Source of the DNA: Iodidimonas sp. SYSU 1G8
GTDB lineage: Bacteria > Pseudomonadota > Alphaproteobacteria > SMXS01
NCBI RefSeq assembly: GCF_039655775.1
Contig: NZ_JBBYXJ010000001.1
Location: 2,007,501-2,071,500, forward strand
Direction of reading: 5' to 3'
DNA: 64,000 nucleotides
Shown here: one piece after another, positions 1-64,000 of the stretch
Layout of the letters: every line of letters starts with the position of its first letter
Position numbering within the stretch: the stretch's first letter is position 1
The notes under the pieces: model-generated
Seen by the model: the letters and a program-made list of their open reading frames with translations, nothing else
Databases searched by the model: none
What the model was told of the DNA's origin: nothing
Position numbers and translations under genes: made by a program

Positions 1-189
1 ACCCGCTTCGGCGAACTCAAGGAAAAGTACCTGCACCACATTCGCGAAGAGGAGCAGGAGCAGTTCGTCGCCGCCGAGGAGCATCTGTCCGCCAGCGACA
101 TCAGCCATATGAAGAGCGTCTTCAACCGGCGAAAGAAAGCCGAAAAGGCCGAGGCCGTGATCGAGGAAAAGATCCGGCTGAAGCACTGA
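1..189 (+). CDS. Hemerythrin-like domain protein, C-terminal fragment (5' end outside window)
   Basis: Only the last 62 codons are present; the reading frame is open from base 1 and ends with TGA at 187-189. The fragment is highly charged and helical, with a HHIREEE motif near its start that resembles the last iron-ligand helix of bacterial hemerythrin HHE domains (His followed by Glu a few residues later), and a Lys/Glu-rich tail. Hemerythrin-like proteins bind a di-iron centre and act in oxygen or NO sensing or iron handling. The family call rests on one short motif and is tentative. A strong hairpin directly downstream (223-249) fits the end of this transcription unit. Confidence 0.5.
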   Translation, partial: TRFGELKEKYLHHIREEEQEQFVAAEEHLSASDISHMKSVFNRRKKAEKAEAVIEEKIRLKH

Positions 190-222
190 CCGTCGACTTT
201 TCCATACATCTGGACCAAGCTG

Positions 223-249
223 AGGGCTCCGCCATGCTGGCGGAGCCCT
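223..249 (+). terminator. Hairpin terminator after the first gene
   Basis: AGGGCTCCGCC (223-233) and GGCGGAGCCCT (239-249) form a perfect 11-bp stem around the loop ATGCT, followed by the pyrimidine-rich TCCTCATT. It lies 34 bp past the stop codon of the preceding gene. The ATG at 234 lies in the loop, which argues against using it as the start of the next gene. Confidence 0.6.
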
Positions 250-272
250 TCCTCATTCAGCATCTTGGGTCC

Positions 273-1097
273 ATGCGCCTGGTGAAGGACATCCTGATCG
301 GCCGCGTCCGCGCCGTCTTCAACGACCGCGCCCGGGGCGAGCGTCCGGTCCAGCGCCGCGAGGACGGGCTCTTCGGCTCCCGCGCCGTCGCCTGGCGCGT
401 GAATGGGGACGTGACCTCCATGATGGTCGGCGGCGTCGCGGCCCTGCTGCTGCAGATGCTGCACCCGTCCGTGCTCGCGGGCGTGTGGGATCATTCCAAC
501 TTCCGCGAGGACATGCTGGGCCGGCTCCGCCGCACCGCCCGCTTCATCGCCCTGACCACCTATGGCAGCCGCGAGGAGGCCGAGGCCGCCATCGCCCGGG
601 TACGCGCCGTGCACGGGAAGGTGCGCGGCACGCTGCCCGACGGCACGCCCTATTCGGCCGATGACCCCGAATTGCTGACCTGGGTCCACGTCACCGAGGC
701 CCTATGCTTCCTCGACGCCTGGCGCCGCTATGCCGAGCCGGCCATGTCGCCCGCCGACCAGGACCGTTACTTCGCCGAGATCGCCGTGGTGGCGCACGGT
801 CTCGGCGCGGCCGAAGTGCCGACAAGCCGCGCGGCGGCGCTCACCTATCTGCGGGACATGCGGCCCCGCCTCCGCGCCGACCAGCGCACGCGCGACGTCT
901 CGCGCATTCTGCTCCATCACATGCCGGAGCACTGGGCCGCCCTGCCGGTCCAGCAGCTGACCTTCCAGGCCGCGATCGATCTGCTGCCGGACTGGGCGCG
1001 GCGCATGCACGACCTGCGCGCCTCCAGCCTGACCCGCCCCCTCGTCCAGGGCGGCACGCGCGGCGTCGCCGAAGTACTGCGCTGGGCGTTCCGCTAG
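273..1097 (+). CDS. Oxygenase MpaB-like / DUF2236 family protein
   Basis: A 274-residue protein of the DUF2236 family, which includes the fungal oxygenase MpaB and bacterial latex-clearing-type haem proteins. Visible family features are the N-terminal WRVNGD segment, the MLHPSVLAGVWDHS motif, the FIALTTYGS stretch and the helix containing LLTWVHVTEALCF. The bacterial members mostly have no assigned substrate, so oxidative cleavage or haem binding is inferred from the family only. The start at 273 was chosen over the in-frame ATG at 234 because the latter sits in the loop of a terminator-like hairpin. No operon partner is obvious; the thiolase gene begins 122 bp downstream with its own ribosome binding site. 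Confidence 0.75.
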   Translation: MRLVKDILIGRVRAVFNDRARGERPVQRREDGLFGSRAVAWRVNGDVTSMMVGGVAALLLQMLHPSVLAGVWDHSNFREDMLGRLRRTARFIALTTYGSREEAEAAIARVRAVHGKVRGTLPDGTPYSADDPELLTWVHVTEALCFLDAWRRYAEPAMSPADQDRYFAEIAVVAHGLGAAEVPTSRAAALTYLRDMRPRLRADQRTRDVSRILLHHMPEHWAALPVQQLTFQAAIDLLPDWARRMHDLRASSLTRPLVQGGTRGVAEVLRWAFR

Positions 1098-1219
1098 GCG
1101 GCCGCGAAATACCCGGCGGATATCGAATTCTCGTCTCTCTTTCCGGCTCCATATGGGTCGACGACGGAGCTTCCCGGCGATAGGATCGCGCCCTCCACGA
1201 TCAGACCGAAGGAAATGTC

Positions 1220-2431
1220 ATGCGCGACGTAGTCATCTGTGAACCTCGGCGGACCGCCGTCGGCGGCTTCGGCGGCGCATTCAAGGCCACGCCGCTGCAT
1301 GAACTGGGCGCCGCCGTCGTCAAGGACATCCTGGCGCGCACCAAGCTGAACCCCGAGCTGGTCGAAGACGTCATCTTCGCCAATTGCTACCCGACCATGG
1401 ACGCGCCGGCGCTCGGCCGCGTCGTCGCGCTCGACGCGGGCCTGCCGATCACCTCCGGTGGCATCCAGATCGACCGCCGCTGCGGCTCGGGCCTGCAGGG
1501 CGTCATCTACGCCGTCATGCAGGTCGGCTCCGGCGGCAGCGACCTCGTGATCGCCGGCGGCGCCGAATCCATGAGCCGCGCCCCGTTCTATACCAACGAG
1601 ACCCGCTGGGGCGTGCAGGGCCAGGGCATCATGCTGGAAGACGCGCTCGCACGCGGCCGCGTGACCGCCGGCGGCAAGAATTACCCCGTGCCGGGCGGCA
1701 TGATCGAGACCGCCGAGAATCTGCGCCGCGACTATCAGATCAGCCGCGAGGCCCAGGACGAGCTGGCCGCCCGCTCGCACGCCCGCGCCGTCGCCGCCAT
1801 GGAAGATGGCCGCTTCGCCCAGGAGATCGTCCCGGTCACCCTGAAGAGCCGCAAGGGCGACATCGTCGTCGACAAGGACGAGCATGCCCGCCCCGGCACC
1901 ACGGTGGAAAAGCTGGCCACCCTGACGCCGATCCGCATCAAGCAGGACCCGGAATCAACGGTCACCGCCGGCAACGCCTCGGGCCAGAATGACGGCGCCT
2001 CGGCCTGCATCGTCACTACCCGCGAGATCGCCGAGCGCGAAGGCCTGAAGCCCATGGCACGCCTGAAATCCTGGTCGCTGGCCGGTGTCGGCCCCGAAGT
2101 CATGGGCATCGGCCCGGTCCCCGCCTCGCAAAAGGCGCTGGAGCGTGCCGGCCTCGCCCTGAAGGATCTCGACCTCATCGAGCTGAACGAGGCCTTCGCC
2201 GCCCAGGTGCTCGCCTGCACCAAGGCGCTCGGCCTGACCGACGAGGACCACGCCCAGCGCATCAACGTCAACGGCTCGGGCATCTCCATGGGCCACCCGG
2301 TCGGCGCCACCGGCGTGCGCATCCTGACCACCATGCTGATGGAAATGGAACGCCGCGGCGCCCGCTACGGCCTCGAGACCATGTGCATCGGCGGCGGCCA
2401 GGGCCTCGCGGCCATCTTCGAACGGGTCTGA
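1220..2431 (+). CDS. Acetyl-CoA C-acyltransferase (thiolase)
   Basis: A 403-residue thiolase, the usual length for the family. It catalyses thiolytic cleavage of 3-ketoacyl-CoA or the reverse condensation. The nucleophilic cysteine is in DRRCGSGLQ (about residue 90), the catalytic histidine in SGISMGHPVGATG (about residue 357) and the second cysteine in CIGGGQG near the C-terminus; NEAFA is also present. AGGAAA precedes the ATG at a good distance. A tautomerase gene follows 7 bp later, suggesting a small catabolic operon. This thiolase is separate from the fad-operon thiolase at 38111-39394, so it may serve ketone, aromatic or branched acyl-CoA metabolism; substrate specificity cannot be read from the sequence. 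Confidence 0.92.
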   Translation: MRDVVICEPRRTAVGGFGGAFKATPLHELGAAVVKDILARTKLNPELVEDVIFANCYPTMDAPALGRVVALDAGLPITSGGIQIDRRCGSGLQGVIYAVMQVGSGGSDLVIAGGAESMSRAPFYTNETRWGVQGQGIMLEDALARGRVTAGGKNYPVPGGMIETAENLRRDYQISREAQDELAARSHARAVAAMEDGRFAQEIVPVTLKSRKGDIVVDKDEHARPGTTVEKLATLTPIRIKQDPESTVTAGNASGQNDGASACIVTTREIAEREGLKPMARLKSWSLAGVGPEVMGIGPVPASQKALERAGLALKDLDLIELNEAFAAQVLACTKALGLTDEDHAQRINVNGSGISMGHPVGATGVRILTTMLMEMERRGARYGLETMCIGGGQGLAAIFERV

Positions 2432-2438
2432 GGGGGCA

Positions 2439-2675
2439 ATGCCGCACGTCATCATCAAGCTGTGGCCCGGCAAGAGCGACGAGCAGAAAGCCCAGCTGTC
2501 GGAGGCGATCACCGCCAGCTTCGCCCAGATCATGGGCTCGAAGGAAAGCTCCGTCTCCGTCGCCTTCGAGGAAGTCCCCTCGGACCAATGGATGGACCAA
2601 GTCTACGGCCCCGACATCCAGGCCAAGTGGGACAGCCTGCAAAAACCGCCGGGATATGGGCCGGGACGGGAGTAG
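2439..2675 (+). CDS. 4-oxalocrotonate tautomerase-family protein (PptA-like)
   Basis: A 78-residue protein that begins Met-Pro, so removal of Met would expose the catalytic N-terminal proline of the tautomerase superfamily. The pattern MPHVIIKLWPG, then DEQK, then SKESSVSVAFEEV and a C-terminal KPPGYGPG resembles E. coli PptA. It probably performs keto-enol tautomerisation of a small oxo acid. It starts 7 bp after the thiolase stop codon, so the two are likely co-transcribed and may act on the same catabolic route. The physiological substrate is unknown. Confidence 0.8.
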   Translation: MPHVIIKLWPGKSDEQKAQLSEAITASFAQIMGSKESSVSVAFEEVPSDQWMDQVYGPDIQAKWDSLQKPPGYGPGRE

Positions 2676-2749
2676 GCGAGGAAGCGGACTGTCTATGGCC
2701 CTCCCATGAAACTTAGGCTTGAAGAATCTATGGCCGGAAGTCAGCGGGA

Positions 2750-3154
2750 CTACCGATCAAATCCGACATAGGCAATCAGCCCCTCCACGGAGGAGGGCAG
2801 TTCTCCGCGTTCCTCGAAACCGGCCAGCACTGCCTGCCCAAGCAGCGCCTTGGCACCACGGCTCGCAAGAACGGCGTGCGCATGCGCGGTCAGCCAGCCA
2901 TGGACGATGTCCGGCCCATCGGGTGACGACAGCCGCTCGGCGACCACCACGCGCTGATTGCTGTCTACCGCCAGAATCATGCGGCGGCCCGTCGCGTCGA
3001 AGGCGCCCCCCTCGTCATTCTCGACCCACCAGTGCTCCAACTTGGCGCAGGCCTCGCCCTCGCTTCGGAATACGGACACGTCTCCAGGCTCGGCGAGGAC
3101 AGCACTCTCGTTCACCACCACGATGTCGGCGAGCCATGACTGAACAGCCTTCAT
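2750..3154 (-). CDS. Hypothetical protein coupled to the upstream alpha/beta hydrolase
   Basis: A 134-residue soluble, mildly acidic protein of no family I recognise. It has no signal peptide or membrane segment. The ATG at 3154 was preferred over the GTG at 3166 because GAGGTG lies 7 bp upstream of the ATG; this gives a 13-bp gap after the stop codon of the hydrolase gene, so the two are probably translated from one message. A role accessory to the hydrolase is only a positional inference. Confidence 0.6.
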   Translation of the reverse strand: MKAVQSWLADIVVVNESAVLAEPGDVSVFRSEGEACAKLEHWWVENDEGGAFDATGRRMILAVDSNQRVVVAERLSSPDGPDIVHGWLTAHAHAVLASRGAKALLGQAVLAGFEERGELPSSVEGLIAYVGFDR

Positions 3155-3167
3155 GTTGCCTGTCACC

Positions 3168-4127
3168 TCACGCCGGATACTTTCGCCCCAGCCAGTCCAG
3201 CATCGCCCGGGTCACTTCCTCCGGGTGCTCCTGCTGGATGCAGTGGCCGCAATCCTCCACGCGGTAGCGCTCGATGTCGTCGATATACTCCGCCATGTCG
3301 TCGCCGAATCCCGGCGGCACCGCCGGATCGTCGGCGGCCTGGATATAAAGGCACGGCACGTGGATTTCCTGCGTCACGTCGGCGGTGCTCTCCCAGTTCC
3401 ACGACCAGTTGCGGTACCAGTCGATGGTCGAGGTGAAGCCGGTCCGCCGGTAGGTGTCGATATAGACCTGGCGCTCGGCATCGCTGAGGAAGACGCGGCC
3501 CGGGCGCGGGTCGATGCGCTTCTGGATGGTCCGGTTGCGCTCCTCCTTGGGCAGCGCCTGGTATTCGGCATAGGTGCGCGTCAGCTTGCGGAACTGGTTG
3601 GTGAAGATCGCCTCCACATTGGTCAGCATGGCCTCGTCGGCGCGGCGGGAATCCTGGAAGTCGCAGATGTACCAGTCCGGCCCCCACGCCTCGCGCATCA
3701 CCTGTTCCGGATCGCGGCGGCTGCGCGGGAAGAACGGCACGCCCGCGCCGATCACGCCGGCGACGCGCCCCGGGTGCAGCAGCGCCATCTGCCAGACCAT
3801 GATGCCGCCCCAGTCATGGCCGGCGAACACCGCCTTGTCGTGGCCGAAGGCGTCGAGCAGTCCGGCCATGTCGGCGGTCAGATGGTGGATGTCGTAATGA
3901 CGCACCACACAGGGCTTCTCGGTCAGGCCATAGCCCCGCTGATCCGGCGCCATGACGTGATAGCCGGCCTCGCCCAGCGCCTTCAGCTGGTGGCGCCAGG
4001 CATAGGCCAGCTCGGGCCAGCCATGGGCCAGCACCACGGGCGGGCCGTCCTTGGGCCCGGCCTCGTAGACCGCCATGCGGATGCCGTTGGTGGTGATGAA
4101 CGTTGGTTCCGGAAAATCCGCCGGCAT
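3168..4127 (-). CDS. Alpha/beta-fold hydrolase, epoxide hydrolase type
   Basis: A 319-residue soluble hydrolase. HGWPE forms the oxyanion-hole signature of epoxide hydrolases, GHDWGG carries an Asp nucleophile rather than Ser, AADDPAVP supplies the acid residue and DCGHCIQQEHPEEV the catalytic His. An Asp nucleophile with HGxP is the epoxide hydrolase (or haloalkane dehalogenase) pattern and excludes simple esterases; two cap-domain tyrosines would be needed for epoxide opening and could be YIDTY and DWYRN. The start was set at 4127, where AGGAGA precedes ATG. The substrate is unknown. The alcohol dehydrogenase gene is divergent, sharing a 129-bp promoter region. Confidence 0.85.
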   Translation of the reverse strand: MPADFPEPTFITTNGIRMAVYEAGPKDGPPVVLAHGWPELAYAWRHQLKALGEAGYHVMAPDQRGYGLTEKPCVVRHYDIHHLTADMAGLLDAFGHDKAVFAGHDWGGIMVWQMALLHPGRVAGVIGAGVPFFPRSRRDPEQVMREAWGPDWYICDFQDSRRADEAMLTNVEAIFTNQFRKLTRTYAEYQALPKEERNRTIQKRIDPRPGRVFLSDAERQVYIDTYRRTGFTSTIDWYRNWSWNWESTADVTQEIHVPCLYIQAADDPAVPPGFGDDMAEYIDDIERYRVEDCGHCIQQEHPEEVTRAMLDWLGRKYPA

Positions 4128-4256
4128 GATCTGTCTCCTCTCCCCAGGAGCGCCCATCCTAACGGGCCGCCGCACCGACAGTCACGCCTGCATTTTGCTG
4201 ATGCGCCGCGCCCGGGTTGCGGTAGGCTGCACGCCACAGCAAACGGGGAGGATGCC

Positions 4257-5354
4257 ATGAAGGCGCTGGCGGCGGTGGTGCGTGAGGCGAAGGGCGATTT
4301 CATCATCGAGGAAGTGGACGTGGACGATCCGCGTCCCGACGAGGTGCTGGTGCGCATTGTCGCCAGCGGCATCTGCCACACCGACATCGCGGTAAAGAAC
4401 CAGGACATCAACATTCCGCTGCCCATGGTGCTGGGCCACGAAGGCTCGGGCGTCATCGAGAAAATCGGCAGCGCGGTGACCCATCTGAAGGTGGGCGACC
4501 ACGTGGTGCTGAGCGGCGACAGCTGCGGCCATTGCCACAGCTGCCTCGAGGCCAAGACCGCCTATTGCGACGAGTTCGTCGGCCGCAATTTGATGGGCCT
4601 GCGCGGCGACGGCACCTCGCCGCTGAACCAGCACGGCAAGCCGCTGCGCGGGCGGTTCGTGGGCCAGTCGTCCTTCGCCACCTATTCACTCACCCCGGCG
4701 CGCAGCGTGAACAAGATCCCGTCCGACCTGCCGCTGGAGCTGATGGGGCCGCTGGGCTGCGGCCTGACCACGGGCGCGGGCACGGTGCTGAACGCGCTGC
4801 GGCCGCCATCGGGCTCGTCGGTGGCGGTGTTCGGCGTCGGCACGGTCGGTCTTGCCGCCATCATGGGCGCGCGCCTTGCCGGCTGCGCCACCATCATCGC
4901 CGTCGATGTGCGCCGCTCGCGCCTCGACATGGCGGCCGAGCTGGGCGCGACCCACTGCATCGACGCTGGCAGCCAGAACCCGGTGTCGGAAATCCGCCGC
5001 ATCACCGGGCGCGGCGCCGATTTCTCGGCCGAATGCTCGGGCGTGCCTGTCGCGGTGCGCCAGGCCGTCGACTGCCTCGCCCGTCCCGGCTGGTGCGCCC
5101 AGGTCGGCGCCACGCCCGGCGGCATCGAGATCCCGTTCAGCATGGACAATATCGGCCTCGGCCGAGGCATCAAGGGCGTGGTCATGGGCGACAGCGTCAC
5201 CCAGACCTTCGTGCCCTATCTCGCCGAGCTCCACCGCAACGGCCAGCTACCGTACGACAAGTTCGTGAAATATTACGACTTCGCCGACATCAACCAGGCC
5301 GTCCACGACAGCGCCGTGACCGGCGAGGTGATCAAGCCGATCCTGCGGATGTAG
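4257..5354 (+). CDS. Zinc-dependent alcohol dehydrogenase
   Basis: A 365-residue medium-chain dehydrogenase/reductase that oxidises an alcohol with NAD(P). GICHTDI gives the catalytic zinc cysteine, GHEGSG the zinc histidine and CGHCHSCLEAKTAYC the four structural-zinc cysteines; GVGTVG is the Rossmann turn, followed by an Asp (VDVRRS) that favours NAD over NADP. The overall form resembles aryl-alcohol dehydrogenases. The start at 4257 has GGGGAGG 7 bp upstream; the frame is open much further upstream, but that stretch is antisense to the hydrolase gene. It ends in front of a palindromic repeat (5375-5522) and faces hupE/ureJ convergently. Confidence 0.9.
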   Translation: MKALAAVVREAKGDFIIEEVDVDDPRPDEVLVRIVASGICHTDIAVKNQDINIPLPMVLGHEGSGVIEKIGSAVTHLKVGDHVVLSGDSCGHCHSCLEAKTAYCDEFVGRNLMGLRGDGTSPLNQHGKPLRGRFVGQSSFATYSLTPARSVNKIPSDLPLELMGPLGCGLTTGAGTVLNALRPPSGSSVAVFGVGTVGLAAIMGARLAGCATIIAVDVRRSRLDMAAELGATHCIDAGSQNPVSEIRRITGRGADFSAECSGVPVAVRQAVDCLARPGWCAQVGATPGGIEIPFSMDNIGLGRGIKGVVMGDSVTQTFVPYLAELHRNGQLPYDKFVKYYDFADINQAVHDSAVTGEVIKPILRM

Positions 5355-5374
5355 CTGTTACACATCAATAATCT

Positions 5375-5522
5375 CGTCATCCCCGCGCACGCGGGGACCC
5401 AGATGGGGAAAGGGCGAACCGTTCACCACCCGCTCGGTCCACGAAAACTTCTTTGGTTGCCGGGACCCGTCCGCGGTCAACCAGCGCTCCGAAGAGCTGG
5501 GTCCACGCGCGCGGGGATGACG
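5375..5522. repeat. Palindromic dispersed repeat, copy 1 (intergenic)
   Basis: A 148-bp element bounded by inverted arms: CGTCATCCCCGCG at the left end and CGCGGGGATGACG at the right end. The internal sequence is related to the element at 7178-7320 in reverse orientation; both share the segment GAAGAGCTGGGTCC next to one arm. Here it fills the gap between two convergent genes (alcohol dehydrogenase and hupE/ureJ), where it could act as a bidirectional terminator. It carries no credible coding sequence. Confidence 0.8.
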
Positions 5523-5529
5523 ATAAAGG

Positions 5530-6051
5530 TTAGGCCAGAGCCCTGATCTTGAACCGCCGCGACACGCCCCCGGCAATCGCCGCGATGGCCAGCGTCGCGA
5601 CCGTCAGGCCGGCGATGAAGTTGACGCCATAGCCGACCTCGGACGCCGCCATGCCATGGATGAAGCCCTGCATGCCGGCGGCGACCAGCACCAGCGCGGC
5701 GACGATCCAGTCCCGGCCCTTCATCATCCCCGCGACGACCGCGCCGAAGGCCGAGCCGACCAGCACCATGTCGAGCGCCGCGTTCTCGCCGCCCAGCCCG
5801 AGCAGCCCGGCGACGGCGATGCCGCCGCCATACAGGCCCAGCGCCAGCGCGGTGGACTTGAATGGCCGCCACGCCGCCCACAACCCGACGAGGACGGCGA
5901 CGAACACATGATCGAGGCCGGTCGCGGCATGGGCGAGACCATCGGCGAAACTGTGATAATGGCCATCGCCCGGCACCACATGGGCGAAGGCGGCGGCGGG
6001 CGCCAGCACGGCGACAAGGGCGGCAGCGGCGAACAGACGGTTGCGGGACAT
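5530..6051 (-). CDS. HupE/UreJ family nickel-transport membrane protein
   Basis: A 173-residue membrane protein with an N-terminal signal-like helix ending in AFAHVVPGDGHYH, then a family motif (ATGLDHVFVAVLVGLWAAW) and five or so further hydrophobic helices. HupE/UreJ proteins are secondary nickel (or cobalt) permeases, and the histidines in HxxxGxxH and GLDH are the presumed metal ligands. It is the last gene of the urease operon, 13 bp after ureG, consistent with supplying nickel for urease maturation. Transcription probably ends in the palindromic repeat immediately downstream. Confidence 0.88.
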   Translation of the reverse strand: MSRNRLFAAAALVAVLAPAAAFAHVVPGDGHYHSFADGLAHAATGLDHVFVAVLVGLWAAWRPFKSTALALGLYGGGIAVAGLLGLGGENAALDMVLVGSAFGAVVAGMMKGRDWIVAALVLVAAGMQGFIHGMAASEVGYGVNFIAGLTVATLAIAAIAGGVSRRFKIRALA

Positions 6052-6064
6052 GGCGGTTTCCCCC

Positions 6065-6703
6065 TCAGAGAATGGCGACGGGCGCCGGCGTCAGCCCGCC
6101 CATGCGAACGATGAAATCGATCACGGTCTGGACGCCCTGGCCCGACCGCAGATTGGTGAACACATAGGGACGCTCGCCGCGCATGCGGCGCGTGTCGGCC
6201 TCCATCACGTCCAGATCCGCGCCCACATGGGGCGCCAGATCGGTCTTGTTGACGATCAGCAGGTCGGACCGGGTGATGCCCGGGCCGCCCTTGCGCGGCA
6301 CCTTCTCGCCGCCGGCCACATCGATGACGTAGAGCGTCAGGTCGGCCAGTTCGGGGCTGAAGGTGGCGGCCAGATTGTCGCCGCCGGATTCGATGAAGCA
6401 CAGCTCGGCCTTGGGGAAGCGGGCCGACATCTGATCGATGGCCACCAGATTGATCGACGCGTCCTCGCGGATAGCGGTGTGCGGGCAGCCGCCCGTCTCC
6501 ACCCCCATGATCCGGTCCTCGGGCAGGGCCTGGGCGCGGTTGAGGATCATCTGATCCTCCTTGGTGTAAATGTCGTTGGTGATCACGAACAGGTCATGAT
6601 GGGCGCGCATGCGCTTGCACAGCACCTCGACCAGCGTGGTCTTGCCGGCGCCGACCGGACCGCCGATGCCGACGCGGAGCGGACCTCGATAGGAATGGGC
6701 CAT
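6065..6703 (-). CDS. ureG: Urease accessory GTPase UreG
   Basis: A 212-residue SIMIBI-class GTPase that drives nickel insertion into urease. GGPVGAGKT is the P-loop, GVETGGCPH carries the Cys-Pro-His nickel-binding motif, ESGGDNL is the switch/Walker B region and NKTDL the guanine-specificity motif. The start at 6703 follows GAGGAG at optimal spacing; the open frame extends further but into the upstream intergenic bases. It lies 10 bp downstream of ureF. Confidence 0.97.
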
Positions 6704-6713
6704 GGGGTTCTCC

Positions 6714-7547
6714 TCAGGATCTGAAAATGCGGCTGTACTGGGTTTCATGCCGCATGGACGCGACGTCGATGGACAGGCTGGCCGACCCGATATCCTCGAG
6801 CGACGCGGCCAGCGCCTCGGCCGCTGTCTCCATCACCGCGTCTTCCAGCGCGGCGATAGCATGCTGACCGTCGGTCTGCCCCATTTTCATCAGCCGCAGC
6901 GAGGCGCTGACGTAATTGGCGACGATGGCATGCAGGGTGAATTGCAGCGCCAGCGGCAGCGGCACGCCATGGGCGGCGCAAGCGGCGCCGACGACCACCG
7001 GAAAGGTCGGCGCGATGTCGCTTTCGGCCAGCAGGCGGTGCAGGCGGTCCAGCGCCGGATGCGGCCAGGCCTTGCGGAGGGTGGACAGGAAGGAGATGCC
7101 CTGCATCGTCGATTCCAGCGCCAGTTCCGCCGTGCCGCGCAAGGCGGCGGCCAGTTCGGCGACCTCCAAAATTCCTTCGTCATCCCCGCGCACGCGGGGA
7201 CCCAGCTCTTCGCAGGGCTCGGTCGGTACCGGTTGCTCGGAAAGAAAGTTCGTTCGCGATTGAGCGGCCGAAAGAGCAAGCCCCTGCCCCGCCTGGGTCC
7301 CCGCGTGCGCGGGGATGACGGACAGGGAGAGGGTCGCCCGATACGCCGCCGCCAGCAGGATCGCGTCGGTGCGGCCCGCGCCGTGCCGCAAATCCGTCTC
7401 CAGCCAGTCGATCAGCGTGTCCCGGTCGTGCACCCAGCCCCATTGCGCCGCCTGTTCCAGCCCATGGGAATAGCTGAAGCCGCCGATCGGAAAGGACGGC
7501 GACAGCCAGGCCTGGAGCCGCAGCAGATGCAGGCGGTCAGTGGTCAT
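6714..7547 (-). CDS. ureF: Urease accessory protein UreF with an in-frame repeat insertion
   Basis: A 277-residue UreF, the nickel-insertion accessory protein that links UreG to the urease-UreD complex. The start region ([21 protein letters not shown]) and the helical C-terminal half are typical. The usual length is about 220-235 residues; the excess is residues 76-124, encoded by the palindromic repeat at 7178-7320, which is open in this frame and begins VIPAHAGTQ and ends GPRVRGDD. Removing it restores a normal UreF (AAAYRA joined to EVAELAAAL). The insertion lies between helices, so the protein may still fold. The ATG at 7547 overlaps the end of ureE by 11 bp, implying translational coupling. 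Confidence 0.93.
7178..7320. repeat. Palindromic dispersed repeat, copy 2 (inside ureF)
   Basis: A 143-bp element with perfect 13-base outer arms (CGTCATCCCCGCG and CGCGGGGATGACG), extended inward to CACGCGGGGACCCAG and CTGGGTCCCCGCGTG. It is related to the copy at 5375-5522 but lies in the opposite orientation. It sits wholly within ureF and is read through without a stop codon. No target-site duplication is evident by eye. Confidence 0.85.
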
Positions 7548-8067
7548 GATGGGCGTGGCCGTGATGATGGTGGCCGTGGTCATGGTCATGATCGTGGTCG
7601 TGATCGTGATCGTGCGCATGGCCGTGGCTGCGCTGGCCCGCATAGGCGCCGCTTTCCGGCTGGAACGGTCGGTCCACATAGCTGACCTCCGCGCCCAGAT
7701 CGCGCACCATGCGCTCCAGCACCGCGTCGGGACGGATGCGGATCGCCGAGGCGTGCAACTCCGTCGGGATGTGCCGGTTGCCCAGATGCCAGGCGACGCG
7801 GATGAGTTCCTGGGGCGAACTGCACCAGATCTCGACAATGCGCTCCATGGCCGCGACGACCATCAGCCAGCTGCCGTCATCAAGCTGCAGGCCATCGCCA
7901 TCGGCCATGGCCACGGCCCGTTCCAGGTCCAGCAGCACCTCCTCGCCATTGTCGGTGCGCAGCAGGGTCCGGCGGCGATGGCGGGCATCGAAATCCAGCG
8001 TCACCGCGTTCGCGGCGCGGGGCGTCGGCCACATGCCGGCGGGAAAATGGGAAACGGCGCGGCGCAT
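7537..8067 (-). CDS. ureE: Urease accessory protein UreE (nickel metallochaperone)
   Basis: A 176-residue UreE that delivers nickel to the urease maturation complex. The N-terminal half is the peptide-binding-like domain with DLERAVAMADGDGL; the C-terminal half has the metal-binding domain with the conserved HLGNRHIPTE. The C-terminus is a histidine-rich tail of about 30 residues, mostly alternating His and Asp, as in enterobacterial UreE, giving nickel storage capacity. The DNA of the tail is a short tandem repeat of GAT/CAC/CAT codons. The ATG at 8067 follows GAGGA; the start is 11 bp after the ureC stop codon. Confidence 0.95.
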   Translation of the reverse strand: MRRAVSHFPAGMWPTPRAANAVTLDFDARHRRRTLLRTDNGEEVLLDLERAVAMADGDGLQLDDGSWLMVVAAMERIVEIWCSSPQELIRVAWHLGNRHIPTELHASAIRIRPDAVLERMVRDLGAEVSYVDRPFQPESGAYAGQRSHGHAHDHDHDHDHDHDHGHHHHGHAHHDH

Positions 8068-8078
8068 CCGGTGTCCTC

Positions 8079-9794
8079 TCAGTACATGAAATAGCGCTGG
8101 GCCATGGCCAGCACCTTGGCGGGCTCGCAGGTCAGCAATCGGCCATCGGCCCGCACCTCGTAGGTCTCGGGATTGACCTCGACCTTGGGCGTCAGGCTGT
8201 TCAGCTTCATGGAATGCTTGCCGATACCCCCGCGCGTGTTGACCACCGGCAGCAATGGCCGCTGGAGCCCCAGATCGGCGGCCAGGCTGCTGTCCGCCGC
8301 CGCCGCGCCGCTGACGAAGGTGACCGAGCTGGATTGCAGCGCCCGACCGAACGCCCCGAACATGGGCCGGAAATATTGCGGCTGGGGCGTCGGGATGGAC
8401 GCGTTGGGATCGCCCATGACCGCGGCGGCGATGGTGCCGCATTTCAGGATCATGTCGGGCTTCACGCCGAAAAAGGCCGGCGTCCAGATCACAAGATCGG
8501 CCAGCTTGCCGACCTCGACCGAGCCGACATGTTTGGAAATGCCCTGGGCGATGGCCGGATTGATGGTGTACTTGGCCACATAGCGCTTGGCGCGCAGATT
8601 GTCGTTGTCGCCGGTCTCGCCGTCGAGCGCGCCGAACTGTTTCTTCATCTTGTCGGCGGTCTGCCAGGTGCGGATGATCACCTCGCCGATGCGGCCCATG
8701 GCCTGGCTGTCCGACGAGATGATCGAGAACGCGCCCATGTCGTGCAGCAGGTCCTCGGCCGCGATGGTTTCCTTGCGGATGCGGCTCTCGGCGAAGGCCA
8801 CGTCCTCGGGGATCTTCTGGTCCAGATGATGGCAGACCATCAGCATGTCCAGATGCTCGTCCAGCGTGTTCACCGTGTAAGGGCGCGTCGGGTTGGTGGA
8901 GGACGGGATCACGTTCGCCTCGCCGCACACCTTGATGATGTCCGGCGCATGGCCGCCGCCCGCGCCCTCGGTATGGAAGGCATGGATGGTGCGGCCCTTG
9001 AAGGCGTTGATGGTCGTCTCGACGAAGCCGGATTCATTCAGCGTGTCGGTGTGGATCAGCACCTGCACGTCCATCTCGTCGGCGACGGACAGGCAGCAGT
9101 CGATGGCGGCGGCGGTGGTGCCCCAGTCCTCATGCAGCTTCAGGCCGCAGGCGCCGGCCTTCACCTGTTCCACCAGGCCGGCGGGCAGGCTGGCATTGCC
9201 CTTGCCGAAGAAGCCCAGATTGATCGGGAAGCCTTCCGCCGCCTGCAGCATGCGGTGGATGTGCCACGGGCCGGGCGTGCAGGTGGTGGCGTTGGTGCCG
9301 GTGGCCGGGCCGGTGCCGCCGCCCATCAGGGTGGTGACGCCCGAATACAGCGCTTCCTCGATCTGCTGCGGGCAGATGAAATGGATGTGCACGTCGATGC
9401 CGCCGGCGGTGACGATCTTGCCCTCGCCCGCGATCACCTCGGTGCCCGGGCCGACGATGATGTCGACCCCGGACTGCACGTCCGGATTGCCCGCCTTGCC
9501 GATGGCGTGGATGCGGCCATCCCGGATGCCGATATCCGCCTTGATGATCCCCGACCAGTCGAGGATCAGCGCGTTGGTGATGACCGTGTCGACGGCTCCT
9601 TGCGCCCGCGAGACCTGGGACTGGCCTTGACCGTCGCGGATGACCTTGCCGCCGCCGAACTTGACCTCGTCGCCGTAAAAGGTGCGATCTTCCTCGACCT
9701 CGATGAACAGGTCTGTATCGGCAAGGCGGATCTTGTCGCCCGTGGTTGGCCCGTACATGTCCGCATAGGCGGCGCGGCTGATCTTCGTCGGCAT
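8079..9794 (-). CDS. ureC: Urease subunit alpha UreC
   Basis: The 571-residue catalytic subunit of urease, which hydrolyses urea to ammonia and carbamate. All active-site residues are present, offset by +2 from Klebsiella numbering: His136 and His138 (DVHIHF), carbamylated Lys219 and His221 (GLKLHEDWG), His248, His274, the flap Cys321-His322 (MVCHHLD) and Asp362 (SSDSQAMGR). It starts with ATG at 9794 just 4 bp after ureB. Length and order (ureD-A-B-C-E-F-G) are canonical. It should be an active cytoplasmic nickel urease. Confidence 0.98.
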
Positions 9795-9798
9795 GTCC

Positions 9799-10110
9799 TC
9801 AGCCCTCCAGCTTGCCCATCACGGCCTGATTGAAACCATAGACCGTCCTGCTGCCGCCATACGGCACAAGACGTACTTCCCGGCTCTGGCCCGGCTCGAA
9901 GCGCAGGGCCGTACCGGCGGCGATATCGAGCCGCATGCCACGCGCCGCCTCGCGGTCGAACTGCAGCTCGGCATTGGTTTCAGAAAAATGATAATGGCTG
10001 CCGACCTGGACAGGTCTGTCTCCACCATTGGCGACGACCAGCATGATCGCGGTCTGGCCCGCATTGAGCTCGATGTCGCCGGCGGCCGGGATGATTTCAC
10101 CTGGGATCAT
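9799..10110 (-). CDS. ureB: Urease subunit beta UreB
   Basis: A 103-residue structural subunit of urease. It has the typical start MIPGEI, the motif [15 protein letters not shown] and the end [12 protein letters not shown]. It packs with UreA and UreC in the (ABC)3 trimer and has no catalytic residue of its own. It lies 8 bp after ureA and 4 bp before ureC, so the three subunits are co-translated at matched levels. Confidence 0.97.
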
Positions 10111-10118
10111 GGCGGGCC

Positions 10119-10421
10119 TCAGCGGATCGGGTGATGGACGGTCACCAGCTTGGTGCCGTCCGGAAAGGTGGCTTCCACCTGCACGTCGTGGATCATCTCC
10201 GGGATGCCCTCCATCACCTGATCGCGGGTCAGGATGGTCGCGCCGCTGGCCATCAGCTCGGCGACGCTACGGCCGTCGCGCGCGCCTTCCATCACCGCAT
10301 TGGTGATGATGGCGATACTTTCCGGATAGTTCAGCTTCACGCCGCGCGCCAGCCGGTCGCGGGCGACCATGGCGGCAACGGCGATCATGAGCTTGTCCCG
10401 CTCGCGGGGTGTCAGGTTCAT
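10119..10421 (-). CDS. ureA: Urease subunit gamma UreA
   Basis: A 100-residue urease subunit with the conserved [11 protein letters not shown] start, [11 protein letters not shown], and the C-terminal [14 protein letters not shown]. The length is standard for separate UreA subunits (not an A-B fusion as in Helicobacter). It lies 19 bp downstream of ureD. Confidence 0.97.
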
Positions 10422-10440
10422 GGATCCTCCCGAGTCAGCA

Positions 10441-11307
10441 TCAACATGTCCAGAGCCTGGGTGGCCAGGGTGCGAAGCCCGTCAGACCGGCGCGGAACGC
10501 CTCCAGGAAAAAACTCACGCTCTTGTGCAGCGCCAGGCCGTCGGGCGCAAGGAAACGGCCGACCAGCACGCCGCCCACCACCGTGACGCCGGCCTCGCCG
10601 CATTCTTCGATCAGGCCGCGCGCCAGCTCCAGCCGGTCGGCGGCGTCCGGCCCGGCATAGACCAGCGTGGCGAAGGCGCGGTTGCCGCCCAGGCTGGCAC
10701 GGCGCGCGCCCAGCCCGGCCAGATCGCCAGTGAGCCGCAGCGCGTCGGCCCAGACCAGCCGGCCATCGCGGCGAACGCGCCACTCATCGCGCAGCGCGCC
10801 CCGGTTCATGGTCTCGCCCCGCGCCTGCCGGCCCATGACCAGCCAGTCCAGCGCCAGCAGCCGGGCATTGCCGGTGATGTCGATGCTGGTCTGGCGGCGC
10901 AGGCGGGCGCCATCGAAGGCGATGGTCTGCTGCGGCAGCCACTCCAGCGTCGCGCCGTCGCCGGCCGACAGCGCCATGCGCAGCCGGGCGTCCCGGTCGA
11001 TGGCGCTGTAGATCTTTTCCGACGCCTGGGTGGTCGCCATGGTGGTCGCCGCCCCTTCGGCCCGCACCGCATAGTCCAGGTCGTCGCCGCCGGTGATGCC
11101 GCCCGAGCTATTGATGAACACGATCTCGGCCCGGTCGCGGCCGTCGACGCGGGGCATCAGCACCCGGCATGGGCTCTTCTGATACAGCTCGGTGATGTTC
11201 ACCCGCCCGCCGCCCGCGCGCAGCCCCACTCGGGCCGCGCCGCGTGCCCGCTGCATTCCCACATCGCTGGAATGGGCGGCTTCAGACGGTAAGGTGCCGA
11301 CGAACAT
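10441..11307 (-). CDS. ureD: Urease accessory protein UreD
   Basis: A 288-residue UreD (UreH-type), the scaffold that binds apo-urease and forms the nickel tunnel with UreF and UreG. Family signatures are [23 protein letters not shown], and [16 protein letters not shown]. The start at 11307 has GGAGAA close upstream and overlaps the 3' end of urtE by 26 bp, so transport and urease genes form one operon. Further upstream in-frame codons would lie even deeper inside urtE and lack a ribosome site. Confidence 0.93.
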
Positions 11308-11977
11308 CGTTCTCCGCGAAGTCGGAAGGGGGACCCGCCAGGACAACCTCACCCCGGTCCATGACGACGAAGTGATCGGCCAGTTCCTTGGCGAAATCGA
11401 AATACTGCTCCACCAGCACGATGGCCATACCGCCCATGTCGCGCAAGTGCGCGATCACATGGGCGATGTCCTTGATGATCGACGGCTGGATGCCCTCGGT
11501 CGGCTCGTCGAGCACGAGCAGCGACGGCTTCATCACCAAGGCTCTGGCGATCGCGAGCTGCTGCTGCTGGCCGCCGGACAGGTCGCCGCCACGGCGCGCC
11601 AGCATGCTCCTCAGCACCGGAAACAGCGTATAGATCTCGTCGGAGATGGCGCGCTCCTTGGCGGGCAGCGCCGCGAAGCCGGATTTGAGGTTTTCCTCCA
11701 CCGTCAGCAGCGGAAAGATCTCGCGCCCCTGCGGAACCAGCGCCACGCCCGACGAGGCCCGCGCGTAGGCGGGCATGCCGGTGATCTCCTTGTCCTTCCA
11801 GACGATGCTGCCGCTGCGCGGGGCGACCTGCCCGGCGATGGCGCGCATCAGGCTGGTCTTGCCCACGCCGTTGCGGCCCAGCACGCAGGTGACCTTGCCG
11901 ATTTCGGCGGTCATGGACACGCCGCGCAACGCCTGGCTGGAGCCGTAGAACAGGTTGATATCGCTGCACACAAGCAT
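11282..11977 (-). CDS. urtE: Urea ABC transporter ATP-binding protein UrtE
   Basis: A 231-residue LivF-type ATPase. GRNGVGKTS is Walker A, DLSGGQQQQLAIARAL the ABC signature, LVLDEPTEGIQ the Walker B/D-loop and VEQYFDFA the H-loop region (Gln replaces the usual His-containing context, as in many LivF/UrtE proteins). It pairs with UrtD to energise high-affinity urea uptake. It is 2 bp from the urtD stop codon and overlaps ureD. Confidence 0.95.
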   Translation of the reverse strand: MLVCSDINLFYGSSQALRGVSMTAEIGKVTCVLGRNGVGKTSLMRAIAGQVAPRSGSIVWKDKEITGMPAYARASSGVALVPQGREIFPLLTVEENLKSGFAALPAKERAISDEIYTLFPVLRSMLARRGGDLSGGQQQQLAIARALVMKPSLLVLDEPTEGIQPSIIKDIAHVIAHLRDMGGMAIVLVEQYFDFAKELADHFVVMDRGEVVLAGPPSDFAENDVRRHLTV

Positions 11978-11979
11978 GA

Positions 11980-12759
11980 CTAGCGTCCCAGATAGACGTC
12001 GATGACCTGCTGGTCGTTGCGGACGAAATCGAGCGGGCCTTCGGCCAGCACCGATCCTTCATGCAGCACCGTCACCTTCACCCCCAGCGCCTCGACGAAC
12101 ACCATGTCGTGTTCGACGACCATGACCGACCGGGTCCTGGCGATCTCGCGCAGCAAAGTGGCGGTCTGCTCGGTTTCGGCGTCGGTCATGCCGGCCACCG
12201 GTTCGTCGACCAGCAGCAGGGTCGGCTCCTGCATCAGCAGCATGCCGATCTCCAGCCATTGCTTCTGGCCGTGCGACAGCGCGCCGGCCAGCTCGGCGCG
12301 GCGGTCGAGCAGGTCCACCGTGCGCAGCATCTCGTCGATCCGGTCGCGCTGTTCCGGCGAGGTGCGCGCGAACAGGGTGGCGAACGGACCGCGCTTGGCC
12401 TTCATGGCCAACTCCAGATTGTCCCAGACCGTGTGACTCTCGAACACGGAGGGCTTCTGGAACTTGCGGCCGATGCCGAGATTGGCGATCTGCGCCTCGT
12501 CCAGCCGGGTCAGGTCGATGTCGCCGTGGAACGCGACCTCGCCGCTGTCGGGCCGCGTCTTGCCGGTGATCACGTCCATCATGGTGGTCTTGCCCGCGCC
12601 GTTGGGACCGATCACCGCGCGCATTTCGCCCGCGTCGATCACCATGCTGAGATTGTTCAGCGCCTTGAAGCCGTCGAAGCTGACCGACACGCCGTTCATG
12701 TAGAGCGCCGGCTTGGCCGCCTCGATGGCGTCGATGACGTCTTCCACCTCCTCGCTCAT
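11980..12759 (-). CDS. urtD: Urea ABC transporter ATP-binding protein UrtD
   Basis: A 259-residue LivG-type ATPase with Walker A GPNGAGKTT, signature ALSHGQKQWLEIGMLL (the SHGQKQ form typical of UrtD), Walker B LLLVDEPVAGM and H-loop VVEHDMVFV. An N-terminal acidic extension of about 18 residues precedes the domain. The start overlaps the urtC stop codon by 4 bp (ATGA), indicating coupling. Partner of UrtE in the urea importer. Confidence 0.95.
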   Translation of the reverse strand: MSEEVEDVIDAIEAAKPALYMNGVSVSFDGFKALNNLSMVIDAGEMRAVIGPNGAGKTTMMDVITGKTRPDSGEVAFHGDIDLTRLDEAQIANLGIGRKFQKPSVFESHTVWDNLELAMKAKRGPFATLFARTSPEQRDRIDEMLRTVDLLDRRAELAGALSHGQKQWLEIGMLLMQEPTLLLVDEPVAGMTDAETEQTATLLREIARTRSVMVVEHDMVFVEALGVKVTVLHEGSVLAEGPLDFVRNDQQVIDVYLGR

Positions 12760-13925
12760 GGCTGGCCCTCCAGCCTGGCGGCGGGCGGCGGATCAGGCTC
12801 CTTCACGGGCGGCCTGAGGCGCGACAGGATCGCCGCGCCGCCCTTACCGAGACCGCCGACCACGCCCTTGGGCAGAAACAGGGTGGTGAGCACGAACAGG
12901 GCGCCGAGGGCGAACAGCCACAATTCGGGAATGGCGCCGGTCAAGAACGTCTTGCCGAAATTGACCAGCACCGCGCCCAGCGCCGCGCCGTACAGCGTGC
13001 CGCGTCCGCCCAGCGCCACCCAGATCACGATCTCGATGGAATTGGCCGGCGAGAATTCGCTGGGATTGATGATGCCGACCTGCGGCACGTAGAGCGCCCC
13101 GGCGATACCCGCCATGACCGCCGAGACCACGAACACGAACAGCTTGTAGTGCTCGACCCGGTAGCCGAGGAACCGCACGCGGCTCTCGGCGTCGCGGATG
13201 CCGACCAGCACCCGGCCCAGCTTGGACGTGACGATCAGCCGGCACAGCAGGAAGGCCAGGATCAGCGCGATGCCCGTCGCCGCGAACAGCGCCGCCCGGG
13301 TGCCGTCGGCCTGCAGGTTGAAGCCGAGGATGTCCTTGAAGTCGGTCAGGCCATTATTGCCGCCGAAGCCCATGTCGTTGCGGAAAAAGGCCAGCAGCAG
13401 GGCGAAGGTCATCGCCTGGCTGATGATGGACAGATAGACGCCCGTGACTCGCGAGCGGAAGGCGAACCAGCCGAAGACGAAGGCCAGTATCCCCGGCGCC
13501 AGGATCACCATCAGCATGGCGAAGGGAAAGCTGTCGAAGCCCTGCCAGTACCAGGGCAGCTCCTGCCAGTTCAGGAACACCATGAAATCGGGCAGTTCGG
13601 GATTGGCGTACATGCCCCGGTCGCCGATCTGGCGCATCAGGTACATGCCCATGGCGTAGCCGCCCAGGGCAAAGAACGCGCCATGCCCCAGGCTGAGAAT
13701 GCCGCAAAAGCCCCAGATCAGGTCGACGGACAGGGCCAGGATGGCGAAGGACAGGTACTTGCCGAGCAGGCTGACCACATAGGTCGGCACATGGAAGAAC
13801 GAGTCCGGCGGCGTCAGCAGATTGAGCAGCGGCACCAGGATGGTCGCCGCGAGCACGATGCCGAGGAAGATGCGGCTCGGCCTGTCGAGCTGCATCAGGC
13901 GGGTGGTGAAAGGTCCGGCGGTCAT
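12756..13925 (-). CDS. urtC: Urea ABC transporter permease UrtC
   Basis: A 389-residue LivM-type inner-membrane permease with about ten hydrophobic helices. The motif GFCGILSLGHGAFFALGGYAM and the cytoplasmic coupling segment (residues around RLIVTSKLGRVLVGIRDAESR) are standard for branched-chain/urea permeases. The C-terminus is a short proline-rich cytoplasmic tail. It lies 10 bp after urtB and overlaps urtD by 4 bp. Confidence 0.95.
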   Translation of the reverse strand: MTAGPFTTRLMQLDRPSRIFLGIVLAATILVPLLNLLTPPDSFFHVPTYVVSLLGKYLSFAILALSVDLIWGFCGILSLGHGAFFALGGYAMGMYLMRQIGDRGMYANPELPDFMVFLNWQELPWYWQGFDSFPFAMLMVILAPGILAFVFGWFAFRSRVTGVYLSIISQAMTFALLLAFFRNDMGFGGNNGLTDFKDILGFNLQADGTRAALFAATGIALILAFLLCRLIVTSKLGRVLVGIRDAESRVRFLGYRVEHYKLFVFVVSAVMAGIAGALYVPQVGIINPSEFSPANSIEIVIWVALGGRGTLYGAALGAVLVNFGKTFLTGAIPELWLFALGALFVLTTLFLPKGVVGGLGKGGAAILSRLRPPVKEPDPPPAARLEGQP

Positions 13926-13935
13926 CGGCCGTCTC

Positions 13936-15549
13936 CTAATTGTCGACCGCGCGGCCGCGCTGGGCGAAAAGCCCGCGCGGACGGCGCTGGATGAACAGGA
14001 TCACCGCGATCAGGATGAAGATCTTCGCCAGCACCGCGCCCGCGATCGGCTCCATGAACTTGTTGGCGATGCCCAGCGAGAGCGCGCCGACCAGCGTGCC
14101 CCACAGATTGCCGACGCCGCCGAACACGACCACGAGGAACGAATCGATGATGAAGGTCTGACCCAGATTGGGGCTGACATTGCTGATCTGGCTGAGCGCC
14201 ACGCCGGCGATGCCCGCCACGCCCGAGCCGAGGCCGAAGGTCATGGCATCGACCCAGTTGGAGCGGATGCCGACCGAATTGGCCATGCGCCGGTTCTGGG
14301 TCACGGCGCGCATCTGCAGTCCGAAGGTGCTCTTCTTGATGACCACCGTGAGCACCGCGAAGACCACCATGGCGAAGACGACGATCCAGATCCGGTTCAG
14401 CGTCAGCGGCAGCCCGGCGGTGATCTCCACCGCGCCGCTCATCCAGGTCGGCGCGCCCACTTCCACGTTCGACGGGCCGAAAATGGTGCGGATGGTCTGT
14501 TGCAGGATCAGGCTGATGCCCCAGGTCGCCAGCAGCGTCTCGAGCGGGCGGCCATAGAGAAACCGGATCACGCCGCGCTCGATGGCGACGCCGACGGCGC
14601 CGGCGACGAGGAAGGCGGCGGGCAGCGCCACCACCAGCGAATAGTCGAAGGCGCCGGGGAAGTGGGCACGAAAGATCTGCTGCACCACGAAGGTCGTGTA
14701 GGCGCCGAGCATGACCAGTTCGCCATGGGCCATGTTGATGACGCCCATGACGCCGAAGGTGATGGCGAGGCCGATCGCCGCCAGCAGCAGCACCGAGCCC
14801 AGCGAGATGCCGTGCCAGACATTCTCGACCATGCCCAGAAGATCGAGCCTCGCTTCCAGCTTCTGGCGCGCCTCGAACGCCGCCGCCTTGAGCGCGCCTT
14901 CCGACTCGCCCTCGATCTGGGTCAAAAGGGTGAGCGCGTCGCGATTGCCGCGCTCGCGCACCAGCTCGACGGCCTTGATCTTCTCCTCGTCGGCGGCATC
15001 GCTCACCAGGGTCGAGGCGGCCTGCGCCTGCAGCAGCGCCCGTTTGACGGCGCCATCCTCTTCCTTGGCGATGGCCTCGGCCAGCAGCTCGGCCATCTCC
15101 GGATCGCGGCTCTTGAACACGCTGTCGGCGGCCTCGATGCGGATCGAGGCGCTCTTGCTGAACAGGGTGAGCGAGCCGATCGCCGACCGCAGCGCCCGGC
15201 GCACGCGGTTGTTGAGCTTCACCTTCTCCAGCGCATAGGGCTCGAACGTGCCGGCGGCTTCGCCGGTGGCCGCGTCGACGGCCTCCAGTGCCTCGCCGTC
15301 GCCGGCGGCGATGACGACGCGGCTGTCCTCCGTGACCACCTGAAGCGTGCCGGCCTCGAGAGCACGGAGAATGATGACCGCCCGCTCGTCGCGGGTGGCG
15401 GCCACGGCGCCGATCGCGTCGACCGTATCGCCATAGCCGCCGGCGGCGAAACCGCTGACCGCCGAGGCCAGATCACCCTCCTGGGCTCGGGCGGGATCGC
15501 CCCGGCCGCACACGGCCAGCAGGGCGAGGAGACAGATCAGAAATCGCAT
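13936..15549 (-). CDS. urtB: Urea ABC transporter permease UrtB, long form
   Basis: A 537-residue protein with a signal peptide (ending about PARAQ), an N-terminal extension of about 210 residues rich in Ala, Glu and Arg predicted to be extracytoplasmic and helical, and a C-terminal LivH-type permease with MGVINMAHGELVMLGAY and QNRRMANSVGI. The long N-terminal extension is characteristic of true UrtB proteins and is absent from the second transporter here (23186-24112). It starts 173 bp after urtA, a gap containing a stem-loop and a shared dyad motif. Confidence 0.94.
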   Translation of the reverse strand: MRFLICLLALLAVCGRGDPARAQEGDLASAVSGFAAGGYGDTVDAIGAVAATRDERAVIILRALEAGTLQVVTEDSRVVIAAGDGEALEAVDAATGEAAGTFEPYALEKVKLNNRVRRALRSAIGSLTLFSKSASIRIEAADSVFKSRDPEMAELLAEAIAKEEDGAVKRALLQAQAASTLVSDAADEEKIKAVELVRERGNRDALTLLTQIEGESEGALKAAAFEARQKLEARLDLLGMVENVWHGISLGSVLLLAAIGLAITFGVMGVINMAHGELVMLGAYTTFVVQQIFRAHFPGAFDYSLVVALPAAFLVAGAVGVAIERGVIRFLYGRPLETLLATWGISLILQQTIRTIFGPSNVEVGAPTWMSGAVEITAGLPLTLNRIWIVVFAMVVFAVLTVVIKKSTFGLQMRAVTQNRRMANSVGIRSNWVDAMTFGLGSGVAGIAGVALSQISNVSPNLGQTFIIDSFLVVVFGGVGNLWGTLVGALSLGIANKFMEPIAGAVLAKIFILIAVILFIQRRPRGLFAQRGRAVDN

Positions 15550-15613
15550 GGGCGACGACTCCCCCTAATGTCTTTCGAGTGTAACGCGGCTTGTTTGCGT
15601 TGCAGCATTTTTC

Positions 15614-15629
15614 TTGTTGCGCTGCACAA
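15614..15629. promoter_or_regulatory. Shared TGC-dyad motif upstream of urtB
   Basis: TTGTTGCGCTGCACAA, matching the consensus TTGNTGCRYYGCACAA found at three other sites of this locus (18337, 25586, 25861). It lies 65 bp upstream of the urtB start. A degenerate second copy (TTGCGTTGCAGCA) lies about 5 bp away toward urtB. The motif is nearly a dyad (TTG-TGC / GCA-CAA) and resembles TGC-rich operators such as those reported for PhaR, but the binding protein is not known. Confidence 0.5.
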
Positions 15630-15655
15630 TAATTCTCGGCCCGCCGGGACGGGAA

Positions 15656-15688
15656 CCAGGCGGCGGTTCCTGCGAACGCGCCGCCTGG
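15656..15688 (-). terminator. Stem-loop between urtA and urtB (attenuator or mRNA-stabilising)
   Basis: CCAGGCGGCG (15656-15665) pairs perfectly with CGCCGCCTGG (15679-15688), and the stem extends through GTTC/GAAC with one bulged base around the loop CTGC. It begins 34 bp past the urtA stop codon. No T-run follows on the minus strand, so full Rho-independent termination is doubtful; partial attenuation or 3'-end protection would keep the binding protein more abundant than the membrane components. Confidence 0.55.
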
Positions 15689-15722
15689 CGAAACGCCCTG
15701 GCGATGAGAAGCGGTCAGCGTC

Positions 15723-17051
15723 CTACTTGGACTTGCCGCCGCACTTGCCGGTCTTGACGTTGTAGTTGCCGCAATTGAGCGGCTTGCGCCAATCCGAGAT
15801 CAGGTCCTTGGAGTCGGGCAGGAAATCCGACCATTCGTCACCCACGATCAGGCCCGGCGTCTTCAGCACGGTCTCGAACTGACCGTCGGCCTGGATCTCG
15901 CCGATCAGGACCGGCTTGGTGATGTGATGGTTCGGCATCATGGCGGAATAGCCGCCGGTCAGGTTCGGCACCGACACGCCGATCAGGGCGTCGATGACCT
16001 TGTCCGGATCGGTGGACCCCGCCTTCTCGACCGCCTTCACCCACATGTTGAAGCCGATGAAATGGGCTTCCATGGGATCGTTGGTCACGCGCTTGGGGTT
16101 CTTGATATAGGCCTGCCACTTCTTGATGAAGTCGGCATTGGCCTTGTTGTTCTCTGACATGAAGTAGTTCCATGCCGCGAGGTGGCCGACCAGCGGCTTG
16201 GTGTCGATGCCCGCCAGTTCTTCCTCGCCGACCGAGAACGCGACGACCGGGATGTCTTCGGCGGAGATGCCCTGGTTGGCCAGTTCCTTGTAGAACGGCA
16301 CGTTGGCGTCGCCGTTGATGGTCGAGACCACCGCCGTCTTCTTGCCGGCCGAGCCGAACTTCTTCACGTCCGCCACGATCGACTGCCAGTCGGCATGACC
16401 GAACGGCGTGTAGTTGATCATGATGTCCTCGGCCTTGACGCCCTTGGACTTCAGATAGGTCTCGAGGATCTTGTTGGTCGTGCGCGGATAGACGTAGTCG
16501 GTGCCGGCCAGCACCCAGCGCTTCACGCCTTCTTCCTTCATCAGGTAGTCGACGGCCGGGATCGCCTGCTGGTTCGGCGCGGCGCCGGTGTAGAACACGT
16601 TGCGCGAGGACTCCTCGCCTTCGTACTGCACCGGATAGAACAGGATGCCGTTCAGCTCCTCGAACACGGGAAGCACCGATTTACGCGATACGGAGGTCCA
16701 GCAACCGAACACCGCCGCCACCTTCTGCTGGGCCAGCAGTTCGCGGGCCTTTTCCGCGAACAAAGGCCAGTCGGACGCGGGGTCGACGACCACCGCTTCC
16801 AGCTTCTTGCCGAGCAGACCGCCCTTCTTGTTCTGCTCCTCGATCAGCATGAGCATGACGTCCTTGAGCGTCGTCTCGCTGATCGCCATGGTACCCGACA
16901 GCGAGTGCAGGATACCGACCTTGATGGTCTCGGCCGCATGGGCGGCGGTCGAGCCGAGGACGGTGGCGGCGATCACTCCCGCCGCCAGGAGGGCCTTGGC
17001 CGGCTTCGCCGCCGACCTGAGCCCCTGGGTGAAGACATGATTGGTGAGCAT
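15723..17051 (-). CDS. urtA: Urea ABC transporter substrate-binding protein UrtA
   Basis: A 442-residue periplasmic binding protein of the branched-chain amino acid/urea class. It has a signal peptide ending near AHAAE, then VGILHSLSGTMAISE, FGCWTSVSRKSVLPVFEE and the TDYVYPRTTNKI segment, all strongly characteristic of UrtA. The C-terminus has two cysteines (CGNYNVKTGKC) that may form a disulfide. The start at 17051 follows GGGAGG. It lies 30 bp after the porin gene, too short for a separate promoter, so porin and urtA share a message. Confidence 0.95.
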   Translation of the reverse strand: MLTNHVFTQGLRSAAKPAKALLAAGVIAATVLGSTAAHAAETIKVGILHSLSGTMAISETTLKDVMLMLIEEQNKKGGLLGKKLEAVVVDPASDWPLFAEKARELLAQQKVAAVFGCWTSVSRKSVLPVFEELNGILFYPVQYEGEESSRNVFYTGAAPNQQAIPAVDYLMKEEGVKRWVLAGTDYVYPRTTNKILETYLKSKGVKAEDIMINYTPFGHADWQSIVADVKKFGSAGKKTAVVSTINGDANVPFYKELANQGISAEDIPVVAFSVGEEELAGIDTKPLVGHLAAWNYFMSENNKANADFIKKWQAYIKNPKRVTNDPMEAHFIGFNMWVKAVEKAGSTDPDKVIDALIGVSVPNLTGGYSAMMPNHHITKPVLIGEIQADGQFETVLKTPGLIVGDEWSDFLPDSKDLISDWRKPLNCGNYNVKTGKCGGKSK

Positions 17052-17081
17052 TGCTAAGACCTCCCTTGTCAATGCAGGTTG

Positions 17082-18212
17082 TTAAATCTGGAGCTGGACG
17101 CCGACCACGATGGAGTCGATGGACGGACCGATCTTGCGGTCCTCGTGGCCGTACATGATCGACAGGCGGGCGTTGTGACCGTCGATGATGTAGTTGAGAC
17201 CGCCATCCCATTTCTTGCTGTCGGGAATGGCGTCGTCCCGATCGAGCTGCTGATAGCGGATGACCGGCTGGAACTGGCCGAAGCCGATCTTGCCGGGGAA
17301 CAGGTAGGCACCCTGGACGAAGAAGCCTTCGCCATCGATCAGCGTGGTGTCGAGACCGTCGGCGTCATAATTGTAGTAGGCGCCTTCCAAGCTGATCGCG
17401 CCGCCATTGCCGACCGGCTTCTCGAACAGCACGTCGACGCTCCAGGCGGTGTAGTCGCCCCAGAGCAGGGTATCGCCGGTGGCCTTCGCCTGGTGCATGA
17501 AGGTCAGGCCGACGGCCAGGATGTCCTTGGTGCCGTAATAGGTGCTGGAATTGTAGTAACCGGGTTCCGGATCCAGGAAGTTGTAGACCAGCCGGGCGGC
17601 GAAGAGGGGCGAATCGCTGGAATAGGACTTGGTCGGAAAGACATCGCCGGATTTGGAGCAGGAATTCTTGCCGCTGCTGCAGCCTTCGAACACGCCGACC
17701 TGCCACTTGAACTTGCCGCCGCCGGTCTGGCCCCAGATGGCGAGACCATTGTCGCGGCCGGCGAAGATGGCCGGATAGCCCTGCACCATGGGGAAGCCCC
17801 AGACATTGGCGTAATACGGGCCACTGAGGTTGGCGCGATCGGACGGCGGCAGGAAGCGGCCGGCCCAGACGTTGAAGTAATCGTTGAATTCGAACTTCAC
17901 GATGGCATCCATGATGTGGATGTCGTCGTCGCCGTCGATTTCCGTGTTGAACTCGAGCTTGATCCACTTGTGGACCTGGCCGTTCAGGTACAAACGGGCG
18001 CTGTCCAGGTCGAAATTGGTGGACCACGAACCGTCGGGCGCGCCGTCCTCGATGGCGTTGAACGAGGTGCGCACGCCGGCGCCGATGCTCACCCACTTGG
18101 TGTCATCGATTTCCATCTTGTAGCCGGCGTGGGCCGGGGCGGTGCTCACGAGCATCGCTGCCGCGCCGGCAACGGCGAGCAGACCGGTTTTCAGGGTCTT
18201 CTTGATAGGCAT
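17082..18212 (-). CDS. Outer-membrane porin of the urea/amide operon (FmdC-like by position)
   Basis: A 376-residue secreted protein with a signal peptide (KKTLKTGLLAVAGAAAML, cleavage near AHAG) and an alternating aromatic beta-strand pattern, ending in the C-terminal VVGVQLQI typical of outer-membrane barrels. Segments such as FDLDSARLYLNGQ and the internal Cys pair (EGCSSGKNSC) suggest a phosphate-selective-like or FmdC-like porin. FmdC of Methylophilus is a porin induced with amide and urea transporters; the equivalence here is inferred from location before urtA. It is the first gene of the urea operon; the start at 18212 has GGGAG upstream. Confidence 0.8.
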   Translation of the reverse strand: MPIKKTLKTGLLAVAGAAAMLVSTAPAHAGYKMEIDDTKWVSIGAGVRTSFNAIEDGAPDGSWSTNFDLDSARLYLNGQVHKWIKLEFNTEIDGDDDIHIMDAIVKFEFNDYFNVWAGRFLPPSDRANLSGPYYANVWGFPMVQGYPAIFAGRDNGLAIWGQTGGGKFKWQVGVFEGCSSGKNSCSKSGDVFPTKSYSSDSPLFAARLVYNFLDPEPGYYNSSTYYGTKDILAVGLTFMHQAKATGDTLLWGDYTAWSVDVLFEKPVGNGGAISLEGAYYNYDADGLDTTLIDGEGFFVQGAYLFPGKIGFGQFQPVIRYQQLDRDDAIPDSKKWDGGLNYIIDGHNARLSIMYGHEDRKIGPSIDSIVVGVQLQI

Positions 18213-18336
18213 CCGGGGACTCCCTTTCTCGTTGAGGCATGCTGAGGCCATGCCGATATTGGCGTTTCCGCGGCAGGCAGTCCGACTGGGGAGAGCCATG
18301 ACCAGGCCGCGGCGCGCCTGTAACGATCCGGTCATA

Positions 18337-18352
18337 TTGTGCGATGCACCAA
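18337..18352. promoter_or_regulatory. Shared TGC-dyad motif upstream of the porin-urt-ure operon
   Basis: Read on the minus strand the site is TTGGTGCATCGCACAA. The match with the site at 25586-25601 extends beyond the dyad: CGTATTG on one side and ACCGG-ATCGT on the other are shared with small gaps, about 40 bp in all. It lies 125 bp upstream of the porin start codon. Its preservation in front of two separate operons supports a regulatory role. Confidence 0.55.
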
Positions 18353-18382
18353 TACGCAGAATGACGTAGGCATCGGCACTCA

Positions 18383-18402
18383 GGATGCACTTTTGGATGC
18401 AC
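18383..18402. repeat. Direct repeat GGATGCAC in the urea promoter region
   Basis: GGATGCAC occurs at 18383-18390 and again at 18395-18402, a 12-bp period separated by TTTT. The core GATGCAC occurs a third time at 18343-18349 inside the shared dyad. The spacing suggests an array of half-sites for one regulator upstream of the porin gene. Confidence 0.4.
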
Positions 18403-18470
18403 GAGACGCTGCCGAAACGTGGGACGATGCGCCGGAATTCACTGGGCACCTTTAATTTTTACCTTTTAAA

Positions 18471-18500
18471 ATCAGATGATTACTTGTTGGTAATCAGATG
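18471..18500. repeat. Short direct and inverted repeats in an AT-rich patch
   Basis: ATCAGATG is repeated at 18471-18478 and 18493-18500 (22-bp period, two helical turns), and GATTAC/GTAATC form a 6-bp inverted repeat around TTGTTG. The patch is far richer in A and T than the surroundings. It could be an operator or an UP-type promoter element; function is unproven. Confidence 0.35.
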
Positions 18501-18620
18501 CCGCGGGCAGGCGGGATCGTTGCTTTCGCAACCACTTCCGCTTCCCGACCTGCGTTTCTGACAGGGCGCCATGCGTTGCGCGGGGGACACGGCGGGCTGT
18601 GTCTTTTGCGCCGCACACAC

Positions 18621-18652
18621 CAAAAATCACCGCGCCGGTCGGGCGCGGTGAT
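18621..18652 (-). terminator. Rho-independent terminator of the amide operon
   Basis: On the minus strand ATCACCGCGCC pairs with GGCGCGGTGAT (11-bp perfect stem, 5-base loop) followed directly by TTTTTG. It lies about 185 bp past the stop codon of the FmdB-like gene, closing the operon that begins at 25509. Confidence 0.8.
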
Positions 18653-18837
18653 CCCGTCGTTCTGGTGGAGAATAATCGGTCACGACGGGTCAGACGTGGC
18701 CCGTCGCCGCGGCAACGCCCCGCGACACCGGCCACGTCTTTCCCATCACGAGCGGCGGTCGTCGCCCACGCCGCCAACCGGTTCCGGACCGGGAGGTAAG
18801 GCCCGGAGTTGGTCCCTCGTGTAGCTCGCCGTCCAGC

Positions 18838-19188
18838 CTAGTGGGAAATCATCCACGGCCGGGCGGAAGGAAATGTCTTGCTGCCATCGGCGGTATAGAC
18901 GGCGCGGCTGGGCTTCTTGCTGCTGGAGCAGCAGGAACAGCCCGCCCCGTGTCCGCCGGAGCTGCGGGAGTCCTTGGTCGAGAAGTCGGGCGCGTGCGAC
19001 GCCTTCTCGTTGGTCGCATGCGCCTTGCGGGCGCCGGCGTCCATCATGGCCATCCGCGGAGCGGTCAGGATCACCCGGGGCGCGGTCGTGCCGCAGCCCG
19101 GGCAATCCGAGGGCTCGGCGCTTTCGGCCATGGGCCGGAAGCGCTCGAACGGTCCGCAATCGGGGCAGATATATCCATAAGTCGGCAT
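18838..19188 (-). CDS. fmdB: FmdB-type zinc-ribbon protein
   Basis: A 116-residue protein starting MPTYGYICPDCG, the classic FmdB/putative regulatory zinc ribbon: CPDC at residues 8-11 and CPGC about 20 residues later. The C-terminal half has a further cluster GCSCCSSS and is otherwise low complexity. FmdB in Methylophilus lies with formamidase and was proposed as a regulator; its biochemical role is unsettled. The ATG at 19188 lies 10 bp after the fmdA stop codon and has GAGGAG upstream. It is the last gene of the amide operon. Confidence 0.85.
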   Translation of the reverse strand: MPTYGYICPDCGPFERFRPMAESAEPSDCPGCGTTAPRVILTAPRMAMMDAGARKAHATNEKASHAPDFSTKDSRSSGGHGAGCSCCSSSKKPSRAVYTADGSKTFPSARPWMISH

Positions 19189-19198
19189 GAATGGCTCC

Positions 19199-20428
19199 TC
19201 AGAGGTCCGGCGCCAGCGGCACGTCGATGCCCTTGGTGTCGTAGATGGTCGGGCCATCGGCGCCCGGCTGGATCGAGAACTCGAAGATCTCGGTCGGCAG
19301 CCACAGGGTGGCGCAGGCATTGGGAATGTCCACGACGCCCGAGATGTGGCCCTGCACCGGCGCGGTGCCCAGGATCGCGTAGGCCTGGGCGCCCGAATAG
19401 CCGAACTTCTTCAGATATTCGATGGCGTTCAGACAGGCCTGGCGGTAGGCGATGTGCACGTCGAGATAATGCTGCTTGCCGCCTTCGTCGACCGAGATGC
19501 CCTCGAAGATCAGGTAGTCATTGTAGGTCGGCGTGATCGGGCTGGGCTTGAAGATCGGGTTCTTGATCCCGTATTTGGCCATGCCGCCCTTGATCAGGTT
19601 GACGCGCAGATGGATCCAGCCGGCCATCTCGATGGCGCCGCAGAAGGTAATCTCGCCGTCGCCCTGGCTGAAGTGCAGGTCGCCCATGGAGAGGCCGCCG
19701 CCATCCACATAGACCGGGAAGAACACCTTGGCACCGCGCGACAGATCCTTGATGTCGCAGTTGCCACCATGCTCGCGCGGCGGCACGGTGCGCGCGCCCT
19801 CGGCCGCGGCCGCCTTGGCCGCATCGCCGGTCATCCGGCCCATATGCGCCGTATCGGCGTAGGGCAGCGTGGCCAGCGCCGGGACCCGATCGGGTTCGGT
19901 GTTGTAGAGCGCGGCCTCGCGCGTGTTCCAGGTGTTCAGCATGTCCTTCGACGGCAGGCAGCCGATCAGGCCGGGATGCACCAGGCCGGCGAAATTGACC
20001 CCCGGAATATGCCGTGACTTGGTGAACATGCCCTGGATGTCCCAGATCGACTTCTGGGCCTCGGGGAAATGCTCGGTCAGGAAGCCGCCGCCATTCTTCT
20101 TCGAGAAGAAGCCGTTGAAGCCCCACAGGCTGTCCGAGAACGCGCCGATGTCGAGGAAATCGACCACCAGCAGATCGCCCGGCTCGGCGCCCTTGACGCC
20201 GATGGGACCGCTGAGGAAATGCACCTGCGACAGATCGACGTCGCGCACGTCCGAGGCGTCGTCATTGTTCTTGATCTGGCCGCCGGTCCAGTCGACGCAT
20301 TCCACGATGAAGTCGTCGCCGGGCTTCACCCACGCGACCATGGGGATGTCGGGATGCCAGCGATTGTGAATCATGTCGTTCTTGTAGGCGGAGTCGTTCA
20401 GATCGACCTTGATGAGCGTTTCAGTCAT
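19199..20428 (-). CDS. fmdA: Formamidase / acetamidase FmdA
   Basis: A 409-residue FmdA/AmdA-family amidase that hydrolyses formamide or other short-chain amides to ammonia and the acid. Diagnostic segments are HNRWHPDIPMVAWVKPGD, GPIGVKGAEPGDLL, the REHGGNCDIKDL motif and MGDLHFSQGDGEI. The length fits formamidases. It follows five genes of an Urt-type transporter, so that transporter probably imports short amides or urea. The start at 20428 has a purine-rich site upstream (AAGGAGCC). Confidence 0.95.
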   Translation of the reverse strand: MTETLIKVDLNDSAYKNDMIHNRWHPDIPMVAWVKPGDDFIVECVDWTGGQIKNNDDASDVRDVDLSQVHFLSGPIGVKGAEPGDLLVVDFLDIGAFSDSLWGFNGFFSKKNGGGFLTEHFPEAQKSIWDIQGMFTKSRHIPGVNFAGLVHPGLIGCLPSKDMLNTWNTREAALYNTEPDRVPALATLPYADTAHMGRMTGDAAKAAAAEGARTVPPREHGGNCDIKDLSRGAKVFFPVYVDGGGLSMGDLHFSQGDGEITFCGAIEMAGWIHLRVNLIKGGMAKYGIKNPIFKPSPITPTYNDYLIFEGISVDEGGKQHYLDVHIAYRQACLNAIEYLKKFGYSGAQAYAILGTAPVQGHISGVVDIPNACATLWLPTEIFEFSIQPGADGPTIYDTKGIDVPLAPDL

Positions 20429-20476
20429 GTATGGCTCCTTGCGTGATGCGTCTTGGCGATGTGGTTTCTTGATGGA

Positions 20477-21166
20477 TCAGACGGACAGGAAGCTGGCGAC
20501 CTTGGCTTCGTCGACTTCGCTGCGCAGGTTCTCGTGCACGATCTCGCCGTTCTCCATGACCAGCACCCGGTCGGCGATATCGAGCGCGAAGCTCAGCACC
20601 TGTTCGGAGACGATGATGGACAGGCCGCGTTCGTCCCGGATGCGTTTCAGCGTCCGGCCCATTTCCCGGATGATGGAGGGCTGGATGCCTTCGGTGGGCT
20701 CGTCGAGGAGCAGCACCTTGGGCTTGGACGCCAGCGCCCGCGCGATCGCCAGCTGCTGTTGTTGGCCGCCCGACAAATTGCCGCCGCGCCGCTTGCGCAT
20801 TTCAAGCAGCACCGGGAACATCTCGTAGATATCGCCCGGCACATGGCGCTCGCCGGTGACCGTCAGGCCCACCTCCACGTTCTCCTGCACCGTCATGGTC
20901 GAAAAGATCATGCGGCCCTGCGGCACATAGGCGATGCCGCTCGCCACCCGCTGGTGGCTCTTCATGGCGGTGATGTTCTTGTCCTCGATGCTGACCGTGC
21001 CGCTCTTGGTGGGAACGATGCCCATCAGCGACTTCATGAGCGTGGTCTTGCCCATGCCGTTGCGGCCCATGATGGCGACGATCTCGTTGGGCTGGACGGC
21101 GAAGTCGAGTCCGTGGAGCACCTCGCTCTCGCCATAGGCCACATGCAGTCCGGATACGTTGAGCAT
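20477..21166 (-). CDS. Amide/urea ABC transporter ATPase, second UrtE-type
   Basis: A 229-residue LivF/UrtE-type ATPase with Walker A GRNGMGKTT, signature NLSGGQQQQLAIARAL and Walker B LLLDEPTEGIQ. It is clearly homologous to UrtE at 11282-11977 but distinct in sequence. It is the last transporter gene before fmdA (48 bp gap) and lies 10 bp after the UrtD-type ATPase. Its partners are the two permeases at 21944-24112. Confidence 0.92.
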   Translation of the reverse strand: MLNVSGLHVAYGESEVLHGLDFAVQPNEIVAIMGRNGMGKTTLMKSLMGIVPTKSGTVSIEDKNITAMKSHQRVASGIAYVPQGRMIFSTMTVQENVEVGLTVTGERHVPGDIYEMFPVLLEMRKRRGGNLSGGQQQQLAIARALASKPKVLLLDEPTEGIQPSIIREMGRTLKRIRDERGLSIIVSEQVLSFALDIADRVLVMENGEIVHENLRSEVDEAKVASFLSV

Positions 21167-21176
21167 TGTGGTTCTC

Positions 21177-21932
21177 CTAGTGGCCCAGATAGACGTCGAT
21201 GACGTTCGGATCGGCCTGGACCTTGTCCATGGTCCCCTGGGACAGAATCTTTCCCTGGTGCAGCACGATCACCTTGTCGGCGATGTCCTCGACGAACTTC
21301 ATGTCGTGTTCGATGACGATCACCGACCGGTCCTTGATGATCCGGTTGAGCAGCTCGGCGGTCTTCTTGCGCTCGCTGACGCTCATGCCGGCGACCGGCT
21401 CGTCCAGCATCAGCAGCTCCGGGTCCTGGATCAGCAGCATGCCGATCTCCAGCCACTGCTTCTGGCCGTGGCTGAGATAGGCGGCCTTCAGGTCCAGCAG
21501 ATCCTCGAGGAAGATGGTCTCGGCGATCTCCTGCACCCGCTGGATCACCTGCTTGTCCCGCTTGAAGGCCAGCGCGCCCCAGACCGACCGGCCGCGCGGG
21601 AACGAGATTTCCAGGTTCTCGAACACCGAAAGATCCTCGTAGATGGACGGTGTCTGGAACTTGCGCCCGACACCGGCGTGCACAATCCGGTCCTCGCGCA
21701 TGGTGGTCAGTTCCTTGCCGCGGAACTTGATCGATCCGGACGTGGCCTTGGTCCGTCCGCAGATCAGGTCGAGCACGGTGGTCTTGCCCGCGCCGTTCGG
21801 GCCGATGATGACGCGGATTTCGTTCTCGTCGATGTAGAAGGACAGGTCGTCGACCGCCTTGAACCCGTCGAAGGATACGGTCAGACCCTCGACCGCGAGC
21901 AGGAAGTCCTGTTGGGTGGCTGTGGCGTTCAT
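21177..21932 (-). CDS. Amide/urea ABC transporter ATPase, second UrtD-type
   Basis: A 251-residue LivG/UrtD-type ATPase with Walker A GPNGAGKTT, signature YLSHGQKQWLEIGMLL, Walker B LLMLDEPVAGM and H-loop VIEHDMKFV. The SHGQKQ signature is shared with the urtD product at 11980-12759, showing the two operons descend from the same transporter type. It lies 11 bp after the UrtC-type permease. Confidence 0.92.
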   Translation of the reverse strand: MNATATQQDFLLAVEGLTVSFDGFKAVDDLSFYIDENEIRVIIGPNGAGKTTVLDLICGRTKATSGSIKFRGKELTTMREDRIVHAGVGRKFQTPSIYEDLSVFENLEISFPRGRSVWGALAFKRDKQVIQRVQEIAETIFLEDLLDLKAAYLSHGQKQWLEIGMLLIQDPELLMLDEPVAGMSVSERKKTAELLNRIIKDRSVIVIEHDMKFVEDIADKVIVLHQGKILSQGTMDKVQADPNVIDVYLGH

Positions 21933-21943
21933 GGCGCTTCTCC

Positions 21944-23173
21944 TTACGACGCGGGCTTGCCGACGAGGCCGTTGCCCAACAGCAGCCGGTCATCACCGGA
22001 GGCCGGGGTGGCGGCGGTCGTCGGCGCGGCCGGCGGCGGACTGGTCGTCTCGGATACGTCGGGCTTGGCCGGGACCTTGGCCTTCCGCTTGTTGAGCTTG
22101 TTCACCAGGCTGTCGTAGATGCCGGCCAGACCGTTCGGGAAGGCAAGAACGACCGCGATGAACAGGCCGCCCATGGCGAGCAGCCAGAGTTCCGGGAAGC
22201 TCTCGGACAGCGACGTCTTCGCCCAGTTCACCAGCAGGGCGCCGTAGACCGCCCCGTACAGGGACAGACGTCCGCCGACGGCACAGAAGATCACCATCTC
22301 GATCGAGGGCACGATGCCGACGAAGGACGGCGACATGAAGCCGACCTGCAGGGTGAACATGGCGCCGCCGATGGCGCACAGGGCCGCGGCGAAGCAGAAG
22401 ATGAAGATCTTGAAGTTGGCCACGTCGTAGCCGGAGAAGCGGACCCGATCTTCCTTGTCGCGCATGGCGACCAGCAGGCGACCGACCTTGGACTTGCGCA
22501 CGAACTGGCAGGCGACGAGCGCCGCCAGCAACAGGCCGGCATTGACGAAGTAGAGAATGGTCTTGGCGCTGTCGGTGCGGATGTCCCAGCCCAGCAGGGT
22601 CCGCAGGTCGGTCATGCCGTTGACGCCGCCGGTGTAGCCCTGCTGACCGATGATGAGCACGGTCAGGATGGCCGCGAAGGCCTGGGTGATGATGGCGAAA
22701 TACACGCCACCGACGCGGCGTTTGAACATGGCGGCGCCGATGATGTAGGCGAAGACGGTCGGGACGACGATGATGAGCAGCAGGGTCAGCGGGAACGAGT
22801 GGAAGGGTTCCCAGAAGCCGGGCAGCTCGGTGAGCTGATTCCAGTCCATGAAGTCGGGAATGCCGGGCGTGGACTGGATCGCGGTGTTCTCGGGGGTCGA
22901 CGCCTCGAGCTTGAGGAACATGGCCATGCAGTAGCCGCCCAGGCCGAAGAACACGCCCTGGCCCAGGCTGAGAATGCCGCCATAGCCCCAGCAGAGCACC
23001 AGGCCGATCGCCACGAAGGCATAGGTCAGGTACTTGCCGACAAGGTTGAGCCGGAAACCGTCCAGCAGCGCCGGAAAGACGAGGAGGATGAGCGCGGCCA
23101 GGATGATGAACGAGATCAGTTCCTTGCGGTCGAACAGCGCGAAACGGGACTTGATGGTCGTGACGCTTTTCAT
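21944..23173 (-). CDS. Amide/urea ABC transporter permease, second UrtC-type
   Basis: A 409-residue LivM/UrtC-type membrane permease with about ten helices. GYGGILSLGQGVFFGLGGYCM replaces the GHG of classical UrtC by GQG, and the coupling helix (KSKVGRLLVAMRDKEDRVRF) is well conserved. The last 60 residues form a Pro/Ala/Thr-rich cytoplasmic tail of low complexity. It lies 12 bp after the UrtB-type gene. Confidence 0.92.
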   Translation of the reverse strand: MKSVTTIKSRFALFDRKELISFIILAALILLVFPALLDGFRLNLVGKYLTYAFVAIGLVLCWGYGGILSLGQGVFFGLGGYCMAMFLKLEASTPENTAIQSTPGIPDFMDWNQLTELPGFWEPFHSFPLTLLLIIVVPTVFAYIIGAAMFKRRVGGVYFAIITQAFAAILTVLIIGQQGYTGGVNGMTDLRTLLGWDIRTDSAKTILYFVNAGLLLAALVACQFVRKSKVGRLLVAMRDKEDRVRFSGYDVANFKIFIFCFAAALCAIGGAMFTLQVGFMSPSFVGIVPSIEMVIFCAVGGRLSLYGAVYGALLVNWAKTSLSESFPELWLLAMGGLFIAVVLAFPNGLAGIYDSLVNKLNKRKAKVPAKPDVSETTSPPPAAPTTAATPASGDDRLLLGNGLVGKPAS

Positions 23174-23185
23174 GGATTTGCTCCC

Positions 23186-24112
23186 CTACTTGCGGACTTT
23201 GAGGGAGAACAGGCCTTGCGGGCGCAGCATCAGGATGCCGACGACCGTCAGGAGCGTGAACACCTTGGCCATGGAGCCGGACATGAAGAACTCCAGCGTC
23301 GACTGCGCCTGGCTGATGGTGAAGGCCGAGGCGATGGTGCCGAGCAGGCTGGCCGCGCCGCCGAACACCACGACGAGGAAGGTATCGACGATGTAGAGCT
23401 GGCCCGCCGTCGGCCCGGTGGAGCCGATCATGGTGAAGGCGCTGCCGGCGACGCCGGCGATGCCGCAGCCGATACCGAAGGTCAGCCGGTCGGTCCATTC
23501 GGTGTTGATGCCGACGGCGCCCGCCATGACGCGGTTCTGCATCACGGCGCGGACCTGCTTGCCCCAGGACGAGCGGTACATCATCAGGTAGACGGCGAAC
23601 GTGATCAGCAGGGTCAGGGTCATGACGAAGACGCCGTTGATCGGGACCTCGATGCTCTCGGTCAGGTTGAACGAGCCCATCAGGTACTCGGGCAGGGTCA
23701 CGCCGACCTCGCGCGCGCCGAAGGTGGAGCGATAGACCTGCTGCAGGATGAGGCTGAGGCCCCAGGTGGCCAGAAGCGTATCGAGGGGGCGCTTGTAGAG
23801 GTGTCGTATCATCGACCACTCGACCAGCATGCCCAGTCCTCCCGACACGATGAAGGCGAGGATCATGGCCACGAAAAAGTAAACCCCGAACAGGGCGGGG
23901 GCGTAGTTCTCCACGACGTGGGAACAGAGGTAGGTGACATAGGCGCCCAGGATCATGAACTCGCCATGGGCCATGTTGATGACGCCCATCTGGCCGAAGA
24001 TGATCGCGAGGCCGAGGGCCATCAGCACGAAGACCGAGAACAGGATCAGGCCGGCGAAGCCCTGCATGGCGAAGATGGAACCGAGTTCGCCCGCCGTATA
24101 GCCGTCAAACAT
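23186..24112 (-). CDS. Amide/urea ABC transporter permease, second UrtB-type (short form)
   Basis: A 308-residue LivH/UrtB-type permease with MGVINMAHGEFMILGAYVTY, TLLATWGLSLILQQVYR and QNRVMAGAVGINTEW. It lacks both the signal peptide and the roughly 210-residue extracytoplasmic N-terminal domain of UrtB at 13936-15549, which separates this system from canonical UrtB. It starts 146 bp after the binding-protein gene, a gap containing a strong stem-loop. Confidence 0.92.
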   Translation of the reverse strand: MFDGYTAGELGSIFAMQGFAGLILFSVFVLMALGLAIIFGQMGVINMAHGEFMILGAYVTYLCSHVVENYAPALFGVYFFVAMILAFIVSGGLGMLVEWSMIRHLYKRPLDTLLATWGLSLILQQVYRSTFGAREVGVTLPEYLMGSFNLTESIEVPINGVFVMTLTLLITFAVYLMMYRSSWGKQVRAVMQNRVMAGAVGINTEWTDRLTFGIGCGIAGVAGSAFTMIGSTGPTAGQLYIVDTFLVVVFGGAASLLGTIASAFTISQAQSTLEFFMSGSMAKVFTLLTVVGILMLRPQGLFSLKVRK

Positions 24113-24210
24113 CGAGGAGTCCTCCGAGGGGGAAGCACGCCGCGCGGAAAGGCGCGGTAGTCAGGGGAAAGCGGGTTGGCTGCAGCATGGGTCGGTAACC
24201 TTCGGGCCAG

Positions 24211-24240
24211 CTGCCGGGACTTCGTGGGAAGTCCCGGCAG
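24211..24240 (-). terminator. Stem-loop between the second binding-protein gene and its permease gene
   Basis: CTGCCGGGACTTC (24211-24223) pairs perfectly over 13 bp with GAAGTCCCGGCAG (24228-24240) around the loop GTGG, starting about 18 bp after the stop codon of the binding-protein gene. No T-run follows on the minus strand, so partial attenuation or mRNA protection is more likely than full termination. The position mirrors the stem-loop at 15656-15688 in the urea operon. Confidence 0.65.
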
Positions 24241-24258
24241 GGCGGCCCTAGCTAGCGA

Positions 24259-25509
24259 TTATTGGTAACCCTTGGGGAACGGATCGGGCTCGACCAGATC
24301 CTTGGTCTCGTAGACAACCTTGTACTGACCATCGAGCTGGGCATGGCCGACGCGGGTCTTGGACCACAGGTGGTGATTCTCGTGGACCTTCACGTAGCCT
24401 TCCGGCGCGGTCTTGATCTCGATGCCCGGCAGCGTCTTCTTGGTCGCGTCCACATCGAAGCTGCCGGCCTTCTCGACGGCGGCTTTCCAGATCCACGGGC
24501 CCAGATAGGCGGCCTGGGTGACGTCGCCGATGACGATGTCCTTGCCCCACATATCCTTGAAGGCCTTCACGAACGCCTTGTTGTTCGGGTTGTCCAGGCT
24601 CTGGAAGTACTTCATGACCGCATAGGCGCCGACGATGTTCTCGCCGCCGATGCCCTGGATTTCATCCTCGGTGACCGAGATGGTGAGGACAATCGGCTTT
24701 TCCTTGGTCATGTCGATGCCGGCCGCCTTCAGCTGCTTGTAGAAGGCCACGTTGGAGCCGCCGACGACGATCGCGTAGATCACGTCCGGCTTCTTCAGCT
24801 TCATCTTGTTGATGACCGAGTTGAACTGGGTGTGGCCCAGCGGATAGTAATCCTCGCCCACCACCTTCAGGCCCAGCTTCTCGATGTGCTTGCGGGCGAT
24901 CTTGTTGGAGGTGCGCGGCCAGATGTAATCGGACCCAAGCAGGTAGAAGGTCTTGGCGCCCTTGGTCTTCACCACCCAGTCGATACCGGCGATGATCTGC
25001 TGGGTCGCTTCCTGGCCGGTGTAGATGACGTTGGGCGACTGCTCCAGGCCTTCATAGAAGGTCGGGTAGTAGAGCATGCCGTTATACTGCTCGAACACCG
25101 GCAGCACGGCCTTGCGCGAGGCCGACGTCCAGCAGCCGAACACAGCGGCCACCTTGTCGTTGACCAGCAACTTCTTGGCTTTTTCGGCGAAGGTCGGCCA
25201 GTCGGACGCGCCGTCTTCCTGGATGAACTCGATCTTGCGGCCCAGCACGCCGCCCATGTCGTTGATCTGCTTGATGGCCAGCTTCTCGGCCTGCACCGAA
25301 CCGGTTTCCGAAATGGCCATGGTACCGGTGACGGAATGCAGAATGCCGACCTTCACCGTCTTGTCGGTGACGGCCAGGCCGGTCGTGTTCGCCTTGTCGG
25401 CGGCGTTCGCCGCCAGCGGCGCCAGCGCGACGGCGGCGAACAGCGCCGCTTTCGCGGTCTTGCGCAGCGCGGCGCCGAGACCTGAGGGACCTGCTCTTTC
25501 GACTGTCAT
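24259..25509 (-). CDS. Amide/urea ABC transporter substrate-binding protein
   Basis: A 416-residue periplasmic binding protein of the UrtA/FmdD class. It has a signal peptide ending near NAADK, VGILHSVTGTMAISETG, FGCWTSASRKAVLPVFEQYNGML, and GSDYIWPRTSNKI. It is a clear paralogue of UrtA at 15723-17051. Its operon contains formamidase rather than urease, so short-chain amides are the most likely ligand; urea cannot be excluded. The start at 25509 has GAGAGG upstream. First gene of its operon, about 76 bp downstream of a shared dyad motif. Confidence 0.92.
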   Translation of the reverse strand: MTVERAGPSGLGAALRKTAKAALFAAVALAPLAANAADKANTTGLAVTDKTVKVGILHSVTGTMAISETGSVQAEKLAIKQINDMGGVLGRKIEFIQEDGASDWPTFAEKAKKLLVNDKVAAVFGCWTSASRKAVLPVFEQYNGMLYYPTFYEGLEQSPNVIYTGQEATQQIIAGIDWVVKTKGAKTFYLLGSDYIWPRTSNKIARKHIEKLGLKVVGEDYYPLGHTQFNSVINKMKLKKPDVIYAIVVGGSNVAFYKQLKAAGIDMTKEKPIVLTISVTEDEIQGIGGENIVGAYAVMKYFQSLDNPNNKAFVKAFKDMWGKDIVIGDVTQAAYLGPWIWKAAVEKAGSFDVDATKKTLPGIEIKTAPEGYVKVHENHHLWSKTRVGHAQLDGQYKVVYETKDLVEPDPFPKGYQ

Positions 25510-25585
25510 GATGCCTCTCTTGTGATTCGTTGGTTTTGGTTGGAAGCCGGGAACGGCCAGGACACGCCATGACGATCCCGGTTTT

Positions 25586-25601
25586 TTGTGCGACGCAGCA
25601 A
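25586..25601. promoter_or_regulatory. Shared TGC-dyad motif upstream of the amide transporter operon
   Basis: TTGTGCGACGCAGCAA on the plus strand (TTGCTGCGTCGCACAA on the minus strand), 77 bp upstream of the binding-protein start codon. The core TGCGTCGCA is a perfect odd-centred palindrome. It aligns with the site at 18337-18352 over about 40 bp including flanks. Confidence 0.55.
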
Positions 25602-25860
25602 TACGTCGATATGCGTATGGCGGTACGCGGATCGGCTGGGTAGGGTCGCGCCTGCAGGAGATCCCGAGAGGCCCGGATATCCTGCAATTATCGATATTTG
25701 GGCGCTTGATTGAGGAATAGCAGCGGCTTAGGCATCACCAGCACATGTGAGGCATGAAAAAAGTCCGTACCGAAGCGCGCCACCCGGAAGCGCCGTCAGT
25801 TGGTTGTAACCTGACGGTAATGCATTTTTGCCGCTTGGCTTTGGCTGGGAATTCCGGTCA

Positions 25861-25876
25861 ATTTTGCATTGCACAA
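25861..25876. promoter_or_regulatory. Shared TGC-dyad motif upstream of the permease-kinase gene
   Basis: ATTTTGCATTGCACAA matches 10 of the 12 fixed positions of TTGNTGCRYYGCACAA and lies 45 bp upstream of the sensor kinase start codon. Its presence would place the two-component system under the same control as the transporters, or make it autoregulated. Confidence 0.4.
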
Positions 25877-25920
25877 GACCTTCGCGCAGCAAGGCACTTC
25901 CCGGGAGCGAGACCGAAGGC

Positions 25921-28900
25921 ATGACTCCGCATCAAAGGGTCATCCGCGAAAGGCGGCAGTACAACCAATGGGTCGCGAACCAGACCCTGGAAGACTACGC
26001 CCTGCGCTTCACGGCCAACAGCGCTCGTAAATGGTCGTCGTTCCGCGTCGCCAACACGGCGCTGGGCGCGATCTCATTCCTGGCGCTCGAGGCCATCGGC
26101 GGCGCCATCACCCTCAACTACGGGTTCTCGAACGCCGCAGCCGCCATCCTGATCGTCGGCTGCCTGATCTTCGCCGCTGGCCTGCCCATCTGTTACTACG
26201 CGGCCAAGTATGGCGTCGACATCGACCTGCTGACCCGCGGCGCCGGCTTCGGTTATATCGGCTCCACCATCACCTCGCTGATCTACGCCTCGTTCACTTT
26301 CATCTTCTTCGCCCTCGAGGCGGCGATCATGGCGCTGGCGCTGCAGATGTGCTTCGGCCTGCCGCTCTGGCTCGGCTACCTCATCAGCGCGCTGATCGCG
26401 ATCCCGCTGGTGACCCACGGCATCACCACGATCAGCCGCTTCCAGATGTGGACCCAGCCCTTCTGGATCATCCTGCAGTTGCTGCCCTTCATCTTCATCG
26501 GGGCCAAGGGCCTGTTCTCGCTGGATGAGTGGATGGCCTATCCGGGCCTGCACGGCGCCCGGGACGGCTCGCTCGACCTGCTGCATTTCGGCGCCGCCTC
26601 GGCGGTGGTATTCTCCCTCATCGCCCAGATCGGCGAGCAGGTCGACTACCTCCGTTTCCTGCCGCGCACCCGCAAGGGTCGGCGATGGCAGTGGTGGGCC
26701 GCCATGGTCAGCGCCGGGCCGGGCTGGGTCGTCCCCGGCATGATCAAGCTGCTCGCCGGATCGTTTCTCGCCGTGCTGGCGCTGAACGCGGGCGTCGCCT
26801 TCGAGAGCGCCGCCGAGCCGACCCAGATGTACCTGCTGGCCTTCACCCAGGTGGTTTCTCAGCCCGACATCGCCATCGCGTTGACCGGCGCGTTCGTCAT
26901 CATCTCGCAGATGAAGATCAACGTGACCAACGCCTATGCGGGTTCCATCGCCTGGTCCAACTTCTTCTCGCGCCTCACCCATAGCCATCCCGGCCGCGTG
27001 GTCTGGCTGGTATTCAACGTCGCCATCGCCATCATCCTGATGGAGCTGGGCATCTACAAGGCGCTGGAGCACACGCTCGGCCTTTACGCCAACATCGCCG
27101 TCGCTTGGGTCGGCGCCATCGTCGCCGATCTGATCATCAACAAGCCGCTCGGCCTGTCGCCCCGGCACATCGAGTTCAAGCGGGCGCATCTCTACGACAT
27201 CAACCCCGTCGGCGTCGGCGCCATGTTCGTCGCGTCGGTGCTCTCCATCACGGCCTATGCCGACGTGTTCGGCGACGTGGCCCGCGCCATGGCGCCGTTC
27301 ATCGCGCTTGGAACCGCGCTGGTCGTCTCGCCGCTGATCGCCTTCGCCACCGGCGGCCGCTTCTACATCGCCCGCAAGCCGACGACCCCGCTCGCCGACA
27401 GCAAGCCGGAGCGCTGCTGTATCTGCGAGCACACCTTCGAGCCGGAGGACATGGCGCACTGTCCGGTCTATTCGGGTCCGATCTGCTCGCTGTGCTGCTC
27501 GCTCGATGCCCGATGCCGCGACGCCTGCAAGGTATCCGCCCGCTTTTCCGAGCAGGTGCTGCAGTTCCTCGGCTGGGCCTTCCCGCGCCAGCTGGTGGCG
27601 CGGCTCAACAGCCGGCTGGGCCAGTATCTCGGCCTCCTTTTGCTCTTCAGCCTGTTCATCGCCGCGATCCTGGCGCTGGGCTACGTGCAGATGAGCCTGA
27701 CGCCCGAGGCGCCGACGGCGATCATCGCCGACACGCTGTGGAAGGTGTTCTTCATCCTGATCATCGTCGCCGCCATCGTCGCCTGGCCGTTCGTGCTGGC
27801 CCACGAGACCAGCCGCGTCGCCCAGCAGGAAACCCAGCGCCAGACCAATATGCTGATGCGCGAGATCGACGCGCACCAGAAGACCGACAAGGCGCTGCAG
27901 AAGGCCAAGGAGACCGCCGAGGCCGCCAGCATGGCCAAAAGCAAGTACGTGGTCGGCATCAGTCACGAGCTGCGCACGCCGCTCAACGCCATTCTCGGCT
28001 ATGCCCAGCTGCTCGAGGCCGATCCCGCCATTCCCGGCCACCGCAAGCACGCTCTGAGCGTGGTCCGGCGCAGCGGCGAGCACCTGTCGGGCCTGATCGA
28101 CGGCCTGCTCGACATCTCGATGATCGAGGCCGGCCGCCTGCAGCTCTACCGCGACGAGGTGCCGATCAACGATTTCCTCGGCCAGCTCGTCGACATGTTC
28201 GCCATGCAGGCGCGCGCCAAGGGCCTCGACTTCGTGTTCGAGCCGCCCGAGAGCCTGCCGGACCTGGTCTATACAGACGAGAAGCGGCTGCGCCAGATCC
28301 TGATCAACCTGCTGTCCAACGCCATCCGCTGCACGGAACAGGGCAGCGTCATCCTGCGCATGCGCTATCGCACCCAGCTCGCCACCTTCGAGGTCGAGGA
28401 CACCGGCATCGGCATCGCCGCCGAGGATCTGGAACGCGCCTTCCGCCCGTTCGAGCGCATCGAGACGCCCGGCATGTCCAAGCGCCCCGGCACCGGCCTC
28501 GGCCTCACCATCACCAAGCTGCTGACCGAGGCGATGGGCGGCGAGATCACGGTGAAAAGCACGGTCGGCGTCGGCAGCCTGTTCCGCGTCAAGCTGATGC
28601 TCTCCACCGTGCCCCGCCCTGCCCGCCAGGTCGTCGCGCCGCGCCGCATCGGCGGCTACGAGGGCGACGCGCGCACCATCCTGGCGGTGGACGACGATCC
28701 CAACCATCTGGACCTGATCCGCGACCTGCTCGCGCCCATCGGCTTCATCGTCATCACCGCCGAGGACGGCCCGTCCTGCCTGGAAACCGCGCGCCACACC
28801 TCGCCTGACCTGATCCTGCTCGACATCTTCATGCCCGGCATGAACGGCTGGGACGTGGCGCGGCGGCTGCGCGAGGACGGCGTCAGCCGCGCGCCCATCG

Positions 28901-29301
28901 TCATGATCTCGGCCAACGCCCGCGAGGAACGGCAGAGAGAAGTTGCCGCGCCGTTCCATGAAGGGTATCTGATGAAGCCCATTCAGCTGGCCAACCTGCT
29001 CGACACCATCAAGACCCTGCTCAACCTGCGCTGGGTCTATGACGAACAGGCCAAGCCGGCCCTATCCATCATGCCGACCGACCTGCGGGCCAGCGAGATT
29101 CCGGCCAGGACGCAACTCGGCACCCTGATCCAGTTGGGACGCATCGGCCATGTACGCGGCATCCTGTCCAAGCTCGACGAGATCGAGGACGAACAGCCTC
29201 ACGCCCGGCGCGTCACCGCGCATCTGCGCGGCCTGGTCCAGGAATTCGAGCTGTCGCAATATGACGACGCCCTGAAGGTGCTGCAGAACCATGAGCATTG
29301 A
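25921..29301 (+). CDS. NCS1 permease-like hybrid sensor histidine kinase with cysteine-rich linker
   Basis: A 1126-residue membrane sensor. Residues 1 to about 490 resemble NCS1 nucleobase/allantoin permeases (NQTLEDYALRFTA at the start, then about 12 helices). Residues about 498-537 hold ten cysteines (CCIC, CPVYSGPICSLCC, CRDAC), a likely metal-binding or redox linker. Two more helices follow, then HisKA with His682 (ISHELRTPLN), HATPase motifs LINLLSNAI, DTGIGIA and GTGLGLTI, a receiver with Asp968 and Lys1019, and a helical tail of about 90 residues. By analogy with CbrA-type transporter kinases, it may sense or import a nitrogenous solute. It is divergent from the amide operon and overlaps the next gene by 11 bp. 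Start at 25921, with weak GAAGG upstream. Confidence 0.88.
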   Translation: MTPHQRVIRERRQYNQWVANQTLEDYALRFTANSARKWSSFRVANTALGAISFLALEAIGGAITLNYGFSNAAAAILIVGCLIFAAGLPICYYAAKYGVDIDLLTRGAGFGYIGSTITSLIYASFTFIFFALEAAIMALALQMCFGLPLWLGYLISALIAIPLVTHGITTISRFQMWTQPFWIILQLLPFIFIGAKGLFSLDEWMAYPGLHGARDGSLDLLHFGAASAVVFSLIAQIGEQVDYLRFLPRTRKGRRWQWWAAMVSAGPGWVVPGMIKLLAGSFLAVLALNAGVAFESAAEPTQMYLLAFTQVVSQPDIAIALTGAFVIISQMKINVTNAYAGSIAWSNFFSRLTHSHPGRVVWLVFNVAIAIILMELGIYKALEHTLGLYANIAVAWVGAIVADLIINKPLGLSPRHIEFKRAHLYDINPVGVGAMFVASVLSITAYADVFGDVARAMAPFIALGTALVVSPLIAFATGGRFYIARKPTTPLADSKPERCCICEHTFEPEDMAHCPVYSGPICSLCCSLDARCRDACKVSARFSEQVLQFLGWAFPRQLVARLNSRLGQYLGLLLLFSLFIAAILALGYVQMSLTPEAPTAIIADTLWKVFFILIIVAAIVAWPFVLAHETSRVAQQETQRQTNMLMREIDAHQKTDKALQKAKETAEAASMAKSKYVVGISHELRTPLNAILGYAQLLEADPAIPGHRKHALSVVRRSGEHLSGLIDGLLDISMIEAGRLQLYRDEVPINDFLGQLVDMFAMQARAKGLDFVFEPPESLPDLVYTDEKRLRQILINLLSNAIRCTEQGSVILRMRYRTQLATFEVEDTGIGIAAEDLERAFRPFERIETPGMSKRPGTGLGLTITKLLTEAMGGEITVKSTVGVGSLFRVKLMLSTVPRPARQVVAPRRIGGYEGDARTILAVDDDPNHLDLIRDLLAPIGFIVITAEDGPSCLETARHTSPDLILLDIFMPGMNGWDVARRLREDGVSRAPIVMISANAREERQREVAAPFHEGYLMKPIQLANLLDTIKTLLNLRWVYDEQAKPALSIMPTDLRASEIPARTQLGTLIQLGRIGHVRGILSKLDEIEDEQPHARRVTAHLRGLVQEFELSQYDDALKVLQNHEH

Positions 29302-30208
29302 TCTGGGTTCCTCCTATATCGTCCTCGTGGTGGACGACTCTCCCGAGACGCTCAGCCTGCTGACCGACACGCTGGAGGACGCCGGCATCACCGCGCTCGT
29401 CGCCCGCAGCGGCGGCGCGGCGCTGTCGCTGATCGAACGGGTGACGCCCGACGTGATCCTGATGGACGCCATGATGCCCGAGATGGACGGCTTCGAGGCC
29501 TGCCGCCGGATCAAGCAGAACAAGGCGACCGCCCACGTCCCGGTGATCTTCATGACCGGACTGACCGACACCGAGCACGTCGTCATGGGCCTGGAAGCCG
29601 GCGGCGTCGACTACGTCACCAAGCCGGTCGCGCCGTTCGAGATGCTGGCGCGCATCCGCGTCCATCTGGCCAATTCCCGCATGCAGCAGAGCGCCCGCAT
29701 CGCCCTCGACGTGGCCGGCCGCACCCTGCTCGCCGTCAACCGGCGCGGCGACGTGCTCTGGAGCACGCCGCAGGCGGCCAAGCTGCTCGAGCGCGTGCTC
29801 GGCGTGTTCGACACGGACTCGCCCGCCTGGCAGAAGGATGTCCGGCCCAGGCTCGGCGACGTCGTCGACCAGCGCGCCAGCGACAAGACCCTCGTCACCA
29901 TGGGCAGCGCGACGGTCCAGGCCTCGTATCTGGGCGAGGCCGGCGCCGGCGAGTTCCTGCTGCATCTGGGCGACGGCGCCGCCGCCAACGACCATCTGCT
30001 GCTGAAGCAGCGCCTCGATCTGACGGCCCGCGAGGCCGAGGTCCTGCTGTGGACGGCGCAGGGCAAATCCAACCGGGACATCGCCGAAATCCTGCAGTGC
30101 AGCCCCCGCACCGTGAACAAGCACCTGGAACAGATCTATTCCAAGCTGGGCGTGGAAAACCGCACCGCCGCCGCCGCCATCGCCGTACGGCTGCTGATCG
30201 ACAAGTAG
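29291..30208 (+). CDS. LuxR-type response regulator
   Basis: A 305-residue response regulator. The receiver domain has Asp15-Asp16, the phosphoacceptor Asp59 (VILMDAMMPEMDG), Thr89 and Lys111. Residues about 125-230 form a middle region with weak PAS-like appearance (GDVLWSTPQAAKLLERVLG). The C-terminus is a LuxR helix-turn-helix (LTAREAEVLLWTAQGKSNRDI, then SPRTVNKHLEQIYSKLGVENR). It overlaps the sensor kinase gene by 11 bp and is its obvious partner. Its DNA target is unknown; the shared dyad of the neighbouring operons is a candidate. Confidence 0.92.
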   Translation: MSIDLGSSYIVLVVDDSPETLSLLTDTLEDAGITALVARSGGAALSLIERVTPDVILMDAMMPEMDGFEACRRIKQNKATAHVPVIFMTGLTDTEHVVMGLEAGGVDYVTKPVAPFEMLARIRVHLANSRMQQSARIALDVAGRTLLAVNRRGDVLWSTPQAAKLLERVLGVFDTDSPAWQKDVRPRLGDVVDQRASDKTLVTMGSATVQASYLGEAGAGEFLLHLGDGAAANDHLLLKQRLDLTAREAEVLLWTAQGKSNRDIAEILQCSPRTVNKHLEQIYSKLGVENRTAAAAIAVRLLIDK

Positions 30209-30318
30209 CCGCCCTTTCCCCCGCCCCGACGTCAGGCGACCATTCGGCCGCGCCCGTTCGCTTTTGCCCCCTCCAGCCCCCATCTCCCAAGCGAGAGCAT
30301 CATCGGACACTTGCCCAA

Positions 30319-30365
30319 ATACCCCCCAGGGGTATATAGGGGACAGACATACCCCCACTGGGTAT
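30319..30365. promoter_or_regulatory. Tandem CsoR-family-like operators before the copper ATPase
   Basis: ATACCCC-CCA-GGGGTAT (30319-30335) is a perfect 7-bp palindrome with a 3-base spacer, and ATACCC-CCACT-GGGTAT (30349-30365) is a second, 6-bp palindrome. The centres are 30 bp apart, about three helical turns. TACCC/GGGTA palindromes with G-tracts are the operator type of CsoR/RcnR/FrmR repressors, here 23 bp before the copper ATPase start. No csoR gene is in the window. Confidence 0.65.
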
Positions 30366-30387
30366 CTCCGATGGACTGAGGACGGAT

Positions 30388-32736
30388 GTGACCGACAAGC
30401 TTCACTCTTCACCGGAATGTCAGGGTCATGGCGGCGCGGGCCATGGTCACGCGCCCGCAAAGGACCCGGTCTGCGGCATGACCGTCGACCCGGCGGCCGC
30501 CCGGCACGCCAGCGTCCATGACGGAGTGCCGTACCATTTCTGCTCGGCGCGGTGCCGCGAGAAGTTCGACGCCGATCCCGCGCGCTACCTGTCGCCCCCT
30601 CCGGCCGCAGCGCCGCGGCCTGAAGGAACCGTCTACACCTGCCCCATGCATCCGGAGGTGCATCAGGTAGGCCCGGGCGACTGCCCCATCTGCGGCATGG
30701 CGCTCGAGCCCATGGTGCCGACCGGGCATACCCCGCGCAGTCCCGAAATGTCCGACATGGGCAAGCGCTTCTGGATCGGCCTCGCGCTCACCCTGCCACT
30801 GTTCACCATGGAAATGGGCGGCCATCTGCTCGGCTGGGCCGGCCTGCTGTCCATGCCCACGTCCGGCTTCATCCAGTTCGCCCTGGCGACACCCGTGGTC
30901 TGGTGGTGCGGCTGGCCGTTCATGGTACGCGGCTGGCGCTCGCTCGTCAGCCGGCATCTGAACATGTTCACCCTGATCGCCATGGGCACCGGCGTCGCGT
31001 GGCTCTACAGCACCGTCGCCCTGGCGTTCCCCGAGTTCTTCCCCGCGACCTTTAGGGGCCATGACGGCCGGGTGGCGCTGTATTTCGAGGCCGCCGCCGT
31101 CATCACGGTCCTGGTGCTGGTGGGACAGGTGCTCGAATTGCGGGCGCGCGAGCGCACCTCCGGCGCCATCCGCGCCCTGCTCGACCTCTCGCCGCGCACC
31201 GCGCGCCGCCTTGGCCCCGATGGCGAGGAAGAGGTGCCCGTCGACGAGATCGCAGCCGGCGACAGGCTCAGGATCAGGCCGGGGGAAAAGGTGCCCGTCG
31301 ATGGCACGGTGATCGAAGGCCGCTCGGCGGTGGACGAAGCCATGGTCACCGGCGAGGCCATGCCCGTCACCAAGGGTCCGGGTGACAGGCTCATCGGCGG
31401 CACGGTCAACCAGAGCGGCGGCCTCGTCGCCCGCGCCGAAGGCGTCGGCGCGGACACCGTGCTCGCCCGCATCGTCGAGATGGTCGCCGCCGCCCAGCGC
31501 AGCCGGGCGCCGATCCAGCGGCTGGCCGACATGGTCGCCGGATGGTTCGTCCCCGCGGTCCTCGCCGCGGCGATCGCGGCGTTCACCGCCTGGGCGCTCT
31601 GGGGGCCCGAGCCCCGCCTTGCCCATGCGCTGGTCAGCGCCGTCACGGTCCTGATCATCGCCTGCCCCTGCGCGCTGGGGCTCGCGACCCCCATGTCCAT
31701 CATGGTCGGCATCGGACGCGGCGCCCAGACGGGCGTGCTGATCCGCGATGCCGACGCGCTGGAGCGCATGGAAAAGGTCGACACGCTGGTGGTCGACAAG
31801 ACCGGAACCCTCACCGAGGGCCGGCCGTCGGTCACCGCCGTCCTGCCGGCGAAAGGCTTTGACGAGGACGAGCTGCTGAGGCTGGCGGCCGGCGTCGAAC
31901 AGGCCAGCGAGCACCCCCTCGCGCAGGCGATCCTGCGCGCCGCCGAAGACCGCGCCCTGTCCATTCCGCCCGTCGGCGACTTCGACAGCCCGGTCGGCAA
32001 GGGCGCCATGGGAACCGTCGATGGCCGCCGCGTCGCGCTTGGCAATGCCGCCTTCCTCCGGGAACAGGGCATCGCCACGGTCTCGCTGGACGACAGGATC
32101 GAGGAATTGGGCAAGCGCGGCGCCACCGCCGTGCTGGTCGGCGTCGACGGCAGGCTGGCGGGCGTCCTCGCCATCGCCGACCCGATCCGCAAGACATCCG
32201 CCGCAGTCATCGAGGAACTGCACCGGCGCAAGATCCGCGTCGTCATGCTCACGGGCGACAACCGCGCCACCGCCGACGCGGTGGCCCGGTCGCTCGGCAT
32301 CGACGAGGTCCACGCCCAGGTGCTGCCCGAGGACAAGAAATCGGTCGTGGACCGGCTGCGGCGCGAAGGGTGCATCGTCGCCATGGCGGGCGACGGGGTG
32401 AACGACGCCCCCGCCCTCGCGGCGGCGGATGTCGGGATCGCCATGGGATCGGGCACCGACGTCGCGATGGAGAGCGCCGGCATCACCCTGCTGCATGGCG
32501 ACCTGACCGGCATTCTCAGGGCCCGCCTTCTCAGCAGGGCAACCATGCGCAATATCCGCCAGAATCTGCTGCTGGCCTTCGTCTACAACGCCGCTGGCGT
32601 GCCCATCGCGGCTGGCGTGCTCTACCCCCATTTCGGCATCGTCCTGACACCGATCTTCGCGGCCGCGGCCATGTCGCTGTCGTCGGTCAGCGTCATCGGC
32701 AACGCGTTACGGCTGAAGCGGGCCCGGATCGGCTAG
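30388..32736 (+). CDS. copA: Copper-translocating P-type ATPase with YHS and heavy-metal-binding domains
   Basis: A 782-residue P1B-type ATPase. A His-rich start is followed by a YHS domain ([21 protein letters not shown]), a heavy-metal-binding domain ([22 protein letters not shown]) and the ATPase core: TGEAMPVTK, Cys426-Pro-Cys428 in the membrane, Asp470 (DKTGT), SEHPLA and [10 protein letters not shown]. The CPC motif with this N-terminus indicates Cu(I) export. It starts with GTG, preceded by GAGGA; no ATG lies in frame nearby. Two CsoR-like operators lie in the promoter. The last 30 bp overlap the convergent MFS gene. Confidence 0.94.
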
Positions 32737-33906
32737 CGGGCGGCGCGGCCGGAAATACAGGCTCATGCCCGCGGTCGCCGCGGCCCACACCGCCAGCGCG
32801 CCATACGACCATAGATAATCGCCGCTGGCCTCCCGCATCCAGCCGAACAGCACGGGTCCCGCGGCGGCGAGCACGTAGCCGCCCGTCAGGCTCATGGCCG
32901 CCAGCCGCCGCAGCGCGTCGGGCCGGTCCTCGTAATCCACCGGCAGAATCAGCGACAGGGGAAACAGCGCGCCGGTCGCCAGCCCCACGCAGCTGACCCA
33001 AAGCCAGGGCGCGGCAAGGGGCGCGGCGGCGAGGCCGGCGCAGCCGATGGCGGCCAGGCCCAGGCTGGCGAGCAGCTGCGCCCGCCGGTCGCGCGAGCGC
33101 CCCGTCAGCCAGGTCACGCCCAGCGACGCGGCCAGCTGGGTGACCGAAAAGACCAGCAGGAGCGTCCCGGTCTCTGCGGTGCTCCAGCCCGCCTCCGTGT
33201 AGGTGGGCGGTATCCAGGTCAGGGTGGTGTAGAACATGCCCGACGAGAGGGCTCCGAGCAGCGTGATCCGCCAGGCGATGGCGCTGCGCAGCGGAAACCC
33301 GAAACCGCCCGCGCCGGCACCCGGCGCGGATCGGGGCAACCCGATCACCGCCAGCCAGATCACCGCGCCGAGGGCGGCGGGCGCCGACCACCACGCCAGC
33401 GCCGCGGACCACGAGCCGGTCGCCGCCTGCACATCCGGGGTGAGCACCGCCGCAATCCCCGCGCCCGCCGTCATGGCGCAGGCCTGCACCGACATGACCG
33501 TGGCCGCGCCGTCGCGGAAACGGCGCTTGGCGATGTCGGGCAGCAGGGTTTGCGCGCCGGCGATGCCGATGCCGGCCAACGCGGCCGACAGATACATGAA
33601 CGAGGGATATTCGATCAGGCGCAGGAGAATTCCGCCGCCCACGAGCAGCAGGGCCGCCAGTACCAGCCGCTCGCTGCCGGCTCTTGCCGCCGCCATCGCG
33701 GCGAAGACGGGGATGATACCCATCATCAGCACGGGAATCGTGGTGATCAGGCCGGCGGCGGCATGACTGAGGCCGAGCCCGTCACGAATGGTGTCGAGCA
33801 GAGGCGGAACGGAACTGATGGCCGGCCGAAGGTTGGCGGAGACCGCGATCATGGCGATCAGCACGAAGATCAGACCGGGTCGGCGATCCATTGACATACA
33901 TCCCAT
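32707..33906 (-). CDS. MFS transporter, CynX/NimT-like
   Basis: A 399-residue major facilitator with about 12 helices. The start ([24 protein letters not shown]) and the motif around [11 protein letters not shown] match the cyanate/nitroimidazole (CynX/NimT) family of exporters. The substrate is unknown. Three in-frame ATGs (33906, 33897, 33891) are possible starts, and none has a strong ribosome site. The 3' end overlaps the copper ATPase gene by 30 bp in convergent orientation. Confidence 0.85.
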
Positions 33907-33972
33907 TGCTCAGGATGTAGCTAACGCCTCGCCCGCGATCCCGATAGGGGGAAATCCCGGTTGACGGGATTT

Positions 33973-34158
33973 TCAGCCGCCACCGCCCCCGAAATAGATC
34001 AGCGCGGCCAGCGCGGCGACCAAGGCGATCAGTCCGGCGAGCATGAGGAAACGGGTGCGGCTTCGCCGTTCGTACACCTTGCCCTGGCGAGCCTCACGGC
34101 CCTCCAGCACGGGGGGATTCTCGGGGTGCAGGTTCTGGTTGTGGGGTTCCTGTTGCAT
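33973..34158 (-). CDS. Small single-pass membrane protein
   Basis: A 61-residue protein with a charged cytoplasmic half containing many Asn, Glu and Arg, then one hydrophobic helix of about 20 residues (LMLAGLIALVAALAALIYF) and a terminal run of five glycines. It starts 6 bp after the acetyl-CoA hydrolase-like gene with AGCATG context and is probably the last gene of the fad operon. No family is recognised and no function is assigned. Confidence 0.6.
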   Translation of the reverse strand: MQQEPHNQNLHPENPPVLEGREARQGKVYERRSRTRFLMLAGLIALVAALAALIYFGGGGG

Positions 34159-34164
34159 GCTACG

Positions 34165-36015
34165 TCAACGCCCCGGCGCCGCACCGGTTCCTGCCCGCAG
34201 CGCGCCGCGCACCACGGCGGCGTAAAATCGCTCCCTGATCGAGGCAGGACGATCCAGATCAAGGCGCTCCAGCGCCATGGTCTCGTCCGGCCGGCCGGCG
34301 GCCGTCAGGCCACGCCACCAGAAGCCGGCCAGCTGCCGGCGCGACGCGGTCTTGAGCGCGGCGAGCGCCGGCAGCAGCGCCTGCTCCGTATCGGTGAAAT
34401 CCGTGCCGAAGGGAAAAGCCGGCAGCAACCCCCGCGCCCGGAACGGCGCCAGCGCGTCGGCGATCCTGTCCGGCGTGTTACGCCGGATCGCCGGATCGGG
34501 GCGAAAATCACGGGCGATCTTGCCGGCGCGCGCGGCCGACTCCAGCAGCGCGTCCTGGAACGCCGCATCCGCCACCGCCAGCATGGCGGCGATTACCTGC
34601 TCATCCGTGCGGCCGCGCAGATCGGCGATGCCGTATTCGGTGGCGAGCAGGTCGCGCAGGTGGCGCGGAATGGACTCATGGCCATAGGACCAGAGGATAT
34701 TGGACTGCCGCTTCCCCTTGACGGTCCGCGCGGCGTCGAGCGCTAGGATCGACCGCGCGCCGTCGAGCGCGAAGGCCTGCGCCACGAAATTGTACTGTCC
34801 GCCGATGCCGCTGACGACGCGGCCATCTTCCAGCCCGTCGGAGACGACCGACCCCAGCAGCGTGGCCATCATGGTGCTGTTGATGAATCGCGCCCCGGCC
34901 CGCGCCCGTCGCTTTGCATCCTCGCCGCCCATCAATTCATTGACGTAGCGGACCGAGACCATGCCGATCCGCGCCCGTTCCGCCGGACTCATCTCGCGCA
35001 GCGCCGCATAGAAGTCGCGCGAACCCAGGAAGAACGCGGCATGGATCAGGCGCCCCTCCACCGCCCGCCGGATCACCCCTCGGCGCATCAGGGCCAGCAT
35101 GCCGTCGGCGAGCATCTCACTGGCGCCGTAGAGGCCTTGCTCGAACACACCGTCATGCACGGGCCCCGTCACCCCGAGCGCGCCGAGCACCGCGCGGAAA
35201 GCCGGGTTGTCCTCGTGGCGCAGGATAAGGGCATGGGCGACGGCGTCGCCCAGCGATCCGATGCCGATCTGCACCGTGCCGCCATCGGGGACGGTCGCGG
35301 CGATCCGGAAACCGATGGCGTAATGGGACGGGCGGATCGGCTGGTTGGGCGGCGCGAACAGCGGGAACTGGTAGCCGGGCCCATCCAGCACATGATCGAT
35401 CTCGTCATCGGGGACCGCCGCGTCGCCGTCCATGAACGGCATCTCGTCATTGACCTGCGCCGTCATCAGGAACCGGATGCGGCCCTCTCGGCGGGCCTCG
35501 AGCAGATCGAGCGTCAGGTCGGGATTGCTCCCCAGGCTGTAGCGGCCTTGCGAGGACGGGCTGACCAGTTGCGCGACTAGGTTCACACCGGCCTCGAGCA
35601 GGTAGCCACCGACATGAGTATAATTGGCTGACACGTGGTGCCTTTGGGCACGGGACACGGACAGCCATTGTCCTGCCTGGAAGAAGAACTCGCGCACTTC
35701 GACGTTGGCGGGCAGCGACCCGTCACGCAGCCCCTTGGCGTAGGTCAGGGAGGGATAATCGCCGAAAAGACGGGCCGAAAGCGGATCAATGAACCGCCGC
35801 TCCAGGTCTGAGCCGCCGCGCGGCGCCTCCAGGGTCAGGCCGGTGACGATGGTCAGGGAAATGCCGGAATCGGCGACAGCGCGGCCCACCAGCTCGTTGG
35901 CGATATGATTCGCTTTCCCCAGTCCCAGAGGAAGAGCCAGGACGATACGCGGGCCAAGCGTCCGGAGGATGCCGTCGACCAGATCCGCGACATGGTCATG
36001 ACGCCGGCTCGTCAC
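34165..36015 (-). CDS. Acetyl-CoA hydrolase/transferase-like protein with altered active site
   Basis: A 616-residue member of the acetyl-CoA hydrolase/CoA-transferase superfamily, longer than the common 430-500-residue forms. Two halves are visible: an N-terminal domain (IVLALPLGLGKANHIANELV) and a C-terminal domain (FEQGLYGASEMLADGML, INSTMMATLLG, VSGIGGQYNFVAQA, ARTVKGKRQSNILW). In classical members the sequence after INS carries the catalytic Glu (INSAxEVDLxG); here that position is Met. The GTG start at 36015 overlaps the fadJ stop codon (GTGA), showing coupling. It may release or transfer CoA at the end of beta-oxidation, but the missing Glu makes the reaction uncertain. Confidence 0.75.
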   Translation of the reverse strand: MTSRRHDHVADLVDGILRTLGPRIVLALPLGLGKANHIANELVGRAVADSGISLTIVTGLTLEAPRGGSDLERRFIDPLSARLFGDYPSLTYAKGLRDGSLPANVEVREFFFQAGQWLSVSRAQRHHVSANYTHVGGYLLEAGVNLVAQLVSPSSQGRYSLGSNPDLTLDLLEARREGRIRFLMTAQVNDEMPFMDGDAAVPDDEIDHVLDGPGYQFPLFAPPNQPIRPSHYAIGFRIAATVPDGGTVQIGIGSLGDAVAHALILRHEDNPAFRAVLGALGVTGPVHDGVFEQGLYGASEMLADGMLALMRRGVIRRAVEGRLIHAAFFLGSRDFYAALREMSPAERARIGMVSVRYVNELMGGEDAKRRARAGARFINSTMMATLLGSVVSDGLEDGRVVSGIGGQYNFVAQAFALDGARSILALDAARTVKGKRQSNILWSYGHESIPRHLRDLLATEYGIADLRGRTDEQVIAAMLAVADAAFQDALLESAARAGKIARDFRPDPAIRRNTPDRIADALAPFRARGLLPAFPFGTDFTDTEQALLPALAALKTASRRQLAGFWWRGLTAAGRPDETMALERLDLDRPASIRERFYAAVVRGALRAGTGAAPGR

Positions 36016-38108
36016 GGCGTCAACTGCGCCCAACCCGCATCCGGCTCGAACCTGGGACCATGGTGCGCCGCCAGATCCATCAGCTTGCGCACGATATCCT
36101 CGATTCCCTGGCTGCGCGCGTAATGAATGGGTCCGCCCCTGAATGGCGCGAAGCCCGCGCCGAAGATCATCGCCGCATCCAGCGCGTCTTCGTCCACCAC
36201 GACGCCGTCCCGCAGGCACGCCACGCAGGCATTGACCATCGGCAGGATCAGCCGGTCCGCCGCATCCGTCGGGGGATCGCCGGCCCTGCCCTTGCGGGGC
36301 TTCCCGTCGCGCCAGGTGTAGAAGCCCTTGCCCGTCTTCAATCCCAGCTCGCCGCGCTGGACCTTGTCGCGGAGCTTGTCGAGTCCGGGGGTGGTCGGCG
36401 TTCCCAGCTTGGCATGCAGCATCTCGGCCACGTCCAGGCAGATATCCAGCCCGACACGGTCGGCCAGTTCCACCGGCCCGACCGGCATGCCGAACTTCTC
36501 CGCGGCGGCGTCGATGGTGGCGCCGCTTGCGCCTTCGTGCAGCATGGCCATGGCTTCGGCCATGTAGGGCATCAGCGCCCGGTTGACCAGAAAGCCGGGT
36601 TCACTGGCCACCGGAACGGGCAGCTTGTCGATCTGGCGCACGAAGGATCGCGCGCGGCTGAAGGTCACATCGAACATCTCGCGATGGGCGACCACCTCGA
36701 CCAGCTCCATGCGCGAGACCGGATTGAAGAAGTGCAGGCCCACGAGGCGGCCCGGGTTGTGCAGTTCGCCACTCAGATCCTCGAGCGAGATACTGGAGGT
36801 ATTGGAGGCGAGCAGCGCGGACGCCTTCATCTTCGGTTCGATGGCGCGGTACAGGTCCCGCTTGATCTCCAGCTTCTCGGGTACCGCCTCGATGACCAGA
36901 TCGGCCTGCGCGACGCCATGGCCCTGCGGGTCCGGCACCAGCCGGTCCAGCGCGTCGCGGATGTCGATGCGGCTCATGTGACGCTTTTCATAAAGCGCCG
37001 CCGCCCGGCGCAGCGCGCCGCCGATGGCTTCAGGCTTCATGTCGGACAAGGTGACCCGGAGACCCTTGAGCGCGCACCACGCGGCGATGTCGCCGCCCAT
37101 GGCGCCGGCGCCGATCACATGCACATGGGCCAGGGGCCGCGAGGTGTCTCCCATCTTGCGCAGCGCCTCGCGCAGGAAGAACACGCGGATCAGGTTCTGC
37201 GCCGAGCGGGTCGCCAGCAGCGCCGCGAAACTCTTGATCTCCTCGTTGCGCATGGCGACGGGACGGTCGGCGAATTTCTCCCACAGGTCGATCAGCGCAT
37301 AGGGCGCGGGATAGTGCTCCTCGCGCGCGCGCTTCGCCGTCGCGGCGCGCATGCGTTTGGCCAGAAAGCCGCGCAGTGCCGGGAGCCGCTCGATCTTCGC
37401 CCGCAGCGAAGGTTGCGGCGGCTTGATCTCTCCGGCAATCGCGGCGGCGACGGCCGCGGCCACATGCCGCTCCTGGGTGACCACGTCGACGAGCCCGAGC
37501 GCCTTGGCACGCCCGGCATCGACGGACTTACCCGTGAGCATCAGGGTCATGGCCTCCACCGGCGCGATCAGGTTGACCGACCGCACGGTGCCGCCAAGAC
37601 CGGGATGCAGGCCCAGCAACACTTCGGGAAATCCCAGCTTCGCGCCATCGATGGCGATCCTGATCTTGCAGGCCAGCGCCAGTTCAAGGCCGCCGCCGAG
37701 GCAATGCCCATGGACGACGGCGAGGGTCGGCACGTTCAGTTCGGCGATGGCGTCGACGACCATGTGGCCCTGTCGCAGGCGCTGTTCGATCTCGTCCGGA
37801 TCATGCTTGCCGGCGAACTGCGCGACATCCGCCCCCGCGCAGAAACCGGCCTGCTTGGCCGATCTGATGACGATGCCCGCAGGCTTGTCGGGAAGAATGC
37901 GCCGCAGCACCTCGGCCAGTTCCGAGAGCACTTCCTCGTCGATGGTATTGACTGAGGCGCCCATCTTGTCGAACAGGACCCAGGCGATGTTCCTCTCGTC
38001 CAGGCCATAGCGCCAGTGGCGCAGGACCTGGCTGGACGCGCCCTCCAACCCCAATTCCATCTGGCGGGCGTCGAGCACCGCCATCGCACTCTTTGGCAGG
38101 GCGCGCAT
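36012..38108 (-). CDS. fadJ: Fatty acid oxidation bifunctional protein, FadJ/FadB-like
   Basis: A 698-residue fusion. The N-terminal crotonase domain (hydratase) contains GFCAGADVAQF, GHCLGGGLELALACKIRI and GFPEVLLGLHPGLGG; the C-terminal 3-hydroxyacyl-CoA dehydrogenase has the NAD motif VIGAGAMGG, SNTSSISLEDL, GLHFFNPVSRMELVEVV and two C-terminal helical repeats. It hydrates enoyl-CoA and oxidises 3-hydroxyacyl-CoA in the cytoplasm. The ATG at 38108 has GAGAGG 8 bp upstream; the ATG at 38114, overlapping the thiolase stop codon, is an alternative. It works with the thiolase and FadE products. Confidence 0.93.
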   Translation of the reverse strand: MRALPKSAMAVLDARQMELGLEGASSQVLRHWRYGLDERNIAWVLFDKMGASVNTIDEEVLSELAEVLRRILPDKPAGIVIRSAKQAGFCAGADVAQFAGKHDPDEIEQRLRQGHMVVDAIAELNVPTLAVVHGHCLGGGLELALACKIRIAIDGAKLGFPEVLLGLHPGLGGTVRSVNLIAPVEAMTLMLTGKSVDAGRAKALGLVDVVTQERHVAAAVAAAIAGEIKPPQPSLRAKIERLPALRGFLAKRMRAATAKRAREEHYPAPYALIDLWEKFADRPVAMRNEEIKSFAALLATRSAQNLIRVFFLREALRKMGDTSRPLAHVHVIGAGAMGGDIAAWCALKGLRVTLSDMKPEAIGGALRRAAALYEKRHMSRIDIRDALDRLVPDPQGHGVAQADLVIEAVPEKLEIKRDLYRAIEPKMKASALLASNTSSISLEDLSGELHNPGRLVGLHFFNPVSRMELVEVVAHREMFDVTFSRARSFVRQIDKLPVPVASEPGFLVNRALMPYMAEAMAMLHEGASGATIDAAAEKFGMPVGPVELADRVGLDICLDVAEMLHAKLGTPTTPGLDKLRDKVQRGELGLKTGKGFYTWRDGKPRKGRAGDPPTDAADRLILPMVNACVACLRDGVVVDEDALDAAMIFGAGFAPFRGGPIHYARSQGIEDIVRKLMDLAAHHGPRFEPDAGWAQLTP

Positions 38109-38110
38109 GG

Positions 38111-39394
38111 TCATATCCTCTCGATCAGCATGGCGCCGCCCTGGCCGCCGCCGATGCACTCGGTCGCGATCCCGCGCCGACCGCCCTGACGGTGCAGCGC
38201 GTTGACCAGATGGAGGACGATGCGGTTACCGCTGGCCCCGACCGGATGCCCGAGACTGATGGCGCCGCCATCGACGTTGAGCCGGTCGCGGTCGATCTCG
38301 CCCAGCGGTCCTTCCAGCCCAAGCACGGACTGACAGTAATCCGCGTCGGACCAGGCCGCCAGACAGGCGAGCACCTGCGCGGCGAACGCCTCGTTAAGCT
38401 CCCAGAGGTCGATGTCGGCAAGGCTCAGGTCGCGGCGCTTCATGATCTCGGTGGCGCAGAGCGTCGGCCCCAGACCCATGATGGAGGGATCGAGCCCCGA
38501 CCAGGCGCTGTCGAGAATGACCGCGCGCGGCTTCAGGCGGTATTTCTCCAGCGCCTCCTCGGACGCGAGCACCACCCAGGAGGCCCCATCGGTGATCTGC
38601 GAACTGTTGCCCGCCGTTACCTTGCCCCAGGGCCGCTCGAATACGGGCTTGAGGGATGAGAGCTTTTCCGCGGTGCTGTCGGGGCGAACGCCATCGTCCA
38701 GCTTGAACACCGTGCCGTCGCGCGCCATGGCCGGTTCCACCTCATCCTCCAGCCAGCCCTCATGCTGGGCCAGGGCAAGACGCCGGTGGCTTTCGGCCGC
38801 GTAGGCATCGGCCGCGGCACGGGACACCTCGAACAGATGGCCGACGATTTCGGCGGTCTGCCCCATGTTCAGATCGACGACGGGATCGGTCAGGCCGCGT
38901 TCGAGGCCAATCACCGGCTTGAGGAAGCGCGGACGGAATCCCGCCAGCGCCTTCAGGCGGTCGGGCACTGACCTGGCCGACATCAGGCCGCCGAACCATG
39001 CCGCCGCGTCCTGCCGGAACACCAGCGGCGCGTGGCTGAGGGATTCCGCGCCGCCCGCCAGGATCATGTCGGCATTCCCGGCCTCGATGGTCCGGAACGC
39101 GGTGTCGATCGATTGCATGCCGGAGCCGCAGTTGATCTGAACGGTGAACGCCGTCGTCGCGGCGTCCAGACCCAGGCGCAGCGCCGCGACCCGTGCCGGA
39201 TTCATCTCGTCGGCGATGACATTCACGCATCCGAGAACGACCTGATCGAACGCATCGCGCGGGACGTCGACGCGGTTCAGCAACGGCCGGCCGCACTGGA
39301 CCGCCAGATCGACGGGCGTGAACGGACCCGGCTTGCCGCGCACCTTGAGGAAGGGCGTCCGCGCGCCGTCGACGATATAGACCGGGCGCGCCAT
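38111..39394 (-). CDS. Acetyl-CoA C-acetyltransferase of the fad operon (FadI-like thiolase)
   Basis: A 427-residue thiolase with nucleophile Cys in INCGSGMQS (about residue 90), NEAFAAQ, SLGHPVGASG with the catalytic His, and CIGGGQGG near the C-terminus. It performs the last step of beta-oxidation. The ATG at 39394 shares its A with the fadE stop codon (TGATG), so translation is coupled. It is longer than the thiolase at 1220-2431 and belongs to the trifunctional-type (FadI) group. Confidence 0.93.
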   Translation of the reverse strand: MARPVYIVDGARTPFLKVRGKPGPFTPVDLAVQCGRPLLNRVDVPRDAFDQVVLGCVNVIADEMNPARVAALRLGLDAATTAFTVQINCGSGMQSIDTAFRTIEAGNADMILAGGAESLSHAPLVFRQDAAAWFGGLMSARSVPDRLKALAGFRPRFLKPVIGLERGLTDPVVDLNMGQTAEIVGHLFEVSRAAADAYAAESHRRLALAQHEGWLEDEVEPAMARDGTVFKLDDGVRPDSTAEKLSSLKPVFERPWGKVTAGNSSQITDGASWVVLASEEALEKYRLKPRAVILDSAWSGLDPSIMGLGPTLCATEIMKRRDLSLADIDLWELNEAFAAQVLACLAAWSDADYCQSVLGLEGPLGEIDRDRLNVDGGAISLGHPVGASGNRIVLHLVNALHRQGGRRGIATECIGGGQGGAMLIERI

Positions 39395-41661
39395 CAGCGG
39401 GCCGCCGCCGTCCGCCACGGCGCCTGCCGCTCGTCGGGAGCCTCGGGAACCCGGCCCGTCAGTTCCTCGGCTGAAAAGTCATCGACCGCGACCACGGCGG
39501 CGACGGCCTCGTTCATGGCGGTCACTAGATCCGCCTCCTGCTGCGTGATCGCTCCCTGCGCCAGCGCCTGATCCAGATCGCGCAGCTTGGCCCGGCGCAT
39601 CCCGGCGAGCACCGGCTCGGCCTCCAGGGTGAGCGCGAAGGCCCGGTCGAGCAGCGCCAGGCCATCGCCCTCCCGGCCATGATGGAGGCCGGCAACGAGG
39701 CGCTCGCGCGCCTCGGAAGGCGCCAGCAGCAGGTCGGCGCACCGGCGCGCCAGCGCGTCGCTCGGTCCATGCCGGGCCGGGCCGAAGGGCTGCACCGCCA
39801 CCTTGAGCAGCGCGGCGGCCGGACGATTCGGCAGGTTCGCGAACACATCGGCGAACAGCGTCTCGATGGTGGTCGCCCCCGACGCCATGCAGTAGTCCAC
39901 CAGCGGCAGATCCGCCTCGTTTCGGCCTTCATCCTCCCAGCGCTTGAGGCACGCCGAGAGCAGGTAGAGTTCGGCGAGGATATCGCCGAGACGCGCGGAC
40001 AGCATCTCGCGCCGCTTCAGCGCGCCGCCCAGGGTCATCAGGGCGAGATCGGCCGTCAGGGCAAAACCGGCGGCATAGCGGCCGAGCTGCTTGTAGTGAT
40101 GGCTGACCGCACCGGCATCCGGGGCAGGCGATGACGCGCCGCCGGTCCAGGCCCGGCCCAGGGCGCGGAAGAAGGTCGCCGTGCTGTGGCCCAGATGTTT
40201 CCAGAAGACCTTGTCGAAAGCGTCCAGCCCGGCGTCACCGTCCTCGACCTGCAACGCCGCCATCTCGTCCAGAAGATAGGGGTGACAGCGGATGGCCCCC
40301 TGGCCGAAGACGATCAGGCTGCGGGTCAGGATGTTCGCGCCCTCGACGGTGATGCCGACGGGCACGGCCTTGTAGAAATTGCCCAGATAGTTGAGCGGTC
40401 CATCGATCACCGCCTTGCCGGCGTGGATGTCCATGGCGTCATTGGCCGACACGCGCATGCGCTCGGTGGCGTGAAGCTTCATGATCCCCGAGATCACCGA
40501 CGGCTTGTGTCCGGCATCCAGCGCCGCGCAGGTCATCCGCCGCGCCCCATCGAGCAGGTAGGCATTGCCGGCCAGCCGGGCCAGCCGTTCCTGGATCCCC
40601 TCGAACTGGCCGATCGGAATGCCGAACTGCTGCCGGACCCGGGCATAGGCGCCGCTGGTATGCGCCGAGAAAGCGGCGCCCGCCGCCGACAGCGACGGCA
40701 GCGAGATACCGCGCCCCGCCGCCAGCGCGCTCATCAGCATCTTCCAGCCCTTGCCCGCCTGTTCCGCGCCGCCGATGACGTGATCCATGGGAATGAAGAC
40801 GTCGCGGCCCCAGTTCGGGCCGTTTTGGAACATCTGCCCGGACGGGATGTGGCGCCGGCCGATCTCGACGCCGGGGGTGTCGGTCGGCACCAGCGCCACC
40901 GTGATCCCCAGCTCCGGCACGTCGCCCAGCAGACCGTCCGGATCGTCCAGGTTGAACGCCAGGCCGAGCACGGACGCGACGGGCCCGAGCGTGATGTACC
41001 GCTTGTGCCAGTTCAGCCGGATGCCCAGAACCTCCTGTCCCTGATGCAGGCCGCGGCAGACCACGCCCCGGTCGATCATGGACGCGGCGTCCGATCCCGC
41101 CTCCGGGCTGGTGAGCCCGAAGCACGGAATTTCCTCGCCCGACGCCAGACGCGGCAGCCAGTAGTCGCGCTGCGCGTCGGTGCCGAACTGCATCAGAAGC
41201 TCGCCCGGACCGAGGGAGTTGGGCACCATCACCGTCACCGCCGCCACGACGGAACGGGTCGAGATCGTGCGCACCACCTCGGAATGGGCGAATGCCGAAA
41301 ACCCCAGGCCGCCATACTGCTTCGGAATGATCATGCCGAAAAACCGCTGCGCCTTGATGAAGGCCCAGACCTCGGGCGGCAGGTCGCGCCATTCCCAGTT
41401 GATACGCCAGTCGTCGAGCATGTCGCACAGCTCGCGCACCGGACCGTCCAGAAAGGCCTTTTCCTCGTCGGTTAGCCGCGCCGGTGCGGTAGCCAGCAGC
41501 CTGCTCCAGTCGGGATTGCCGGTAAACAGGTCCGCGTCCCACCACGTGTCGCCGGCCTCGAGCGCCTCGCGTTCGGTCGCCGACATGGCCGGTAACACGC
41601 CGCGGGCCCAGTCGAATATGGGCCGCGTGAGCAATCTGCGGCGTAGTGATCTTAAAGCCAT
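39394..41661 (-). CDS. fadE: Acyl-CoA dehydrogenase FadE
   Basis: A 755-residue long acyl-CoA dehydrogenase of the FadE type. It has PKQYGGLGFSAFAHSEVVR, CFGLTSPEAGSDA (FAD/substrate loop), NWHKRYITLGP, GRGISLPSLSAAG and the extended C-terminal domain (about 250 residues, DUF1974-like) that separates FadE from short ACADs. It introduces the first double bond in acyl-CoA. It is first in the operon fadE-thiolase-fadJ-hydrolase. The start at 41661 has AGGA upstream. The egtB gene is divergent. Confidence 0.93.
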   Translation of the reverse strand: MALRSLRRRLLTRPIFDWARGVLPAMSATEREALEAGDTWWDADLFTGNPDWSRLLATAPARLTDEEKAFLDGPVRELCDMLDDWRINWEWRDLPPEVWAFIKAQRFFGMIIPKQYGGLGFSAFAHSEVVRTISTRSVVAAVTVMVPNSLGPGELLMQFGTDAQRDYWLPRLASGEEIPCFGLTSPEAGSDAASMIDRGVVCRGLHQGQEVLGIRLNWHKRYITLGPVASVLGLAFNLDDPDGLLGDVPELGITVALVPTDTPGVEIGRRHIPSGQMFQNGPNWGRDVFIPMDHVIGGAEQAGKGWKMLMSALAAGRGISLPSLSAAGAAFSAHTSGAYARVRQQFGIPIGQFEGIQERLARLAGNAYLLDGARRMTCAALDAGHKPSVISGIMKLHATERMRVSANDAMDIHAGKAVIDGPLNYLGNFYKAVPVGITVEGANILTRSLIVFGQGAIRCHPYLLDEMAALQVEDGDAGLDAFDKVFWKHLGHSTATFFRALGRAWTGGASSPAPDAGAVSHHYKQLGRYAAGFALTADLALMTLGGALKRREMLSARLGDILAELYLLSACLKRWEDEGRNEADLPLVDYCMASGATTIETLFADVFANLPNRPAAALLKVAVQPFGPARHGPSDALARRCADLLLAPSEARERLVAGLHHGREGDGLALLDRAFALTLEAEPVLAGMRRAKLRDLDQALAQGAITQQEADLVTAMNEAVAAVVAVDDFSAEELTGRVPEAPDERQAPWRTAAAR

Positions 41662-41849
41662 GGTATCGTCCTGTGGGAGGCTGCTGATTTGTGAACGGCA
41701 ACGCGCCGCCCTTGTTCCGCCCCCAAGCGCATCCATTAGGCCAGGATATAGGAGGCAAAACCGGCAAAGTAGAGGGAACCGAACCGGTAAGAGCGCGTTT
41801 TTCAGACAATCCATGCCAGCCGGGGCAGGTTGGCAAGCAGGGGATCATC

Positions 41850-43133
41850 GTGACCATCCAGTTACCCAAGGCCGCGGAGCCTGACGACCATCCTACTGTG
41901 TCATCGGCATTGCGGGATGCTTATGCCCAGGTCCGTGAGACCAGCGTGGCGCTGGCGGCGCCGCTCGCGCCCGAGGATCAGGTGCTGCAGAGCATGCCCG
42001 ACGCCAGCCCGACCAAATGGCATCTGGCCCACACCTCCTGGTTCTTCGAAACCTTCCTGCTGAAGCCCCGCCTCGACGGCTATCGCCCGATCGACGAGCG
42101 GTACGATTACCTCTTCAACTCCTATTACCAGCAGATCGGAGCGCAGTTCCCGCGCGCCCGGCGCGGCCTCTTGTCCCGACCGACCGTTGATCAGGTGCTT
42201 GACTACCGCGCCCATGTGGACGACGCCATGCAGGCGCTCATCGCGCGCGAGGGCGACGACGTGGCGGACCTCGTCACGCTCGGGCTCAACCACGAGCAAC
42301 AGCACCAGGAGCTGCTCGTCACCGACATCAAGCACCTCCTCGCCATCAACCCCCTGGCGCCCGCGCCCTACGGGCCGGCTCTCGCCCTCGCCCAGGACGC
42401 GCCGCCCCTGCACTGGATCGATTTCGACGGCGGCCTGCGCGAGATCGGCTTCCACGGCAACGGCTTCGCCTTCGACAACGAAGGCCCCCGCCACCGCCAG
42501 CACCTCGAAGCCTTCGCCCTGGCCTCGCGGCCGGTGACCAATGGCGAGTTCATCGCCTTCATGGACGCCGGCGGCTACGCCGATCCCGCGCTCTGGCTGT
42601 CCGAGGGATGGGCCAGGGTCCAGGCGGAAGGCTGGACGGCGCCGCTCTACTGGGAACCCGCCGCGACGGGCTGGACCCGGTACACCCTGCACGGCCGCCT
42701 GCCGGTCGACCCGGCCGCGCCGGTCTGTCATGTCAGCTATTACGAGGCCGCCGCCTATGCCGCTTGGGCGGGGTGCCGCCTGCCCACGGAGGCCGAATGG
42801 GAAGTCGCCGCGTCCGGCGCGCCCGTGGAGGGGCATTTCCTCGATATCGCCCGGCTGGAGCCGTCGGCCTGCGGCGGAACCGGGGCGAAATTGTGGCAGA
42901 TATATGGCGATGTGTGGGAATGGACCGCCAGCGCCTATTCCGCCTATCCGCGATATCGGCCGGCCGCTGGCGCCATCGGCGAGTACAATGGCAAGTTCAT
43001 GAGCAACCAGATGGTGCTGCGCGGCGGCAGCTGCGCCACGCCCGCGGGCCACATCCGGCCGAGCTACCGCAATTTCTTTCCGCCCGACACGCGCTGGCAA
43101 TATTCCGGCATCAGGCTGGCACAGGACAGGTGA
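41850..43133 (+). CDS. egtB: Ergothioneine biosynthesis protein EgtB
   Basis: A 427-residue non-haem iron sulfoxide synthase. The N-terminal DinB-like domain carries the iron ligands His61 (WHLAHTSWFFE) and His148, His152 (NHEQQHQELL); the C-terminal formylglycine-generating-enzyme-like domain has RPVTNGEFIAFM, RLPTEAEWE and LRGGSCATPAGHIRPSYRNFF. It joins cysteine or gamma-glutamylcysteine to hercynine with oxygen. The GTG start at 41850 follows AGGGGA at good spacing. egtD follows 3 bp later. The fadE gene is divergent, sharing a 188-bp promoter region. Confidence 0.93.
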   Translation: MTIQLPKAAEPDDHPTVSSALRDAYAQVRETSVALAAPLAPEDQVLQSMPDASPTKWHLAHTSWFFETFLLKPRLDGYRPIDERYDYLFNSYYQQIGAQFPRARRGLLSRPTVDQVLDYRAHVDDAMQALIAREGDDVADLVTLGLNHEQQHQELLVTDIKHLLAINPLAPAPYGPALALAQDAPPLHWIDFDGGLREIGFHGNGFAFDNEGPRHRQHLEAFALASRPVTNGEFIAFMDAGGYADPALWLSEGWARVQAEGWTAPLYWEPAATGWTRYTLHGRLPVDPAAPVCHVSYYEAAAYAAWAGCRLPTEAEWEVAASGAPVEGHFLDIARLEPSACGGTGAKLWQIYGDVWEWTASAYSAYPRYRPAAGAIGEYNGKFMSNQMVLRGGSCATPAGHIRPSYRNFFPPDTRWQYSGIRLAQDR

Positions 43134-43136
43134 CCC

Positions 43137-44159
43137 ATGGACAAAAGTGAAAACCTTTTGGGATCAGACACTTCCGCCGGCATGCGCTTGCGGGGCGGCG
43201 AACCGGCCTTCATGATTGACCGCCACCCGCCAAAGGACGATTTCGCCGCCGACGTGCTGAACGGCCTGAGCCGGTCGCAGAAGTGGATCCCCCCGAAATA
43301 TTTCTACGACGCCCGCGGCTCCCGCCTGTTCGAGGACATCTGCGCCACGCCGGAATACTACGTCACCCGCACCGAACTAAAGCTGCTCTCGGACGTCGGC
43401 CCGGACATCGCCACCATCACCGGCCGCGACGCGACCGTCATCGAGTTCGGCAGCGGCTCCGACGCGAAGATCCGGCGCCTGCTGGACGCTTTGCGCGCGC
43501 CCTGCGCCTATGTGGCCATCGACATCAGCCGCGACGCGCTGGAACGGGCGGTGGAAGACCTGGCACGCGACTATGACGGGCTGACGGTCGGCGGCATCTG
43601 CGCCGATTTCGGCACGCCGGTCGAGCTGCCGGACGAGGCCCTGAACGGGTGCGGCAAGCGGCTTGGCTTCTTTCCCGGCTCGACCATCGGCAACATGGAC
43701 CGCCCGGTGGCGCGGCGCTTCCTCGCACGCGTGCGGGAAATGTTCCAGCCCGGCGACGGCTTCCTGATCGGCGTCGATCTGCGCAAGGACCGGGATATTC
43801 TCGAGCCGGCCTACAATGACGCGTCCGGCGTGACCGCCGAATTCAACCTGAACGTCCTGCACCGCATCAACCGCGAACTGGGCGGCACCATCGATATCGG
43901 CACGTTCCGCCACGACGCCTACTACAACGAGGACGAAGGCCGGATCGAGATGCATCTGCGCGCCATGGAGGACACCTCGTTCAGGGTTGCGGACACGCCC
44001 TTCTCCATGCGCCGCGGCGAGACCATCCACACTGAAAATTCCTACAAATACGCCATTCCGGAATTCGTCGAGGCGGCGGAAGCCGCCGGCTTCTGGGTCG
44101 TCCAGAGCTGGCAGGACAAGCGGTCGCTGTTCAGCCTCCACTACCTGACCGCCGTCTGA
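43137..44159 (+). CDS. egtD: L-histidine N-alpha-methyltransferase EgtD
   Basis: A 340-residue SAM-dependent methyltransferase that trimethylates histidine to hercynine. It has the DUF2260 features GLSRSQKWIPPKYFYDARGS, EYYVTRTE, VIEFGSGSDAKIRRLL (SAM loop), FFPGSTIGNM and IHTENSYKY. With EgtB upstream it makes the two core steps of ergothioneine synthesis; egtC/egtE are not in the window. The ATG at 43137 has AGGTGA upstream and is 3 bp past the egtB stop codon. Confidence 0.94.
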   Translation: MDKSENLLGSDTSAGMRLRGGEPAFMIDRHPPKDDFAADVLNGLSRSQKWIPPKYFYDARGSRLFEDICATPEYYVTRTELKLLSDVGPDIATITGRDATVIEFGSGSDAKIRRLLDALRAPCAYVAIDISRDALERAVEDLARDYDGLTVGGICADFGTPVELPDEALNGCGKRLGFFPGSTIGNMDRPVARRFLARVREMFQPGDGFLIGVDLRKDRDILEPAYNDASGVTAEFNLNVLHRINRELGGTIDIGTFRHDAYYNEDEGRIEMHLRAMEDTSFRVADTPFSMRRGETIHTENSYKYAIPEFVEAAEAAGFWVVQSWQDKRSLFSLHYLTAV

Positions 44160-44160
44160 A

Positions 44161-44185
44161 GGAACAAAGCCGCGCCTGCCCGGTT
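44161..44185 (+). promoter_or_regulatory. EcfG-type (general stress sigma) promoter before the SDR gene
   Basis: GGAAC at 44161-44165, a 16-bp spacer and GGTT at 44182-44185. The alphaproteobacterial EcfG consensus is GGAAC-N16/17-CGTT, so one base of the -10 element differs. It begins 1 bp after the egtD stop codon and ends 28 bp before the SDR start codon. Confidence 0.5.
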
Positions 44186-44213
44186 GTTTGGATAAACCGA
44201 GCAGGAGCAGACC

Positions 44214-45071
44214 ATGACGGATGATCACGGCGGCAAGCCCGCGCAGCATCAGGACCATCAGCCCGGCGACGAACGGGCGATGCACCCCAGGCCGCGCTAT
44301 GAACCGCGCTTTCCGGGCGCCGGCCGGCTCGAGGGCAAGGTCGCGCTGATCACCGGCGGCGACAGCGGCATCGGCCGGGCCGTGGCGGTCTTGTTCGCGC
44401 GCGAAGGCGCGCGGATCGCCATCGTCTACCTGGAAGAGACCGAGGATGCGCGGGTCACCCAGGACATCGTCGAGGCGGAAGGCAGCGAATGCTTCACCAT
44501 CGAGGGCGATGTCGGCGATCCGGCGTTCTGCTGCCATGCGGCCGAGCAGGTCGCGCAGCGCTTCGGGCGTCTCGACGTGCTCGTGAACAACGCCGCCGAA
44601 CAGCACGAGCAGGATGACGTACGCGACATTTCCCCGGCGCAGCTCGACCGCACGTTCCGGACCAATGTCTATGGCTACTTCTTCATGACCCAGGCGGCGC
44701 TCGATCACATGCGGGACGGCGCTGCCATCGTGAACACCGCCTCGATAACAGCCTATCGCGGCAGCGATCACCTGATGGATTACGCCTCGACGCGCGGTGC
44801 CGTGGTGGCGTTCACCCGATCACTGGCGAAATCCCTGGCCGAGCGCCGGATCCGGGTCAACGGGGTGGCGCCGGGACCGATTTGGACGCCGCTGATCCCG
44901 GCCAGTTTCGATGGCGACCAGGTCGCGGAATTCGGGACCAGCACGCCGATGGGTCGCCCGGGAGAGCCCAACGAGGTCGCGCCGTGTCATCTGTTTCTCG
45001 CCTGCGAGGATTCCAGCTACATGACCGGCCAGGTCCTGCACCCCAATGGCGGCGACCTGATGGTCAGCTAA
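44214..45071 (+). CDS. SDR family oxidoreductase, general-stress type (YghA-like)
   Basis: A 285-residue short-chain dehydrogenase. An N-terminal polar tail (about 35 residues with many Gln, His and Pro) precedes the Rossmann fold, as in YghA/YdaD stress dehydrogenases. TGGDSGIG is the nucleotide motif, NNAAEQ the central motif and the catalytic Ser is in NTASI. The active-site YxxxK reads Tyr-Ala-Ser-Thr-Arg (YASTRGA), with Arg in place of Lys. Whether it remains catalytic is open. The promoter upstream is EcfG-like. The substrate is unknown. Confidence 0.88.
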   Translation: MTDDHGGKPAQHQDHQPGDERAMHPRPRYEPRFPGAGRLEGKVALITGGDSGIGRAVAVLFAREGARIAIVYLEETEDARVTQDIVEAEGSECFTIEGDVGDPAFCCHAAEQVAQRFGRLDVLVNNAAEQHEQDDVRDISPAQLDRTFRTNVYGYFFMTQAALDHMRDGAAIVNTASITAYRGSDHLMDYASTRGAVVAFTRSLAKSLAERRIRVNGVAPGPIWTPLIPASFDGDQVAEFGTSTPMGRPGEPNEVAPCHLFLACEDSSYMTGQVLHPNGGDLMVS

Positions 45072-45077
45072 GCCTTC

Positions 45078-45102
45078 GGAACAGTCTTTTTGCCGGCACG
45101 TT
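45078..45102 (+). promoter_or_regulatory. EcfG-type promoter before the KGG-type gene
   Basis: GGAAC at 45078-45082, exactly 16 bp, then CGTT at 45099-45102: a perfect match to the EcfG consensus. It lies between the SDR stop codon and the next gene, with the start codon 37 bp further on. Confidence 0.72.
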
Positions 45103-45138
45103 GCAGGTTCACCGTGCATCAAAGACAGGAGACGGATC

Positions 45139-45450
45139 ATGCCTCGCGGTGACAAGTCAGCCTATACGGACAAGCAGAAGCGCAAGGCCGAGCATATCGA
45201 GGAAAGTTACGAGAATCGGGGCGTCGGCAAGGAAGAGGCCGAGAAGCGCGCCTGGGCAACCGTCAACAAGGAAAGCGGCGGCGGCAACAAGAGTGGCTCG
45301 GGCCGGGGCAAGGCCGATACCCACGAGGCCGCGCGCAAGGGCGGGCGGAAGGGCGGCGAAGCCTCGGCGTCACGCTCGGCGGAGGAACGCTCCGCCTCGG
45401 CGCGCAAGGCGGCCGCGACCCGCAAGCGGAATCAGGAAAAATCCGCCTGA
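45139..45450 (+). CDS. Small basic Lys/Gly-rich stress protein (often annotated plasmid stabilisation)
   Basis: A 103-residue, very charged, low-complexity protein. The N-terminal half (DKSAYTDKQKRKAEHIEES, then GVGKEEAEKRAWATVNKESGG) is the conserved part of a family often labelled 'plasmid stabilisation protein', and the C-terminal half has KGG-like repeats (ARKGGRKGGEA). No toxin or antitoxin fold is visible, so the common name is probably misleading; disorder and stress induction fit better. AGGAGA precedes the ATG and a perfect EcfG-type promoter lies upstream. Confidence 0.8.
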   Translation: MPRGDKSAYTDKQKRKAEHIEESYENRGVGKEEAEKRAWATVNKESGGGNKSGSGRGKADTHEAARKGGRKGGEASASRSAEERSASARKAAATRKRNQEKSA

Positions 45451-45495
45451 CGCCGCCCTCGCCCGGCGAGAGCGGCGCCCAGCCGGGTCAGGCGG

Positions 45496-46101
45496 CTATT
45501 CGGCGGCCTTCACGTTGATCACGCCGCAGGCAATGCGGCCGCCAGCATCGCCGGCAGGGTCGCTGACATAGTCGTCGGCGCCCGCATGGATCACGAAGGC
45601 AGAACCATCATCGTCGTTCAGGCTAACCTGACTCGACGATTTGAGCGACGCGCCGGCAAGGAACAGCTCCACATCCAGTGCCCCGGTGGAGGGCACCACC
45701 AGATTGGGCATGTCGCCGACATGAGAGCCGTCGGGATTCATGAAGCCGTGCTGGGCTTTGGTGGGGTTGAAATGCCCCCCGGCCGACGAGAAATCGCCCT
45801 CGCACACGCCCTTCTCATGGATGTGAAAGGCGTGCGGCCCCGGTGGTAAGCCCGTCAGGCGCGCCGTCAGGGCGAGGCCCATGGGCGCTGTCTTGAGCTC
45901 GACGATCCCTACGTTCCGCCCCTTTGAATCCTTGAGCAGGGCGCTCGCCATCTGTGGCGCGGGCGCCGCCTGCTCGGCGCGCGCCTTGTCTGCCGCGGCC
46001 TTGGCCTCGGCGCTCGGCTCGGCCGCCCAGGACGGTGCCGCAACGGCCACCGCCACGCCCATGGCGCCAGCGAGCGCCGTGAATGATGTACGCTTGCTCA
46101 T
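45496..46101 (-). CDS. sodC: Superoxide dismutase [Cu-Zn]
   Basis: A 201-residue periplasmic Cu/Zn superoxide dismutase. It has a signal peptide ending near SWAAE, an Ala-rich spacer, then the metal-site motifs HAFHIHEKGVCEG, GGHFNP, HGFMNPDGSHVGDMPN and FVIHAGADDY; Cys in GVCEG and in RIACGV should form the conserved disulfide. It detoxifies superoxide outside the cytoplasm. The ATG overlaps the mgtC stop codon by 4 bp. It is third in the wrbA-mgtC-sodC operon and convergent with the KGG-type gene. Confidence 0.95.
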   Translation of the reverse strand: MSKRTSFTALAGAMGVAVAVAAPSWAAEPSAEAKAAADKARAEQAAPAPQMASALLKDSKGRNVGIVELKTAPMGLALTARLTGLPPGPHAFHIHEKGVCEGDFSSAGGHFNPTKAQHGFMNPDGSHVGDMPNLVVPSTGALDVELFLAGASLKSSSQVSLNDDDGSAFVIHAGADDYVSDPAGDAGGRIACGVINVKAAE

Positions 46102-46688
46102 GTCTCTCTCCTTGTCGGTTCGGAAACACCGCGAACGGCGCGTTCCTCGGGGTCAGAGGGGGGATCCGGCACGGGCGCCGGATGTTTGGAATGATCGAGA
46201 GGCCGGGTCGCGTCAGTGGGCATCATGCCCTCCAGGACGCGGATGAGGACGAGGATCACCAGCGCCGCGCCAGTGGCGAGCCCGGCGACCGGGTAGAAAC
46301 CGAGGCCACACGCCAAGCCGACCGCGCCCGTGAGCCATAGCGTGGCGCCGGTCGTCAAACCGGCAACACGCTTGCCTGAGATGATGATCGTCCCGGCGGC
46401 GAGGAAGGCGACACCCGCCGTGACCGCCTCGATGACGCGTAACAGGTCGATCTGCGAACTCTCTCCCAGATGCTGCGTCCGGTAGGTCACTTCCAGGGCG
46501 ATGATCATGAAGGTGCTCGCCGCGAGAGCAACCAGCATATGGGTGCGAAGCCCCGCCGGGCGGTTGCGGTATTCACGCTCGAAGCCGATGGCGGCGCCGA
46601 GCACGAGGGCCAGCGTCATGCGGATCCCCATTTCGGAGATCGAAATATACGTTGCGAACGGGTCGAAGATACCGTCGGCGTCGCTCAT
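46098..46688 (-). CDS. MgtC/SapB family membrane protein
   Basis: A 196-residue membrane protein with about five helices. LGAAIGFEREYRNRPAGLRTHMLV is the hallmark of the MgtC/SapB family, followed by GVAFLAAGTIII and TTGATLWLTGAVGLACGLG. The C-terminal 40 residues are polar and Pro-rich, replacing the ACT-like domain of longer members. MgtC proteins modulate F-type ATPase or magnesium adaptation; the role of short members is not established. It lies between wrbA (6 bp) and sodC (4-bp overlap). Confidence 0.88.
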   Translation of the reverse strand: MSDADGIFDPFATYISISEMGIRMTLALVLGAAIGFEREYRNRPAGLRTHMLVALAASTFMIIALEVTYRTQHLGESSQIDLLRVIEAVTAGVAFLAAGTIIISGKRVAGLTTGATLWLTGAVGLACGLGFYPVAGLATGAALVILVLIRVLEGMMPTDATRPLDHSKHPAPVPDPPSDPEERAVRGVSEPTRRET

Positions 46689-46694
46689 GGCGGC

Positions 46695-47297
46695 TTATGC
46701 CGACAACCGGCGCGCGATGTCCGTCACATGCCGGCCCTGAAAGCGCGCGCCCTCTAGCTCGTTCCGGCTTGGCTGGCGCTCTCCTTTCGAGCCCGCGATG
46801 GTGGTCGCGCCATAAGGGGAGCCCCCCGAGATTTCCTCCAGCGTCGTCTGGCCGGCGAAACTGTAGGGCAGACCGACGACCACCATGCCGAGATGCAGCA
46901 GGGTGACATGCACGTTGATCAGTGTCGTCTCCTGCCCGCCATGCTGGGTCGCGGTCGACGCGAACGCGCTGCCGACCTTGCCGACGAGCGCGCCCTTCTG
47001 CCAAAGCCCGCCCGTCTGGTCGAGGAAGTTGCGCATCTGGCCGCTCATGCTGCCATAGCGGGTTGGCGTGCCGATGATCAGGGCATCGTAATCGGCCAGC
47101 GACGCCGGCTCGATGATCTCGCCGACCTGATCGGTCTTCCCGCCCGCCTTGCGGAACGCGTCCTCGGGCATCAACTCCGGCACCCTGCCGAGGGTCGGCG
47201 TACCGCCCGCGTGGGTCACGCCTTCGGCGACCGCCTTCGCCATGGTTTCGACGTGGCCGTACATGCTGTGATAGAGCACCAGAACCCGAACACTCAT
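46695..47297 (-). CDS. wrbA: NAD(P)H:quinone oxidoreductase, WrbA type
   Basis: A 200-residue flavodoxin-like quinone reductase. [16 protein letters not shown] is the FMN phosphate loop, [24 protein letters not shown] the WrbA signature and [13 protein letters not shown] the second flavin-binding loop. It performs two-electron quinone reduction that avoids semiquinone radicals. The ATG at 47297 has GGGAGG 5 bp upstream, better than the GTG at 47303. It is the first gene of an operon with mgtC and sodC behind an EcfG-type promoter. Confidence 0.93.
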
Positions 47298-47328
47298 CAG
47301 CACCTCCCGCTATGAACAGAGAGAGGTT

Positions 47329-47354
47329 AACGCCGACCGGCGCCGCCGGGTTCC
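47329..47354 (-). promoter_or_regulatory. EcfG-type promoter of the wrbA-mgtC-sodC operon
   Basis: On the minus strand GGAAC (47354-47350), a 17-bp spacer and CGTT (47332-47329) give a perfect consensus match. The -10 element lies 32 bp upstream of the wrbA start codon. Confidence 0.7.
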
Positions 47355-47426
47355 GTTACCACATCGGGCGATGAGCCAAGGGGCGCGTTCCCGCGGGGGC
47401 ACGGCCCGTAGACCCATGCGCCGGAG

Positions 47427-49160
47427 CTAGGCCGGTTCCATGACGATCACGCGGTCGCGTCCAGCCCCCTTCGCCACGTAGAGCGCCGCGTCGACCCGCG
47501 CGATGATCCTGTCGACGGGCTCGTCGGGACCGGCGAGGCAGGCGCCGATGCTCGCGGTCACGTCCACCTCGCGCCCATCCTCCAGCAGGATCGGAGCACC
47601 GCTGAAACTGGCGCTGATCTTGTGGGCGATCACCCTCAGCGTCTCCTGACCGCACTCGGAGATCAAAACCACGAACTCGTCACCGCCCCAGCGTGCCGCG
47701 ATATCATAGCTGCGCAGGTCGTTCCGGAGGCGGCGCGCGAGTTCTGCCAGCACCTGATCGCCCCCGTGATGTCCATAGCCGTCATTGACGCTCTTGAACA
47801 TGTCCACGTCGATCAGCAGCAGGCCTACCCTGTGGCCGTGGCGAGCGGCGCGGTTGCGCTCGCCCTCGACGGCCTGGACGAAACCGCGCCGATTATAGAC
47901 TTCGGTGAGCGGATCCATGTAGGCGAGACGCTCGAGCTTCTCGGTTCGCTCCTGCACCCGGCTCTCCAGCAGGCGGGTGTTGTCGCCTACTTCGCGCGCC
48001 ATTTCGCTGAACGAGCGCGATAGGCGGCCGATCTCATCATTCACCGGGTCGATGGGCGTGGAGAAGTCGCCCTGCTTGACCTGATGCACCGCCGCCTCCA
48101 GCCGGGCGAGGCGATTGAGCACCACATGGCGGAACAGCAACGTCACCAACAGGGTAGCCGCCGCGAGGACAACCGCGAGGAACGCCCCGATGGGATTGAA
48201 CAATTGCCGCTCGATCAGCTGGTCGACATCCATCAGCGTCACGTTGAACCAGCCGATCTGGTCGAGGTAGCCGACCCCGGCGAGCACCTGATGCCCTTCC
48301 ATCTCGACGAAGCGCGATTCCACCCGGTTCTTTTCGGCCGCGACCCGCTTCATCATCGCCGCCAGGGCCTTGCGGTCCTGCTCTCGTTCGAGCAGCCGGA
48401 AGATGGTCTTCTTGGACTTGGCGTCCTTGGTCAGGCTGTGAAAGTCGACCATGCGCGGATCGCGGTGGGCCTGGATGGCGCCGCTCGCGTCGACGAACAC
48501 GCTGTCGATGCCGCGCTGCGGGAAATCGACCACCTCGCGGATGAAATCGGTGAGGTCGATGCCGGTGCCGATCATGCCCAGCACCTGGTCGCCTTCGCGG
48601 ACCGGACAGTTCACCCAGACCTTGGTCACCCGGATGTTGTCGTCGTGATCGACATTCAGCTGGCAGACCGCATCGCTCCGGATCGTCTTGTAGTACCAGC
48701 CATCGCGGGGATTGTCGGGACTCAGCGTGTAGCGCAGTTGTTGGCCGGCATAGGCGTCATCGCGGTCGTTGAAATAGTAGTTGGCCGACTTGTCGATGAC
48801 GAAGAAATAGCTGCGGTCCTTGAACGCGAGACGGTAGTGCTCCAGTTCGGCGAGGCCGCGGGCACGCTTGTCAGGCTCGTCCTCATCCATGGCCCATTCG
48901 AGAATGGCCGGCGATCTGGCTAATGTCTGGGCAAGGGACGCTTCCCGGAAGAGGGTCTCCAGCCCGCGATAGCGGTCGAACTGGACCTGCTTTTCGGCGA
49001 ACAGGGTGCCGAGACGCACCACCGCCGTATTCACCAGCCGATCAAACGCCAGGAAGGCCGCCATCGCCGTCACGATGAAGATGGCCCCGGTCAGCAACAG
49101 CACCCGGGTATTCAGGCTTGGCGTACGCACCAGCGCCGGACGGCGACTTTTCTCTGCCAC
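47427..49160 (-). CDS. Membrane-bound diguanylate cyclase with periplasmic Cache-like sensor
   Basis: A 577-residue GGDEF protein. An N-terminal helix (about residues 20-42) and a second (about 325-350) flank a periplasmic domain of about 280 residues with Cache-like features (YFFVIDKSANYYFND, GWYYKTI, GMIGTGIDLTDFI). A HAMP-like segment and a short coiled coil follow, then the GGDEF domain with DPLTEVYNRRGF, RWGGDEFVVL (near residue 490) and an RxxD inhibitory site (RSYD) just before it. It should make c-di-GMP under product inhibition. It has no EAL domain. The kdp operon is divergent, 245 bp away. Confidence 0.93.
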   Translation of the reverse strand: MAEKSRRPALVRTPSLNTRVLLLTGAIFIVTAMAAFLAFDRLVNTAVVRLGTLFAEKQVQFDRYRGLETLFREASLAQTLARSPAILEWAMDEDEPDKRARGLAELEHYRLAFKDRSYFFVIDKSANYYFNDRDDAYAGQQLRYTLSPDNPRDGWYYKTIRSDAVCQLNVDHDDNIRVTKVWVNCPVREGDQVLGMIGTGIDLTDFIREVVDFPQRGIDSVFVDASGAIQAHRDPRMVDFHSLTKDAKSKKTIFRLLEREQDRKALAAMMKRVAAEKNRVESRFVEMEGHQVLAGVGYLDQIGWFNVTLMDVDQLIERQLFNPIGAFLAVVLAAATLLVTLLFRHVVLNRLARLEAAVHQVKQGDFSTPIDPVNDEIGRLSRSFSEMAREVGDNTRLLESRVQERTEKLERLAYMDPLTEVYNRRGFVQAVEGERNRAARHGHRVGLLLIDVDMFKSVNDGYGHHGGDQVLAELARRLRNDLRSYDIAARWGGDEFVVLISECGQETLRVIAHKISASFSGAPILLEDGREVDVTASIGACLAGPDEPVDRIIARVDAALYVAKGAGRDRVIVMEPA

Positions 49161-49339
49161 GGATCAGGCCCCCTTCAACGACCTGTATCCGCGAAAGCGC
49201 AGGGCCGCTCAACATTAAATAGGCGGCCCGGCGTTGATCGTCACAGCGCTTGGCGAATTTATCCGCGCCAGGACCCGCCATTTTCCCGCCCCAGCACGGC
49301 TTCCAGTCCCGACCGTGATCGGCATCGAATTTTTACACG

Positions 49340-49375
49340 GGGGGCGCCTATGGTCAGCCTGAACGGAGCGCCCCC
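49340..49375 (+). repeat. Inverted repeat in the kdp leader
   Basis: GGGGGCGC (49340-49347) and GCGCCCCC (49368-49375) form a perfect 8-bp inverted repeat with a 20-base spacer, 30 bp before the first ORF of the kdp operon. TTTTTACAC lies just upstream and could be part of a promoter or KdpE site. A leader hairpin or dimeric operator are both possible. Confidence 0.35.
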
Positions 49376-49405
49376 TGAAGGCACGGCTCCCGGAGGAGAA
49401 CGACC

Positions 49406-49489
49406 ATGCAAGATCTTCTGTGGCTTGGGCTGGGCGCCGGACTGTTCGCGGCGGCCCTGATCTACATCCGCCTGTGCGATGGCGCTTAA
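49406..49489 (+). CDS. 27-residue hydrophobic leader peptide of the kdp operon
   Basis: A short ORF with a very strong ribosome site (GGAGGAG, 8 bp before ATG) encoding one hydrophobic helix: MQDLLWLGLGAGLFAAALIY followed by a short polar end. It ends 12 bp before kdpF. It resembles KdpF in size and single-helix design and may be an additional small Kdp subunit or a leader peptide. No homology claim can be made from sequence inspection. Confidence 0.55.
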   Translation: MQDLLWLGLGAGLFAAALIYIRLCDGA

Positions 49490-49501
49490 GGACATTTCGT
49501 C

Positions 49502-49591
49502 ATGACAATCGATCTCTGGCTGGGCGGCGCGGTCGCCCTGGGCCTGCTCATCTATCTGGTCGCCGTGCTGGTGCGGCCGGAAAAATTCTAG
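49502..49591 (+). CDS. kdpF: K+-transporting ATPase subunit KdpF
   Basis: A 29-residue single-helix protein, MTIDLWLGGAVALGLLIYLV followed by AVLVRPEKF. The ending RPEKF is typical of KdpF (commonly ...L(V/L)RPERF). It stabilises the KdpABC complex in the membrane. It lies 9 bp before kdpA. Confidence 0.88.
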   Translation: MTIDLWLGGAVALGLLIYLVAVLVRPEKF

Positions 49592-49600
49592 AGGTGTTCG

Positions 49601-51310
49601 ATGAACGCTGAAGGCTGGTTGCTCATCATCATCTTCACCCTGATCCTGGTGGCCCTGACGCGGCCCGTGGGCGCTTGGCTCTTCGCGCTCTACGACGGTC
49701 GGCGGACGCCGCTGCACCTGGCGCTGGGCCCCATCGAACGCGGTTTCTACAAGGTGGCCGGCATCGACCCCTCAGCCGAGCAGAGCTGGCGGCGCTATGC
49801 GCTCTCCATGCTGCTGTTCAACGCATTGGGAGTCGCGCTGCTCTATACGCTGCAGCGCCTGCAGGGCGCATTGCCGCTCAATCCGCAGGACTTCGGCGCC
49901 GTCAGCGAACATCTGGCGCTCAATACCGCCGTGAGTTTCGTCACCAACACCAACTGGCAGTCCTATGGGGGCGAGACGAGCATGAGCCACCTGACCCAGG
50001 TGGTCGGGCTCACCGTCCAGAACTTCCTGTCGGCGGCGACGGGCATATCGCTCGCCTTCGCCCTGATCCGGGGTTTTGCCCGCCGAGAGGCCGCCGGCAT
50101 CGGCAATTTCTGGGCCGATCTGACCCGCGTCACCCTCTATCTGCTGCTGCCCGCCTGCGTCGTGCTCGCCCTCGCCTTCATGGCCATGGGCGTGCCGCAG
50201 ACGCTGGAGGCCTCGGTCGTCGCCACGACCCTTGAAGGCGGCCAGCAGACCATCGCGCTGGGGCCGGTCGCGTCCCAGGAGGCGATCAAGATCCTCGGGA
50301 CCAATGGCGGTGGCTTCTTCAACGTCAATTCGTCCCATCCCTTCGAAAATCCCAGCGTCCTGTCCAATCTGGTCCAGATGCTGGCCATCTTCGCCATCGG
50401 CGCCGGTCTCACATGGACGTTCGGCCGCGCGGTGGGCAACACAAGGCAAGGCTGGGCGATCCTCAGCGCCATGCTGATCCTGTTCCTTGCCGGCGTCGCC
50501 GTCGCCTACGCGGCGGAAGCCGCCGGCAACCCGATCCATCACGCCCTGGGCGTCGCCGCGGGCGGCGGCAACATGGAAGGCAAGGAAGTGCGCTTCGGCA
50601 TCGCCGCCAGCGCCCTGTTTGCCGTCATCACCACGGCGGCCTCGTGCGGCGCGGTCAATGCCATGCATGACAGCTTCACCGCCATCGGCGGCGCGGTGCC
50701 CCTGTTCAACATGGAACTGGGCGAGGTCATCATCGGCGGCGTCGGCGCCGGCCTCTACGGCATGCTGCTCTTTGCCATCCTGGCGATCTTCGTCGCGGGC
50801 CTGATGGTCGGCCGTTCCCCCGAATATGTCGGCAAGAAGATCGAGGCCCGCGAGGTCAAGCTGGCGGTTCTCGCCATCGCCATTCTGCCGCTGGTCATGC
50901 TCGTCTTTACCGGGATCGCCTCGGTCACCGACGCCGGCCTGGCGGGGACCCTGAACAAGGGGCCGCACGGTTTCAGCGAGATTCTATACGCCTTCACCTC
51001 GGCGGCCGCCAACAATGGCAGCGCCTTCGCCGGACTGAGCGCCAATACGCCCTTCTACAACGGGCTGCTGGCGGCGGGCATGTGGCTGGGGCGGTTCTTC
51101 ATCATCATCCCCATGCTGGCCATCGCCGGCTCGCTGGCGGCCAAACGCCACATCCCCGAAACCGCCGGGTCGTTCCCCACCACCGGCGCGCTCTGGGTCG
51201 GCCTGCTGACCGGCGTGGTGCTGATCGTCGGCGGATTGACATTCCTGCCGGCGCTGGCGCTGGGACCGGGCGCCGATCACATGGCGATGATCAGCGGCCA
51301 GACTTTCTAG
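49601..51310 (+). CDS. kdpA: K+-transporting ATPase subunit A KdpA
   Basis: The 569-residue potassium-selective channel-like subunit. It has four selectivity-filter-like P-loops, visible as [43 protein letters not shown] and [13 protein letters not shown]. It is related to SKT-type potassium channels and passes K+ that KdpB-driven ATP hydrolysis concentrates. The length matches the family. GAGGTG lies before the ATG. It is followed by kdpB at 12 bp. Confidence 0.97.
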
Positions 51311-51322
51311 AAGGCACGGACC

Positions 51323-53353
51323 ATGACGCAGAAAACACCGTCTCCCTCGCTGTTCAGCGCCGACCTGATCGGGCCGGCCCTCGGCGATTCCTTCCGCAAG
51401 CTGGACCCGCGCACGCTGGTGCGCAACCCGGTCATGTTCACCACCGCCGCCGTCGCGCTGCTGCTCACCCTGCTGCTGCCGCTGGTCGAGGATACCGGCT
51501 TTCACCTTCAGCTCGTGCTCTGGCTCTGGGTTACCGTCCTGTTCGGCAACTTCGCCGAGGCCATGGCCGAAGGGCGCGGCAAGGCGCAGGCCGCCGCCCT
51601 GCGCGCCACCAAGGCGGAGTTGACCGCCAAGAAGCTCGGGCCGGATGGCGAAGCGTTTGAAACAGTGCCCGCCCATGAGCTGAAACATGGCGATCTGGTG
51701 CTGGTCGAGACCTTCGATCTGATCCCCGCCGATGGCGAGGTAATCGAGGGCGTCGCCAGCGTCAACGAATCCGCCATCACCGGCGAATCCGCGCCCGTGA
51801 TCCGCGAGGCCGGCGGCGACCGCTCGGCCGTCACCGCCGGCACGCGGGTGATCTCGGACTATATCAAGGTCCGCGTCACCGCCGGGCCGGGCCATGGCTT
51901 CATCGACCGGATGATCGCCCTGATCGAAGGCGCGGAGCGGCAGAAGACGCCCAACGAGGTGGCGCTGACCATCCTGCTGGTCGGCCTGACCATCATCTTC
52001 CTGATCGCGGTCGCGACCGTCCCGGCCTTCGCCGCCTATGCCGGCGGCGTCATCCCGGTCGCCATCCTGGCGGCGCTGCTGGTGACCCTGATTCCGACCA
52101 CCATCGCGGCGCTCTTGTCGGCCATCGGCATCGCCGGCATGAACAGGCTGGTGCGCGTCAACGTGCTCGCCAAGTCGGGCCGCGCGGTCGAGGCCGCTGG
52201 CGACGTGGATACGCTGCTGCTCGACAAGACCGGCACCATCACCCTCGGCGACCGGCAAGCCGCCGCCTTCAAGCCGCTGAGCGGCGTTGGCCTACAGGAA
52301 CTGGTCGAGGCCGCCTGCCTCGCCAGCCTGGCGGACGAAACACCCGAAGGCCGCTCCATCCTGGTGCTGGCGCGCGAGGCGCACGGCATCGCCGACCTGG
52401 CCATGCCGGCCGACGCGACCATCATCCCCTTCTCCGCCCAGACCCGGCTGTCCGGCATCGAGACCGGCGGCCTTCTCATCCGCAAGGGCGCCGTCGATGC
52501 GGTGGTGAATACGGTCCCCGAGCTGCGCGGGTCGCCGCTCGTCGAGGAACTGCGGCGGATCACGGACGAGATCGCCCGCGCGGGCGGCACGCCGCTGGCC
52601 GTGGTGCGCGGCGGTCGCCTGCTCGGCGCCATCTATCTGAAGGACATCATCAAGGACGGCATGCGCGAGCGCTTCACCGAGTTGCGCCGCATGGGCATCC
52701 GCACGGTGATGATCACCGGCGACAACCCGCTGACCGCCGCGTCCATCGCGGCCGAGGCCGGCGTCGACGACTTCCTTGCCCAGGCCACTCCGGAGGACAA
52801 GCTGGCCTTCATCCGCAAGGAGCAGCAGGGCGGCAAGCTGGTCGCCATGTGCGGCGACGGCACCAATGACGCGCCGGCGCTGGCGCAGGCCGATGTGGGC
52901 GTGGCCATGAACACCGGCACGCAGGCGGCGCGCGAGGCCGGCAACATGGTCGATCTGGACAGCGATCCGACCAAGCTCATCGAGATCGTCGGGCTGGGCA
53001 AGCAACTGCTCATGACGCGCGGCGCGCTGACCACCTTCTCCATCTCCAACGACGTGGCCAAATACTTCGCCATCCTGCCGGCCATGTTCGTCGTGCTGTA
53101 CCCGTCGCTGGGCGCGCTCAACGTCATGCAGCTGAGCTCGCCGGAAAGCGCCATCCTGTCGGCGATCATCTTCAACGCCCTGATCATCCCGGCCCTGGTG
53201 CCGCTGGCCCTGAAGGGCGTGCGCTATCGTCCGGCGGGCGCGGGCCAGCTGCTGTCACGCAATCTGGCGATCTATGGACTGGGCGGCCTGATCTCGCCCT
53301 TCATCGGCATCAAGCTCATCGACCTGGCCGTCAGCGGCCTGGGTCTCGCCTGA
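51323..53353 (+). CDS. kdpB: K+-transporting ATPase subunit B KdpB
   Basis: The 676-residue P-type ATPase subunit. [15 protein letters not shown] is the actuator TGES motif, Asp301 in [12 protein letters not shown] is the phosphorylated residue, and [18 protein letters not shown] the hinge. The N-domain keeps the compact Kdp form. It powers K+ import at low external potassium. It lies 9 bp before kdpC. Confidence 0.97.
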
Positions 53354-53362
53354 GGAGGCATC

Positions 53363-53953
53363 ATGCTTTCGGAACTTCGCCACGCCCTGCGTCCCGCGCT
53401 GGCCCTGCTGTTGCTGTTCACCGTTCTTCTGGGGCTCGCCTATCCGCTCGCGATCCTCGGCATCGGCCAGACGGTCCTGCCCTGGCAGGCCAATGGCAGC
53501 CTGATCGAGGAGGAGGGCCGCGTCGTCGGGTCCGACCTGATCGGTCAGACATTCACCGAGGCGCGCTACTTCCACGGCCGGCCATCGGCGGCGGGCACGG
53601 GCTACGACGCGGCGGCGTCGTCCGGCTCCAACCTCGGCCCGACATCGAAAGTATTGGCGGAGCGTATCGCCACCGATGTCGCGAAAGCACGCGCGGACGG
53701 CGCGGATGGTGCCGTCCCGGCCGATCTGGTGACGGCGTCAGGCTCGGGCCTCGACCCGCACCTCTCACCCGAGGCGGCAAGGGCGCAGATCGCCCGGGTC
53801 GCGGCGGCGCGCGGCCTTTCCGAAGATGCCGTCGCCAAACTGGTCGAGCGCGCGATCGAGCCGCCGCTGGCGGGATTCATCGGCGCGCCGCGCGTGAACG
53901 TGCTGCGGCTCAATCGACAACTCGACCTGCAGGCGGCTACACTCGTCCCGTGA
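53363..53953 (+). CDS. kdpC: K+-transporting ATPase subunit C KdpC
   Basis: A 196-residue subunit with one N-terminal helix ([20 protein letters not shown]) and a periplasmic domain with [29 protein letters not shown] and [15 protein letters not shown]. It raises ATP affinity and helps K+ capture. The end overlaps the kdpD start by 4 bp (GTGA), so structural and sensor genes are co-translated. Confidence 0.97.
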
Positions 53954-56655
53954 ACACGCGGCTTTCCGATCCGGACCGTCCCTCACCCGACGTCCTGCTG
54001 CATCAGGCACAGGAAGGCCGCGGGCGCCTGAAGATTTTCCTCGGCGCGGCGCCCGGCGTCGGCAAGACCTACGCCATGCTGGAATCGGCCCAGCGCAAGC
54101 AGGCCGAAGGCATCGACGTGGTGGTCGGCGTCGTCGAGAGCCACGGCCGCGCCGAGACCGAGGCGCTGACGCGCGGCCTGAAGATCATCCCCCGCAAGAC
54201 GGTCGAGTATCGCGGCCGGATCATGAGCGAGATGGATCTGGACGCCATCCTCGCCCGCAAGCCGCAGCTGGTGCTCGTCGACGAGCTGGCGCACACCAAT
54301 CTTCCCGGCGGACGCCACGGCAAACGCTTCCAGGATGTCGAGGAACTGCTGGCCGCCGGGATCGATGTCCACACCACGCTGAACATCCAGCACCTCGAGA
54401 GCCTGAACGACGTGGTCGCGCGCATCACCCGCATCCGGGTGCGCGAGACCCTGCCCGACAAGGTGCTGGAGCTGGCGGACGAGATCGAATTGATCGACCT
54501 GCCGCCGGACGACCTGATCCAGCGGCTGCGCGAGGGCAAGGTCTATCTGCGCGACCAAGCCAACCGCGCGGTGAACCATTTCTTCACGCGCGGCAACCTG
54601 ACCGCCCTGCGCGAGCTCGCCCTGCGCGCCGCCGCCGAGCGCGTGGACCGGCAGATGCTGTCCTACATGGCGTCGCACGCCATTCCGGGCCCGTGGCCGA
54701 CGCAAGAGCGGATCATGGTCTGCGTCGACGAAAGCCCCGGCTCGGAAAATCTGATCCGCACGGCCAAGCGCATGGCCGAGCGCCAGAAGGCGCCCTGGCT
54801 GGCGGTACATGTGGAGACCCATCACGACGACCTGTTGCCCGAGGACGCCAAGGACCGGCTGGTCGCCAACATGCTTCTGGCCGAGCAACTGGGCGCCGAG
54901 GCGGTCTCGCTGCCCTCCGATGCCGACATCGCCGAGGAGCTGCTGAATTACGCGGCGCGGCGCAACGCCATGCGCCTGGTGATCGGCCGGCCGCGGCGGT
55001 TCCGGCTGCGCCGGCTGGTGCGCGCCTCGGTGACCGACACGCTGATCCGGCGCGCGGTCGATTTCGACCTGACCATCGTGTCGGCGTCGAAGGAGCGATC
55101 GGTGGAGACGGCGGCGCCTTTGCCGCCAACCGAGCGCAAGATGGCGCTCCGGCCGTTCCTCGACGCTAGCGGGATCGTCGCCCTGTCCACGCTGGTCGCG
55201 TTCGGCGTCGATGCGGTGCTGCCTCTGCCCAACCTGTCGCTGGTGTTCCTGACCGGCGTGCTGGTGACGGCGATCCGGCTGGGCCTGTGGCCGTCGATCT
55301 ATGCCAGCTTCCTCAGCTTCCTGGCCTATAATTTCCTGTTCACGCCGCCGTTTCACACCTTCAGCATCGACCGGCCGGAAGATTCGCTGACCATCGTGTT
55401 CTTCCTGATCGTGGCGACGCTGGTGGGCAATCTGGCCGCGCGCCTGCGCGGCAAGGCGGTGGCGACGCGGCTGACGGCACGGCGCACCGAGAACCTCTAC
55501 GAGTTCAGCCGCCGGGTGGCGAGCGCCGCCAATCTGGAGGACGTGGCCTGGGCGGTGGTTTCTCACGTGGCCAATTCCCTGCAATGCCAGTCGGTGATCC
55601 TGCTGCCGCGCGGCGGGGTGCTGGAAATCGCCGCCGGATTCCCGCCGGAAGACACCCTGACCGCCGGCAACTGGGCCGCCGCCGAATGGGCATGGGCGCA
55701 TGGCAAGCCGGCGGGCTGGTCGTCGGACACGCTGCCCGGGTCCGACTGGCTGTTCGTGCCCATGACCATGAACAGCCGGACCGTCGGGCTGGTCGGCGTG
55801 TCGTTTCCCGGCAGCGAAAAGCAGTTCACCACGGAACAGCGGCGTCTGCTCTTGGCGGTGGTCGACCAGGCGGCACTGGCGGTGGAGCGCACCAATCTGG
55901 CCAGCGACATCGAGGAGCAGCGGCTGCTGACCGAGACGGAGGCGCTGCGCCAGGCGCTGCTGTCGTCCATTTCCCACGATCTGCGCACGCCGCTGGTGTC
56001 GATCATCGGCTCGGTGACGACGCTGCAGGAATATGGCGACACGCTGACGCCCGCCTTCCGGGGCGAACTGATGAGCACGATTCATGAGGAGGCGGAGCGC
56101 CTGAACCGGTTCGTGCAGAACCTGCTCGACATGATCCGGCTGGGTTATGGTGCCGTCGGCCTGCGGCTGGACTGGCTGGACCTGCGCGAAATACTGGGCC
56201 GGGCGCGCGAGAAGACCGCGCGGCAACTGGGCGCGCACGAGGTGACCCTGGAGGTGGCCGAGGACATCGGCCTGCTGCAGGCCGACGGGGTCCTGATCGA
56301 GCAGGTGATCGCCAACCTGCTGGACAACGCGGCCAAATATTCGCCGCCGGGCGCGCCGATCCGCATCACCGCCGCCCGCGAGGCGAACGAGGCCGTCATC
56401 CGCGTGATCGACGCCGGCGCCGGCATTTCGCCCGAGCACCGCGAAGCGGTGTTCGACATGTTCTTCCGGGTCCGGGCCGGGGACCGGCAGCCGGCCGGGA
56501 CCGGACTGGGTCTTGCCATTTGCCGGGGCTTCGTCGAGGCCCATGGCGGCCAGATCCGCGCCGAGGCCGGACCGGGCGGTCTGGGCACCGCCATCGTGGT
56601 GCGGCTGCCGCTGGGCACGGGGCCGCTGGCGCCGGACGCCGAGGATGCCGCATGA
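53950..56655 (+). CDS. kdpD: Osmosensitive K+ channel histidine kinase KdpD
   Basis: A 901-residue sensor kinase, a standard length for KdpD. The order is KdpD sensor domain with Walker A (GAAPGVGKT), a UspA-like domain ([14 protein letters not shown]), four DUF4118 membrane helices (about residues 400-500), GAF-like region, HisKA with His676 ([15 protein letters not shown]), and HATPase with [10 protein letters not shown] and GTGLGLAIC. It phosphorylates KdpE at low potassium. It begins with GTG overlapping the kdpC stop codon. Confidence 0.97.
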
Positions 56656-57350
56656 GCGCGCCGGTCGCCCGCATCCTCGTCATCGACGACGAACCGCAGA
56701 TCAGGCGCTTTCTGCGCATCAGCCTGGCGGCGGGCGGCTATGACGTGGTCGAGGCGGGCACCGCGGCCGAGGGAATCTCGCGGCATCTGGACACCCATCC
56801 CGACCTGATCGTGGTCGATCTCGGATTGCCGGACATGGACGGCCAGGACGTGGTGAGCCGGATCCGCGCCCGCTCGGAAACGCCGATCATCGTCCTGTCG
56901 GTACGGGCGGGCGAGAGGGACAAGATCGAGGCGCTGAACCGGGGGGCGAACGACTACGTCACCAAGCCGTTCGGCATCGGCGAGTTCATGGCGCGAATCC
57001 GCGCCACCCTGCGCGCCCGCAACGCGCCTTCCAGCCTGTCGGCGCCCTTCACCGTCGGGCCGGTGAGCATCGACCTGGCGACCCGCAAGGTGAGCATGTC
57101 CGGCGCGCCGGTGAAACTGACCCGCAAGGAATTCGAGCTGCTGCGCCTGCTGGTGGTCAATGCCGGCCGAGTCCTGACCCATCAATATCTGCTGCAGCAG
57201 GTCTGGGGGCCGGCGCATCTGAACGATTCCCATTACCTGCGCATCTATATCGGCCATCTGCGCCAGAAGCTGGGCGATGATCCGGCCGATCCGAAACTGA
57301 TCGTGACCGAGCTCGGTGTAGGGTACCGTCTGGTGGACGAGCCGCGGTAA
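56652..57350 (+). CDS. kdpE: KDP operon response regulator KdpE
   Basis: A 232-residue OmpR/PhoB-type regulator. The receiver has Asp12-Asp13, Asp56 (IVVDLGLPDMDG) and the Lys in VTKPFG; the winged helix has LTRKEFELLRLLVVNAGRVLT and DSHYLRIYIGHLRQKLGDDP. It activates kdpFABC. The ATG at 56652 overlaps the kdpD stop codon by 4 bp. The downstream APC transporter starts 11 bp later and may be co-transcribed. Confidence 0.97.
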   Translation: MSAPVARILVIDDEPQIRRFLRISLAAGGYDVVEAGTAAEGISRHLDTHPDLIVVDLGLPDMDGQDVVSRIRARSETPIIVLSVRAGERDKIEALNRGANDYVTKPFGIGEFMARIRATLRARNAPSSLSAPFTVGPVSIDLATRKVSMSGAPVKLTRKEFELLRLLVVNAGRVLTHQYLLQQVWGPAHLNDSHYLRIYIGHLRQKLGDDPADPKLIVTELGVGYRLVDEPR

Positions 57351-57361
57351 TGGAGGGGAAC

Positions 57362-58747
57362 ATGGCGGGCTGGCGGATCAAACCTTTCGGCAGCCTGTCC
57401 GGACCGGACACGGGCAGCGGCCTGCGCCGCACGCTGGGGCCGGTGCACCTGACGCTGCTCGGCGTCGGCTCCATCGTCGGCACCGGCATCTTCGTGCTGA
57501 CCGGCGTGGGCGCCGAACGGGCGGGCCCCGGCCTGATCCTGGCCTTCGTCATCGCCGGGTTCGTCTGCGCCATGGCGGCGCTGGCCTTCGCCGAGCTGGC
57601 CTCCATGATCCCGGTCTCCGGCAGCGCCTATACCTATACTTATGCGACGCTGGGCGAGCTGGCGGCCTGGATCGTCGGCTGGTGCCTGATCCTGGAATAT
57701 GCGATCGCCGCCAGCGCGGTCGCCGTGGGCTGGTCGGGTTACGTCAGTGGCTGGCTGGCCGCCGAGGGCCTGGCGCTGCCCTATGTCCTGTCGGTGGGAT
57801 ATAACGAGGGCGGCATCCTCAACCTGCCGGCCATCGCCATCGCGCTCGCCACCACGGCCCTGCTGGTCATCGGCACCCATGAGAGCGCCCGGGTCAACGC
57901 GATCCTCGTGGCGCTCAAGCTGGGCGCGCTCACCCTGTTCGTGGTCTTCGCCGGACCGAGCGTCGAGGGCGCGAACTACACGCCTTTCATGCCGTTCGGC
58001 TTCGGCGGCGTCATGTCGGCCGCCGCGCTGATCTTCTTTGCCTTCCTGGGTTTCGACGCCGTGTCGACCGCCGCCGAGGAGACGCGCGATCCCCAGCGCA
58101 CCCTGCCGCTGGGCGTGATCGGCTCCTTGGCGATCTGCACCCTCATCTACATGCTGGTCGCCGCCGTCGCCATCGGCGCCCTGCCGTTCGAGCGCTTCGA
58201 GCACAGCGAGGAGCCGCTCGCCCATATCCTGCGCGCGCTGGATCACAAGCTGGTCGGCGACATCGTCGCGGGCGCGGCCATCGTCACCCTGCCGACGGTC
58301 ATCCTGATGATGCTCTACGGCCAGAGCCGGATTTTCTTTTCCATGTCGCGCGACGGACTGCTGCCGCCGGTGTTCTCGCGGGTGCACGCGACGCGGGGAA
58401 CGCCGCATGTGGTGACGATCATGACCGGCATCATCGTCGCCCTGCTGGCCGGAATCTTCCCGCTCGACGAGATCGCAGAGTTGTCCAACGCGGGCACGCT
58501 GCTGGCCTTCGCCGTGGTCTCGGGCGCCGTGATCGTGCTGCGCGTCACCCAGCCCGACCGGCCGCGCGGCTTCCGCTGCCCGGCGGCGCTGCTGGTCTCG
58601 GGCCTGTCCATCGCCGGCTGCGCCTGGTTGTTCGTCAGCCTTCCCGAGCTGACCATGATCCGCTTCGCGGTCTGGATCGTCATCGGGATCGCCGTCTATT
58701 ACGCCTATGGCTGGCGGCGCAGCCCTCTCGGCGCCGCTACGCCCTGA
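57362..58747 (+). CDS. APC-family amino acid/polyamine permease
   Basis: A 461-residue transporter with about 12-14 helices. VGSIVGTGIFVLTGVG is the first-helix signature of the cationic amino acid transporter (CAT/YfnA-like) group, and FFAFLGFDAVSTAAEETRDPQRTLP is another APC motif. GGAGGGGAAC lies before the ATG at 57362, favouring it over the ATG at 57350. It follows kdpE closely, so it may share control by the Kdp system. The substrate is unknown. The 3' end overlaps the next gene convergently by 11 bp. Confidence 0.9.
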   Translation: MAGWRIKPFGSLSGPDTGSGLRRTLGPVHLTLLGVGSIVGTGIFVLTGVGAERAGPGLILAFVIAGFVCAMAALAFAELASMIPVSGSAYTYTYATLGELAAWIVGWCLILEYAIAASAVAVGWSGYVSGWLAAEGLALPYVLSVGYNEGGILNLPAIAIALATTALLVIGTHESARVNAILVALKLGALTLFVVFAGPSVEGANYTPFMPFGFGGVMSAAALIFFAFLGFDAVSTAAEETRDPQRTLPLGVIGSLAICTLIYMLVAAVAIGALPFERFEHSEEPLAHILRALDHKLVGDIVAGAAIVTLPTVILMMLYGQSRIFFSMSRDGLLPPVFSRVHATRGTPHVVTIMTGIIVALLAGIFPLDEIAELSNAGTLLAFAVVSGAVIVLRVTQPDRPRGFRCPAALLVSGLSIAGCAWLFVSLPELTMIRFAVWIVIGIAVYYAYGWRRSPLGAATP

Positions 58748-60314
58748 TATCGCGGTCCTTGGTCTCGGGCAGGAAGAACAGCACGACCAGGAAGCCCATG
58801 ACGACCACGCTGGTCATGTACCAGAGGCCGGCATAGACATCGCCGGTCGAGACGATGATGTACTGGGAGACGAAGGGCAGCAATCCGCCGAACCAGCCCG
58901 TGCCGAAATGGTACGGCACCGACAGCGACGTGTAGCGCACCTTGGCGGGGAACAGCTCGGTCATGATCGCCGCGACCGGGCCATAGGCGACCGCGGACAG
59001 GAAGATCAGGCACAGCACGATGGCGATCACCAGCACGTAGTTGGTGCCCTCGGCGGTGGACGGATAGCCGGCGGCCTCGAGCGCGGCCGTGATCGCGGCC
59101 TCGTCATACCCTGTCACCCTCTCGCCACCGACGGAGATGACGACATCCGCGCCGGCGTCGCCGGGCGCCTTTTCGTAGCTGACGCCGCGCTTGGCGAGGA
59201 ACGCCATGGCGCGCGCGCAGTCCGCTGTCTGCTTCTCGGCGAAGGCATTGAACGGACAGTCCGTGGCCGCGACGGTGACCGGCGCCCGCTCCATCGCTTC
59301 CGACAGGGCCGGATTGGCCGCGCCCGCGAGCAGATGGAACAACGGGAAGACCAGCAGGGCGGCCATGCCGTAACCGGCGAGCAGCACCTTCTTGCGGCCG
59401 ACCTTGTCGGACACCCAGCCCATCAGGATCATCAGCGGCATGCCCAGGGCGACAGAGGCGGCCATGATCATCTCGGCGTGGCTGGCATCGAGCCGCATGG
59501 TGTCGCGCAGGAAATAGAGCACCGAGAACTGGGCCGTGTACCAGATGACCGTATGGCCCGCGGCGACGCCGAACAGGGCGATCAGCACGAGGCGGGCGCG
59601 CGGCCAGGTCGAGAAGGCTTCCTTCAGCGGGCTCTTGGAGGTCTTGCCCTGCGCCTTCATCTCGGCATAGACCGGGCTTTCCGACAGCTTCAGGCGGATG
59701 TAGAGCGAGATCGCGAGGATCACCAGCGAGAAGGCGAACGGCACGCGCCAGCCCCAGTCGATGAACTCTTCCGGCGACATCGCGGCCTTGACCGACAGGA
59801 CGACCACGATGGACAGCAGGAACCCGGCGCCCGCCGACATCTGGATGAAGCTGGTGTAGAAGCCGCGCTTGCCCGGCGGCGCGTGTTCGGCGACATAGAT
59901 GGCCGCGCCGCCATATTCGCCGCCCAGCGCCAGCCCCTGCATCAGGCGCATGGCGACCAGCAGGATCGGCGCCCAGATGCCGATGGTGGCGTAGTCCGGA
60001 ATGAGCGCGATGGCGAAGGTGGCGAACCCCATCATGGTGATGGTGACGAGGAAGGTATATTTGCGGCCGATCAGATCGCCCAGATGACCGAACACGATGC
60101 CGCCCAGAGGCCGCACCAGAAAGCCGGCGCCGAAAACGGCCAGTGATTTGAGGAAGGCCGCGGTGCCGCTGTCACCAGGGAAGAAGTGCTGCGCCAGCAG
60201 GGCCGCCAGCGTGCCGTAGATGAAGAAATCGTACCACTCGAAGACCGTGCCCAGGGTAGAGGCGGTGATGACCAGCCGGTTGCGCTTGCCGAGGGAGTCC
60301 GCTGAAGTCGACAT
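58737..60314 (-). CDS. MHS-family MFS transporter with enlarged periplasmic loop
   Basis: A 525-residue major facilitator of the metabolite:H+ symporter (ProP/ShiA/KgtP-like) group. TLGTVFEWYDFFIYGTLAAL, RPLGGIVFGHLGDLIGRKYT and LALGGEYGGAAIYVAEHAP are diagnostic. The usual length is about 430-450. The excess is a hydrophilic insert of about 90 residues after helix 9 (which follows SDKVGRKK), containing two cysteines (ATDCPF and TADCARA), predicted periplasmic. The substrate is unknown. Its 3' end overlaps the APC gene by 11 bp. Confidence 0.9.
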   Translation of the reverse strand: MSTSADSLGKRNRLVITASTLGTVFEWYDFFIYGTLAALLAQHFFPGDSGTAAFLKSLAVFGAGFLVRPLGGIVFGHLGDLIGRKYTFLVTITMMGFATFAIALIPDYATIGIWAPILLVAMRLMQGLALGGEYGGAAIYVAEHAPPGKRGFYTSFIQMSAGAGFLLSIVVVLSVKAAMSPEEFIDWGWRVPFAFSLVILAISLYIRLKLSESPVYAEMKAQGKTSKSPLKEAFSTWPRARLVLIALFGVAAGHTVIWYTAQFSVLYFLRDTMRLDASHAEMIMAASVALGMPLMILMGWVSDKVGRKKVLLAGYGMAALLVFPLFHLLAGAANPALSEAMERAPVTVAATDCPFNAFAEKQTADCARAMAFLAKRGVSYEKAPGDAGADVVISVGGERVTGYDEAAITAALEAAGYPSTAEGTNYVLVIAIVLCLIFLSAVAYGPVAAIMTELFPAKVRYTSLSVPYHFGTGWFGGLLPFVSQYIIVSTGDVYAGLWYMTSVVVMGFLVVLFFLPETKDRDIRA

Positions 60315-60512
60315 CGGGGATCCTGCGTAAGTGGACGATACGAATACCGGACCACGTTCCCGCGCGGCGCGTCTTACGCCTTCTTCCCCCGTCCGGACGC
60401 CATATCTGCGCCTGTCACGGCGGTTTCCCTGCCCCGGTGATTTCCGTCATACAGGCACGGGGCGGCTTCCACAAGAAGAAGGGCGCCGCCGCCTGCCCGG
60501 TGTTGGCCCCGC

Positions 60513-61028
60513 CTAGTGCTGGCCGTAGAGTCTGTGCGCCTTGGCCGTCATGTAGTCCATCAGCGCCAGCAGCACGCCCGAGACCACGAAGGCCAGATGG
60601 ACGATCACCAGCCACATCAGGTTTTCCTTGGGCACGTTGTCGATGTCCATGAACTGCTTGAGCAGCTGGATGCCGGAGATGGCGACGATGGAGGCGATCA
60701 GCTTCAGCTTCAACCCGCTGAAATCGACCTTGCCCATCCAGTCGGGCTTGTCCTCGTGATTGTCCACATGGATCTTGGAGACGAAGTTCTCGTAACCCGA
60801 AAAGATCACGATCAGCATCAGCGCGCCGGCCAGCGACAGGTCGATCAGCGACAGGATGCCGAGAATGGTTTCCGATTCCGTCAGGGTGAAAATGATCGGG
60901 ATGATGTGGAACAGTTCCTGGACGAATTTCACCAGCAGCAGCGCGAGAGCGATGATCAGCCCGAAATAGAAAGGCGCCATGAGCCAGCGGCTGGCGAACA
61001 TGATGCGTTCCAGGTTGCGTTCCATCAT
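60513..61028 (-). CDS. UPF0114 (YqhA) family membrane protein
   Basis: A 171-residue membrane protein of UPF0114. It starts MMERNLERIMFASRWLMAPF, the family hallmark, has about four helices and the conserved FSGYENFVSKI and LKLKLIASIVAISGIQLLKQF. The function is unknown. The ATG at 61028 has GAGGGGG upstream. The 198-bp gap downstream to the MFS gene shows no clear terminator. Confidence 0.9.
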   Translation of the reverse strand: MMERNLERIMFASRWLMAPFYFGLIIALALLLVKFVQELFHIIPIIFTLTESETILGILSLIDLSLAGALMLIVIFSGYENFVSKIHVDNHEDKPDWMGKVDFSGLKLKLIASIVAISGIQLLKQFMDIDNVPKENLMWLVIVHLAFVVSGVLLALMDYMTAKAHRLYGQH

Positions 61029-61111
61029 CGACCCCCTCAGGCGATTCATACAGTTGGCGCAAAGGTATCCGGCGCGCGCCAGAGATAAAGCGGAATTTTC
61101 GCAGAGGCGGT

Positions 61112-61864
61112 CTACGCCAGCTGGGTCACCACCACGGCGCCGCGCGGCGTCGCCACCATGGTGTGCTCGTACTGGACGGTCGGCGCCGCCGGCTGGCTGA
61201 GCAGAGTCCATTTATCGTGCGCGGAATCCACCGCCCAGTCCGCGCCCAGCGACAGGAACGGCTCGATGGTAAAGACCAGCCCGTCATGGATGCGGCGCCG
61301 TTCGGAACGGTCGGGCCAGGTGGGAATATGCGACGGGTCTTCGTGCAGCGACCGGCCGACGCCGTGGCTGGCCAGGTTGCGCACCAGCGTGTAGCGGTTC
61401 TTCTGGGCGAAGGCACCGATGGCGTGGCCGATATCCGCCAGCGGCCGGTCCGACTTCACCTGCCGGATGCCGGTCCACAAGGCGCGCTTGCCGTCGCGGC
61501 ACAGCCGGTGGATGCGCGGCGGCACGTCGCCCACCGGAAAGGACGCGCCGGTGTCGGCGAAATAGCCGTCTTTTTCCGCCGACACATCGATGTTCACCAG
61601 ATCGCCGTCGCGGATCACCCGGTCGCCCGGGATTCCGTGCGCGATCTCCTCGTTGACGCTGATGCAGGTCGCGCCGGGAAAGGCATAGATCATCTCCGGG
61701 GCGGACACCGCGCCAGCCTCGTCGAGCATGCGGCGGCCCATGGCGTCCAGCTCCGCGGTGCTGATCCCGGGACGCAGCGCGCCGCCCATGGCCTGCAGCA
61801 CCCGCGCGACGATGGCGCCGATCTCCTTCAGCTTTTCCAGATCGTCGTCATTTTCGATGGTCAC
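61112..61864 (-). CDS. map: Type I methionine aminopeptidase
   Basis: A 250-residue type I methionine aminopeptidase with all five metal ligands: the two Asp in VNIDVSAEKDGYFADTGAS, His in ASHGVGRSLHEDP, Glu in FTIEPF and Glu in QYEHTMV. It removes N-terminal Met from nascent proteins. A separate housekeeping map may exist elsewhere, since this is not near ribosomal genes or glnD. The upstream bases have GGAAAC before the ATG. Confidence 0.92.
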   Translation of the reverse strand: MTIENDDDLEKLKEIGAIVARVLQAMGGALRPGISTAELDAMGRRMLDEAGAVSAPEMIYAFPGATCISVNEEIAHGIPGDRVIRDGDLVNIDVSAEKDGYFADTGASFPVGDVPPRIHRLCRDGKRALWTGIRQVKSDRPLADIGHAIGAFAQKNRYTLVRNLASHGVGRSLHEDPSHIPTWPDRSERRRIHDGLVFTIEPFLSLGADWAVDSAHDKWTLLSQPAAPTVQYEHTMVATPRGAVVVTQLA

Positions 61865-61946
61865 CGCGTTTCCTTCCAGGGGCGAATGGGTCTATCTATT
61901 TATCGGGCATAAACAATCCGGCCACAATCCTTACAAGAGGCGGCGC

Positions 61947-62765
61947 GTGACCGATACTTCGACATTCAGCCTGCTGGCGCCCGGCGAACCGCCGGCCTTC
62001 GAGATCGTCAACCCGGCGGGGTCGAGCAGCGCCTTCCTGATCTGCGATCACGCCTCGAACCGCGTTCCCGCCCGTCTCGGCTCGCTCGGGCTGACCGAAG
62101 CCCAGCGAGCCGATCACATCGCCTGGGATCCCGGCGCGGCGGAGATGGCCCGGCGGCTATCCGTCCTCCTCGACGCACCATTGGTGCTGAGTGGCTACTC
62201 GCGGCTGGTCATCGACTGCAACCGCCCCCGGACCAACCCGCAACTGATGGCGTCCCAAAGCGCGGGCGTGCCCGTGCCGGGCAATACCGCGATCACAGAC
62301 GAAGACAGCGCGGCGCGGCTATCGCAATTGTTCGAGCCCTATCACGAGGCCGTCGAGACACTGCTCGCGGCGCGCGCGGACCGGCCGACCACGCTGCTGT
62401 CGATCCACAGCTTCACGCCCGACATCGGCGACGGCGAGCCGAGGCCGTGGCGGATTGCCATCGCCTACGGAAGAGATGATAGGCTCGCGCGGCTGCTGAT
62501 CCCGGCATTGCGCGCCGACGGCACCATCGTCGGCGACAACCAGCCCTATTCGGTCACGGCGGACAGCGACTATTCCATTCCGGTCCATGGCGAGCGCCGC
62601 GGCATTCCCCACGTGCTGGTGGAAACGCGTCAGGACGGTATCCGCACGCCGGAGACCGCATGGCAATGGGCCGAAAAGCTGGCCGCCGCCTACCGGTCCA
62701 TCGAGGCGGACGCCATCCGGCTTACTCAGAGCGCGGGCGCGGCGCCGCCGGTTGACAGGAGATAA
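61947..62765 (+). CDS. N-formylglutamate amidohydrolase-family protein
   Basis: A 272-residue member of the N-formylglutamate amidohydrolase (HutG-like) family. FLICDHASNRVPARLG, HIAWDPGAAEMARRLS, LVIDCNRP, LLSIHSFTP and GIPHVLVETRQDGI are the conserved blocks including presumed metal and catalytic residues. It probably hydrolyses an N-formyl or related amide substrate. No other hut genes are present. The GTG start at 61947 follows AGAGG. It overlaps the next gene convergently by 40 bp. Confidence 0.9.
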   Translation: MTDTSTFSLLAPGEPPAFEIVNPAGSSSAFLICDHASNRVPARLGSLGLTEAQRADHIAWDPGAAEMARRLSVLLDAPLVLSGYSRLVIDCNRPRTNPQLMASQSAGVPVPGNTAITDEDSAARLSQLFEPYHEAVETLLAARADRPTTLLSIHSFTPDIGDGEPRPWRIAIAYGRDDRLARLLIPALRADGTIVGDNQPYSVTADSDYSIPVHGERRGIPHVLVETRQDGIRTPETAWQWAEKLAAAYRSIEADAIRLTQSAGAAPPVDRR

Positions 62766-63061
62766 CCGCCCACGACCACGGCCTGGACCAGCATCAGCGC
62801 GATGGGGCCATATCCCGCCAGGCGCAACAGCGATTCATGGGGCTTGGCCGCCTGCATCAGCGCGACGAAACCCGCCAGCGCCGGCACGAACGCGATGAGC
62901 TGCCAGCCCAACATGGCCTGCACGCGGGTCACGCCGCTGGTGAAGCCGGTGCCGTCGGACACGACGGTCGCGAGCATGTAATAAGCGACGGCGGTCACCA
63001 CGAGCCAAGCCACCGCCAAGCCGTATACCCAGTTGCGCGTCACCATCGATTTTTCGCCCAT
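62726..63061 (-). CDS. Small four-helix membrane protein, unknown
   Basis: A 111-residue, highly hydrophobic protein with about three membrane segments (LAVAWLVVTAVAYYML, LIAFVPALAGFVALM and IALMLVQAVVVGGYLL). No family is recognised. The alternative start at 63046 (MVTRNW) is possible. Its 3' end overlaps the amidohydrolase gene by 40 bp. Confidence 0.6.
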   Translation of the reverse strand: MGEKSMVTRNWVYGLAVAWLVVTAVAYYMLATVVSDGTGFTSGVTRVQAMLGWQLIAFVPALAGFVALMQAAKPHESLLRLAGYGPIALMLVQAVVVGGYLLSTGGAAPAL

Positions 63062-63125
63062 GACCCGCCGCGACGAGTGGCGGCAGGTCCATCTTCGTTC
63101 ATCGGCGGCGCGCTGTCACCCCGGC

Positions 63126-63938
63126 TCAGTCCGTGGGAACCTCGTCGGTCCACACCTTGAACTGCAGCAGCTCGGTCGGGCCGAAGGAGCTGCTGATCGC
63201 CACGTCGGACGCGTCGCGGCCCCGGGCGATCAGGATGCGCCCGATCCGCGGCGTATTGTGACGGGCATCGAACGTGTACCACTTTCCGTCCAGATAGACC
63301 TCGAACCACGCCGAGAAATCCATGGGGTCTGGCACCGGCGGCACGCCGATGTCGCCGAGATATCCCGTGCAATAGCGCGCCGGGATGTTCAGGCAGCGGC
63401 ACAGCGTGATCGCCAGATGGGCGAAGTCGCGGCACACGGCCTTGCCTTCGGTAAAGGCGTCGAGCGCGGTCCGAGTGGGCCGGGCCTCGGGATAGCTGAA
63501 TCGCAGGTGGTTATGGACGAAATCCACCACCGCCTGGACCTTTTCCCAGCCGCCCTCCACATGACCGAAGCGCGCCCAGGCGAACCCGGCGAGACGGTCG
63601 GTTTCGCAGTAACGGCTGCCGAGCAGGAACATCAGCGCATCGTCGGGCAATTGCTCGACCGGCGTCTGGGGCGTGCCCGGCGCGACGATATCCGGGAGCC
63701 CGGTGTCCTTGACCAGTGCATCGGCATAGATTCGGATCGGTCCAGGCGGGGCGACGAGGCGCGTGCACCAATTGCCGAACGCGTCCCGGTAGGCCTGCAG
63801 CGGCACCGCCGGATCCGTGGCCAAACGATCAGGCGTGATAATGTCCCCCGAGCGGGAGGAATGGATGTTGAGGGTCAAAATCATCGGCGTCGGCTGAACG
63901 CAATGATAGATCAGCTCATAGCCGACGCGAATCTGCAT
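63126..63938 (-). CDS. Transglutaminase-like protein
   Basis: A 270-residue bacterial transglutaminase-like (cysteine protease fold) protein. An N-terminal beta domain (MQIRVGYELIYHC) is followed by the core with the nucleophile Cys in AVCRDFAHLAITLCRCL and DARHNTPRIGR. The position normally held by the catalytic His (DFHAWFE) reads Ser (DFSAWFE). Such genes are often near alpha-E/circularly permuted ATP-grasp genes, which are not visible here. The ATG at 63938 has AGGGAA upstream and is preferred to 63977. Confidence 0.85.
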   Translation of the reverse strand: MQIRVGYELIYHCVQPTPMILTLNIHSSRSGDIITPDRLATDPAVPLQAYRDAFGNWCTRLVAPPGPIRIYADALVKDTGLPDIVAPGTPQTPVEQLPDDALMFLLGSRYCETDRLAGFAWARFGHVEGGWEKVQAVVDFVHNHLRFSYPEARPTRTALDAFTEGKAVCRDFAHLAITLCRCLNIPARYCTGYLGDIGVPPVPDPMDFSAWFEVYLDGKWYTFDARHNTPRIGRILIARGRDASDVAISSSFGPTELLQFKVWTDEVPTD

Positions 63939-64000
63939 GACCTGTTCCCTGGTGAGGATTGACGAAACGTCGTTCATCCGAGGAGCCCAAGAGTAGAGGC

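Follow-up and report, generated by a model that had tools for sequence, protein, structure and literature searches.

A palindromic CGTC-REP pair read in frame within ureF, and a small GIY-YIG nuclease as candidate enzyme for its spread

The window analysed here is a stretch of 64,000 nucleotides from Iodidimonas sp. SYSU 1G8, whose genome (G000; 3.9 Mb, two contigs) was compared with six genomes of the same genus (G001 to G006). The urease accessory gene ureF in this window carries a palindromic element that leaves its reading frame open, and a related pair of palindromes lies in an intergenic region nearby. The features are:

6714..7547, minus strand: ureF, urease accessory protein, 277 aa including the insert
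7178..7320, minus strand: CGTC-REP head-to-head pair of 143 bp, in frame in ureF, residues 77-123
7178..7205, plus strand: REP with a CGTC head, the hairpin ATCCCCGCG-CA-CGCGGGGAC and a CCAG tail
7206..7292, no strand: interior of the element, fast drifting and without a stop codon in the frame of ureF
7293..7320, minus strand: second REP, an inverted copy 100% complementary to the REP at 7178..7205
5375..5522, plus strand: second CGTC-REP pair, 148 bp, intergenic between a convergent dehydrogenase-like ORF and HupE/UreJ-like ORF, the right REP lacking 2 nt
5375..5402, plus strand: left REP of the second pair
5497..5522, minus strand: imperfect REP at the right end of the second pair

The inverted arms of the ureF element are 28 nt each, fully complementary (100%) and 87 nt apart, and the window contains the 28-mer three times, where chance would give 0.00. 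The element folds as a single strand with -97.4 kcal/mol, versus -61.5 +/- 4.3 kcal/mol for mononucleotide shuffles, and an Rfam search with it returned no family. The frame is open throughout the element and the 277-aa product is recognised as UreF (Pfam PF01730, E 2e-37), which bears out the proposal of an earlier note on this DNA that a palindromic element at 7178-7320 is read through by an otherwise normal UreF. The same note placed the insert at residues 76-124; the in-frame insertion stands, but its boundaries do not, given that the 143 nt (47 codons plus 2 nt) code for residues 77-123. When the protein is aligned with UreF of Helicobacter pylori (2wgl), the inserted segment maps between residues 97 and 100 of that chain, a position that would fit a turn between helices. 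Elsewhere in the urease genes, positions 9353-9642 of the window (plus strand) match the Rfam family 5_ureB_sRNA (RF02514, E 7.6e-33) antisense to the gene of the urease alpha subunit, a match that may merely reflect conserved coding sequence on the opposite strand.

The insert is found at the same position of ureF in G003 and G005 (full-length identity of 81 and 79%, respectively) and is therefore not strain-specific, as comparison with close relatives had been suggested to establish. UreF of G006 has no insert, and in G001 a different REP (CCCGGCCTTCGCCGGGATGACG) lies at the site, beside unrelated sequence at a contig end. UreF proteins from ten genomes of other families match up to approximately residue 72 and resume from approximately residue 120. 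The 49-residue segment, the conservation of which in distant UreF had been named as the sign against an insertion, is absent from these ten.

The three readable copies of ureF indicate which part of the insert is preserved. None of the 20 palindrome codons carries a synonymous change, versus 31-43% of the identical-residue codons in the rest of ureF (p of 6e-4, 4e-5, and 1e-3), while in the interior of the element the three codon positions show similar rates of change. This argues that the palindromes are kept as DNA, through either selection or copying from other REP copies, and that the protein puts up with the peptide but does not conserve it. That the pair is retained for its use, with the peptide or the hairpin helping urease maturation or acting in the mRNA of the urease operon, could be read from the persistence of the insert in three species with perfectly conserved palindrome DNA. 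Nonetheless, we consider it highly improbable, given that the interior peptide drifts with no preference for codon position, that G006 and distant bacteria manage with a UreF lacking the insert, and that the conserved part of the insert is kept as DNA and matches non-coding copies elsewhere in the genome.

The insert belongs, by its sequence, to a known superfamily: it is a head-to-head dimer of CGTC-tagged REPs. These are defined by a CGTC (or TGTC/CCTC) head, a stem of 8-9 bp opening with A-T pairs, a short loop and a CCA tail, and both ends of the element read CGTC-ATCCCCGCG-CA-CGCGGGGAC-CCA, with the outermost A/C pair mismatched in this subtype. Head-to-head dimers also predominate among the genome copies, as in this superfamily: the end motif, counted by pattern matching only, has seven forward and seven reverse matches in the genome, mostly in pairs of 142-152 bp. 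The count of copies proposed in the earlier note thus gives approximately seven pairs or part-pairs only. The related element that it reported at 5375-5522 is confirmed, with a left end identical to that of the ureF element and a right end shorter by 2 nt. Two further pairs (L016:5070-5221 and 5602-5752; G000:C1:1640069 and 1640601) lie 532 bp apart and are almost identical in the interior, which suggests local duplication of a pair.

Head-to-head dimers and intragenic copies of CGTC-tagged REPs have already been published, and Neisseria dRS3 and the Rickettsia conorii elements RPE-4 and RPE-6 are included among these repeats (Di Nocera et al. 2013, PMC3733652). The likeness to the palindromic elements of Rickettsia coding sequences that had been noticed from the sequence is upheld on two counts: the palindrome is read open in frame within a conserved protein, in the ureF of G000, G003, and G005, and it is of the REP type to which RPE-4 and RPE-6 were assigned (PMC3733652). 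The 2013 survey considered that CGTC-tagged REPs seem to have no dedicated transposase and are possibly heading for extinction (PMC3733652).

Outside the window, at G000:C2:172152-172600, the same ends as those of the ureF element bracket an ORF of 97 aa with a GIY-YIG domain (PF01541, E 1.1e-14). The 27-nt ends are identical on the pairs without an ORF and on this copy. The protein has the catalytic Tyr, Tyr, Arg, Glu, and Asn of the GIY-YIG superfamily and is a predicted nuclease; Y7, Y18, R28, H32, E65, and N84, the presumed catalytic residues, do not vary across sets of 26 and 33 proteins. Its AlphaFold2 model (pLDDT 91.7) is nearest to UPF0213 proteins and to Slx1 in Foldseek. VIA-align gives modest Z scores of 5-7 for Slx1, UPF0213, I-TevI, and UvrC, with nearly all rows above Z 5 being GIY-YIG enzymes.

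Relatives of the nuclease were gathered regardless of their flanks, at 46 alphaproteobacterial loci and at 80 loci from named genomes of many phyla. By a strict CGTC-REP motif (outward heads, within 400 bp), a REP is found at the first 46 loci upstream in 26, downstream in 25, and on both sides in 21, and at the other 80 loci in 54, 53, and 38, respectively. The same motif is found at none of 20 UPF0213-like GIY-YIG genes taken from the genomes of this sample and never in shuffled flanks. Many of the loci that fail the strict motif bear longer or variant CGTC palindromes, and with a broad motif, a CGTC REP lies at 250 bp or less from 102 of 122 nuclease loci, 71 of which have one on either side, compared with seven at a distance of 900-1150 bp. 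REP density is 4.7-5.7 per kb within 100 bp of the nuclease loci versus 0.04-0.12 per kb beyond 400 bp, and the left and right REPs are the same at 23 of 60 loci, where shuffling gives a mean of 1.4 and a maximum of 6. REP-bracketed nucleases occur, for example, in Azospirillum lipoferum 4B and in replicons of Sphingobium, Shinella, and Novosphingobium; in a Sinorhizobium replicon the nuclease has CCTC-headed repeats, and in Neisseria gonorrhoeae repeats of dRS3 form surround the gene. The association of this nuclease with CGTC REPs is well supported. The nucleases of one clade (L117, L255, L258, and L262) lie between long CGTCATTGCGAG...CAAYCCAG repeats, a repeat type that may belong to the same system.

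Nuclease and REPs also occur together at the level of whole genomes. Searches for two REP shapes, with the CTTGA-loop class among the patterns, found both nuclease and REPs in 38 of 143 genomes, the nuclease only in 9, REPs only in 15, and neither in 81 (OR 22.8, p 3e-14), and with one genome per family the association persists (OR 19, p 9e-12). The nine nuclease-only genomes have no REP of the two searched shapes. Among the fifteen genomes with REPs only are G101 and G089, with 80 and 41 CGTC REP matches, respectively. Neither has a convincing member of this nuclease group; either it was lost there or another enzyme serves the REPs.

These genomes bear on a different view, in which RAYT or IS200-type HUH transposases move the palindromes, as is thought for GTAG REPs, with the GIY-YIG gene as a passenger that came to lie between them. 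REPs and RAYTs are linked elsewhere (PMC3733652), and G000, G002, G004, and G005 each have a Y1_Tnp gene. However, G001 and G003 are rich in REPs and nearly complete, and have no such gene. Over the 143 genomes, Y1/RAYT genes are not significantly associated with REPs (OR 2.1, p 0.09), whereas the association of the nuclease persists in genomes free of Y1 (OR 13.8, p 6e-7). In the genus, no Y1/HUH transposase gene is bracketed by CGTC REPs, in agreement with the published observation that no IS200-type gene is flanked by CGTC units (PMC3733652). A Y1 transposase as the main partner was rejected on the 143-genome test, and we regard this view as very unlikely.

The loop class of the REPs clusters on the nuclease tree, in which most forks are unresolved, with 18 changes versus 24.6 after shuffling and none of 500 shuffles as low. 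Clades of nuclease paralogues in the genus each have their own REP type, common to orthologues across species. Copies of the nuclease within one genome are old paralogues with a top identity of 53-79%, which indicates that the gene is not multiplying like an insertion sequence; the pattern resembles that of RAYTs. Phage origin was rejected, given that no match was found among 50,697 phage records.

Orthologous sites have different occupants across the genus. At the orthologue of the nuclease locus, the nuclease points one way in G000, G002, and G004 and the opposite way in G006, G005 has a short pair with no ORF, and G003 and G001 have REPs of another type, that of G001 being interrupted by unrelated sequence. 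At a second site, G001 has a full element, G004 a decayed remnant, G002 a different pair, and G003 (L248) a single palindrome, CGTCGTCCCCGCGCACGCGGGGATGACG, with CGTC at both ends, which could be an excision product or an empty target. The unit that changes is therefore the REP-bounded segment. The flanks of these sites are too diverged for a target-site duplication to be read, and no recent insertion was found that combines an exact empty site with a target duplication. Among Rhizobium and Sinorhizobium replicons there was no clean strain-level empty site; those of Sinorhizobium varied only in REP copy number and kept the nuclease. In G001, a CCCGGCGAAGGCCGGG-type REP is interrupted by the same unrelated sequence at the intergenic nuclease locus and in ureF (L211 and L266), which suggests that REPs are targets of an insertion sequence.

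Homing is typical of some GIY-YIG enzymes, such as I-TevI, and the nuclease could accordingly be a selfish gene that homes into REPs made by something else, the repeats being its target and shelter and not its product. The finding of an ORF-less pair, a nuclease-bearing pair or another REP type at the same intergenic site, depending on the species, would agree with this, as would the single-palindrome state at the second site. We nonetheless consider it rather unlikely, given that the REP type follows the nuclease clade across species, that REP presence follows nuclease presence, and that the extra DNA-binding region usual in homing enzymes is absent from a protein of approximately 97 aa.

The reading that we prefer, with a probability of roughly 0.6, is that the ureF insert is a non-autonomous CGTC-REP pair and that the GIY-YIG nuclease is the gene of the full form and the candidate enzyme for its spread. 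The full form of the family would carry the nuclease gene of approximately 97 aa between the same two palindromes. The nuclease, which may be what moves the repeats, would recognise and cut its cognate palindrome, probably as a hairpin or cruciform, given that UPF0213 and the branched-DNA nuclease Slx1 are its closest matches in fold. Repair or rejoining after the cut could then copy, swap or excise the REP-bounded segment, and this action would let pairs spread in trans with ends that stay identical. The insertion in ureF, at an apparent turn between helices and with a length and frame that leave translation open, would have been tolerated since. This reading would give a mechanism for the entry of palindromes into protein-coding genes such as ureF.

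CGTC REPs, their dimers and the in-frame insertion of such repeats were known; what is new is the link to a GIY-YIG nuclease. No paper connecting GIY-YIG proteins with palindromic, REP, REPIN, dRS3 or MITE repeats was found in the full-text open-access literature, and an earlier report elsewhere is possible. CGTC REPs are small repeats that occur widely in Proteobacteria, and a small candidate enzyme with its cognate palindromes makes the question of their transposase testable biochemically. Whether these are members of a large unrecognised class of bacterial mobile DNA, in which each of these small GIY-YIG nucleases would recognise its cognate CGTC palindrome and spread it, with Neisseria dRS3, the Sinorhizobium RIME-like repeats and, by extension, the protein-inserting RPEs of Rickettsia among the palindromes, is in our judgement an even call.

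Compared with known systems, the elements described here agree with CGTC-tagged REPs in the CGTC head, the AT-starting stem, the short loop, the CCA tail, and the head-to-head dimers, often between convergent genes and with some copies in frame inside genes. They differ in that the published repeats are reported to lack any dedicated transposase, whereas many of the genomes studied here have a GIY-YIG nuclease gene between REPs of this kind. With the RPEs of Rickettsia they share a palindromic insert of approximately 150 bp translated in frame in a conserved protein, but the host is not Rickettsia (3.9 Mb, with urease and urea genes) and the copies are few; the link is through the published assignment of RPE-4 and RPE-6 to CGTC REPs. 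Like REPtrons and REPINs with their RAYT (TnpA-REP), they combine one low-copy enzyme gene bracketed by REPs with many ORF-less pairs, and the enzyme copies do not multiply alongside; the enzyme is GIY-YIG instead of an HUH tyrosine transposase, and the head is CGTC instead of GTAG. Finally, the candidate has the fold and catalytic residues of GIY-YIG homing endonucleases such as I-TevI and of Slx1 and UvrC nucleases, but it is only approximately 97 aa long with no separate DNA-binding domain, and its gene is bracketed by palindromes instead of being borne by an intron.

Follow-up and report, generated by a model that had tools for sequence, protein, structure and literature searches.

A hybrid sensor kinase with an NCS1-derived membrane domain as a probable receptor for urea and short-chain amides in Pseudomonadota

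Kinases fused to a transporter domain are already known from the SLC5/STAC type (PMC9100948) and the Amt type (PMC5764959). In the SLC5/STAC kinases CbrA, CrbS and RpuS, a LeuT-fold transporter domain is joined to the kinase, which is in some cases a hybrid kinase; the partner of RpuS is a LuxR-family regulator (PMC9100948), and CbrA has an altered Na+ site, in which Lys196 stands in the Na2 site (PMC13022988). The Amt-type ammonium sensor kinase of Kuenenia is likewise a transporter-kinase fusion for a small nitrogen compound (PMC5764959). An open question for such proteins is whether the transporter domain itself senses, and the answers obtained for CbrA conflict. No NCS1 counterpart was found described in the open-access literature (GrtK, PMC12918730, lay outside the domain comparison).

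The sensor kinase described here resembles the SLC5/STAC kinases in its LeuT-fold domain and, like RpuS, has a LuxR-type partner, whereas its transporter domain is of the NCS1 and not the SLC5 type, an eight-cysteine module and two transmembrane (TM) helices lie between the permease and the kinase, and its probable target genes differ. It shares with the Kuenenia kinase the fusion of a transporter domain to a kinase, probably also for a small nitrogen compound, but not the Amt fold. The gene lies in a 64,000-nucleotide stretch of DNA from Iodidimonas sp. SYSU 1G8, which was analysed as a whole and is referred to as the window. The features concerned are as follows.

5530..11352, minus strand: urease cluster, with ureD, ureA, ureB, ureC, ureF, ureG and a HupE/UreJ-like gene (ureG, ureF, ureC and ureD found by tblastn; ureA, ureB and the HupE/UreJ-like gene named from reading the translations)
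11282..17072, minus strand: urtEDCBA type 2, urea transporter (tblastn; starts approximate)
17082..18212, minus strand: porin of the ExtI/FmdC type (likely ATG at 18212, from the signal peptide and ribosome site; score below the ExtI cut-off)
18353..18368, no strand assigned: dyad TACGCAGAATGACGTA, approximately 141 bp upstream of the ATG (18212) at which the porin gene likely starts
18838..19190, minus strand: FmdB-type zinc-ribbon protein (RPWMISH; start approximate)
19199..20428, minus strand: fmdA, formamidase (NF045496, 775.9 bits against a cut-off of 500)
20477..25509, minus strand: urtEDCBA type 1, amide/urea ABC transporter, divergent from the sensor gene
25602..25617, no strand assigned: the same dyad, TACGTCGATATGCGTA, in the gap between urtA and the sensor gene, a probable regulator site
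25921..29301, plus strand: hybrid sensor kinase, intact open reading frame with its ATG start at exactly 25921, 1126 aa
29291..30208, plus strand: response regulator with a receiver and a LuxR-type (GerE) DNA-binding domain, overlapping the 3' end and stop codon of the sensor gene

The original prediction had placed the sensor beside genes for urea/amide import and formamidase, and this is borne out, as UrtA, UrtB, UrtC, UrtD and UrtE as well as the formamidase scored above their NCBIfam cut-offs. The complete urease and the second urt cluster, at approximately 5.5–17 kb on the same strand as the amide cluster, were absent from that prediction. A urease alpha match at 9432–9785 (PF00449), together with the tblastn matches, indicates that one strand holds the urease, urea transporter, porin, formamidase and amide transporter genes, spanning approximately 20 kb and divergent from the sensor gene. 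On the other side, a gene for a CopA-like heavy-metal P-type ATPase (30388–32736) directly follows the response regulator gene, and a second related stretch is located at 51530–53182.

The sensor consists, in order, of a membrane domain (approximately aa 20–485), the eight-cysteine module (499–536), two TM helices (approximately 565–630), HisKA, HATPase_c, a receiver and a C-terminal extension. Pfam matched only the kinase parts, HisKA at 673–738, HATPase_c at 785–894 and Response_reg at 920–1030, and left the membrane domain unnamed; it also gave no accepted match for the stretch between the permease and HisKA, where a STAC domain was looked for by Pfam alone. The sensor sequence had no match in the PDB. 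His682 and the receiver Asp968 are invariant among 132 homologues, and with HisKA, HATPase_c and the receiver they identify the protein as a hybrid histidine kinase. At least 582 relatives, from hundreds of species, were confirmed. Two variants of approximately 895 aa (L164:8763-11441 and L165:8790-11486), which form the deepest split in the sensor tree, have neither the receiver nor the usual adjacent regulator and adjoin a formamidase gene. Another kinase of the same family (L167:8459-10315), which adjoins a LuxR-type regulator, has lost the permease and retains little of the cysteine pattern.

Comparison of profiles and of a structure model indicates that the membrane domain is a complete LeuT-fold domain of a divergent NCS1 subfamily. 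The NCS1 family model PF02133 had no match in the genome to which the window belongs, nor in 20 sensor homologues at E ≤ 10. A profile of 114 sensor permeases, however, aligned by hhalign with 24 NCS1 proteins over 406 columns with a probability of 97.6% (E = 3.6e-12), which rose to 99.1% (E = 1.1e-18) for a template including CodB and the nearest standalone relative. This relative, which is approximately 30% identical to the sensor domain, matches PF02133 itself (E = 3.6e-9). In addition, the five best Foldseek matches of the AF2 model (pLDDT 75, pTM 0.72) were all Mhp1 or CodB, and the model superposed on CodB over 392 residues with a Z score of 31.1, compared to 24.6–27.1 for Mhp1 and 23.5 for the best other family. 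An SLC5 identity was rejected, because PF00474 (SSF) matched neither the sensor nor 20 homologues and the hhalign control against SSF gave a probability of 0.9%. The domain thus shares the fold and remote sequence homology with CodB, Mhp1 and MetT, but it is fused to a kinase, lies below PF02133 and, by alignment, has replaced the CodB pocket and Na2 residues. Because it neither matches PF02133 nor keeps the aromatic sandwich described below, we class it as a divergent NCS1-derived domain and not as a canonical NCS1 transporter. At the locus of the standalone relative (L166:8450-13482), the genes after the NCS1 permease encode a tandem CN-hydrolase, an AmiC/UrtA-like protein and AmiR, and this locus is possibly an amide transporter operon.

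The substrate contacts of CodB (PMC9379551) were mapped onto the sensor by hhalign at 17–18% identity, so that the assignments below are suggestive, not proof. The aromatic substrate sandwich of CodB, Trp108 and Phe204, is conserved in NCS1 (PMC9379551) and is absent from the sensor at the aligned positions: Trp108 aligns with Phe129 (Phe in 125 of 136 homologues, Leu in the other 11), and Phe204 aligns with Leu233 (Leu in 135/135). Gln105 and Phe33 of CodB align with Thr126 and Ser52, respectively, and the Na2 residues Thr278 and Thr279 with Lys332 and Ile333. Among 135 sensor sequences, Lys332, Leu233, Gln236, Glu239, Gln240 and Asp242 are invariant. The position of Lys332 is reminiscent of CbrA Lys196, and the replacements as a whole would fit a non-aromatic ligand and a lack of sodium coupling, a suggestion that depends on the alignment.

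The cysteine residues at 499, 502, 514, 522, 525, 526, 532 and 536 follow the pattern C-X2-C-X11-C-X7-C-X2-CC-X5-C-X3-C. Every one of the 135 homologues whose sequence covers this stretch has all eight, and good matches to the module (E < 1e-13) were confined to these kinases in 398 genomes. The topology, in which 12 TM helices are followed by the module, two further TM helices and the kinase, implies that the module should be cytoplasmic. It probably binds a metal. The permease and the cysteine module are more strongly conserved among the homologues than the kinase. The original prediction had described a single protein with a complete permease-like membrane domain, a cysteine-rich linker, HisKA, HATPase and receiver, and had taken CbrA-type kinases as the precedent for a transporter domain that serves as a sensor; the architecture stands in each part, and the analogy is supported.

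The neighbourhood of the sensor was examined in an even sample of 398 Pseudomonadota genomes, 54 of which had a sensor match. The 59 fetched loci comprised 38 with the amide cluster (urt-fmdA), 17 with a urea/urease cluster, and 4 uninformative ones (two contig-end copies, the standalone permease and the permease-less kinase). All 55 informative loci, including that of the window, adjoin urea/amide genes, and the response regulator adjoins the sensor in nearly all loci. In a second collection, 74 of the best 80 matches adjoin urea/amide genes, and most of the exceptions are on short contigs; two loci with full flanks, L035 and L097, keep the kinase-regulator pair with no urea/amide genes nearby. 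The sensor was present in 38/38 genomes with a type-1 UrtA (approximately 69% identity or more) and in 16/358 others (Fisher p of approximately 1e-40, for genomes that are not independent). A genome paper (PMC13296017) had noted the kinase and a LuxR gene next to urtABCDE but gave no function for them.

The sensor tree shows a minimum of four switches between types of neighbour, an approximate count, since L107 and L155 were labelled as urease loci though they also hold type-1 urt genes and so belong to both types. Such switches favour a signal common to both clusters. The sensor adjoins urease with no urt genes nearby in L147, L158, L161 and L163, and fmdA with no urt genes in the receiver-less L164 and L165; what these settings have in common is urea and formamide.

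The original prediction had also noticed a shared motif, and the dyad TACG-N8-CGTA was indeed found both in the gap between urtA and the sensor gene and before the porin. It emerged when words were counted without bias in the 110 gaps between urtA and the sensor gene, where the exact form occurs in 76 and a loose form in 94, compared to 1.4 in shuffles, leaving 16 gaps with no loose form. It is mostly located 62–163 bp upstream of urtA. In 40 genomes without the sensor, the region upstream of type-2 urtA has the loose form in 3/40 and the exact form in 0/40; the difference from the even sample (Fisher, 1.7e-14) is an imperfect comparison, as type-1 urtA is confined to genomes with the sensor. 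In sensor-bearing genomes, only 2/20 distal type-2 urtA genes have the dyad, which indicates that the regulon seldom reaches them. At L322 and L329, in two such genomes, a distal type-2 urtA has the exact form upstream and may belong to the regulon although it lies apart from the sensor gene. A whole-genome scan for the dyad with a leading A gave 11 matches, no excess over the 16 of a backwards control, and a scan of the window with one mismatch allowed gave 7, the chance level; with no genome-wide excess, the dyad is meaningful by position only. The dyad is probably the binding site of the LuxR-type regulator. A third exact copy in the window, at 9860–9875 inside ureB, probably occurs by chance.

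A contiguous gene arrangement was seen in a beta-proteobacterial family that is probably the Methylophilaceae, because Methylotenera (L107) is sister to the family member G360 on the tree. The sensor is present in all 12 of its genomes with FmdA, and porin-fmdA-urtABCDE-ureDCFG-sensor-regulator is contiguous in 8/8 fetched genomes. With gene starts approximate in all eight, the dyad lies just upstream of the porin match in seven and before fmdA in the eighth, where the porin start is off the fetched stretch. The fmd genes of Methylophilus methylotrophus (porin FmdC, formamidase FmdA and the amide transporter) have the same gene content as the target cluster of the sensor, and no sensor for them was found described in the searchable literature.

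Since the sensor almost always adjoins genes for the uptake and breakdown of urea and formamide, it probably detects these compounds. We consider it likely that the protein is an NCS1-fold receptor for urea, for short-chain amides such as formamide, or for both, and that it governs the import and hydrolysis of these compounds. Its assignment to urea and amides is very probable; that sensing takes place inside the NCS1 pocket is moderately probable, and urea itself is slightly favoured as the main ligand. In the proposed mechanism, urea or a small amide would bind the former transport pocket, and the resulting conformational change would reach the kinase through the cytoplasmic cysteine module and the pair of TM helices that follows it. 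The kinase would then phosphorylate the LuxR-type regulator encoded by the overlapping gene, either directly or by way of the receiver. This regulator would bind TACG-N8-CGTA upstream of urtA and the porin gene and switch on the genes for the porin, the formamidase and the urt transporters, together with those for urease where they are linked. The chances are about even for a broader account, in which an NCS1 fold shed its nucleobase-stacking residues and sodium ligands to become a direct urea/amide receptor with a dedicated palindromic operator before amide/urease genes, widespread in Pseudomonadota.

The same regulon could also be governed by cytoplasmic sensing, with the NCS1 domain serving only as a transporter or anchor while the cysteine module or the kinase reads an internal signal (metal, redox or nitrogen state). 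Truncation work suggests that signal perception by CbrA does not need its SLC5 domain (PMC8871633, PMC9100948), so that the NCS1 domain could act in transport while sensing takes place in the cytoplasm, and the full conservation of a cysteine module exclusive to this family, the requirement of urease for nickel and the existence of a relative without a permease all fit such an arrangement. We nevertheless regard it as unlikely, because the permease is conserved more strongly than the kinase and receiver and is kept together with the cysteine module in all relatives but one, and in this one, L167, most of the cysteine pattern has disappeared as well.

The ligands originally proposed were amides, hydantoin, allantoin or a nucleobase. 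Urea can be released by allantoin and purine breakdown, so the sensor might detect a nucleobase, hydantoin or allantoin and control scavenging genes for the breakdown products, urea and amides. Nitrogen heterocycles are the substrates of most bacterial NCS1 proteins that have been characterised, but MetT is an NCS1 protein able to take a linear compound (PMC13390362). The CodB aromatic sandwich is, by alignment, replaced in the sensor, and urea/amide genes occur at all informative loci, at which other neighbours, possible purine genes among them, were only partly annotated. Urea and short-chain amides thus fit every informative locus, whereas the neighbourhood and the replaced aromatic residues make the heterocycles very improbable. 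Slighter still is the chance that the kinase and regulator stand beside the operon by accident and control other genes, as the pairs in L035 and L097 might suggest; the 55/55 informative loci, the 38/38 type-1 UrtA genomes, the fact that the pair was recruited to urease clusters repeatedly and the dyad that goes with the sensor all argue against it.

A urea/amide receptor of this kind would supply the regulator for urea and formamide use, which is relevant to fertiliser nitrogen and methylotrophy. The family is also a good test case for sensing by a transporter domain: the domain is highly conserved, the probable targets and operator have been computed, and there are only a few candidate ligands, all of them inexpensive and uncharged. 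Two sensors are present in each of four genomes (L137/L138, L146/L147, L148/L149 and L157/L158), one by the amide cluster and the other by urease, and such pairs would be useful for finding specificity residues.
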